From NCBI GenBank assembly GCA_947650365.1, contig OX393549.1, positions 28,859,209-28,923,208 of the forward strand: DNA of 64,000 nt. Reading direction: 5' to 3'. A program made the position numbers and the translations under genes. Below the pieces are notes generated by a model. It worked only from the letters and a program-made list of their open reading frames with translations. It was not told the DNA's origin and did no database searches. Shown piece after piece: positions 1-64,000 of this stretch (position 1 is its first letter; the number at the start of each line of letters is the position of its first letter). Source of the DNA: Chamaelirium japonicum. Taxonomy: Eukaryota; Streptophyta; Magnoliopsida; Liliales; Melanthiaceae.

Positions 1-3000
1 ATTCGTACGATCCATTCTAATTCATTCGTACGATCCATTTCTAATTCATTCGTCCGATCCATTCTAATTCATTCGCACGAATGTATCCATTCTAATTCAT
101 TCGTACGATCCATTCTAATTCATTTGTACGATCCATTCTAATTCATTCATAAGATCCATTCTAATTCATTCGTACGATCCATTCTAATTCATTCGTACGA
201 TCCATTCTAATTCATTCGCACGAATATATCCATTCTAGTTCATTCGTACGATCCATTCTAATTCATTCGTACGATCCATTCTAATTCATTCGCACGATCC
301 ATTCTAATTCATTCGTACGATCAATTCTAATTCATTCGCACGAATGTATCCATTCTAATTCATTCGTACGATCCTGAATTAGAATGGATCGTACGAATGA
401 ATTAGAATGGATACCTTTGTGTATATGAATTAGAATGGATCGTACGAATGAATTAGAATGGATCATATTAATGAATTAGAATGGATCGTACGAATTAATT
501 AGAATGGATCGTACGAATGAACTAGAATGGATAGATTTGTGCGAATGAATTAGAATGGATCGTACGAATGAATTAGAATAGATCGTATGAATGAATTAGA
601 ATGGATCTTACGAATGAATTAGAATGGATCGTACGAATGAATTAGAATGGATCGTACGAATGAATTAGAATGGATCATATTAATGAATTAGACTGGATCG
701 TACGAATGAATTAGAATGGATACATTCGTGCGAATGAATTAGAATGGATCGGACGAATGAATTAGAATGGATCGTACGAATGAATTAGAATGGATCAAAT
801 GAATGAATTAGAATGGTTACATTCATGCGAATGAATTAGAATGGATCGTACGAATGGATTAGAATGGATCGTACGAATGGATTAGAATGGATACGTTCGA
901 GCGAATGAATTAGAATGGATCATACGAATGAATTAGAATGGATCGTACGAATAGATTAGAATGGATCCTACGAATGGATTAGAATGGATACCTTTGTGCA
1001 TATGAATTAGAATGGATCGTACGAATGAATTAGAATGGATCATATTAATGAATTAGAATGGATCGTACGAATAAATTAGAATGGATACATTCGTGCACGA
1101 TCCATTCTAATTCATTCGCACGAATGGATAATCGTACGAATGAATTAGAATGCATCGTACGAAAGAATTAGAATGGATATATTCGTGCGAATGAATTAGA
1201 ATGGATCATACGAATGAATTAGACTGGATCGTATGAATGAATTTGAATGGATACATTTGTGCGAATGAATCTAAATGGATTGTATGAATGAATTACAATG
1301 GATCGTACGAATGAATTAGAATGGATCGTACGAATGAATTAGAATAGCTTATACGAATGAATTAGAATGAATCGTATGAATGAATTAGAATGGTTACATT
1401 CGTGCGAATGAATTAGAATAGATCGTACGAATGAATTAGAATGGATCGTACGAATAAATTAGAATGGATCGTGGGAATGAATTAGCATGGATCGTACGAA
1501 TGAATTAGAATGGATCGTACGAATGAACTAGAATGGATACATTCGTGCGAATGAATTAGAATGGATCGTACGAATGCATTAGAATGGATCGTACGAATGA
1601 ATTAGAATGGATCGTACGAATGAATTAGAATGGATCTTACGAATGAATTAGAATGGATCATACGAATGAATTAGAATGGATCGTACGAATGAATTAGAAT
1701 GGATACATTCGTGCGAATGAATTAGAATGAATCGGACGAATGAATTAGAATGGATCGTACGAATGAATTAGAATGGATCTTACGAATGAATTAGAATGGA
1801 TCGTACGAATGAATTAGAATGGATCGTACGAATGAATTAGAATGGATATATTCGTGCGAATGAATTAGAATGGATCGGACGAATGAATTAGAATGGATCG
1901 TACAAATGAATTAGAATGGATCGTACGAATGAATTAGAATGGATCGTACGAATAAATTAGAATGGATACATTCGTCCGAATGAATTAGAATGGATCATAC
2001 TAATGAGTAAGAATGGATCGTACGAATGAAATAGAATAGATTGTACGAATGAATTAGAATGGATCCTACGAATGAATTAGAATGGATCGTGTGAAAGAAT
2101 TAGAATGGATTGTATGAATATATTAGAATGGATCGTATGAATGAATTAGAATAGATCGTGGGAATGAATTCGAATGGATCGTACGAATTCATTCTAATTC
2201 ATTCATACAATCCATTCTAATTCTTTCACACGATCTATTCTAATTCATTCGTAGGATCCATTCTAATTCATTCGTACTATCTATTCTATTTCATTCGTAC
2301 GATCCATTCTTACTCATTCGTATGATCCATTCTAATTCATTCGGACGAATGTATCCATTCTAATTCATTCGTACGATCCATTCTAATTCATTCGTACGAT
2401 CCATTCTAATTCATTCGTACGATCCATTCTAATTCATTCGTCCGATCCATTCTAATTCATTCGCACGAATGTATCCATTCTAATTCATTCGTACGGTCCA
2501 TTCTAATTCATTCGCACAATCCATTCTATTTCATTCGTACGATCCATTCTTACTCATTCGTATGATCCATTATGGATACATTCGTGCGAATGAATTAGAA
2601 TGGATCATACGAATGAGTAAGAATGGATCGTACGAATGAAATAGAATGGATTGTGCGAAAGAATTAGAATGGATCGTACGAATGAATTAGAATGGATCGT
2701 GTGAAAGAATTAGAATGGATTGTATGAATGAATTAGAATAGATCATATGAATGAATTAGAATGGATCGTACGAATGAATTAGAATGGATCGTACGAATGA
2801 ACTAGAATGGATACATTCGTGCGAATGAATTAGAATGGATCGTACGAATGAATTAGAATGGATCGTACGAATGAATTAGAATGGATCTTACGAATGAATT
2901 AAAATGGATCGTACGAATGCACGATCCATGCTAATTCATTCGTTCGATCAATTCTAATTCATTAGCACGATCCATTCTAATTCATTCGTACGATCCATTC

Positions 3001-4529
3001 TAATTCCTTCGTACGATCCATTCTAATTCATTCGTACGATCCATTCTAATTCATTCATACAATCCATTCTAATTCTTTCACACAATCCACTCTAATTCAT
3101 TCGTACGATCCATTCTAATTCATTCGTGCAATCCATTCTATTTCATTCGTACGATCCATTCTTACTCATTCGTACGATCCATTCTAATTCATTCACACGG
3201 ATGTATCCATTCGTACGAATGAATTAGAATAGAATGTACGAATGAATTAGAATGGATCGTACGAATGAATTAGAATGGATCGTACGAAGGAATTAGAATG
3301 GATCGTACGAATTAATTAGAATGGATCGTATGAATGAATTAGAATAGATCGTACGAATGAATTAGAATGGATCGTACGAAGGAATTAGAATGGATCGTAC
3401 GAATGAATTAGAATGGATATATTCGTGCAAATGAATTAGAATGAATCGTATGAATGTATTAGAATGGATCGTATGAGTGAATTAGAATGGATCGTACGAA
3501 TGATTAGAATGGATTGTATGAATGAATTAGAATGGATCGTACGAATGAATTAGAATGGATCGTGTGAAAGAATTAGAATGGATTGTACGAATGAATTAGA
3601 ATGGATCCTATGAATTAATTAGAATGGATCGTGCGAATCAATTAGACTGGATCGTGCGAATGAATAAGAATAGATCATACGAATGAATTAGAATGGATCG
3701 TACGAATTAATTAGAATGGATACATTCGTGCGAATAAATTAGAATGGATTGTACGAATGAATTAGAATGGATCGTACGAATGAATTAGAATGGATTGTAC
3801 GAATGAATTAGAATGGATACATTCGTGCGAATGAATTAGAATGGATCGGACGAATAAATTAGAATGGATCGTACGAATGAATTAGAATGGATCAAATGAA
3901 TGAATTAGAATGGTTACATTCATGCGAATGATTTAGAATGGATCGTACGAATAGATTAGAATGGATCGTACGAATGGATTAGAATGGATACATTCGAGCG
4001 AATGAATTAGAATGGATCGTACGAATGAATTAGAATGGATCGTACGAATGGATTAGAATGGATCCTACGAATGGATTAGAATGGATACCTTTGTGCATAT
4101 GAATTAGAATGGATCGCACGAATGAATTAGAATGGATCATATTAATGAATTAGAATGGATCGTACGAATGAATTAGAATGGATACATTCGTGCACAATCC
4201 ATTCTAATTCATTCGCACGAATGTATCCATTCTAGTTCATTCGTACGATCCATTCTAATTCATTCGTACGATTCATTCGCACGAATGTATCCATTCTAGT
4301 TTATTCGTACGAATGTATTAGAATGGATCGTACGAATGAATTAGAATGAATCGTACGATCCATTCTAATTCATTCGTACGATCCATTCTAATTCATATGC
4401 ACAAATGAATTAGAATGGATAGTGCAAATGAATTAGAATCGATCGTACGAATGAATTAGAATGGATCATATTAATAAATTAGAATGGATCGTACGAATGA
4501 ATTAGAATGGATACATACATACGAATGAA

Positions 4530-5030
4530 TTAGAATGGATCATGCGAATGAATTAGCATGAATCGTACGAATGTATTAGAATGGATCGTACGAATGAATT
4601 AGAATGAATCGTACGATCCATTCTAATTCAATCGTCCGATCCATTCTAATTCATTCGCATGAATGTATCCATTCTAATTCATTCGTACAATCCATTCTAT
4701 TTCATTCGTACGATCCATTCTTACTCATTCGTATGATCCATTCTAATTCATTCGTACGATCCATTCTAATTCATTCGTACGATCCATTCTAATTCATTCG
4801 CACGATCTATTCTAATTCATTCATACGATCCATTCTAATTCATTCATACGATCCATTCTAATTCATTCCTACAATCCATTCTAATTCATTCGCCCGATCC
4901 ATTCTAATTCATTCATACGATCCATTCTATTCGAATGGATAGTGCGATCCATTCGAATTCATTCGCACGATCCACTCTAATTCATTCATACGATCCATTC
5001 TAATTCATTCATACAATGCATTCTAATTCT
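4530..5030. repeat. Duplicated satellite segment, family A copy 1
   Basis: It starts near GAATTAGCATGAATCG, switches to plus at about 4612 and runs through the inverted repeat at 4930 to ATACAATGCATTC. It is nearly identical over about 250 bp to 14371-14620 (offset 9767) and matches 62867-63340. One extra monomer between 4820 and 4868 accounts for the offset falling to 9744. Confidence 0.8.
4930..4957. repeat. Short inverted repeat, AGTGCG loop
   Basis: Arms TTCGAATGGAT and ATCCATTCGAA (11 bp, perfect) around AGTGCG, inside a plus block. Related copies lie at 14674-14701, 42768-42795 and 63249-63276. Confidence 0.85.
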
Positions 5031-8000
5031 TTCACACGATCCATTCTAATTTATTCGTACGATCCATTCTAATTCATTTGTACAATCCATTCGATTTCAT
5101 TTGTACGATCCATTCTTACTCATTCGTATGATCCATTCTAATTCATTCGTACGATCCATTCTAATTCATTTGTACGATCCATTCTAATTCATTCGTACAA
5201 TCCATTCTATTTCATTCGTACGATCCATTCTTACTCATTCGTATGATCCATTCTAATTCATTCGCACGAATGTATCCATTCTAATTCATTCATACAATCC
5301 ATTCTAATTCATTCGCACGAATGGATCATGCGAATGAATTTGAATGGATCGTACGAATGAATTAGAATGGATCGTACGAATGAATTAGAATGGATACATT
5401 CGTGCGAATGAATTAGAATGGATACATTCGTGCGAACGAATTAGAATAGATCGTATGAATGAATTAGAATGGATCCTATGAATGAATTAGAATGGATCGT
5501 GCGAATGAATTAGAATGGATCGTACGAATGAATTAGAATGGATCGTGCTAATGAATTAGAATTGACGAACGAATGAATTAGAATAGATTGTGCGAATGAA
5601 TTAGAATGGATCGTACGAATGAATTAGAATGGATCGTACGAATGAATTAGAATAGATCATACGAATGAGTAAGAATGGATCGTACGAATGAATTAGAATG
5701 GATCGTACGAATGAATTAGAATGGATCGTACGAATAAATTAGAATGGATACATTCGTCCGAATGAATTAGAATGGATCAAACGAATGAGTAAGAATGGAT
5801 CGTACGAATGAAATACAATAGATTGTACGAATGAATTAGAATGGTTCCTACGAATGAATTAGAATGGATCATGTGAAAGAATTAGAATGGATTGTATGAA
5901 TGAATTAGAATGGATCGTATGAATGAATTAGAATGGATCGTGCGAATGAATTCGAATGGATCGTACGAATTCATTCTAATTCATTCATACAATCCATTCT
6001 AATCCTTTCACACGATCCATTCTAATTCATTCGTACGTTCCATTCTAATTCATTAGCACGATCCATGCTAATTCATTTGTTCGTCAATTCTAATTCATTG
6101 GCACGATCCATTCTAATTCATTCGCACGATCCATTCTAATTCATTCATAGGATCCATTCTAATTCATTCATACGATCTATTCTAATTCTTTCACACGAAT
6201 GTAGCCATTCTAATTCATTCGCACGAATGTATCCATTCTAATTCATTCGTACGATCCATTCTAATTCATTCGTACGATCCATTCGAATTCATTCGCACGA
6301 TCCATTCTAATTCATTCATATGATCCATTCTAATTCATTCATACAATCCATTCTAATTCTTTCACATGATCCATTCTAATTCATTCATACGATCCATTCT
6401 AATTCATTCGTACAATCCATTCTATTTCATTCGTACGATCCATTCTTACTCATTCGTATGATCCATTCTAATTCATTCAGATGATCCATTCTAATTCATT
6501 CGTACGATCCATTCTAATTCATTCGTACGATCCATTCTAATTCATTCGCACGAATGAATCCATTCTAGTTCATTCGTACGATCGATTCTAATTCATTCGT
6601 ACAATCCATTCTAATTCAGGATCGTACGAATGGATTAGAATGGATACATTCGTGCGAATGAATTAGAATTGATCGTACGAATGAATTAGAATGGATCGTG
6701 CGAATGAATTAGAATGGATCGTACGAATGAATTAGAATGGATCGTATGAATGAACTAGAATGGATACATTCGTGCGAATGAATTAGAATGGATCGTACGA
6801 ATGAATTAGAATGGATCGTACGAATGAATTAGAATGGATCTTACGAATGAATTAGAATGGATCGTGCGAATGAATTAGAATGGATCGTACGAATGAATTA
6901 GAATGGATACATTCGTGCGAATGAATTAGAATGGATCATACGAATGAGTAAGAATGGATCGTACGAATGAAATAGAATGGATTATACAAATGAATTAGAA
7001 TGGATACATTCGTGCGAATGAATTACAATGGATCATATGTACAAATGAATTAGAATGGATACATTCGTGCGAATGAATTAGAATGGATCGTACGAATGAA
7101 TTAGAATGGATCGTACGAATGAACTAGAATGGATACATTCGTGCGAATGAATTAGAATGGATCGTATGAATGAATTAGAATGGATCGTACGAATGAATTA
7201 GAATGGATCTTATGAATGAATTAGAATGGATCGTACGAATAAATTAAAATGGATCGTATGAATGGTTTATAATGGATACATTCGTGCGAATGAATTATAA
7301 TGGATCGGACGAATGAATTAGAATGGATCGTACGAATAATTAGAATGGATCAAATGAATGAATTAGAATGGTTACATTCATGCGAATGAATTAGAATGGA
7401 TCGTACGAATGGATTAGAATGGATCGTACGAACGGATTAGAATGGATACATTCGTGCGAATGAATTAGAATGGATCATACGTATGAGTAAGAATGGATCG
7501 TACGTATGAAATAGAATGGATTGTACGAATGAATTAGAATGGATCGTGCGAATGAATTTGAATGGATCGTACGAATGAATTAGAATGGATTGTGCTAATG
7601 AATTAGAATTGATCGTACGAATGAAATAGAATGGATTGTATGAATCATATAGAATGGATTGTACGAATGAATTAGAATGGATCGTATGAATGATTTAGAA
7701 TGGATACATTCGTGCGAATGAATTAGAATGGATCATACGAATAAGTAAGAATGGATCGTACGAATGAAATAGTATGGATTGTACGAATGAATTAGAATAG
7801 ATTCGTACGAATGAATTAGAATGGATACATTCGTGCGAATGAATTAGAATGGATCGTACCAATGAGTAAGAATGGATCGTACGAATGAAATAGAATGGAT
7901 TGTGCGAATGAATTAGAATGGATCGTACGAATGAATTAGAATGGATCGTGTGAAAGAATTAGAATGGATTGTATGAATGAATTAGAATAGATCGTATGAA

Positions 8001-8370
8001 TGAATTAGAATGGATCGTACGAATGAATTAGAATGGATCGTACGAATGAATTAGAATGGATCGTACGAATGAATTAGAAAAGATACATTCGTGCGAATGA
8101 ATTAGAATGGATACATTCGTGCGAAAGAATTAGAATAGATCGTATGAATGAATTAGAATGGATCCTATGAATAAATTAGAATGGATCGTGCGAATGAATT
8201 AGAATGGATCTTACGAATGAATTAGAATGGATCGTGCTAATGAATTAGAATTGATCGAACGAATGAATTAGCATGGATCGTGCTAATGAATTAGAATGGA
8301 ACGTACGAATGAATTAGAATGGATCGTGTGAAAGAATTAGAATGGATTGTATGAATGAATTAGAATGAAT

Positions 8371-10767
8371 TCGTACGATCCATTCGAATTCATTCGCACG
8401 ATCCATTCTAATTCATTCATACGATCTATTCTAATTCATTAATTCAATCCATTCTAAATCTTTCACACGATCCATTCTAATTCATTCGTAGGATCCATTC
8501 TAATTCATTCGTACAATCTATTCTATTTCATTCGTACGATCCATTCTTACTCATTCGTATGATCCATTCTAATTCATTCGGACGAATGTATCCATTCTAA
8601 TTCATTCGTACGATCCATTCTAATTCATTCGTACGATCCATTCTAATTCATTCGTCCGATCCATTCTAATTCATTCGCACGAATGTATCCATTCTAATCC
8701 ATTCGTAAGATCCATTCTAATTTATTTGTACGATCCATTCTAATTCATTCGTCCGATCCATTCTAATTCATTCGCACGAATGTATCCATTCTAATTCATT
8801 CGTCCGATCCATTCTAAATCTTTCACACGATCCATTCTAATTCATTCGTAGGATCCATTCTAATTCATTCGTACAATCTATTCTATTTCATTCGTACGAT
8901 CCATTCTTACTCATTCGTATGATCCATTCTAATTCATTCGGACGAATGTATCCATTCTAATTCATTCGTACGATCCATTCTAATTCATACGTAAGATCCA
9001 TTCTAATTCATTCGTACGATCCATTCTAATTCATTCGTACGATCTATTCTAATTCATTCGCACGAATGTATCCATTCTAGTTCATTCGTACGATCCATTC
9101 TAATTCATTCGTACGATCCATTCTAATTCATTCGCACGATCCATTCTAATTCATTCGTACGATCCATTCTAATTCATTCGCACGATCCATTCTAATTCAT
9201 TCGTACGATCCATTCTAATTCATTCGCACGATCTGTTCTTATTCATTCGCACAATCTATTCTAATTCATTCGCACGAATGTATCTATTCTAATTCCTTCG
9301 TACGATCCATTCTAATTCATTCGTACGATCCATTCTAATTCATTCGTACGATCCATTCTAATTCATTCGTATGATCCATTCTAATTAATTCGTATGATCC
9401 ATTCTAATTCATTCGTACGATCCATTCTAATTCATTCATACAATCCATTCTAATTCATTCGCACGAATGTATCCATTCCAATTAATTCGTACGATCCATT
9501 ATAATTCATTCGTATGATCTATTCTTATTCATTCGCACGATCCAGTCTAATTGATTCGCACGATCCATTCTAATTCATTCGCACAAATGTATCCATTCTA
9601 ATTCATTCGTACGATCCATTCTAATTCATTAATATGATCCATTCTAATTCATTCGTACTATCCATTCTAATTCATATGCACAAAGGTATCCATTCTAATC
9701 CATTCGTAGGATCCATTCTAATCCATTCGTACGATCCATTCTAATTCATTCGTACGATCCATTCTAATTCATTCGCTCGAATGTATCCATTCTAATCCAT
9801 TCGTACGATCCATTCTAATCCATTCGTACGATCCATTCTAATTCATTCGTACAATCCATTCTATTTCATTCGTACGATCCATTCTAATTCATTCGTACGA
9901 TCCATTCTAATTCATTCGTATGATCCATTCTAATTAATTCGTATCATCCATTCTAATTCATTCGTACGATCCATTCTAATTCATTCGTACGATCCATTCT
10001 AATTCATTCGTACGATCCATTCTAATTCATTCGCACAAATGTATCCATTCTAATTCATTCATACGATCCATTCTAATTCATTCGTACGATCCATTCTAAT
10101 TCATTCGTAAGATCCATTCTAATTCATTCGTACGATCCATTCTAATTCATTCGCACGAATGTATCCATTCTAGTTCATTCGTACGATCCATTCTAATTCA
10201 TTCATACAATCCATTCTAATTCATTCGCACGAATGTATCCATTCTAATTCATTCGTACGATCAGTTCTAATTCATTCACAAAATCTATTCTAATTCATTC
10301 ATACGATCCATTCTAATTCATTCACACGAATGTATCCATTCTAATTCATTCATACGATCCATTCTAATTCATTCGTACGATCTATTCTAATTCACACATA
10401 CGATCCATTCTAATACATTCATACGATCCATTCTAATTCATTTGCATGAATATATCCATTCTAATTCATTCTTACGATCCATTCTAATTCATTCGTACGA
10501 TCTATTCTAATTCATTCGTACGATCCATTCTAATTCATTCGTACGATCCATTCTATTTCCTTCGTACGATCCATTCTAATTCCTTCGTACGATCCATTTT
10601 AATTCATTCATACAATCCATTCTAATTCTTTCACACGATCCATTCTAATTCATTCGTACGATCCATTCTAATTCATTCGTGCAATCCAATCTATTTCATT
10701 CGTACGATCCATTGTTATTCATTCGTACGATCCATTCTAATTCATTCACACGAATGTATCCATTCGT
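8371..10767 (+). repeat. Plus-oriented satellite block
   Basis: A continuous run of plus monomers. It opens at a GAATTC-type switch and closes at CCATTCGTACGAATG. It includes the marker CATATGCACAAAGGTATCC near 9663, which recurs near 21770, 27049, 31383 and 50045, and a near-duplicate of 13040-13678 at about 10137-10767. Within it, the stretch from about 8452 to 8600 is repeated at about 8815-8960 (CTAAATC followed by the CGGACGAATG unit). Confidence 0.9.
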
Positions 10768-12755
10768 ACGAATGAATTAGAATAGATTGTACGAATGAAT
10801 TAGAATGAATCGTACGAATGAATTAGAATGGATCGTACGAAGGAATTAGAATGGATCGTACGAATGAATTAGAATGGATCATACGAATGAATTAGAATAG
10901 ATCGTACGAATGAATTAGAATGGATCGTATGAAGGAATTAGAATGGATCGTACGAATGAATTAGAATGGATATATTCGTGCAAATGAATTAGAATGGATC
11001 GTATGAATGTCTTAGAATGGATCGTATGAGTGAATTAGAATGGATCGTACGAATGAATAAGAATGTATCGTATGAATGAATTAGAATGGATACATTCGTG
11101 CGAATGAATTAGAATTGATCGTACGAATGAATTAGAATGGATCGTGCGAATGAATTAGAATGGATCGTACGAATGAATTAGAATGGATCGTACGAATGAA
11201 CTAGAATGGATACATTCGTGCGAATGAATTAGAATGGATCGTACGAATGAATTAGAATGGATCGTACGAATGAATTAGAATGGATCTTACGAATGAATTA
11301 GAATGGATCGTACGAATGAATTAGAATGGATACATTCGTGCGAATGAATTAGAATGGATCGGACGAATGAATTAGAATGGATCATACGAATGAATTAGAA
11401 TGGATACATTCGTGCGAATGAATTAGAATGGATCGGACGGATGAATTAGAATGGATCGTACGAATGAATTAGAATGGATCGTACAAATGAATTAGAAAGG
11501 ATCGTATGAATAAATTAGAATGGATACATTCGTCCGAATGAATTAGAATGGATCATACGAATAAGTAAGAATGGATCGTACGAATGAAATAGAATAGATT
11601 GTACGAATGAATTAGACTGGATCCTACGAATGAATTAGAATGGATCGTGCGAATGAGTTAGAATGGATTGTATGAATGAATTAAAATGGATCGTACGAAT
11701 GAATTAGAATGGATCAAACGAATTAATTAGAATGGATCATACGAATGTTTTAGAATGGATCGTACGAATGAATTAGAATTGAATCGTACAAATGAATTAG
11801 AATGCATCGTACGAATGAATTAGAATGGATCGTGCTAATGAATTAGAATTGATCGAACGAATGAATTAGAATGGATCGTGTGAAAGAATTAGAATGGATT
11901 GTATGAATGAATTAGAATAGATCGTATGAATGAATTAGAATGGATCGTATGAATGAATTAGAATGGATCGTACGAATGAATTAGAATGGATCGTACGAAT
12001 GAATTAGAATGGATACATTCGTGCGAATGAATTAGAATGGATACATTCGTGCGAAAGAATTAGAATAGATCGTATGAATGAATTAGAATGGGTCCAATGA
12101 ATCAATTAGAATGGATCGTGCGAATGAATTAGAATGGATCGTACGAATGAATTAGAATGGATCGTGCTAATGAATTAGAATTGATCGAACGAATGAATTA
12201 GAATGGATACATTCGTGCGAATGAATTAGAATGAATCGTACGAAGGAATTAGAATGGATCGTACGAATGAATTAGAATGGATATATTCGTGCAAATGAAT
12301 TAGAATGGATCGTATGAATGTATTAGAATGGATCGTATGAGTGAATTAGAATGGATCGTACGAATGAATTAGAATGGATCGTATGAATGAATTAGAATGG
12401 ATACATTCGTGTGAATGAATTAGAATGGATCGTATGACTGAATTAGAATAGATTTTGTGAATGAATTAGAACTGATCGTACGAATGAATTAGAATAGATA
12501 CATTCGTGCGAATGAATTAAAATGGATTGTATGAATGAATTAGAATGGATCCTATGAATGAATTAGAATGGATCGTGCGAATGAATTAGAATGGATAGTA
12601 CGAATGAATTAGAATGGATCGTGCTAATGAATTAGAATTGATCGAACGAATGAATTAGCATGGATCGTGCTAATGAATTAGAATGGAACGTACGAATGAA
12701 TTAGAATGGATCGTGTGAAAGAATTAGAATGGATTGTATGAATGAATTAGACTAA
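10768..12755 (-). repeat. Minus-oriented satellite block
   Basis: A continuous minus run beginning with the recurring start GAATTAGAATAGATTGTACG and rich in variants such as CGAAGGAATTAG, GTGTGAAAGAATTAG and GTGCTAATGAATTAG. The same variant series recurs in other minus blocks (15149-17354, 39400-40650, 53000-53600), so these blocks are copies of a shared ancestral segment. Confidence 0.9.
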
Positions 12756-14294
12756 ATTCGTACGATCCATTCTAATTCACTCATACGATCCATTCTTATT
12801 CATTCATACAATCCATTCTAATTCTTTCACACGATCCATTCTAATTCATTCGTAGGATCCATTCTAATTCATTCGTACAATCTATTCTATTTCATTCGTA
12901 CGATCCATTCTTACTTATTCGTATGATCCATTCTAATTCATTCGGACGAATGTATCTATTCTAATTTATTCGTACGATCTATTCTAATTCATTCGTACGA
13001 TCCATTCTAATTCATTTGTACGATCCATTCTAATTCATTCGCACGAATGTATCCGTTCTAGTTCATTCGTACGATCCATTCTAATTCATTCATACAATCC
13101 ATTCTAATTCATTCGCACGAATGTATCCATTCTAATTCATTCGTACGATCAGTTCTAATTAATTCACAAAATCTATTCTAATTCATTTATACGATCCATT
13201 CTAATTCATTCACACGAATGTATCCATTCTAATTCATTCATACGATCCATTCTAATTCATTCGTACGATCCATTCTAATTCACTCATACGATCCATTCTA
13301 ATACATTCATACGATCCATTCTAATTCATTTGCAAGAATATATCCATTCTAATTCATTCGTACGATCCATTCTAATTCCTTCGTACGATCCATTCTAATT
13401 CAGTCGTACGATCTATTCTAATTCATTCGTACGATCCATTCTAATTTATTCATACGATCCATTCTAATTCCTTCGTACGATCCATTCTAATTCATTCGTA
13501 CGATCCATTCTAATTCATTCATACGATCCATTCTAATTCATTCACACGATCCATTCTAATTCATTGGTACGATCCATTCTAATTCATTCGTGCAATCCAT
13601 TCTATTTCATTCGTACGATCCATTCTTACTCATTCGTACGATCCATTCTAATTCATTCACACGAATGTATCCATTCGTACGAGTGAATTAGAATAGATTG
13701 TACGAATGAATTAGAATGGATCGTACGAATGAATTAGAATGGATCGTACGAAGGAATTAGAACGGATCGTACGAATGAATTAGAATGGATCGTATGAATG
13801 AATTAGGAATAGATCGTACGAATGAATTAGAATGGATCGTACGAAGGAATTAGAATGGATCGTACGAATGAATTAGACTGGATCGTACGAATGAATTTGA
13901 ATGGATACATTTGTGCGAATGAATCTAAATGGATTGTATGAATGAATTACAATGGATCGTACGAATGAATTAGAATGGATCGTACGAATGAATTAGAATA
14001 GCTCATACAAAAAAATTAGAATGAATCGTATGAATGAATTAGAACGGTTACATTCGTGCGAATGAATTAGAATAGATCGTACGAATGAATTAGAATGGAT
14101 CGTATGAATAAATTAGAATGGATCGTGGGAATGAATTAGAATGGATCGTACGAATGAATTAGAATGGATCCACCGAATGAGTTAGAATGGATCATACGAA
14201 TGAATTAGAATGGATTGTACGAATGAATTAGAATGGATTGTGCGAATGAATTAGAATGGATCGTATGAATGAATAACAATGGATCGTACGAATG

Positions 14295-14770
14295 AATTAG
14301 AATGGATCGTGCGAATGAATTAGCATGAATCGTACGAATGTATTAGAATGGATCGTACGAATGAATTAGAATGAATCGTACGATCCATTCTAATTCAATC
14401 GTCCGATCCATTCTAATTCATTCGCATGAATGTATCCATTCTAATTCATTCGTACAATCCATTCTATTTCATTCGTACGATCCATTCTTACTCATTCGTA
14501 TGATCCATTCTAATTCATTCGTACGATCCATTCTAATTCATTCGTACGATCCATTCTAATTCATTCGCACGATCCATTCTAATTCATTCATACGATCCAT
14601 TCTAATTCATTCCTACAATCCATATTAATTCATTCGCCCGATCCATTCTAATTCATTCATACGATCCATTCTATTCGAATGGATCATGCGATCCATTCGA
14701 ATTCATTCGCCCGATCCATTCTAATTCATTCATACGATCCATTCTAATTCATTCATACAATGCATTCTAA
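14295..14770. repeat. Duplicated satellite segment, family A copy 2
   Basis: Copy of 4530-5030 and of 62867-63340, with the same switch (GAATGAATCGTACGATCC at about 14380) and the same inverted repeat at 14674. It departs from the other copies after ATACAATGCATTC at about 14770. Confidence 0.8.
14674..14701. repeat. Short inverted repeat, CATGCG loop
   Basis: Perfect 11-bp arms TTCGAATGGAT and ATCCATTCGAA around CATGCG. It is the same element as at 4930-4957. Confidence 0.85.
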
Positions 14771-15148
14771 TTCATTCATACGATCCATTCTAATTCATTT
14801 GCACGAATATATCCATTCTAATTCATTCGTACGATCCATTCTAATTCCTTCGTACGATCCATTCTAATTCATTCGTACGATCTATTCTAATTCATTCGTA
14901 CGATCCATTCTAATTCATTCGTACGAGCCATTCTAATTCCTTCGTACGATCCATTCTAATTCCTTCGTACGATCCATTCTAATTCATTCATACAATCCAT
15001 TCTAATTCTTTCACACGATCCATTCTAATTCATTCGTACGATCCATTCTAATTCATTCGTGCAATCCATTCTATTTCATTCGTACGAGCCATTCTTACTC
15101 ATTCGTACGATCCATTCTAATTCATTCACACGAATGTATCCATTCGTA

Positions 15149-17354
15149 CGAATGAATTAGAATAGATTGTACGAATGACTTAGAATGGATCGTACGAATG
15201 AATTAGAATGGATCGTACGAAGGAATTAGAATGGATCGTACGAATGAATTAGAATAGATCGTATGAATGAATTAGAATGGATCGTACGAAGGAATTAGAA
15301 TGGATCGTACGAGTGAATTAGAATGGATATATTCGTGCAAATGAATTAGAATGGATCGTATGAATGTATTAGAATGGATCGTATGAGTGAATTAGAATGG
15401 ATCGTACGAATGAATTAGAATGGATCGTATTAATGAATTAGAATGGATACATTCGTGCGAATGAACTAGAATTGATCGTACGAATGAATTAGAATGGATC
15501 GTGCGAATGAATTAGAATGGATCGTACGAATGAATTAGAATAGATCGTACGAATGAACTAGAATGGATACATTCGTGCGAATGAATTAGAATGGATCGTA
15601 CGAATGAATTAGAATGGATCGTACGAATGAATTAGAATGGATCTTACGAATGAATTAGAATGGATCGTACGAATGAATTAGAATGGATCGTACGAATGAA
15701 TTAGAATGGATACATTCGTGCGAATGAATTAGAATGGATCGGACGAATGAATTAGAATGGATCGTACGAATGAATTAGAATAGATCAAATGAATGAATTA
15801 GAATGGTTACATTTATGCGAATGAATTAGAATGGATCGTACGAATGGATTAGAATGGATCGTACGAATGGATTAGAATGGATACATTCGAGCGAATGAAT
15901 TAGAATGGATCGTACGAATGAATTAGAATGGATCGTACGAATGGATTAGAATAGATCCTACGAATGGATTAGAATGGATACCTTTGTGCATATGAATTAT
16001 AATGGATCATACGAATGAATTAGAATGGATCATATTAATGAATTAGAATGGATCGTACGAATGAATTAGAATGGATACATTCGTGCGAATGAATTAGAAT
16101 GGATCGTGCGAATCCATTAGACTGGATCGTGCGAATGAATAAGAATGGATCATACGAATGAATTAGAATGGATCGTACGAATTAATTAGAATGGATACAT
16201 TTGTACGAATGAATTAGAATGGATTGTATGAATGAATTAGAATGGATCGTACGAATGAATTAGAATGGATCATACGAATTAATTAGAATGGATAATACGA
16301 ATGAATTAGAATGGATCGTACGAATGAATTAGAATGGATCGTACGAATGAACTAGAATGGATCGTACGAATGAACTAGAATGGATACATTCGTGCGAATG
16401 AATTAGAATGGATCGTATGAATGAATTAGAATGGATCGTACGAATGAATTCGAATGGATCTTACGAATGAATTAGAATGGATCGTTCGAATGAATTAGAA
16501 TGGATCGTACGAATAAATTAGAATGGATACATTCGTGCGAATGAATTAGAATGGATCGGACAAATGAATTAGAATGGATCGTACGAATGAATTAGAATGG
16601 ATCAAATGAATGAATTAGAATGGTTACATTCATGCGAATGAATTTGAATGGATCGTACGAATGGATTAGAATGGATCGTACTAATGGATTAGAATGGAAA
16701 CATTCGTGCGAATGAATTAGAATGGATTGTATGAATGAATTAGAATGGATCGTACGAATGAATTACAATGGATCGTATGAGTGAATTAAAATGGATACGA
16801 AGGAATTAGAATGGATCGTACGAAGGAACTAGAATGGATCATACGAATGAAATAGAATGGATCGTACGAAGGAAATAGAATGGATCGTACGAAGGAATTA
16901 GAATGGATCGTACAAAGGAATTAGAATGGATCGTACGAATGAATTAGAATAGATATATTCATGCAAATGAATTAGAATGGATCGTATGAATGAATTAGAA
17001 TGGATCGTATGAGTGAATTAGAACGGATAGTACGAATGAAGTAGAATGGATCGTATGAATGAATTAGAATGGATACATTCGTGCGAATGAATTAGAATGG
17101 ATCGTATGAATGAATTAGAATAGATTGTGCGAATGAATTAGAATGGATCGTACGAATGAATTAGAATGGATACATTCGTGCGAATAAATTAGAATGGATT
17201 GTATGAATGAATTAGAATGGATCGTACGAATGAATTAGAATGGATTGTACGAATGAATTGGAATAGATTGCGCGAATGAATTAGAATGGATCGTGCGAAT
17301 GAAATAGAATGGATACAAATGAATTAGAATGGATCATACGAATAAATTAGAATG
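15149..17354 (-). repeat. Minus-oriented satellite block
   Basis: A minus run with many 28-bp units. From about 16990 to the end it resembles about 33990-34360: both carry GAACGGATAGTACG followed by GAAGTAGAATGG. Near 16790-16920 there is a cluster of CGAAGGAA-type monomers, also found at 45835-45970. Confidence 0.88.
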
Positions 17355-18697
17355 ATGATCCATTCTTACTCATTCGTATGATCCATTCTTATTTATTCGC
17401 ATGAATGTATCCATTCTAATTCATTCGTACGTCTAATTCATTCGTACGGTCCATTCTAATTCATTCGCACAATCCATTCTATTTCATTCGTACGATCCAT
17501 TCTTACTCATTCGTATGATCCATTATGGATACATTCGTGCGAATGAATTAGAATGGATCATACGAATGAGTAAGAATGGATCGTACGAATGAAATAGAAT
17601 GGATTGTGCGAATGAATTAGAATGGATCGTACGAATGAATTAGAATGGATCGTGTAAAAGAATTAGAATGGATTGTATGAATGAATTAGAATAGATCGTA
17701 TGAATGAATTAGAATGGATCGTACGAATGAATTAGAATGGATCGTACGAATGAATTAGAATGGATCGTACGAATGAATTAGAATGGATACATTCGTGCGA
17801 ATGAATTAAAATGGATACATTCATGCGAAAGAATTAGAATAGATCGTATGAATGAATTAGAATGGATCCTATAAATGAATTAGAATGGATCGTGCGAATG
17901 AATTAGAATGGATCTTACGAATGAATTAGAATGGATCGTGCTAATGAATTAGAATTGATCGAACGAATGAATTAGCATGGATCGTGCTAATGAATTAGAA
18001 TGGAAAGTACGAATGAATTAGAATGGATCGTGTGAGAATTAGAATGGATTGTATGAATGAATTAGAATGAATTCGTACGATCCATTCGAATTCATTCGCA
18101 CGATCTATTCTAATTCATTCATACGATCCATTCTAATTCATTCATACAATCCATTCTAATTCTTTCACACGATCCATTCTAATTCGTTCGTTGGATCCAT
18201 TCTAATTCATTCGTACAATCTATTCTATTTCATTCGTACGATCCATTCTTACTCATTTGTATGATCCATTCTAATTCATTCGGACGAATGTATCCATTCT
18301 AATTTATTCGTACGATCCATTCTAATTCATTCGTACGATCCATTCTAATTCATTCGTACGATCCATTCTTACTCATTCGTATGATCCATTCTAATTCATT
18401 CGTACGATCCATTCTAATTCATTCGTACGATCGATTCGAATTCATTCGCACTATCCATTCTAATTCATTCGTACGATCCATTCTAATTCATTCGTATGAT
18501 CCATTCTAATTTATTCGTTCAAATATATCCATTCGAATTCATTCGTACGATCCATTCTAATTCATTCGCACGATCCATTCTAATTCATTCGCAAGAATGT
18601 ATCCATTCTAATTCATTTGCACGATCCATTCTAATTCATTCTAATTCATTCGTACGATCCATTCTAATTCATTCGTATATTCGATTTTAATTCTATA
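17355..18697. repeat. Satellite segment leading into the gene fragment
   Basis: Plus at 17355-17523, minus at 17524-18070, plus at 18071-18697. The three switches fall in the same order at 34361, 34513 and 35039, so this is a copy of the 34.4-35.7-kb segment at about 17.0 kb spacing. The last unit, CGTATATTCGATTTTAATTC, is a decayed monomer. Its closest relative is CGTATATTCCATTCTAATTC near 35730. Confidence 0.85.
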
Positions 18698-18707
18698 GGT
18701 CCCCTAG

Positions 18708-18990
18708 ATTCGTGGACATTGGCTCCGACTCTGAGTCCTTCAGCTCGGAGTCGGAGGCCAAAGGGGCTAGGGCGGACCCTCCGAGCCCGCCAGCAGCCGG
18801 AGCTCGCCCAGGAGAGGCGCCACCCCCCACTCCTTCTCCCGGCGTGCCGCCTCCAACCGACGCTCCGGGGGGTCCCAGCGCGGGCTCCTCTGCGGAGGAG
18901 GGGAGGGCGCCCTACTACGTGCGGCAGCTGCTGGGCCGCAACGTCTTCGTCCGAGCCCCCTTCGCTTCCATAAGCGAACGCCTGGCCGAG
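18708..18990 (+). CDS. Exon 1 of gene fragment (partial): acidic-serine then Pro/Ala-rich region
   Basis: Read in the frame of TTC at 18709, the exon encodes 94 residues. Residues 1-17 are rich in Ser, Asp and Glu (DSESFSSESE). Residues about 21-64 are a low-complexity Pro/Ala/Gly/Ser stretch, probably disordered. Residues about 69-94 form a more ordered segment (YYVRQLLGRNVFVRAPF, then SISERLAE) that leads into the coiled coil of exon 2. The exon ends CTGGCCGAG and is followed by GT, a good donor. The 5' limit is set by the acceptor-like CCTAG at 18703-18707. A GTG at 18712 lies in frame but there is no reason to take it as a start in a nuclear gene. Third codon positions are mostly G or C. 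Confidence 0.7.
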
Positions 18991-19062
18991 GTACCTCTTG
19001 CCCTCTCTGCCCTTACGCCAAAAATGTTAATTCTCGCTAACTTTTTCATCTTCCTTATGTAG
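18991..19062 (+). other. 72-bp spliceosomal intron, phase 0
   Basis: It begins GTACCTCTTG and ends CTTCCTTATGTAG. A CTAAC motif at 19037-19041 sits about 21 bases before the acceptor and matches the plant branch-site pattern CTRAY. It is followed by the T-rich run CTTTTTCATCTTCCTT. The second half of the intron is much more AT-rich than the exons. Reading straight through from exon 1 hits a stop at the end of the intron (TAG at 19060-19062). Removing it joins GAG to GCG in frame. All of this is visible in the sequence; splicing itself is inferred. Confidence 0.8.
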
Positions 19063-19368
19063 GCGGAGAAACAGAGCCAGGCGCTGGCCGCTGGGGCCGG
19101 GAAGGCGTTGGCCGCCTTGTTCGATGATTCCCTTTGGGGGTCTGAGCGCAAGGTGGACGAGCACATCCACGAGCTCCAGCGGGCTTCACATGCCGTGGCT
19201 CTGAAAGAGGCGGAGGAGCTTCGGCAGAGGGTCGCGACCCTGGTGTCGGGCATGGCCGAGCTGGAGGCGTCCCAGCTCAAGTCCTCCGACGACCTCAAAA
19301 AGGCCGTGGCGGAGCGGGACGAGGCCGTCACTGCCAGAGAGGCCGCTAGGAAGGAGTTGTACGAATGA
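19063..19368 (+). CDS. Exon 2 of gene fragment: Ala/Glu-rich coiled coil, cut off by satellite
   Basis: It encodes 101 residues. Residues 1-20 (AEKQSQALAAGAGKALAALF) are Ala-rich, followed by DDSLWGSERKVDEH. From about residue 25 to the end there is heptad-like spacing of Leu, Val, Ala and Met among Glu, Lys and Arg, typical of a coiled coil. The last codons are AAG GAG TTG TAC GAA followed by TGA at 19366-19368. The bases from about 19359 (GTACGAATGAATTAG) already match the satellite, so the final two residues and the stop come from the repeat. The native protein almost certainly continued. A long opposite-strand frame over this exon is a by-product of GC-rich codon use. Confidence 0.7.
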   Translation, partial: AEKQSQALAAGAGKALAALFDDSLWGSERKVDEHIHELQRASHAVALKEAEELRQRVATLVSGMAELEASQLKSSDDLKKAVAERDEAVTAREAARKELYE

Positions 19369-21378
19369 ATTAGAATGGATCGTATGAATGAATTAGAATG
19401 GATCGTGTGAAAGAATTAGAATGCATTGTATGAATGAATTAGAATGGATCGTATGAATGAATTAGAATGGATCGTGCGAATGAATTTGAATGGATCGCAT
19501 GATCCATTCGAATAGAATGGATCGTATGAATGAATTAGAATGGATCGGGCGAATGAATTAGAATGGATTGTAGGAATGAATTAGAATGGATCGTATGAAT
19601 AAATTAGAATGGATCGTGCGAATGAATTAGAATGGATCGTATGAATGAATTAGAATGGATCGTACGAATGAATTAGAATGGATCATACGAATGAATTAGA
19701 ATGGATCATACGAATGATTAAGAATGGATCGTACGAATGAAATAGAATGGATTGTACGAATGAATTAGAATGGATACATTCATGCGAATGAATTAGAATG
19801 GATCGGACGATTGAATTAGAATGGATCGTATGATTCATTCTAATTCATTCGTACGATCCATTCTAATACATTCGTACGATTCATGCTAATCCATTCGCAC
19901 GATCCATTCTAATTCATTCGTATGATCCATTCTTATTCATTCATACGATCCATTCTAATTCATTCGCACAATCCATTCTAATTCATTCGTACAATCCATT
20001 CTAATTCATTCGTATGATCCATTCTAACTCATTCGGTGGATCCATTCTAATTCATTCGTACGATCCATTCTAATTCATTCCCACGATCCATTCTAATTTA
20101 TTCGTACGATCCATTCTAATTCATTCGTACGATCTATTCTAATTCATTCGCACGAATGTAACCATTCTAATTCATTCATACGATTCATTCTAATTCATTC
20201 GTATGAGCTATTCTAATTCATTCGTACGATCCATTCTAATTCATTCGTACGATCCATTGTAATTCATTCATACAATCTATTTAGATTCATTCGCACAAAT
20301 GTATCCATTCAAATTCATTCGTACGATCTAGTCTAATTCATTCGTATGATCCATTCTAATTCCTTCGTACGATCCATTCTAATTCATTCGTATGATCTAT
20401 TCTAATTCATTCGTACGATCCATTCTAATTCATTCGTACGATCCATTCTAATTCCTTCGTACGATCCATTCTAATTCATTCGTACGATCCATTCTAATTC
20501 ATTCGTACAATCTATTCTAATTCATTCGTACGAATGGATACATTCGTGTGAATGAATTAGAATGGATTGTACGAATGAGTAAGAATGGATCGTACGAATG
20601 AAATAGAATGGATTGCACGAATGAATTAGAATGGATCGTACGAATGAATTAGAATGGATCGTGTGAAAGAATTAGAATGGATTGTATGAATGAATTAGAA
20701 TGGATCGTACGAATGAATTAGAATGGATTGTACGAAGGAATTAGAATGGATCGTACGAATGAATTAGAATAGATCGTACGAATGAATTAGAATGGATCGT
20801 ACGAAGGAATTAGAATGGATCGTACGAATGAATTAGAATGGATATATTCATGCAAATGAATTAGAATGGATCGTATGAATGTATTAGAATGGATCGTATG
20901 AGTGAATTAGAATGGATCGTACGAATGAATTAGAATGGATCGTATGAATGAATTAGAATGGATACATTCGTGTGAATGAATTAGAATGGATCGTATGAAT
21001 GAATTAGAATAGATTTTGTGAATGAATTAGAACTGATCGTACGAATGAATTAGAATGGATACATTCGTGCGAATGAATTAGAATGGATTGTATGAATGAA
21101 TTAGAATGGATCGTACGAATGAACTAGAATGGATACATTCGTGTGAATGAATTAGAATGGATCATACGAATGAATTAGAATGGATCGTACGAATGAATTA
21201 GAATGGATCTTACGAATGAATTAGAATGGATCATATGAATGAATTAGAATGGATCGTACGAATGAATTAGAATGGATACATTCGTGCGAATGAATTAGAA
21301 TGGATCGGATGAATGAATTAGAATGGATCGTACGAATGAATTAGAATGGATCGTATGAATGAATTAGAATGGATCGTA
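19359..21378. repeat. Satellite segment right of the gene fragment
   Basis: Minus at 19359-19831, plus at 19832-20531, minus at 20532-21378. The minus stretch from the junction through the CGCATG palindrome at 19485-19512 matches about 53545-53980 and 59430-59900, which lack the gene fragment. From the GATTCATTC unit at 19832 to ATTGTAATTC at 20256 is 424 bp, exactly the spacing found at 41817-42241 and 53977-54401. Confidence 0.88.
19485..19512. repeat. Short inverted repeat, GCAT loop
   Basis: Arms TTTGAATGGATC and GATCCATTCGAA (one mismatch) surround GCAT. It marks a paired strand flip inside a minus block. The same structure, with perfect arms, occurs at 53653-53680 and 59554-59581. Confidence 0.85.
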
Positions 21379-21902
21379 CGATCCATTCTAGTTCATTCGT
21401 ACGATCCATTCTAGTTCATTCGTACGATCCATTCTAATTCATTCGTACGATCCATTCTAATTCATTCGTATAATCCATTCTAATTAGTTCGTATGATCCA
21501 TTCTAATTCATTCGTACGATCCATTCTAATTCATTTATACAATCCATTCTAATTCATTCGCACGAATGTTTCCATTCTAATTAATTCGTACGATCCATTC
21601 TAATTCATTCGTATGATCCATTCTTATTCATTCGCACGATCCAGTCTAATGTATTCGCACGATCAATTCTAATTCATTCGCACGAATGTATCCATTCTAA
21701 TTAATTCGTATGATCCATTCTAATTCATTAATATGATCCATTCTAATTCATTCGTACGATCCATTCTAATTCATATGCACAAAGGTATCCATTCTAATCC
21801 ATTCATAGGATCCATTCTAATCCATTCGTACGATCCATTCTAATTCATTCGTACGATCCATTCTAATTCATTCGCTCTAATGTATCCATTCTAATCCATT
21901 CG

Positions 21903-22535
21903 TACGATCCATTCTAATCCATTCGTACGATCCATTCTAATTCATTCGCATGAATGTAACCATTCTAATTCATTCATTTGATCCATTCTAATTCATTCGT
22001 ACGATCCATTCTAATTCATTCGTACGATCCATTCTAATTTATTCGCTCGAATGTATCCATTCTAATCCATTCGTACGATCCATTCTAATCCATTCGTACG
22101 ATCCATTCTAATTCATTCGCATGAATGTAACCATTCTAATTCATTCATTTGATCCATTCTAATTCATTCGTATGATCCATTCTAATTCATTCGTAAGATC
22201 CATTCTAATTCTTTCGTATGATCCATTCTAATTCATTCGTACGATCCATTCTAATTCATTCGTAAGATCCATTCTAATTCATTCGTACGATCCATTCTAA
22301 TTCATTCGTACGATCCATTCTAATTCATTCGCACGAATGTATCCATTCTAGTTCATTCGTACGATCCATTCTAATTCATTCGTACGATCCATTCTAATTC
22401 ATTCGCACGATCCATTCAAATTCATTCGTACGATCCATTCTAATTCATTCATACGATCCATTCTAATTCATTCGTACGATCCATTCTAATTCATTCGCAC
22501 AAATGTATCCATTCTAATTCATTCGTACGATCCAT
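21903..22535 (+). repeat. Satellite duplication of about 630 bp, copy 1
   Basis: Matches 22738-23370 at a constant offset of 835 bp (for example the unit ATTCTAATTTATTCGCTCG at 22031 and 22866). I saw no difference in the main part of the overlap, so the duplication is recent. Confidence 0.85.
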
Positions 22536-22737
22536 TCGAATTCATTCGCACGATCCATTCTAATTCATTCGTACGATCTATTCTAATTCATTCGTACGAT
22601 CCATTCTAATTCATTCGTACAATCTATTCTATTTCATTCGTACGATCCATTTTTACTCATTCGTATGATCCATTCTAATTCATTCGGACGAATGTATCCA
22701 TTCTAATTTATTCGTACGATCCATTCTAATTCATTCG

Positions 22738-23370
22738 TACGATCCATTCTAATCCATTCGTACGATCCATTCTAATTCATTCGCATGAATGTAACCATTC
22801 TAATTCATTCATTTGATCCATTCTAATTCATTCGTACGATCCATTCTAATTCATTCGTACGATCCATTCTAATTTATTCGCTCGAATGTATCCATTCTAA
22901 TCCATTCGTACGATCCATTCTAATCCATTCGTACGATCCATTCTAATTCATTCGCATGAATGTAACCATTCTAATTCATTCATTTGATCCATTCTAATTC
23001 ATTCGTATGATCCATTCTAATTCATTCGTAAGATCCATTCTAATTCTTTCGTATGATCCATTCTAATTCATTCGTACGATCCATTCTAATTCATTCGTAA
23101 GATCCATTCTAATTCATTCGTACGATCCATTCTAATTCATTCGTACGATCCATTCTAATTCATTCGCACGAATGTATCCATTCTAGTTCATTCGTACGAT
23201 CCATTCTAATTCATTCGTACGATCCATTCTAATTCATTCGCACGATCCATTCAAATTCATTCGTACGATCCATTCTAATTCATTCATACGATCCATTCTA
23301 ATTCATTCGTACGATCCATTCTAATTCATTCGCACAAATGTATCCATTCTAATTCATTCGTACGATCCAT
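22738..23370 (+). repeat. Satellite duplication of about 630 bp, copy 2
   Basis: Second copy of 21903-22535. About 200 bp of CGGACGAATG-containing satellite separate the two copies. Confidence 0.85.
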
Positions 23371-23570
23371 TCTAATTCATTCGCACAAATGTATCCATTC
23401 TAATTCATTCGTACGATCCATTCTAATTCATTCGCACGATCCATTCTAATTCATTCGTACGATCCATTCTAATTCATTCATACGATCCATTCTAATTCAT
23501 TCGTACGATCCATTCTAATTCATTCGCACGATCCATTCTAATTCATTCATACAATCCATTCTAATTCTTT

Positions 23571-26500
23571 CACACGATCTATTCTAATTCATTCGTAGGA
23601 TCCATTCAAATTCCTTCGTACAATCTATTCTATTTCATTCGTACGATCCATTCTTACTCATTCGTATGATCCATTCTACTTCATTCGGACGAATGTATCC
23701 ATTCTAATTTATTCGTACGATCCATTCTAATTCATTCGTACGATCCATTCTAATTCATTCATATGATCCATTCAAATTCATTCGTATGATCTATTCTTAT
23801 TCATTCGCACGATCCAGTCTAATTGATTCGCACGATCCATTCTAATTCATTCGCACGAATGTATCCATTCTAATTCATTCGTACTTTCCATTCTAATTCA
23901 TTAATATGATCCATTCTAATTCATTCGTACGATCCATTCGAATTCATTCGTAGGATCCATTCTAATTCATTCGTACAATCTATTCTATTTCATTCGTACG
24001 ATCCATTCTTACTCATTCGTATGATCCATTCTAATTCATTCGGACGAATGTATCCCTTCTAATTTATTCGTACGATCCATTCTAATTCATTCGTACGATC
24101 CATTCTAATTCATTCGTAAGATCCATTCTAATTCATTCGTACGATCCATTCTAATTCATTCGTACGATCCATTCTAATTCATTCGTACGATCCATTCTAA
24201 TTCATTCATACGATCTATTCTAATTCATTCATACAATCCATTCTAATTCTTTCACATGATCCATTCTAATTCATTCGTACGATCCATTCTAATTCATTCG
24301 TACGATCCATTCTAATTCATTCGTACAATCCATTCTAATTCTTTCACACGATCCATTCTAATTCATTCGTAGGATCCATTCTAATTCATTCGTATAATGA
24401 GTAGGAATGGATCGTACGAATGAAATAGAATGATTGTACGAATGATTTAGAATGGATACATTCGTAGGATCCATTCTAATTCATTCGTACGATCCATTCT
24501 AATTCATTTGTACGATTCAATTCTAATTCATTCATACGATCCATTCTAATTCATTTGTATGATCCATTCTAATTAATTCGTATGATCCATTCTAATTCAT
24601 TCGTACGATCCATTCTAATTCATTCATACAATCCATTCTAATTCATTTGCACGATCCATTCTAATTCACTCATACGATCCATTCTAATACATTCATACGA
24701 TCCATTCTAATTCATTTGAACGAATATATCCATTCTAATTCATTCGTACGATCCATTCTAATTCCTTCGTATGATCCATTCTAATTCATTCGTACGATCC
24801 ATTCTAATTCATTCATACGATCCATTCTAATTCATTCGTACGATCCATTCTAATTCATTCGCACAAATGTATCCATTCTAATTCATTCGTACGATCCATT
24901 CTAATTCATTCGTACGATCCATTCTAATTCATTCGCACGAATGTATCCATTCTTGTTCATTCGTACGATCCATTCTAATTCATTCATACGATCCATTCTA
25001 ATTCATTCGCACGATCCATTCTAATTCATTCGTACGATCCGTTCTAATTCATTCATACGATCCATTCTAATTCATTCGTACGATCCATTCTAATTCATTC
25101 GCACAGATGTATCCATTCTAATTCATTCGTACGATCCATTCTAATTCATTCGCACGATCCATTCTAATTCATTCGTACGATCCATTCTAATTCATTCGCA
25201 CGATCTGTTCTTATTCATTCGCACAATCCATTCTAATTCATTCGCACGAATGTATCCATTCTAATTCATTCGTACGATCCATTCTAATTCATTCGTACGA
25301 TCCATTCTAATTCATTCGTATGATCCATTCTAATTAATTCGTATGATCCATTCTAATTCACTCATACGAATCATTCTAATACATTCATACGATCCATTCT
25401 AATTCATTTGCACGAATATATCCATTCTAATTCATTCGTACGATCCATTCTAATTCATTTGTACGATCCATTCTAATTCATTCGTACGATCCATTCTAAA
25501 TCATTCATACGATCTATTCTAATTCATTCATACAATCCATTCTAATTCTTTCACACGATCCATTCTAATTCATTCGTACGATCCATTCTAATTCATTCGC
25601 ACAATCCATTCTATTTTATTCGTACGATCCATTCTTACTCGTTCGTATGATCCATTCTAATTCATTCGCACGAATGTATCCATAATGGATCATACGAATG
25701 AGTAAGAATGGATCGTACGAATGAAATAGAATGGATTGTGCGAATGAATTAGAATGGACCGTACGAATGAATTAGACGTACGAATGAATTAGAATGGATA
25801 CATTCGTGTGAATAAATTAGAATGGATCATACGAATGAGTAAGAATGGATCATCATTCTAATTCATTCGTATGATCCATTCTAATTCATTTGTATCCAAT
25901 CTATTTCATTCGCACGATCCATTCTAATTCATTCGCGCAATCTATTCTAATTCATTCGTACGATCCATTCTAATTCATTCATACAATCCATTCTAATTTA
26001 TTCGCACGAATGTATCCATTCTAATTCATTCGTACGATCCATTCTAATTCATTCGCATAATCTATTCTAATTCATTCATACGATCCATTCTAATTCATTC
26101 GCACGAATGTATCTATTCTAATTCATTCATATGATCCATTCTACTTCATTCGTACTATCCGTTCTAATTCACTCATACGATCCATTCTAATTCATTCATA
26201 CGATCCATTCTAATTCATTTGCACGAATATATCCATTCTAATTCATTCGTACGATCTATTCTAATTCCTTCGTACAATCCATTCTAATTCCTTCGTACGA
26301 TCCATTCTATTTCATTCGTATGATCCATTCTAATTCCTTCGTATCCATTCTAATTCACTCATACGATCCATTCTAATTCATTCGTACGATCCATTCTAAT
26401 TCATTCATACAATCCATTCTAATACATTCGCATGAATGTATCCATTCTAATCCATTCGTACGATCCATTCTAATCCATTCGTATGATCCATTCTAATTCA

Positions 26501-27725
26501 TTCGCATGAATGTAACCATTCTAATTCATTCATTTGATCTATTCAAATTCATTCGTACGATCCATTCTAATTCATTCGTCCGACCCATTCTACTTCATTC
26601 GCACGAATGTATCCATTCTAATTCATTCGTACGATCCATTCTAATTCATTCGTACGATCCATTCTAATTCATTCGTAAGATCCATTCTAATTCATTCGTA
26701 CGATCCATTCTAATTCATTCATACGATCCATTCTAATTCATTCGCGCGAATGTATCCATTCTAGTTCATTCGTACGATCCATTCTTGTTCATTCGTACGA
26801 TCCATTGTAATTCATTCGTACGATCCATTCTAATTCATTCGTATGATCCATTCTAATTAATTCGTATGATCCATTCTAATTCATTCGTACGATCCATTCT
26901 ATTTCATTCATACAATCCATTCTAATTCATTCGCATGAATGTATCCATACTAATTAATTCGTACGATCCATTCTAATTCATTCGTACGATCCATTCTAAT
27001 TCATTAATATGATCCATTCTAATTCATTCGTACGATCCATTCTAATTCATATGCACAAAGGTATCCATTCTAATCCATTCGTAGGATCCATTCTAATCCA
27101 TTCGTACGATCCATTCTAATTCATTCGTACGATCCATTCTAATTCATTTGCTCGAATGTATCCATTCTAATCAATTCGTACCATCCATTCTAATCCATTC
27201 GTATGATCCATTCTAATTCATTCGCATGAATGTGACCATTCTAATTCATTCATTTGACCCATTCTAATTCATTCGTACGATCCATTCTAATTCATTCGTC
27301 CGATCCATTCTAATTCATTCGCACGAATGTATCCATTCTAGTTCATTCGTACGATCCTTTCTAATTCATTCGTACGATCCATTCTAATTCATTCGCACGA
27401 TCCATTCTAATTCATTCGTACGATCCATTCTAATTCATTCGTACGATCCATTCTAATTCATTCGCACAAATGTATCCATTCTAATTCATTCGTACGATCC
27501 ATTCTAATTCATTCGCACGATCCATTCTAATTCATTCGTACGATCCATTCTAATTCATTCGTACGATCCATTCTAATTCATTCATACGATCCATTCTAAT
27601 GCATTCGTACGATCAATTCTAATTCATTCGCACAAATGTATCCATTCTGATTCATTCGTACGATCCATTCTAATTCATTCGCACGATCCATTCTAATTCA
27701 TTCATACAATCCATTCTAATTTTTT
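23571..27725 (+). repeat. Higher-order repeat unit, copy 1 (about 4.16 kb)
   Basis: The start is set at CACACGATCTATTC at 23571, which recurs at 27726 and 32418. Ordered markers inside: CGAATTCATTCGTAGG (about 23938), minus islet AATGAGTAGGAATGG (about 24396), CCATAATGGATC switch (about 25681), CTTCGTATCCATTC (about 26338), CATATGCACAAAGG (about 27049). The same order is found in copy 2. Confidence 0.82.
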
Positions 27726-30700
27726 CACACGATCTATTCTAATTCATTCGTAGGATCCATTCTAATTCATTCATACAATCTATTCTATTTCATTCGTACG
27801 ATCCATTCTTACTCATTCGTATGATCCATTCTACTTCATTCGGACGAATGTATCCATTCTAATTTATTCGTACGATCCATTCTAATTCATTCATATGATC
27901 CATTCTAATTCATTCGTATGATCTATTCTTATTCATTCGCACGATCCAGTCTAATTGATTCGCACGATCCATTCTAATTCATTCGCACGAATGTATCCAT
28001 TCTAATTCATTCGTACGATCCATTCTAATTCATTAATATGATCCATTCTAATTCATTCGTACGACCCAATCGAATTCATTCGTAGGATCCATTCTAATTC
28101 ATTCGTACAATCTATTCTATTTCATTCGTACGATCCATTCTTACTCATTCGTATGATCCGTTCTAATTCATTCGGACGAATGTATCCATTCTAATTTATT
28201 CGTACGATCCCTTCTAATTCATTCGTACGATCCATTCTAATTCATTCGTAAGATCCATTCTAATTCATTCGTGCGATCCATTCTAATTCATTCGTACGAT
28301 CCATTCTAATTCATTCGTACGATCCATTCTAATTCATTCATACGATCTATTTTAATTCATTCATACAATCCATTCTAATTCTTTCACACGATCCATTCTA
28401 ATTCATTCGTACGATCCATTCTAATTCATTCGTACGATCCATTCTAATTCATTCGTACAATCTATTCTAATTCTTTCACACGATCCATTCTAATTCATTC
28501 GTAGGATCCATTCTAATTCATTCGTACAATGAGTAAGAATGGATCGTACGAATGAAATAGAATGATTGTATGAATGATTTAGAATGGATACATTCGTAGG
28601 ATCCATTCTAATTCATTCGTACGATCCATTCTAATTCATTCGTACGATTCAATTCTAATTCATTCGTACGATCCATTCTAATTCATTCGTATGATCCATT
28701 CTAATTAATTTGTATGATCCATTCTAATTCATTCGTGCGATCCATTCTAATTCATTCATACAATCCATTCTAATTCATTCGCACGATCCATTCTAATTCA
28801 CTCATACGATCCATTCTAAAACATTCATACGATCCATTCTAATTCATTTGCACGAATATATCCATTCTAATTCATTCATACGATCCATTCTAATTCCTTC
28901 GTACGATCCATTCTAAATCATTCGTACGATCCATTCTAATTCATTCATACGATCCATTCTAATTCATTCTTACGATCCATTCTAATTCATTCGCACAATT
29001 GTATCCATTCTAATTCATTCGTACGATCCATTCTAATTCATTCGTACGATCCATTCTAATTCATTCGTAAGATCCATTCTAATTCATTCGTACGATCCAT
29101 TCTAATTCATTCGTACGATCCATTCTAATTCATTCGCACGAATGTATCCATTCTAGTTCATTCGTACGATCCATTCTAATTCATTCGTACGATCCATTCT
29201 AATTCATTCGCACGATCCATTCTAATTCATTCGTACGATCCATTCTAATTCATTCATACGATCCATTCTAATTCATTCGTACGATCCATTCTAATTCATT
29301 TGCACAAATGTATCCATTCTAATTCATTCGTACGATCCGTTCTAATTCATTCGCACGATCCATTCTAATTCATTCGTACGATCCATTCTAATTCATTCGC
29401 ACGATCTGTTCTTATTCATTCGCACAATCCATTCTAATTCATTCGCACGAATGTATCCATTCTAATTCATTCGTACGATCCATTCTAATTCATTCGTACG
29501 ATCCATTCTAATTCATTCGTATGATCCATTCTAATTAATTCTTATGATCCATTCTAATTCACTCATACGATCCATTCCAATACATTCATACGATCCATTC
29601 TAATTCATTTGCACGAAGATATCCATTCTAATTCATTCGTACGATCCATTCTAATTCATTCGTACGATCCATTCTAATTCATTCGTACGATCCATTCTAA
29701 TTCATTCATACGATCTATTCTAATTCATTCATACAATCCATTCTAATTCTTTCACACGATCCATTCTAATTCATTCGTACGATCCATTCTAATTTATTCG
29801 CACAATCCATAATGGATCATACGAATGAGTAAGAATGGATCGTACGAATGAAATAGAAAGGATTGTGCGAATGAATTAGAATGGACCGTACGAATGAATT
29901 AGACGTACGAATGAATTAGAATGGATACATTCGTGCGAATAAATTAGAATGGATCATACGAATGAGTAAGAATGGATCATCATTCTAATTCATTCGTATG
30001 ATCCATTCTAATTCATTTGTATCTATTCTATTTCATTCGCACGATCCATTCTAATTCATTCGCGCAATCTATTCTAATTCATTCGTACGATCCATTCTAA
30101 TTCATTCGTACGATCCATTCTAATTCATTCATACAATCCATTCTAATTTATTCGCACGAATGTATCCATTCTAATTCATTCGTACGATCCATTCTAATTC
30201 ATTCGCACAATCTATTCTAATTCATTCATACGATCCATTCTAATTCATTTGCACGAATGTATCCATTCTAATTCATTCATACGATCCATTCTACTTCATT
30301 CGTACTATCCGTTCTAAATCACTCATACGATCCATTCTAATTCATTCATACGATCCATTCTAATTCATTTGCACGAATATATCCATTCTAATTCATTCGT
30401 ACGATCCATTCTAATTCCTTCGTACGATCCATTCTAATTCCTTCGTACGATCCATTCTAATTCCTTCGTACGATACATTCTATTTCATTCGTATGATCCA
30501 TTCTAATTCCTTCATACGATCCATTCTAATTCCTTCGTATCCATTCTAATTCACTCATACGATCCATTCTAATTCATTCGTACGATCCATTCTAATTCAT
30601 TCATACAATCCATTCTAATTCATTCGCACGAATGTATCCATTCTAATCCATTCGTACGATCCATTCTAATCCATTCGTACGATCCATTCTAATTCATTCG

Positions 30701-32417
30701 CATGAATGTAACCATTCTAATTCATTCATTTGATCCATTCAAATTCATTCGTACGATCCATTCTAATTCATTCATCCGATCCATTCTAATTCATTCGCAC
30801 GAATGCATCCATTCTAATTCATTCGTACGATCCATTCTAATTCATTCGTACGATCCATTCTAATTCATTCGTACGATCCATTCAAATTCATTCGTACGAT
30901 CCATTCTAATTCATTCGTAAGATCCATTCTAATTCATTCGTACGATCCATTCTAATTCATTCGTACGATGCATTCTAATTCATTCGCACAAATGTATCCA
31001 TTCTAGTTCATTCGTACGATCCATTCTTGTTCATTCGTACGATCCATTCTAATTCATTCGTACGATCCATTCTAATTCATTCGTATGATCCATTCTAATT
31101 AATTCGTATGATCCATTCTAATTCATTCGTACGATCCATTCTAATTCATTCATACAATCCATTCTAATTCATACGCACGAATGTATCCATTCTAATTAAT
31201 TCGTACGATCCATTCTAATTCATTCGTATGATCCATTCTCATTCATTCGCACGATCCAGTCTAATGTATTCGCACGATCCATTCTAATTCATTCGCACGA
31301 ATGTATCCATGAATTCATTCGTACGATCCATTCTAATTCATTAATATGATCCATTCTAATTCATTCGTACGATCCATTCTAATTCATATGCACAAAGGTA
31401 TCCATTCTAATCCATTCGTAGGATCCATTCTAATCCATTCGTACGATCCATTCTAATTCATTCGTACGATCCATTCTAATTCATTCGCTCGAATGTATCC
31501 ATTCTAATCCATTCGTACGATCCATTCTAATCCATTCGTTCGATCCATTCTAATTCATTCGCATGAATATAACCATTCTAATTCATTCATTTGATCCATT
31601 CTAATTCATTCGTACGATCCATTCTAATTTATTCGTCCGATCCATTCTAATTCATTCGCACGAATGTATCCATTCTAATTCATTCGTATGATGCATTCTA
31701 ATTAATTCGTACGATCCATTCTAGTTCATTCGTAAGATCCATCATAATTCATTCATACGATCCATTCTAATTCATTCGTACGATCCATTCTAATTCATTC
31801 GCACGAATGTATCCATTCTAGTTCATTCGTACGATCCATTCTAATTCATTCGTAAGATCCATTCTAATTCATTCGTACGATCCATTCTAATTCATTCGTA
31901 CGATCCATTCTAATTCATTCGCACGAATGTATCCTTTCTAGTTCATTCGTACGATCCATTCTAATTCATTCGTACGATCCATTCTAATTCATTCGCACGA
32001 TCCATTCTAATTCATTCGTACGATCCATTCTAATTCATTCATACGATCCATTCTAATTCATTCGTACGATCCATTCTAATTCATTCGCACAAATGTATCC
32101 ATTCTAATTCATTCGTATGATCCATTCTAATTCATTCGCACGATCCATTTTAATTCATTCGTACAATCCATTCTAATTCTTTCACACGATCCATTCTAAT
32201 TCATTCGTACGATCCATTCTAATTCATTCGCACGATCCATTCTAATTCATTCATACGATCCATTCTAATTCATTCATACGATCCATTCTAATTCATTCGT
32301 ACGATCCATTCTAATTCATTCGCACAAATGTATCCATTCTAATTCATTCGTACGATCCATTCTAATTCATTCGCACGATCCATTCTAATTCATTCATACA
32401 ATCCATTCTAATTCTTT
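27726..32417 (+). repeat. Higher-order repeat unit, copy 2 (about 4.69 kb)
   Basis: It carries the same ordered markers as copy 1, at about 28070, 28530, 29811, 30535 and 31383. The extra length lies mostly between about 31500 and 32400, where CGCACGAATGTATCC-containing runs are expanded. Confidence 0.82.
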
Positions 32418-33150
32418 CACACGATCTATTCTAATTCATTCGTAGGATCTATTCTAATTCATTCGTACGATCCATTCTTACTCATTCGTATGATCCATTC
32501 TACTTCATTCGGACGAATGTATCCATTCAAATTTATTCGTACGATCCATTCTAATTCATTCGTACGATCCATTCTAATTCATTCATATGATCCATTCTAA
32601 TTCATTCGTATGATCTATTCTTATTCATTCGCACGATCCAGTCTAATTGATTCGCACGATCCATTCTAATTCATTCGCACGAATGTATCCATTCTAATTC
32701 ATTCGTACGATCCATTCTAGTTCATTAATATGATCCATTCTAATTCATTCGTACGATCCATTCGAATTCATTCGTAGGATCCATTCTAATTCATTCGTAC
32801 AATCTATTCTATTTCATCCGTACGATCCATTCTTACTCATTCGTATGATCCATTCTAATTCATTCGGACGAATGTATCCATTCTAATTCATTCGTACGAT
32901 CCATTCTAATTCATTCGTAAGATCCATTCTAATTCATTCGTACGATCCATTCTAATTCATTCGTACGATCCATTCTAATTCATTCGTACGATCCATTCTA
33001 ATTCATTCATACAATCCATTCTAATTGTTTCACACGATCCATTCTAATTCATTCGTACGATCCATTCTAATTCATTCGTACAATCCATTCTAATTCTTTC
33101 ACACGATCCATTCTAATTCATTCGTAGGATCCATTCTAATTCATTCGTAC
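32418..33150 (+). repeat. Higher-order repeat unit, copy 3 (partial)
   Basis: It begins with the same CACACGATCTATTC marker and runs to the AATGAGTAAGAATGG switch at 33150. Where copies 1 and 2 return to plus after about 70 bp, this copy continues in minus orientation into the next domain. The 51.1-kb region shows the same continuation. Confidence 0.78.
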
Positions 33151-36100
33151 AATGAGTAAGAATGGATCGTACGAATGAAATAGAATGGATTGTATGAATG
33201 ATTTAGAATGGATACATTCGTGCGAATGAATTAGAATGGATTGTGCGAATGAATTAGAATGGATCGTACGAAGGAATTAGAATGGATCGCGTGAAAGAAT
33301 TAGAATGGATTGTATGAATGAATTAGAATAGATTGTATGAATGAATTAGAATGGATCGTACGAAGGAATTAGAATGGATCGTACGAATGAATTAGAATGG
33401 ATCGTACGAATGAATTAGAATAGATCGTACGAATGAATTAGAATGGATTGTACGAATGAATTAGAATCGATCGTGTGAAAGAATTAGAATGGATCGTACG
33501 AATAAATTAGAATGGATCGTGCGAATGAATTAGAATGGATCGTACGAATGAATTAGAATGGATCGTGCTAATGAATTAGAATGGATCGTACCAATGAGTA
33601 AGAATGGATCGTACGAATGAAATAGAATGGATTGTGCGAATGAATTAGAATGGATCGTACGAATGAATTAGAATGGATCGTGTGAAAGAATTAGAATGGA
33701 TTGTATGAATGAATTAGAATAGATCGTATGAATGAATTAGAATGGATCGTACGAATGAATTAGAATGGATCGTGCGAATGAATTAGAATGGATCGTACGA
33801 ATGAATTAGAATGGATACATACGTGCGAATGAATTAGAATGGATCGGACGAATGAATTAGAATGGATCGTACGAATGAATTAGAATGGATCAAATGAATG
33901 AATTAGAATGGATCGTACGAATAAATTAGAATGCATCGTACGAAAGAATTAGAATGGATATATTCGTACGAATGAATTAGAATGGATCGTATGAATGAAT
34001 TAGAATGGATCGTATGAGTGAATTAGAACGGATAGTACGAATGAAGTAGAATGGATCGTATGAATGAATAAGAATGGATACATTCGTGCGAATGAATTAG
34101 AATGAATCGTATGAATGAATTGGAATAGATTGTGCGAATGAATTAGAATGGATCGTACGAATGAATTAGAATGGATACATTCGTGCGAATAAATTAGAAT
34201 GGATTGTATGAATGAATTAGAATGGATCGTACGAATGAATTAGAATGGATCGTACGAATGAATTAGAATAGATTGCACGAATGAATTAGAATGGATCGTG
34301 CGAATGAAATAGAATGGATACAAATGAATTAGAATGGATCATACGAATGAATTAGAATGACGATCCATTCTTACTCATTCGTATGATCCATTCTAATTTA
34401 TTCGCACGAATGTATCCATTCTAATTCATTCGTACGGTCCATTCTAATTCATTCGCACAATCCATTCTATTTCATTCGTACGATCCATTCTTACACATTC
34501 GTATGATCCATTTTGGATACATTCGTGCGAATGAATTAGAATGGATCATACGAATGAGTAAGAATGGATCGTACGAATGAAATAGAATGGATTGTGCGAA
34601 TGAATTAAAATGGATCGTACGAATGAATTAGAATGGATCGTGTGAAAGAATTAGAATGGATTGTATGAATGAATTAGAATACATCGTATGAATGAATTAG
34701 AATGGATCGTACGAATGAATTAGAATGGATTGTACGAATGAATTAGAATGGATACATTCGTGCGAATGAATTAGAATGGATACATTCGTGCGTAAGAATT
34801 AGAATAGATCGTATGAATGAATTAGAATGGATCCTATGAATGAATTAGAATGGATCGTGCGAATGAATTAGAATGGATCGTACGAATGAATTAGAATGGA
34901 TCGTGCTAATGAATTAGAATTGATTGAACGAATGAATTAGCATGGATTGTGCTAATGAATTAGAATGGAACGTACGAATGAATTAGAATGGATCGTGTGA
35001 AAGAATTAGAATGGATTGTATGAATGAATTAGAATGAATTCGTACGATCCATTCCAATTCATTCGCACGATCCATTCTAATTCATTCATACGATCCATTC
35101 TAATTCATTCATACAATCCATTCTAATTCTTTCACACGATCCATTCTAATTCATTCGTAGGATCCATTCTAATTCATTCGTACAATCTATTCTATTTCAT
35201 TCGTACGATCCATTATTACTCATTCGTATGATCCATTCTAATTCATTCGGACGAATGTATCCATTCTAATTTATTCGTACGATCCATTCTAATTTATTCG
35301 TACGATCCATTCTAATTCATTCGTATGATCCATTCTTACTCATTCGTATGATCCATTCTAATTCATTCGTACGATCCATTCTAATTCATTCGTATGATCG
35401 ATTCTAATTCATTCGCACTATCCATTCTAATTCATTCATACGATCCATTCTAATTCATTCGTATGATCCATTCTAATTTATTCTTTCAAATATATCCATT
35501 CTAATTCATTCGTACGATCCATTCTAATTCATTCGCACGATCCATTCTAATTCATTCGCACGAATGTATCCATTGTAATTCAATTGCACGATCCATTCTA
35601 ATTCATTCCTATGATCCATTCTAATTCATTTGTACGGTCCATTCTAATTCATTCATACAATCCATTTAGATTCATTCGCACAAATGTATCCATTCAAATT
35701 CATTCGTACGATCTATTCTACGATCCATTCTAATTCATTCGTATATTCCATTCTAATTCATTAGTACGATCCATGCTAATGAATTAGAATGGATCGTACG
35801 ATCCAATCTAATTCATTCATACGATCCATTCTTACTCATTCGTATGATCCATTCTAATTCAATCGTACGATCCATTCTAATTCATTCGTACGATCCATTC
35901 TAATTCCTTCGTACGATCCATTCTAATTTATTCGTACGATCCATTCTAATTCCTTCGTACGATCCATTCTAATTCATTCGTACAATCTATTCTAATTCAT
36001 TCGTACGAATGGATACATTCGTGTGAATGAATTAGAATGGATCGTACGAATGAGTAAGAATGGATCGTACGAATGAAATAGAATGGATTGCACGAATGAA

Positions 36101-39100
36101 TTAGAATTGATCGTACGAATGAATTAGAATGGATCGTGCGAATGAATTAGAATGGATCGTACGAATGAATTAGAATGGATCGTACGAATGAACTAGAATG
36201 GATACATTCGTGCGAATGAATTAGAAAGGATCGTACGAATGAATTAGAATGGATCGTACGAATGAATTAGAATGGATACATTCGTGCGAATGAATTAGAA
36301 TGGATCGGACGAATGAATTAGAATGGATCGAACGAATGAATTAGAATTGATCATACGAATAAATTAGAATGGATCGTGCGAATGAATTAGAATGGATCGA
36401 ACGAATGAATTAGATTGGATCGTACGAATGAGTAAGAATGGATCGTACGAATGAATTAGAATGGATTAGAATGGATCGTACGAATGAAATAGAATAGATT
36501 GTACGAATGAATTAGAATGGATTCGTACGAATGAATTAGAATGGATACATTCGTGCGAATGAATTAGAATGGATCGTACCAATGAGTAAGAATGGATCGT
36601 ACGAATGAATTAGAATGGATCGTACGAAGGAATTAGAATGGATCGTACAAATGAATTAGAATAGATCGTACGATTGAATTAGAATGGATCATACGAATGA
36701 GTAAGAATGGATCCTATGAATGAATTAGATTGGATCGTACGATCCATTCTAATTCATTAGCATGGATCGTACTAATGAATTAGAATGGAATATACGAATG
36801 AATTAGAATGGATCGTAGAATGGATCGTACGAATGAATTTGAATGGATACATTTGTGTGAATGAATCTAAATGGATTGTATGAATGAATTAGAATGGACC
36901 ATACGAATGAATTAGAATGGATCATACGAATTAATTAGAATGGATCGTATGAATGAATTAGAATGGTTACATTCGTGCGAATGAATTAGAATGGATCGTA
37001 CGAATGAATTATATTCGTGCAAATGAATTAGAATGGATCGTACGAATGAATTAGAATGGATCATACGAATTATTTAGAATGGATCTTACGAATGAATTAG
37101 AATGGATCGTACGAATGAATAAGAATGGATCGTACGAATGAATTAGAATGGATCGTGCGAATGAATTAGAATGGATCGTACGAATGAATTAGAATAGATC
37201 GTACGAATGGATTAGAATGGATACATTCGAGCGAATGAATTAGAATGGATCGTACGAATGAATTAGAATGGATCATCCGAATGAGTAAGAATGGATCGTA
37301 CGAATGAATTAGAATGGATCGTACGAATGAATTAGAATGGATCGTACGAATAAATTAGAATGGATACATTCGTTCGAATGAATTAGAATGGATCATACGA
37401 ATGAGTAAGAATGGATCGTACGAATGAAATAGAATAGATCGTACGAATGAATTTGAATGGAATATACGAATGAATTAGAATGGATCGTACGAATGAATTA
37501 GAATGGATCGTATGAATGAATTAGAATGGATCGTACGAATGAATTAGAATGGATCGTGTGAATGAATTCGAATGGATCGTACGATCCATTCTAATTCATT
37601 CATACAATCCATTCTAATTCATTTGCACGAATGTATCCATTCAAATCCATTCGTACGATCCATTCTAATCCATTCGTACGATCCATTCTAAGTCATTCGC
37701 ACAAATGTATCCATTCTAATTCATTCGTACGATCCATTCTAATTCATTCGTACGATCCATTCTTATTCATTCATATGATCCATTCTAATTAATTCGTATA
37801 ATCCATTCTAATTCATTCGTACGATCCATTCTAATTCATTCGTACGATCCATTCTAATTCATTCGTACGATCCATTCTAATTCATTCGTATGATCCATTC
37901 TAATTAATTCGTATGATCCATTCTAATTCATTCGTACGATTCATTCTAATTCATTCGCACAATCCTTTCTAATTCATTCGCACAAGCCATTCTATTTCAT
38001 TCGTACGATCCATTCTTACTCATTGGTACGATCCATTCTAATTCATTCGCACGAATGTATCCATTCTAATTCAATCGTACGAATCCATTCTAATTCATTC
38101 ATTCAATCCATTCTATTTCATTCGTTCGATCCATTCTTACTCATTCGTATGATCCATTCTAATTCATTCGCACGAATGTATCCATTCTAAATCATTCGTA
38201 CGATCCATTCTAATTCATTTGTACGATCCATTCTAAATCATTCGTACAATCCATTCTATTTCATTCGTACGATCAATTCTAATTCATTCTATTTCATTCG
38301 TACGATCCGTTCTAATTCACTCATACGATCCATTCTAATTCATTCATACGATCCATTCTAATTCATTTGCACGAATATATCTATTCTAATTCATTCGTAC
38401 GATCAATTCTAATTCATTCGCACGAATGTATCCATTCTAATTCATTCGTACGATCCATTCTAATTCATTCATACGATCCATTCTAATTAATTCATACAAT
38501 CCATTCTAATTCTTTCACACGATCCATTCTAATTCATTCGTAGGATCCATTCTAATTCATTCGTACAATCTATTCTATTTCATTCGTACGATCCAATCTT
38601 ACTCATTCGTATGATCCATTCTAATTCATTCGCACGAATGTATCCATTCTAATTCATTCATACGAATCCATTCTAATTCATTCGTACAATCCATTCTATT
38701 TCATTCGTACGATCCATTCTTACTCATTCGTACGATCCATTCTAATTCATTCGTACGATCCATTCTAATTCATTCGCACGATCCATTCTAATTCATTCGC
38801 ACGATCCATTCTTACTCATTCGTATGATCCATTCTTATTTATTCGCACGAATGTATCCATTCTAATTCATTCGTACGTCTAATTCATTCATACGGTCCAT
38901 TCTAATTCATTCGCACAATCCATTCTATTTCATTCGTATGATCCATTCTTACTCATTCGTATGATCCATTATAGATACATTCGTGCGAATGAATTAGAAT
39001 GGATCATACGAAAGAGTAAGAATGGATCGTACGAATGAAATAGAATGGATTGTGCGAATGAATTAGAATGGATCGTACGAATGAATTAGAATGGATCGTG

Positions 39101-41816
39101 TAAAAGAATTAGAATGGATTGTATGAATGAATTAGAATAGATCGTATGAATGAATTAGAATGGATCGTACGAATGAATTAGAATGGATACATTCGTGAAT
39201 GAATTAGAATGGATCGTACGAATGAATTAGAATGGATCGTACGAATGAATTATAATGGATCTTACGAATGAATTAGAATGGATCGTACGAATGAATTAGA
39301 ATGGATCGTACGAATGAATTAGAATGGATACATTTGTGCTAATGAATTAGAATGGATCGTACGAATGAATTAGAATGGATCGTATGAATGAATTAGAATG
39401 GATCGTACGAATGAATTAGAATGGATCGTACGAAGGAATTAGAATGGATCGTACGAATGAATTAGAATAGATCGTACGAATGAATTAAAATGGATCGTAC
39501 GAAGGAATTAGAATGGATCGTACGAATGAATTAGAATGGATATATTCGTGCAAATGAATTAGAATGGATCATATGAATGTATTAGAATGGATCATGTGAG
39601 TGAATTAGAATGGATCGTGCTAATGAATTAGAATGGATTGTATGAATGAATTAGAATGGATCGTACGAATGAATTAGAATGGATAGTACGAATGAACTAG
39701 AATGGATACATTCGTGCGAATGAATTAGAATGGATCGTTCGAATGAATTAGAATGGATCGTGCGAATGAATTAGAATGGATCGTACGAATGAACTAGAAT
39801 GGATACATTCGTGCGAATGAATTAGAATGGATCGTACGAATGAATTAGAATGGATCGTACGAATGAATTAGAATGGATCGTACGAATGAATTAGAATGGA
39901 TATATTCGTGCGAATGAATTAGAATAGATCGGACGAATGAATTAGAATGGATCGAATGAATGAATTAGAATGGATCATACGAATGAACTAGAATGGATAC
40001 ATTCGTGCGAATGAATTAGAATGGATCGTATGAATGAATTAGAATGGATCGTACGAATGAATTAGAATGGATCTTACGAATGAATTAGAATGGATCGTAC
40101 GAATGAATTAGAATGGATACATTCGTGCGAATGAATTAGAATGGATCGGACGAATGAATTAGAATGGATCGTACAAATAAATTAGAATGGATCTTACGAA
40201 TGGATTAGAATAGATACATTCGTGCGAATGAATTAGAATGGATCGGACGAATGAATTAGAATGGATCGTACGAATGAATTAGAATGGATCAAATGAATGA
40301 ATTAGAATGGTTACATTCATGCGAATGAATTAGAATGGATCGTACGAATGGATTAGAATGGATCGTACGAATGGATTAGAATGGATACATTCGAGTGAAT
40401 GAATAAGAATGGATCGTACGAATGAAATTAGAATGGATCGTACGAATGAATTAGAATAGATCGTACGAATGAATTAGAATGGATCGTACGAATGAATTAG
40501 AATGGATCGTGTGAAAGAATTAGAATGGATCGTACGAATGAATTAGAATGGATCATGCGAATGAATTAGAATGGATCGTACGAATGAATTAGAATGGATC
40601 GTGCTAATGAATTAGAATTGATCGAACGAATGAATTAGCAAGGATCGTGCATTCGTACGATCCATTCTAATTCATTCGTAACATCCATTCTAATTCATTC
40701 GTACGATCCATTCTAATTCATTCGTACGATCCATTCTAATTCATTCGCACGAATGTATCCATTCTAGTTCATTCGTACGATCCATTCTAATTTATTCGTA
40801 CGATCCATTCTAATTCATTCATACGATCTATTCTAATTCATTCATACAATCCATTCTAATTCTTTCACACGATCCATTCTAATTCATTCGTACGATCCAT
40901 TCTAATTCATTCGCACAATCCATTCTATTTCATTCGTATGATCCATTCTTACTCATTCGTATGATCCATTCTAATTCATTCGTACGAATGTATCCATAAT
41001 GGATCATACGAATGAGTAAGAATGGATCGTACGAATGAAATAGAATGGATTGTGCGAATGAATTAGAATGAACCGTATGAATGAATTAGAATGGATACAT
41101 TCGTGCGAATGAATTAGAATGGATCGGACGAATGAATTAGAATGGATCGTACGAATGAATTAGAATGAATCGTACGAATGAATTAGAATGGATCGTACGA
41201 ATAAATTAAAATGGATACATTCGTCCGAATGAATTAGAATGGATCATACGAATGAGTAAGAATGGATCGTACGAATGAAATAAAATAGATTGTACGAATG
41301 AATTAGAATGGATCGTGCGAATGAATTAGAATGGATCGTACGAATGAATTAGAATGCATCGTACGAATGAATTAGAATGGATCGTGCGAATGAATTAGAA
41401 TGGATCATATTAATGAATTAGAATGGATCGTACGAATGAATTAGAATGGATACATTCGTGCGGATGAATTAGAAGGGATCGTGCGAATCCAATAGACTGG
41501 ATCGTGCGAATGAATAAGAATGGATCATACGAATGAATTAGAATGGATCGTACGAATTAATTAGAATGAATACATTCGTGCGAATGAATTAGAATGGATT
41601 GTATGAATGAATTAGAATGGATCATACGAATGAATTAGAATGGATCATACGAATTAATTAGAATGGATGATACGAATGAATTAGAATGGATCGTACGAAT
41701 GAATTAGAATGGATCGTACGAATAAACTAGAATGGATCGTACGAATGAACTAGAATGGATACATTCGTGCGAATGAATTAGAATGGATCGTACGAATGAA
41801 TTAGAATGGATCGTAC
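33151..41816. repeat. Mostly minus satellite mosaic
   Basis: Switches near 33150, 34361, 34513, 35039, 35776, 35798, 36008, 36739, 36758, 37580, 38971, 40650, 40998 and 41816. Plus blocks are 35039-35775, 37580-38970 and 40650-40998; the rest is minus. The part from about 33990 to 35755 is the copy of 16990-18697 that lacks the gene fragment. After about 35640 it continues with the ATTTAGATTC monomer that, right of the gene fragment, first appears near 20270. Confidence 0.88.
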
Positions 41817-42241
41817 GATTCATTCTAATTCATTCGTATGATCCATTCTAATACATTCGTACGATTCATGCTAATTCATTCGCACGATCCATTCTAATTC
41901 ATTCGTACGATCCATTCTTATTCATTCATACTATCCATTCTAATTCATTCGCACAATCCATTCTAATTCATTCGTACAATCCATTCTAATTCATTCGTAT
42001 GATCCATTCTAACTCATTCGGTGGATCCATTCTAATTCATTCGTACGATCCATTCTAATTCATTCCCACGATCCATTCTAATTTATTCGTACGATCCATT
42101 CTAATTCATTCGTACGATCTATTCTAATTCATTCGCACGAATGTAACCATTCTAATTCATTCATACGATTCATTCTAATTCATTCGTATGAGCTATTTTA
42201 ATTCATTCGTACGATCCATTCTAATTCATTCGTACGATCCA
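41817..42241 (+). repeat. Family B segment (424 bp)
   Basis: From GATTCATTC to ATTGTAATTC, including AATACATTCG, GATTCATGCTAATTC, AACTCATTCGGTGG and CATTCCCACG markers. The length is exactly the same in copies starting at 19832 and 53977. Confidence 0.88.
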
Positions 42242-42489
42242 TTGTAATTCATTCATACAATCCATTTAGATTCATTCGCACAAATGTATCCATTCAAATT
42301 CATTCGTACGATCCAGTCTAATTCATTCGTACGATCCATTCTAATTCATTCGCACGAATATATCCATTCTAATTCTTTCGTACGATGCATTCTAATTCAT
42401 TTGTACAATCCATTCTAATTCATTCGTACGATCCATTCTAATTCATTCGTACGATCCATTCTAATTCATTCGCACGAATGTATCCACTC

Positions 42490-42900
42490 TAATTCATTCG
42501 TACAATCCATTCTATTTCATTCGTACGATCCATTCTTACTCATTCGTATGATCCATTCTAATTCATTCGTATGATCCATTCTAATTCATTCGTACGATCA
42601 ATTCTAATTCATTCATACGATCTATTCTAATTCATTCGCACGATCCATTCTAATTCATTCATACGATCCATTCTAATTCATTCATACGATCCTTTCTAAT
42701 TCATTCCTATAATCCATTCTAATTCATTCGCCCGATCCATTCTAATTCATTCATACGATCCATTCTATTCGAATGGATCATTCGATCCATTCGAATTCAT
42801 TCTCACGATCCATTCTAATTTATTCATACGATTCATTCTAATTCATTCATACAATGCATTCTAATTCTTTCACACGATCCATTCTAATTCATTCGTACGA
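42490..42900 (+). repeat. Duplicated satellite segment, family A copy 3 (plus half only)
   Basis: This holds the plus half of family A, from the CTATTTC and CTTACTC monomers through the CGCCCG unit and the inverted repeat at 42768 to ATACAATGCATTC. The minus half and its switch, present in the other three copies, are absent. Confidence 0.75.
42768..42795. repeat. Short inverted repeat, CATTCG loop
   Basis: Perfect 11-bp arms TTCGAATGGAT and ATCCATTCGAA around CATTCG. It is preceded by the same CGCCCG-containing monomer as the copies at 4930, 14674 and 63249. Confidence 0.85.
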
Positions 42901-45900
42901 TCTATTGTAATTCATTCGTACAATCCATTCTATTTCATTTGTACGATCCATTCTTACTCATTCGTATGATCCATTCTAATTCATTCGTACGATCCACTCT
43001 AATTCATTTGTACGATCCATTCTAATTCATTCGTACAATCTATTCTATTTCATTCGTACGATCCATTCTTACTCATTCGTATGATCCATTCTAATTCATT
43101 CGCACGAATGTATCCATTCTAATTCATTCATAAAATCCATTCTAATTCATTCCGTACGATCTATTCTAATTCATTCGTACGATCGTACGAATGAATTAGA
43201 ATGGATCGTACAAATGAATTAGAATAGATTGTGCGAATGAAATAGAATGGATCGTACGAATGAATTGGAATGGATCGTACGAATGAATTAGAATGGATCA
43301 TACGAATGAGTAAGAATGGATCATATGAATGAATTAGACTGGATCGTACGAATGAATTAGAATGGATCGTACGAATAAATTAGAATGGATACATTCGTCC
43401 GAATGAATTAGAATGGATCATACGAATGAGTAAGAATGGATCGTATGAATGAAATAGAATAGATTGTACGAATGAATTAGAATGGATCCTACGAATGAAT
43501 TAGAATGGATCGTGTGAAAGAATTAAAATGGATTGTATAAATGAATTAGACTGGATCGTATGAATAAATTAGAATGGATCGTGCGAATGAATTCGAATGG
43601 ATCGTATGAATGAGTAAGAATGGATCGTACGAATGAAATAGAATGGATCGTACAAATGAATTAGAATGGATCGTACGAATAAATTAGAATGGATACATTC
43701 GTCCGAATGAATTAGAATGGATCATACGAATGAGTAAGAATGGATCGTACGAATGAAATAGAATAGATTGTACGAATGAATTAGAATGGATCCTACGAAT
43801 GAATTAGAATGGATCGTGTGAAATAATTAGAATGGATTGTATGAATGAATTAGAATGGATTGTATGAATGAATTAGAATGGATCCTATGAATGAATTAGA
43901 ATGGATCGTGCGAATGAATTAGAATGGATCGTACGAATGAATTAGAATGGATCGTGCTAATGAATTAGAATTGATCGATCGAATGAATTAGCATGGATCC
44001 TGCTAATGAATTAGATTGGAACGTACGAATGAATTAGAATGGATCGTGTGAAAGAATTAGAATGGATTGTATGAATGAATTAGAATGAATTCGTACGATC
44101 CATTCGAATTCATTCGCACGATCCATTCTAATTCATTCATACGATCCATTCTAATTCATTCATACAATCCATTCTAATTCTTTCACACGATCCATTATAA
44201 TTCATTCGTAGGATCCATTCTAATTTATTCGTACAGTCTATTCTATTTCATTCGTACGATCCATTCTTACTCATTCGTATGATCCATTCTAATTCATTCG
44301 GACGAATGTATCCATTCTAATTTATTCGTACGATCCATTCTAATTCATTCGTACGATCCATTCTAATTCATTCGTCCGATCCATTCTAATTCATTCGCAC
44401 GAATGTATCCATTCTAATTTATTCGTACGATCCATTCTAATTCATTCGTACGATCCATTCTAATTCATTTGTAAGATCCATTCTAATTCATTCGTATGAT
44501 CCATTCTAATTCATTCGTACGATCCATTCTAATTCATTCGCATGAATGTATCCATTCTAGTTCATTCGTACGATCCATTCTAATTCATTCATACAATCCA
44601 TTCTAATTCATTCGCACGAATGTATCCATTCTAATTCATTCGTACGATCAGTTCTAATTCATTCACAAAATCAATTCTAATTCATTCATACGATCCATTC
44701 TAATTCATTCACACGAATGTATCCATTCTAATTCATTCATACGATCCATTCTAATTCGTTCGTACGATCTATTCTAATTCGTTCATATGATCCATTCTAA
44801 TTCATTCGTATGATCCATTCTAATTCATTCCTACGATCTATTCTAATTCATTCGCTCGAATATATCCATTCTAATTCATTCGTTCGATCCATTCTAATTC
44901 ATTCGCACGATCCATTCTAATTCATTCGTATGATCCATTCTAATCCATTCGTACGATCCATTCTAATTCATTCGTACGATCCATTCTAATTCATTCGTAC
45001 GATCCATTCTAATTCATTCGCACGAATGTATCCATTTTAGTTCATTCGTACGATCCATTCTAATTCATTCGCACGATCCATTCTAATTCATTCGTACGAT
45101 CAATTCTAATTCATTCATACGATCCATTCTAATTCATTCGTACGATCCATTCTAATTCATTCATACAATCCATTCTAATTCATTCGTACGATCCATTCTA
45201 ATTCACTCATACGATCCATTCTAATACATTCATACGATCCATTCTAATTCATTTGCACGAATATATCCATTCTAATTCATTCGTACGATCCATTCTAATT
45301 CCTTCGTACGATCCATTCTAATTCATTCGTACGATCTATTCTAATTCATTCATACGATCCATTCTAATTCCTTCGTACGATCCATTCTAATTCATTCGTA
45401 CGATCCATTCTAATTCATTCGTACAATCTATTCTAATTCATTCGTACGAATGGATACATTCGTGTGAATGAATTAGAATGGATCGTACGAATGAGTAAGA
45501 ATGGATCGTACGAATGAAATAGAATGGATTGCACGAATGAATTAGAATGGATCGTACGAATGAATTAGAATGGATCGTGTGAAAGAATTAGAATGGATTG
45601 TATGAATGAATTAGAATGGATCGTACGAAGGAATTAGAATGGATACATTTGTGCGAATGAATTAGAATGGATCGTACGAATGAATTAGAATGGATCGTAT
45701 GAATGAATTAGAATGGATCGTACGAATGAACTAGAATGGATACATTCGTGCGAATGAATTAGAATGGATTGTATGAATGAATTAGAATGGATCGTACGAA
45801 TGAATTAGAATGGATCGTATGAGTGAATTAGAATGGATACGAAGGAATTAGAATGGATCGTACGAAGGAATTAGAATGGATCATACGAATGAAATAGAAT

Positions 45901-48900
45901 GGATCGTACGAAGGAATTAGAATGGATCGTACGAAGGAATTAGAATGGATTGTACGAAGGAATTAGAATGGATCGTACGAATGAATTAGAATGGATATAT
46001 TCGTGCAAATAAATTAGAATGGATCGTATGAATGAATTAGAATGGATCGTATGAGTGAATTAGAACGGATAGTACGAATGAAGTAGAATGGATCGTATGA
46101 ATGAATTAGAATGGATACATTCGTGCGAATGAATTAGAATGGATCGTATGAATGAATTAGAATAGATTGTGCGAATGAATTAGAATGGATCGTACGAATG
46201 AATTAGAATGGATACATTCGTGCGAATAAATTAGAATGGATCGGACGAATGAATTAGAATGGATCGTACGAATGAATTAGAATGGATCGTACGAATGAAT
46301 TAGAATGGATCGTACGAATAAATTAGAATGGATACATTCGTCCGAATGAATTAGAATGGATTATACGAATGAGTAAGAATGGATCGTACGAATGAAATAG
46401 AATAGATTGTACGAATGAATTAGAATGGATCCTACGAATGAATTAGAATGGATCGTGTGAATGAATTAGAATGGATCGTATGAATGAATTAGAATGGATC
46501 GTGCGAATGAATTCGAATGGATCGTACGAATTCATTCTAATTCATTCATACAATCCATTCTAATTCTTTCACACAATCTATTCTAATTCATTTATAGGAT
46601 CCATTCTAATTCATTCGTACAATCTATTCTATTTCATTCGTACGATCCATTCTTACTCATTCGTATGATCCATTCTAATTCATTCGCACGAATGTATCCA
46701 TTCTAAATTATTCGTACGATCCATTCTAATTCATTCGTACGATCCATTATAATTCATTCGTCCGATCCATTCCAATTAATTCGTCCGATCCATTCAAATT
46801 CATTCGCACGAATGTATCCATTCTAATTCATTCATACGGTCCATTCTAATTCATTCGCAAAATCTATTCTAATTCTTTCACACGATCCATTCTAATTCAT
46901 TCGCACGAATGTATCCATTCTAGTTCATTCATACGATCCATTCTAATTCATTCGTACGATCGATTCTAATTCATTCGCACTATCCATTCTAATTCATTCG
47001 TACGATCCATTCTATTTCATTCGTATGATCCATTCAAATTTATTCGTTCAAATATATCCATTCTAATTCATTCCGTACGATCCATTCTAATTCATTCGTA
47101 CAATCAATTCTAATTCATTCGTACGAATGTATCCATTCTAATTCATTCGTACGATCCATTCTAATTCATTCGTACGATACATTCTAATTCATTCGTAAGA
47201 TCCATTCTAATTCATTCGTACGATCCATTCTAATTCATTCGTACGATCCATTCTAATTCATTCGCACGAATGTATCCATTCTAGTTCATTCGTACGATCC
47301 ATTCTAATTCATTCGTACGATCTATTCTAATTCATTCGCACGATCCATTCTAATTCATTCGTACGATCAATTCTAATTCATTCGCACGAATGTATCCATT
47401 CTAATTCATTCGTACGATCCATTCTAATTCATTCATACGATCCATTCTAATTCATTCATACAATCCATTCTAATTCTTTCACACGATCCATTCTAATTCA
47501 TTCGTAGGATCCATTCTAATTCATTCGTACAATCTATTCTATTTCATTCGTACGATCCATTCTTACTCATTCGTATGATCCATTCTAATTCATTTGGACG
47601 AATGTATCCATTCTAATTTATTCGTACGATCCATTCTAATTCATTCGTACGATCCGTTCTAATTCATTCGTACGATCCATTCTAATTCATTCGTACGATC
47701 CATTCTAATTCATTCGTACGATCCATTCTAATTCATTCGTAAGATCCATTCTAATTCATTCGTACGATCCATTCTAATTCATTCGTACGATCCATTCGTT
47801 CGATCCATTCTAATTCATTCGCACGATCTATTCTAATTCATTCACTCATTTGATCCATTCTAATTCATTCGTACGATCCATTCTAATTCATTCGTCCGAT
47901 CCATTCTTACTCATTCGTATGATCAATTCTAATTCATTCGCACGAATGTATCCATTCTAATTCATTCGTACGATCCTGAATTAGATTGGATCGTACGAAT
48001 GAATTAGAATGGATACCTTTGTGCATATGAATTAGAATGGATCGTACGAATGAATTAGAATGGATACATTCGTGCGAATGAATTGGAATGGATTGTGCAA
48101 ATGAATAAGAACAGATCGTGCGAATGAATTAGAATGGATCGTACGAATGAATTAGAATGGATCGTATGTACGAATGAATTAGAATGGATACATTCGTGCG
48201 AATGAATTAGAATGGATCGTACGAATGAATTAGAATGGATCGTGCGAATGAATTAAAATGGATCGTACGAATGAATTAGAATGGATCGTACGAATGAACT
48301 AGAATAGATACATTCGTGCGAATGAATTAGAATGGATCGTACGAATGAATTAGAATGGATCTTACGAATGAATTAGAATTGATCGTACGAATAAATTAGA
48401 ATGGATCATATGAATGGTTTAGAATGGATACATTCGTGCGAATGAATTAGAATGGATCGGACGAATGAATTAGAATGGATCGTACGAATGAATTAGAATG
48501 GATCAAATGAATGAATTAGAATGGTTACATTCATGCGAATGAATTAGAATGGATCGTACGAATGGATTAGAATGGATCGTACGAATGGATTAGAATGGAT
48601 ACATTCGTGCGAATGAATTAGAATGGATCGTACCAATGAGTAAGAATGGATCGTACAAATGAAATAGAATGGTTTGTGCGAATGAATTAGAATGGATCGT
48701 ACGAATGAATTAGAATGGATCGTGTGAAAGAATTAGAATGGATTGTATGAATGAATTAGAATAGATCGTATGAATGAATTAGAATGGATCGTATGAATGA
48801 ATTAGAATGGATCGTACGAATGAATTTGAGTGGATCGTACGAATGAATTAGAATGGATACATTCGTGCGAATGAATTAGAATTGATACATTCGTGCGAAA

Positions 48901-51900
48901 GAATTAGAATAGATCGTATGAATGAATTAGAATGGATCCTATGAATGAATTAGAATGGATCATGCGAATGAATTAGAATGGATCGTACGAATGAATTAGA
49001 ATTGATCGTGCTAATGAATTAGAATTGATCGAACGAATGAATTAGCATGGATCGTGCTAATGAATTAGAATGGAATGTACGAATGAATTAGAATGGATCG
49101 TGTGAAAGAATTAGAATGGATTGTATGAATGAATTAGAATGGATCGTACGAATGAATTAGAATGGATCGTGTGAAAGAATTAGAATGGATTGTATGAATG
49201 AATTAGAATAGATTGTATGAATGAATTAGAATGGATCGTACGAAGGAATTAGAAGGATCGTACGAATGAATTAGAATAGATCGTACGAATGAATTAGAAT
49301 GGATCGTACGAATGAATTAGAATGGATAGTGTGAAAGAATTAGAATTGATCGTACGAATGAATTAGAATGGATCATGCGAATGAATTAGAATGGATCGTA
49401 CGAATGAATTAGAATGGATCGTGCTAATGAATTAGAATTGATCGAACGAATGAATTAGCATGGATCGTGCATTCGTATGATCCATTCTAATTCATTTGTA
49501 AGATCCATTCTAATTCATTCGTACGATCCATTCTAATTCATTCGTACGATCCATTCTAATTCATTCACACGAATGTATCCATTCTAGTTCATTCGTACGA
49601 TCCATTCTAATTCATTCGTACGATCCATTCTAATTCATTTATACGATCTATTCTAATTCATTCATACAATCCATTCTAATTCTTTCACACGATCAATTCT
49701 AATTCATTCGTATGATCCATTCTAATTGATTTGTACGATCCATTCTAATTCATTTGTACGATCCACTCTAATTCATTCGTACAATCCATTCTATTTCATT
49801 CGTACGATCCATTCATTCGTACGATCCATTCTTACTCATTCGTATGATCCATTCTAATTCATTCGTCCGATCCATTCTAATTCATTCGCACGAATATATC
49901 CATTCTAATTCATTTGCACGATCCATTCTAATTCATTCCTATGATCTATTCTAATTCATTCGTACGATCCATTCTAATTCATTCTAATTCATTCGTACGA
50001 TCCATTCTACGATCCATTCTAATTCATTCATACGATCCATTCTAATTCATATGCACAAAGGTATCCATTCTAATCCATTCGTAGGATCCATTCTAATCCA
50101 TTCGTACCATCCATTCTAATTCATTCGTACGATCCATTCTAATTCATTCGTACGATCCATTCTAATTCCTTCGTACGATCCATTCTAATTTATTCGTACA
50201 ATCTATTCTATTTCATTCGTACGATCCATTCTTACTCATTCGTACGATCCATTCTACTTCATTCGTCCGATCCATTCTACTTCATTCGCACGAATGTATC
50301 CATTCTAATTCATTCGTTCGATTAATTCTAATTCATTAGCACGATCCATTCTAATTCATTCGTACGATCCATTCTAATTCATTCGCACGATCCATTCTAA
50401 TTCATTCATAGGATCCATTTTAATTCATTCGTACGATCCATTCTAATTCATTCGCACGATCCATTCTAATTCATTCATACAATCCATTCTAATTTATTCG
50501 CACGATCCATTCTAATTCACTCATACGATCCATTCTAATACATTCATACGATCCATTCTAATTCATTTGCACGAATATATCCATTCTAATTCATTCGTAC
50601 GATCCATTCTAATTCATTCGCAAGAATGTATCCATTCTAATTCATTCATACGATTCATTCTAATTCATTCGTATGAGCTATTCTAATTCATTCGTACGAT
50701 CCATTCTAATTCATTCGTATGAACCATTGTAATTCATTCATACAATCCATTTAGATTCATTCGCACAAATGTATCCATTCAAATTCATTCGTACGATCCA
50801 TTCTAATTCCTTCGTACGATCCATTCTAATTCATTCGTACGAATGTATCCATTCTAATTCATTCATACGATCCATTCTAATTCATTCGTACGATCGATTC
50901 TAATTCATTCGTACGATCGATTCTAATTCATTCGTACGATCCATTCTAATTCATTCGCACGAATGTATCCATTCTAGTTCATTCGTACGATCCATTCTAA
51001 TTCATTCGTACGATCCATTCTAATTCATTCGTACGATCCATTCTAATTCATTCATACGATCCATTCTAATTCATTCATACAATCCATTCTAATTCTTTCA
51101 CACGATCCATTCTAATTCATTCGTAGGATCCATTCTAATTCATTCGTACAATGAGTAAGAATGGATCGTACGAATGAAATAGAATGGATTGTACGAATGA
51201 TTTAGAATGGATACATTCGTGCGAATGAATTAGAATGGATTGTGCGAATGAATTAGAATGGATCGTACGAATGAATTAGAATGGATCGTGTGAAAGAATT
51301 AGAATGGATTGTATGAATGAATTAGAATAGATGGTATGAATAAATTAGAATGGATCGTACGAAGGAATTAGAATGGATCGTACGAATGAATTAGAATGGA
51401 TCATACGAATGAATTAGAATAGATCGTACGAATGAATTAGAATGGATCGTGTGAAAGAATTAAAATGTATCGTACGAATGAATTAGAATGGATCATGCGA
51501 ATGAATTAGAATGGATCGTATGAATGAATTAGAATGGATCGTGCTAATGAATTAGAATAGATCGAACGAATGAATTAGCATGGATCGTGCATTCGTATGA
51601 TCCATTCTAATTCATTCGTAAGATCCATTCTAATTCATTCGTATGATCCATTCTAATTCATTCGTACGATCCATTCTAATTCATTCGCACAAATATATCC
51701 ATTCTAGTTCATTCGTACAATCCATTCTAATTCATTCGTACGATCCATTCTAATTGATTCGTACGATCCATTCTAATTCATTCGCACAATCTATTCTAAT
51801 TCATTCGTACGATCCATTCTAATTCCTTCGTACGATCCATTCTAATTCATTCGTACGATCTATTCTAATTCATACATACGAATCAATTAGACTGGATCGT

Positions 51901-53652
51901 GCGAATCAATTAGAATGGATCGTGCGAATCAATTAGACTGGATCGTGCGAATGAATAAGAATAGATCATACGAATGAATTAGAATGGATCGTACGAATTA
52001 ATTAGAATGGATACATTCGTGCGAATGAATTAGAATGGATCGTACGAATGAATTAGAATGGATCATACGAATGAATTATAATGGATCATACGAATTAATT
52101 TGAATGGATCATACGAATGAATTAGAATGGATCGTACGAATGAATTAGAATGGATCATACGAATGAATTAGAATGGATCGTGCGAATGAATTAGAATGGA
52201 TCGTACGAATGAATTAGAATGGATACATTTGTGCGAATGAATTAGAATAGATCGTACGAATGAATTAGAATGGATCGTATGAATGAATTAGAATGGATCG
52301 TACGAATGAATTAGAATGGATCGTGCGAATGAATTAGAATGGATCGTAGGAATGAATTAGAATGGATCGTGTGAAAGAATTAGAATGGATCGTACGAATG
52401 AATTAGAATGGATCATGCGAATGAATTAGAATGGATCATACGAATGAATTAGAATGGATACATTTGTGCGAATGAATTAGAATGGATCGTACGAATGAAT
52501 TAGAATGGATCGTATGAATGAATTAGAATGGATCGTACGAATGAATTAGAATGGATCGTGCGAATGAATTAGAATGGATCGTACGAATGAATTAGAATGG
52601 ATCGTACGAATGAACTAGAATGGATACATTCGTGCGAATGAATTAGAATGGATCGTACGAATGAATTAGAATGGATCGTACGAATGAATTAGAATGGATA
52701 CATTCGTGCGAATGAATTAGAATGGATCGGACAAATGAATTAGAATGGATCGTACGAATGAATTAGAATGGATCATACGAATGAATTAGAATGGATCGTA
52801 CGAATAAATTAGAATGGATACATTCGTCCGAATGAATTAGAATGGATCATACGAATGAGTAAGAATGGATCGTACGAATGAAATAGAATAGATTGTACGA
52901 ATGAATTAGAATGGATTCGTACGAATGAATTAGAATGGATACATTCGTGCAAATGAATTAGAATGGATCGTACCAATGAGTAAGAATGGATCGTACGAAT
53001 GAAATAGAATGGATTGTCTGAATGAATTAGAATGGATCGTACGAATGAATTAGAATGGATCGTGTGAAAGAATTAGAATGGATTGTATGAATGAATTAGA
53101 ATAGATCGTATGAATGAATTAGAATGGATCGTACGAATGAATTAGAATGGATCGAACGAATGAGTAAGAATGGATCGTACGAATGAAATAAAATGGATTG
53201 CACGAATGAATTAGAATGGATCATACGAATGAATTAGAATGGATCGTGTAAAAGAATTAGAATGGATTGTATGAATGAATTAGAATGGATCGTACGAATG
53301 AATTAGAATGGATCGTACAAAGGAATTAGAATGGATCATACGAATGAATTAGAATGGATCGTACGAATGAATTAGAATAGATCGTACAAATGAATTAGAA
53401 TGGATCGTACGAAGGAATTAGAATGGATCGTACGAATGAATTAGAATGGATATATTCGTGCAAATGAATTAGAATGGATCGTATGAATGTATTAGAATGG
53501 ATCGTATGAGTGAATTAGAATGGATCATACAAATGAATTAGAATGGATCGTATGAATGAATTAGAATGGATCGTGCGAAAGAATTAGAATGCATTATATG
53601 AATGAATTAGAATAGATCGTAAGAATGAATTAGAATGTATCGTGCGAATGAA

Positions 53653-53680
53653 TTCGAATGGATCGCATGATCCATTCGAA
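53653..53680. repeat. Short inverted repeat, GCAT loop
   Basis: Perfect 12-bp arms TTCGAATGGATC and GATCCATTCGAA around GCAT, in the same satellite context as 19485-19512 and 59554-59581. Confidence 0.88.
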
Positions 53681-53976
53681 TAGAATGGATCGTATGAATG
53701 AATTAGAATGGATCGGGCGGATGAATTAGAATGGATTGTAGGAATGAATTAGAATGGATCGTATGAATGAATTAGAATGAATTGTATGAATGAATTAGAA
53801 TGGATCGTGCGAATGAATTAGAATGGATCGTACGAATGAATTAGAATGGATCGTACGAATGAATAAGAATGGATCATACGAATGAGTTAGAATGGATCAT
53901 ACGAATGAGTAAGAATGGATACATTCATGCGAATGAATTAGAATGGATCGGACGATTGAATTAGAATAGATCGTAC

Positions 53977-54401
53977 GATTCATTCTAATTCATTCGTATG
54001 ATCCATTCTAATACATTCGTACGATTCATGCTAATTCATTCGCACGATCCATTCTAATTCATTTGTACGATCTATTCTTATTCATTCATACGATCCATTC
54101 TAATTCATTCGCACAATCCATTCTAATTCATTCGTACAATCCATTCTAATTCATTCGTATGATCCATTCTAACTCATTCGGTGGATCCATTCTAATTCAT
54201 TCGTGCGATCCATTCTAATTCATTCCCACGATCCATTCTAATTTATTCGTACGATCCATTATAATTCATTCGTACGATCTATTCTAATTCATTCGCACGA
54301 ATGTAACCATTCTAATTCATTCATACGATTCATTCTAATTCATTCGTATGAGCTATTCTAATTCATTCGTACGATCCATTCTAATTCATTCGTACGATCC
54401 A
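53977..54401 (+). repeat. Family B segment (424 bp)
   Basis: Same ordered markers and same length as 41817-42241 and 19832-20256. Like the 19832 copy, it has the CGCATG inverted repeat upstream, at 53653. Confidence 0.88.
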
Positions 54402-54917
54402 TTGTAATTCATTCATACAATCCATTTAGATTCATTCGCACAAATGTATCCATTCAAATTCATTCGTACGATCCAGTCTAATTCATTCGTACGATCCATT
54501 CTAATTCCTTCATACGATCCATTCTAATTCATTCGTACGATCTATTCTAATTCATTCGTACGATCCATTCTAATTCATTCGTACGATCCATTCTAATTCC
54601 GTCGTACGATCCATTCTAATTCATTCGTACGATCCATTCTAATTCATTCGTACAATCTATTCTAATTCGTTCGTACGAATGGATACATTCGTGTGAATGA
54701 ATTAGAATGGATCGTACGAATGAGTAAGAATGGATCGTACGAATGAAATAGAATGGATTGCACGAATGAATTAGAATGGATCGTACGAATGAATTAGAAT
54801 GGATCGTGTGAAAGAATTAGAATGGATTGTATGAATGAATTAGAATGGATCGTACGAATGAATTAGAATGGATCGTACGAAGGAATTAGAATGGATCGTA
54901 CGAATGAATTAGAATGG

Positions 54918-55775
54918 ATCGTACGAATGAATTAGAATAGATCGTACTAATGAATTAGAATGGATCGTACGAAGGAATTAGAATGGATCGTACGAATGAA
55001 ATAGAATGGATATATTCGTGCAAATGAATTAGAATGGATCGTATGAATGTATTAGAAAGGATCGTATGAGTGAATTAGAATGGATCGTACGAATGAATTA
55101 GAATGGATCGTATGAATGAATTAGAATGGATACATTCGTGTGAATGAATTAGAATGGATCGTATGAATGAATTAAAATAGATTTTGTGAATGAATTAGAA
55201 CTGATCGTACGAATGAATTAGAATGGATACATTCGTGCGAATGAATTAGAATGGATTGTATGAATGAATTAGAATGGATCGTACGAATGAACTAGAATGG
55301 ATACATTCGTGCGAATGAATTAGAATGGATCGTACGAATGAATTAGATTGGATCGTATGAATGAATTAGAATGGATCTTACGAATGAATTAGAATGGATC
55401 GTACGAATGAATTAGAATGGATACATTCGTGCGAATGAATTCGAATGGATCGGACGAATGAATTAGAATGGATCATACGAATGAATTAGAATGGATCATA
55501 CGAATGAATTAGAATGGATCGTACGAATGAATTAGAATGGATCGTACGAATAAATTAGAATGGATACATTCGTCCGAATGAATTAGAATGGATTATACGA
55601 ATGAGTAAGAATGGATCGTACGAATGAAATATAATAGATTGTACGAATGAATTAGAATGGATCCTACGAATGAATTAGAATGGATCGTGTGAAAGAATTA
55701 GAATGGATTGTATGAATGAATTAGAATGTATCATATGAATGAATTAGAATGGATCGTGCGAATGAATTCGAATGG
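54918..55775 (-). repeat. 858-bp tandem duplication, copy 1
   Basis: Directly followed by a second copy at 55776-56633. Shared rare units are ATCGTACTAATG (54941 and 55799) and GAATGTATC (55724 and 56582), both at an offset of exactly 858. I count six 28-bp units in it; the remaining 690 bp equals thirty 23-bp units. Confidence 0.9.
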
Positions 55776-56633
55776 ATCGTACGAATGAATTAGAATAGAT
55801 CGTACTAATGAATTAGAATGGATCGTACGAAGGAATTAGAATGGATCGTACGAATGAAATAGAATGGATATATTCGTGCAAATGAATTAGAATGGATCGT
55901 ATGAATGTATTAGAAAGGATCGTATGAGTGAATTAGAATGGATCGTACGAATGAATTAGAATGGATCGTATGAATGAATTAGAATGGATACATTCGTGTC
56001 AATGAATTAGAATGGATCGTATGAATGAATTAGAATAGATTTTGTGAATGAATTAGAACTGATCGTACGAATGAATTAGAATAGATACATTCGTGCGAAT
56101 GAATTAGAATGGATTGTATGAATGAATTAGAATGGATCGTACGAATGAACTAGAATGGATACATTCGTGCGAATGAATTAGAATGGATCGTACGAATGAA
56201 TTAGATTGGATCGTATGAATGAATTAGAATGGATCTTACGAATGAATTAGAATGGATCGTACGAATGAATTAGAATGGATACATTCGTGCGAATGAATTC
56301 GAATGGATCGGACGAATGAATTAGAATGGATCATACGAATGAATTAGAATGGATCGTACGAATGAATTAGAATGGATCGTACGAATGAATTAGAATAGAT
56401 CGTACGAATAAATTAGAATGGATACATTCGTCCGAATGAATTAGAATGGATTATACGAATGAGTAAGAATGGATCGTACGAATGAAATATAATAGATTGT
56501 ACGAATGAATTAGAATGGATCCTACGAATGAATTAGAATGGATCGTGTGAAAGAATTAGAATGGATTGTATGAATGAATTAGAATGTATCGTATGAATGA
56601 ATTAGAATGGATCGTGCGAATGAATTCGAATGG
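55776..56633 (-). repeat. 858-bp tandem duplication, copy 2
   Basis: Adjacent head-to-tail copy of 54918-55775, with only scattered single-base differences (for example GTCAATG for GTGAATG near 56008). No length change is visible, so this is among the youngest events in the window. Confidence 0.9.
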
Positions 56634-56640
56634 ATCATAC

Positions 56641-58978
56641 GAATTTATTCTAATTCATTCATATAATCCATTCTAATTCTTTCACACGATCCATTCTAAT
56701 TCATTTGTACGTTCCATTCTAATTCATTAGCACGATCCATGCTAATTCATTCGTTCGATCAATTCTAATTCATTAGCACGATCCATTCTAATTCATTCGT
56801 ACGATCCATTCTAATTCATTCGCACGATCCATTCTAATTCATTCATAGGATCCATTCTAATTCATTCATACGATCTATTCTAATTCTTTCGCACGAATGT
56901 ATCAATTCTAATTCATTCGCACGAATGTATCCATTCTAATTCATTCGTACGATCTATTCTAATTCATTCGTACGATCCATTCTAATTCATTCGTATGATC
57001 CATTCTAATTCATTCATACGATCTAATTCTAATTCATTCATACAATCCATTCTAATTCTTTCACACGATCCATTCTAATTCATTCGTACGATCGATTCTA
57101 ATTCATTCGCACAATCCATTCTATTTCATTCGTACGATCCATTCTTACTCATTGGTACGTTCCATTCTAATTCATTCGCACGAATGTATCCATTCTAATT
57201 CATTCGTACGAATCCATTCTAATTCATTCGTACAATCCATTCTATTTCATTCGTATGATCCATTCTTACTCATTCGTTTGATCCATTCTAATTCATTTGC
57301 ACGAATGTATCCATTCTAAATCATTCGTACGATCCATTCTAATTCATTCGTACGATCCATTCTAAATCATTCGTACAATCCATTCTATTTCATTCGTACG
57401 ATCAACTCTAATTCATTAGCACGATCCATTCTAATTCATTCGTACGATCCATTCAAATTCATTCGCACGATCCATTTTAATTCATTCGTACAATCCATTC
57501 TATTTCATTCGTACGATCCATTCTTACTCATTCGTATGATCCATTCTAATTCATTCGCACGAATGTATCCATTCTAATCCATTCGTACGATCCATTCTAA
57601 TCCATTCGTACGATCCACTCTAATTCATTCGTATGAATGTAACCATTCTAATTCATTCATTTGATCCATTCTAATTCATTCGTACGATCCATTCTAATTC
57701 ATTCGTCCGATCCATTCTAATTCATTCGCACGAATGTATCCATTCTAAACCATTCATACGATCCATTCTAATTTATTCGTACAATCCATTCTAATTCATT
57801 CGTAAGATCCATTCTAATTCATTCGTACGATCCATTCTAACTCATTCGTACGATCCATTCTAATTCATTCGCTCGAATGTATCCATTCTAGTTCATTCGT
57901 ATGATCCATTCTAATTCATTCGTACGATCCATTCTAATTCATTCGCATGATCCATTCTAATTCATTCGTACGATCCATTCTAATTCATTCGCACGAATGT
58001 ATCCATTCTAATTCATTCGCACGAATGTATCCATTCTAATTCATTTGTATAATCTATTCTATTTCATTCGTACGATCCATTCATACTCATTCGTATGATC
58101 CATTCTAATTCATTCGCACGAATGTATCCATTCTAATTCATTCGTACGATCCATTCTAATTCATTCGCACTATCCATTCTAATTCATTCATACGATCCAT
58201 TCTAATTCATTCATATGATCCATTCTAATTTATTCGCTCAAATATATCCATTCTAATTCATTCGTACGATCCATTCTAATTCATTCGCACGATCCATTCT
58301 AATTCATTCGCACGATTGTATCCATTCTAATTCATTTGCACGATGCATTCTAATTCATTCCTATGATCTATTCTAATTCATTCGTACGATCCATTCTAAT
58401 TCATTCGCTCGAATGTATCCATTCTAATTCATTCGTATGATCCATTCTAATTCGTTCATATGATCCATTCTAATTCATTCGTACGATCCATTCTAATTTG
58501 TTCGTACGATCCATTCTAATTCATTCGTATGATCCATTCTAATTCATTCCTACGATCTACTCTAATTCATTCGCTCGAATATGTCCATTCTAATTCATTC
58601 GTTTGATCCATTCTAATTCATTCGCACGATCCATTCTAATTCATTCGTATGATCCATTCTAATCCATTCGTACGATCCATTCTAATTCATTCGTACGATC
58701 CATTCTAATTCATTCGCACGAATGTATCCATTCTAGTTCATTCGTACGATCCATTCTAATTCATTCGTACGATCCATTCTAATTCATTCGCACGATCCAT
58801 TCTAATTCCTTCGTACGATCCATTCTAATTTATTCGTACGATCTATTCTAATTCATTCGTACGATCCATTCTAATTCATTCGTACGATCCATTCTAATTT
58901 CTTTGTACGATCCATTCTAATTCATTCGTACGATCTATTCTAATTCATTCGTACAATCCATTCTAATTCATTCGTACG
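56641..58978 (+). repeat. Plus-oriented satellite block
   Basis: A continuous plus run between a GTACGAATT-type switch and a CGTACGAATGGATAC-type switch. It includes AATGTAACC and CATTTGATCC markers near 57645-57665 and a set of CTCGAATG 28-bp variants near 57870, 58410 and 58575. No other sequence is seen. Confidence 0.9.
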
Positions 58979-59553
58979 AATGGATACATTCATGTGAATG
59001 AATTAGAATGTATCGTGCGAATGAATTAGAATGGATACCTTTGTGCAAATGAATTAGAATGGATCGTATGAATGAATTAGAATGGATCGTATGAGTGAAT
59101 TAGAACGGATAGTACGAATGGATCGTACGAATGAATTAGAATGGATCGTGTGAAAGAATTAGAATGGATTGTATGAATGAATTAGAATGGATCGTACGAA
59201 TGAATTAGAATGGATCGTTGAAGGAATTGGAATGGATCGTACGAATGAATTAGAATGGATCGTACGAATGAATTAGAATAGATCGTACGAATGAATTAGA
59301 ATGGATCGTACGAAGGAATTAGAATGGATCGTACGAATGAATTAGAATGGATATATTCGTGCAAATGAATTAGAATGGATCGTATGAATGTATTAGAATG
59401 AATCGTATGAGTGAATTAGAATGGATTGTACGAATGAATTAGAATGGATCGTATGAATGAATTAGAATGGATCGTGCGAAAGAATTAGAATGCATTGTAT
59501 GAATGAATTAGAATGGATCGTATGAATGAATTAGAATGGATCGTGCGAATGAA

Positions 59554-59581
59554 TTCGAATGGATCGCATGATCCATTCGAA
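59554..59581. repeat. Short inverted repeat, GCAT loop
   Basis: Perfect 12-bp arms TTCGAATGGATC and GATCCATTCGAA around GCAT. The downstream monomer has diverged (CAGAATTGATCG) compared with the other two copies. Confidence 0.88.
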
Positions 59582-59900
59582 CAGAATTGATCGTATGAAT
59601 GAATTAGAATGGATCGGGCGAATGAATTAGAATGGATTGTAGGAATGAATTAGAATGGATCGTATGAATGAATTAGAATGGATCGTATGAATAAATTAGA
59701 ATGGATCGTGCGAATGAATTAGAATGGATCGTACGAATGAATTAGAATGGATCGTACGAATGAATTAGAATGGATGATACGAATGAGTAAGAATGAATCG
59801 TACGAATGAAATAGAATAGATTGTACGAATGAATTAGAATGGATACATTCATGCGAATGAATTAGAATGGATCGGACGATTGAATTAGAATGGATCGTAC

Positions 59901-60021
59901 GATTCATTCTAATTCATTCGTACGATCCATTCTAATACATTCGTACGATTCATGCTAATTCATTCGCATGATCCATTCTAATTCATTCGTACGATCCATT
60001 CTAATTCATTCGTACGATCCA
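59901..60021 (+). repeat. Family B segment with internal 304-bp deletion
   Basis: It begins and ends with the same units as the 424-bp copies but spans only 120 bp, lacking the GGTGG, CCCACG and AATGTAACC units. The missing 304 bp equals twelve 23-bp units plus one 28-bp unit, so phase was kept. Confidence 0.85.
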
Positions 60022-62866
60022 TTGTAATTCATTCATACAATCCATTTAGATTCATTCCCACAAATGTATCCATTCAAATTCATTCGTACGATCCAGTCTA
60101 ATTCATTTGTATGATCCATTCTAATTCCTTCGTACGATCCATTCTAATTCATTCGTACGATCTATTCTAATTCATTCGTACGATCCATTCTAATTCCTTC
60201 GTACGATCCATTCTAATTCATTCGTACGATCCATTCTAATTCATTCGTACAATCTATTCTAATTCATTCGTACGAATGGATACATTCGTGTGAATGAATT
60301 AGAATGGATCGTACGAATGAGTAAGAATGGATCGTACGAATGAAATAGAATGGATTACACGAATGAATTAGAATGGATCGTACGAATGAATTAGAATGGA
60401 TCGTGTGAAAGAATTAGAATGGATTGTATGAATGAATTAGAATGGATCGTATGAATGAATTAGAATTGATCATACGAAGGAATTAGAATGGATCGTACGA
60501 ATGAATTAGAATGGATCGTACGAATGAATTAGAATAGATCGTACGAATGAATTAGAATGGATCGTACGAAGGAATTAGAATGGATCGTACGAATGAATTA
60601 GAATGGATTGTGCGAATGAATTAGAATGGATCGTAGGAATGAATTAGAATGGATCGTACGAATGAATTAGAATGGATCGTGTGAAAAAATTAGAATGGAT
60701 CGTACGAATGAATTAGAATGGATCGTGCGAATGAATTAGAATGGATCGTACGAATGAATTAGAATGGATCGTGCTAATGAATTAGAATTGATCGAACGAA
60801 TGAATTAGCATGGATCGTGCATTCGTACGATCCATTCTAATTCATTCATACGATCCATTCTAATTCATTCGTACGATCCATTCTAATTCATTCGCACAAA
60901 TATATCCATTCTAGTTCATTCGTACAATCCATTCTAATTCATTCGTACGATCCATTCTAATTCATTCATACGATCTATTCTAATTCATTCATACAATCCA
61001 TTCTAATTCTTTCACACGATCCATTCTAATTCATTCGTACGATCCATTCTAATTCATTCGCACAATCCATTCTAATTCATTCGTACGATCCATTCTAATT
61101 CCTTCGTACGATCCATTCTAATTCATTCGTACGATCTATTCTAATTCATTCGTACGATCCATTCTAATTCATTCGTACGATCCATTCTAATTCCTTCGTA
61201 CGATCCATTCTAATTCCTTCGTACGATCCATTCTAATTCATTCGTACGATCTATTCTAATTCATTCGTACGATCCATTCTAATTCATTCGTACGATCCAT
61301 TCTAATTCCTTCGTACGATCAATTCTAATTCATTCATACGATCCATTCTAATTCATTCATACAATCCATTCTAATTCTTTCACACGATCCATTCTAATTC
61401 ATTCGTACGATCCATTCTGATTCATTCGTACGATCCATTCTAATTTATTCGTCCGATCCATTCTAATTCATTCGTCCGATCCATTCTAATTCATTCGCAC
61501 GAATGTTTCCATTCTAATTCATTCGTACGATCCATTCTAATTCATTCGTAAGATCCATTCTAATTCATTCGTACGATCCATTCTAATTCATTCGTACGAT
61601 CCATTCTAATTCATTCGCACGAATGTATCCATTCTAGTTCATTCGTACGATCCATTCTAATTCATTCATACAATCCATTCTAATTCATTCGCACGAATGT
61701 ATCCATTCTAATTCATTCGTACGATCAGTTCTAATTCATTCACAAAATCTATTTTAATTCATTCATACGATCCATTCTAATTCATTCACACGAATGTATC
61801 CATTCTAATTCATTCATACGATCCATTCTAATTTATTCGTATGATCCATTCTAATTCACTCATACGATCCATTCTAATACATTCATACGATCCATTCTAA
61901 TTCATTTGCACGAATATATCCATTCTATTTCATTCGTACGATCCATTCTAATTCCTTCGTACGATCCATTCTAATTCATTCATACGATCTATTCTAATTC
62001 ATTCGTACGATCCATTCTAATTCATTCGTACGATCCATTCTAATTCATTCGTACGATCCATTCTAATTCATTCATACAATCCATTCTAATTCTTTCACAC
62101 GATCCATTCTAATTCATTCGTACGATCCATTCTAATTCATTCGTGCAATCCATTCTATTTCATTCGTACGATCCATTCTTACTCATTCGTACGATCCATT
62201 CTAATTCATTCACACGAATGTATCCATTCGTACGAACGAATTAGAATAGATTGTAAGAATGAATTAGAATGGATCGTACGAATGAATTAGAATGGATCGT
62301 ACGACGGAATTAGAATGGATCGTACGAATGAATTAGAATGGATCGTACGAATGAATTAGAATAGATCGTACGAATGAATTAGAATGGATCGTACAAAGGA
62401 ATTAGAATGGATCGTACGAATGAATTAGACTGGATCGTACGAATGAATTTGAATGGATACATTTGTGCGAATGAATCTAAATGGATTGTATGAATGAATT
62501 ACAATGGATCGTACGAATGAATTAGAATGGATCGTACGAATGAATTAGAATAGCTCATACGAATGAATTAGAATGAATCGTATGAATGAATTAGAATGGT
62601 TACATTCGTGCGAATGAATTAGAATAGATCGTACGAATGAATTAGAATGGATCGTACGAATAAATTAGAATGGATCGTGGGAATGAATTAGAATGGATCG
62701 TACGAATGAATTAGAATGGATCCACCGAATGAGTTAGAATGGATCATACGAATGAATTAGAATGGATTGTACGAATAAATTAGAATGGATTGTGCGAATG
62801 AATTAGAATGGATCGTATGAATGAATAAGAATGGATCGTACAAATGAATTAGAATGGATCGTGCGA

Positions 62867-63360
62867 ATGAATTAGCATGAATCGTACGAATGTATTAGAA
62901 TGGATCGTACGAATGAATTAGAATGAATCGTACGATCTATTCTAATTCAATCGTCCGATCCATTCTAATTCATTCGCATGAATGTATCCATTCTAATTCA
63001 TTCGTACAATCCATTCTATTTCATTCATACGATCCATTCTTACTCATTCGTATGATCCATTCTAATTCATTCGTATGATCCATTCTAATTCATTCGTATG
63101 ATCCATTCTAATTCATTCGCACGATCCATTCTAATTCATTCATACGATCCATTCTAATTCATTCATACGATCCATTCTAATTCATTCCTACAATCCATTC
63201 TAATTCATTCGCCCGATCTATTCTGATTCATTCATACGATCCATTCTATTCAAATGGATCATGCGATCCATTCGAATTCATTCGCACGATCCATTCTAAT
63301 TCATTCATACGATCCATTCTAATTCATTTATACAATGCATTCTAATTCTTTCGCACGATC
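62867..63360. repeat. Duplicated satellite segment, family A copy 4
   Basis: Collinear with 14295-14770 at an offset of 48552, including the switch at about 62932 and the inverted repeat at 63249. Its end (GCATTCTAATTCTTTCGCACG) follows copy 1 rather than copy 2. Confidence 0.8.
63249..63276. repeat. Short inverted repeat, CATGCG loop, one arm mutated
   Basis: Arms TTCAAATGGAT and ATCCATTCGAA around CATGCG, with a single G-to-A change in the left arm at a CpG. This is a copy of the 14674-14701 element at the 48.5-kb duplication distance. Confidence 0.8.
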
Positions 63361-64000
63361 CATTCTAATTCATTCATACGATCCATTCTAATTCATTCGT
63401 ACGATCCATTCTAATTTACTCATATGATCCATTCTGATACATTCATACTATCCATTCTAATTCATTTGCACGAATATATACATTCTAATTCATTCGTACG
63501 ATCCATTCTAATTCCTTCGTACGATCTATTCTAATTCATTCGTACGATCTATTCTAATTCATTCGTACGATCCATTCTAATTCATTCGTACGATCCATTC
63601 TAATTCCTTCGTACGATCCATTCTAATTCATTCGTACGATCCATTCTAATTCAATCATACAATCCATTCTGATTCTTTCACACGATCCATTCTAATTCAT
63701 TCGTACGATCCATTCTAATTCATTCGTGCAATCCATTCTATTTCATTCGTACGATCCATTCTTACTCATTCGTACGATCCATTCTAATTCATTCGTACGA
63801 TCCATTCTAATTCATTCATACGATCTATTCTAATTCATTCATACAATCCATTCTAATTCTTTCACACGAACCATTCTAATTCATTCGTACGATCCATTCT
63901 AATTCGTTCGCACAATCCATTCTATTTCATTCGTACGATCCATTCTTACTCATTGGTACGATCCATTCTAATTCATTCGCACGAATGTATCCATTCTAAT

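Follow-up and report, generated by a model that had tools for sequence, protein, structure and literature searches.

A coding-like fragment, cut at both ends, at an orientation switch in a Chio-like satellite array of Chamaelirium japonicum

Results

A single GC-rich island in a satellite array

We examined a 64,000-nucleotide stretch of the Chamaelirium japonicum genome (assembly GCA_947650365.1, contig OX393549.1, positions 28,859,209 to 28,923,208), hereafter the window. The whole window consisted of one tandem repeat with a period of 23 bp plus a 28-bp variant, and a GC-rich island was the sole exception (Table 1). Painting of the window with the 8-mers of the 23-bp consensus, with one mismatch allowed, left 342 stretches uncovered; the longest two lay in the island (18694-18945, 252 bp, and 18955-19356, 402 bp), and the next longest measured 11 bp. 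Satellite resemblance reached position 18693 and started again at about 19357. A preliminary description of this DNA had placed a single GC-rich island in pure satellite at 18698-19365; its uniqueness was borne out, as was its location, with both ends a few bases off (18694 to about 19356). A BLAST search of the island against the window returned the island itself and a 14-bp chance match only. The GC content was 0.697 over 18694-18990, 0.417 over 18991-19062 and 0.657 over 19063-19365.

Table 1. Features of the window.
Feature	Position	Strand	Description
23/28-bp satellite array	1..64000	.	69 alternating-orientation blocks, island excepted; fits Chio1/Chio2 as published
Left flanking satellite block	18074..18693	-	Minus orientation of consensus GAATTAGAATGGATCGTACGAAT; exact words 18074-18677, similarity to 18693
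Non-satellite GC-rich island	18694..19356 (end approximate)	+	Coding-like, cut at both ends; no satellite k-mers; single copy
Exon-like open stretch 1	18694..18990	+	Acidic/Ser start, Pro/Ala/Gly/Ser-rich (57%), short block ahead of donor
Intron candidate	18991..19062	+	72 bp, GT...CTAAC...TAG, phase 0; from motifs and composition
Exon-like open stretch 2	19063..19365	+	Long predicted helix; GC3 0.83; open frame
Right flanking satellite block	19357..19830	+	Plus orientation; exact words 19359-19830

The satellite fits the Chio centromeric repeat

Analysis of the distances between successive repeats revealed that 23 bp was the commonest on both strands (460 of 871 and 386 of 719), while 28 bp was seen 63 and 48 times. 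An exact 23-mer, ATTCGTACGATCCATTCTAATTC, was present in 331 + 256 copies and an exact 28-mer, ATTCGCACGAATGTATCCATTCTAATTC, in 34 + 37 copies; ATGTA and one T/C are the only differences between the two. The string TTCGTACGA occurred 557 + 444 times and the palindrome TCGTACGA 999 times. The holocentric plant Chionographis japonica carries two CENH3-bound repeats, the 23-bp Chio1 and the 28-bp Chio2, which are distinguished by a 5-bp deletion and a single substitution and have 8-bp dyad symmetry, with forward and reverse arrays mixed, as set out in the available part of Kuo et al. 2023 (PMC10264360). TTCGTACGA is common to the Chio and Chama satellites (PMC12722358), and array orientation alternates often in the Chio satellite (PMC12722358 and the available part of PMC10264360). 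The window shares with Chio1/Chio2 a dominant 23-bp and a minor 28-bp monomer separated by a 5-bp indel and one substitution, together with TTCGTACGA, an 8-bp dyad and alternating array orientation, a likeness drawn by described features rather than letter by letter because the letters of the published monomers stand in a figure. By these features the satellite fits a Chio-type centromeric satellite, with putative CENH3 binding in the window; this match is not recognised in the preliminary description. Six core strings of the satellite had no match in the literature text, and the identity came from the described features instead. There were 0 matches for a 39-mer of the satellite in viral contigs and 0 for the satellite in bacterial and archaeal genome contigs, both collections in which plants are not expected.

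Orientation blocks were counted only if they had at least 16 supporting bases. Ordinary switches between the 69 blocks in 64 kb mostly took place within 0-20 bp, often close to the palindromic core. Short plus blocks within minus satellite were found in pairs (24405-24457 with 28536-28589, and 25684-25851 with 29811-29978) at a spacing of about 4.13 kb, which suggests a tandem duplication of about 4.1 kb inside the array. The stretch 19359-21377, which includes the right flank, had an inverted copy 42 kb away at 63402-61384 with 97.1% identity over 2,024 aligned columns, more alike than the other copies among the matches listed. This copy may reflect a long-range inverted exchange within the array.

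The island sits at an orientation switch

The island sits between the left minus block and the right plus block, that is, at a switch in array orientation. As 68 switches were spread over about 63.3 kb, the post hoc chance of such a position was 0.03 for within 15 bp of a switch and 0.01 for within 5 bp. At least seven further satellite copies aligned from 19359/19360 (among the best 30 of 44 matches), and look-alikes of the flanks elsewhere ran on as satellite beyond the join. The 35 bp compared at each junction had no direct repeat of at least 5 bp in common, and the island showed neither a terminal repeat nor a target-site duplication. Inverted matches at the junctions were at most 6 bp long and lay mostly inside the satellite itself.

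Two candidate empty sites, near positions 5.3 kb and 43.3 kb of the window, carried look-alikes of both flanks that kept their order and direction and were separated by 268 and 428 bp of satellite. Random flank pairs used as controls gave at least one such pair in 100/134 cases and at least two in 87/134; opposite-orientation pairs did so in 181/195 and 162/195 cases, and 32/195 passed a stricter rule. As the controls gave as many pairs or more, the candidates support nothing. In the set of 195, the random flanks (450 bp) had on average about 122 and 89 look-alikes compared with 35 and 53 for the flanks of the island (500 bp), so that this comparison has little power either way.

Open frames and an intron candidate in a truncated fragment

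The frame from 18691 was open up to a TAG at 19060-19062, and then up to a TGA at 19366-19368. The intron candidate has the donor GAG/GTACCT and the acceptor TATGTAG/GC, with CTAAC at 19037-19041, its A lying 22 nt before the end, and a T content of 39% compared with 15% in the exons. Since 72 is divisible by 3, both exons stand in one genomic frame whether spliced or unspliced, with a single stop between them that belongs to the acceptor (TAG); frame continuity is thus no independent support for splicing. The candidate is supported by the drop in GC, the rise in T and the motifs. The two open stretches and the well-formed GT-AG intron candidate of the preliminary description agree with frame, motifs and composition as they appear in the DNA.

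At such high GC, a run of 200 codons without a stop is no great rarity: among 5000 Markov-1 sequences it arose in a given frame in 1.4% and in any of six frames in 10.5%. The GC content by codon position was 0.71/0.43/0.83 in exon 2, and only a fraction of 0.0002 of 5000 Markov sequences reached the contrast of the joined exons. Exon 1 alone had a weak contrast (0.69/0.68/0.73); it is exon 2 that carries the coding signal. Coding frames usually follow a GC3>GC1>GC2 pattern. On the minus strand, an antisense frame of 166 codons was open from 18915 to 19415, across the island into the satellite. Over exon 2 this frame departed from the coding pattern (GC1 0.42, GC2 0.71, GC3 0.84), and it had no match in Pfam.

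The first in-frame methionine came not before residue 163 of 200. The upstream stop, a TAA at 18688-18690, sits in the satellite, the downstream TGA is itself satellite, and satellite resemblance already covers the final three codons (19357-19365), so that the fragment has neither an early in-frame start nor a stop of its own. Taken together with the lack of terminal repeats, this makes the island a fragment, neither a complete gene nor a complete transposon. It appears to be a leftover of genome rearrangement and not a functioning gene, presumably with no present protein function. The absence of stops had been taken to imply a recent or still functional copy; this is not supported, given how often stop-free frames arise at such GC and the missing start and stop.

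The encoded protein and the search for relatives

The exon 1 protein was 57% Pro/Ala/Gly/Ser and the exon 2 protein 35% Glu/Lys/Arg/Asp. An AlphaFold2 model of exon 2 from the single sequence predicted helices at residues 2-19 and 28-100 (mean pLDDT 82.7, pTM 0.44). A heptad test of exon 2 was not significant (P = 0.26, 0.12 and 0.14); with this result and a single-sequence model, the helix is described here as coiled-coil-like only.

The spliced protein of 201 amino acids was compared with 5.8 billion proteins, in searches that require shared 5-residue words, and no relative at E <= 10 was found among 4027 scored candidates. Residues 75-201, searched over a wider length range, likewise had no relative at E <= 10 among the best 7995 candidates by shared words. 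The RuBisCO small subunit, used as a control, gave 793 hits at 1e-40; most names among the best 120 listed were of land plants, and no Liliales name was noticed among these 120. The predicted two-exon protein thus had no homologue at E <= 10 among the scored candidates of a collection holding plant proteins. As the control was rich in plant proteins, the source is unlikely to be a plant gene of broad conservation; it may be one that evolves fast or is restricted to the lineage.

Nothing scored above the Pfam cut-offs (spliced protein at E <= 1, exons at E <= 10), and Transposase_28, the plant mobile domain, Athila ORF-1, gag, pol and LTR had no Pfam match in the fragment. A Pfam match to Mating_N (E 0.0089; 16.5 bits, cut-off 21.4) was rejected as low complexity, as were the other sub-threshold matches to Serine_rich, Mating_N, TraC (exon 2) and DEC-1_N (read-through frame). 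All NCBIfam matches were under the cut-off and were set aside for the same reason, together with a PDB match to Mediator subunit 19 over the Pro/Ala-rich stretch (0.0083) and two others (0.77). Rfam gave 0 matches. A search of viral contigs with the protein found 41 stretches that fitted a pattern, with 0 confirmed, and a search of bacterial and archaeal genome contigs with exon 2 found 596, again with 0 confirmed; plants are not expected in either collection.

Discussion

Origin of the island

The reading we favour, with a probability of roughly 45%, is that the island is a fragment of an accessory gene that evolves fast and belongs to a Tat-clade LTR retrotransposon, an origin suggested by architecture alone. 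Its source would be the linker and the coiled-coil-like part of an antisense accessory ORF of a Retand- or Ogre-like element. In favour of this reading we counted the Pro/Ala/Gly/Ser-rich stretch followed by the predicted helix 28-100 of exon 2, the coding-like GC of exon 2, the GC and T contrast of the intron candidate, the lack of relatives, the truncation at both ends without a direct repeat at the junctions, and the position at an orientation switch. Counted against it were the lack of a Pfam element domain, the non-significant heptads, the pTM of 0.44, the empty-site comparison, which lent no support, and the Chama arrays of the sister genus, which are reported to be free of retrotransposons (PMC12722358).

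Names such as Smc, DNA topoisomerase 2, TolA and polIII gamma/tau are typical of coiled-coil and Pro/Ala-rich regions. Regions so named are sometimes carried by the Retand antisense ORFs (PMC11963269), which sit between pol and the 3' LTR and mostly have TRP28 (PMC11963269 and PMC7264820, in the text available from each). The extra ORFs of plant LTR elements are highly heterogeneous, with 314 similarity groups in Ty3/gypsy and any CDD domain in 21.4%, according to the available text of PMC6317226. No intron is reported for the Retand/Tat antisense ORFs in the parts of PMC11963269 and PMC7264820 at hand, where the word appears 0 times. If the source gene ran antisense to the element RNA, its intron would be present there as the reverse complement and unspliced, and by this reasoning would survive retrotransposition. 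An antisense source therefore means that intron retention cannot tell DNA-level from RNA-level transfer, and the earlier argument that a kept intron implies DNA-level capture does not follow for such a source.

Somewhat less favoured is an ordinary host gene, lineage-specific or fast-evolving, of which a fragment was captured at the DNA level by break repair or interlocus exchange and is now non-functional; we regard this as possible though doubtful. The coding-like frame and the intron candidate speak for it, and so does a CpG observed/expected ratio of 0.85, which indicates little methylation decay, although the Chio repeats and TEs of C. japonica are reported rich in mCpG (PMC10264360, available part). 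Against it stands the lack of a relative at E <= 10 among the 4027 and the best 7995 candidates from a plant-containing collection, although the 5-residue-word requirement, the scope of the best 7995 and the absence of Liliales from the best 120 control matches mean that a lineage-specific gene could be missed. Of the 'host-gene fragment' of the preliminary description, a coding-like fragment with an intron candidate, embedded in satellite and cut at both ends, holds, while its host-gene origin is disfavoured.

It is improbable that the piece was carried by a DNA transposon or Helitron, by Pack-MULE-like or Helitron capture with loss of the ends. Such elements do carry intron-bearing gene pieces (PMC7264820, available text), but the junctions have no direct repeat of at least 5 bp and only the short, mostly satellite-internal inverted matches, and Kuo et al. 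judged Helitron dispersal of Chio arrays unlikely (PMC10264360, available part). Still less likely is a GC-rich sequence that codes for nothing and owes its frame and its intron-like motifs to chance: open frames come easily at this GC, the antisense frame is likewise open, and the island had no relatives in the searches, but chance would have to supply the codon-position contrast of exon 2 and the joined exons, a change in GC and T that is abrupt exactly between GT and AG, and a well-placed CTAAC, and the antisense frame lacks the coding pattern over exon 2. An assembly artefact, with satellite reads misjoined around an unrelated fragment, would fit an island exactly between opposite-orientation blocks but is very improbable, since the other orientation switches (68 in all, one being the island's own) occur without foreign DNA and Chio arrays have been described as alternating in orientation (PMC12722358 and the available part of PMC10264360).

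Significance

It is well known that satellite arrays can harbour pieces of genes and transposons, and the fragment by itself is ordinary. If the retrotransposon reading is true, the island would serve as one traceable landmark within a holocentromere array that is otherwise uniform, and its source copy would reveal the way in which foreign DNA gets into Chio arrays and whether break repair gives rise to orientation switches. The source copy would also bear on how Chio arrays expand and spread, which Kuo et al. state as an open question (PMC10264360, available part). We give hardly any credence to a further idea, in which the island would be transcribed and spliced within a CENH3-bearing array, and rare islets of this kind would mark or seed array turns and so help to keep or spread holocentric centromere units.

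Comparison with known systems

The island resembles the Retand/Tat aORF-3R in combining Pro/Ala-rich and helical regions, as in a fast-evolving protein of plant elements (PMC11963269 and PMC7264820, in the text available). A linker followed by a helix is a common trait rather than a defining one, and in the island it consists of the modelled helix 28-100 of exon 2, with a non-significant heptad contrast. The island differs in having neither TRP28 nor an LTR/pol context, so that the relation is one of resemblance and not of membership. Transposase_28 (PF04195) was not found by Pfam in the fragment, which may end short of the domain; only satellite flanks the island in the window, and the fragment is too short to include a pol/3' LTR neighbourhood.

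As for the route of insertion, we infer break repair: a double-strand break in the array may have been mended with the island as filler DNA, at an existing orientation switch or creating one. The island is like the filler DNA of plant double-strand break repair (PMC8395108) in that foreign DNA, free of terminal repeats, would lie between the two ends of a break.
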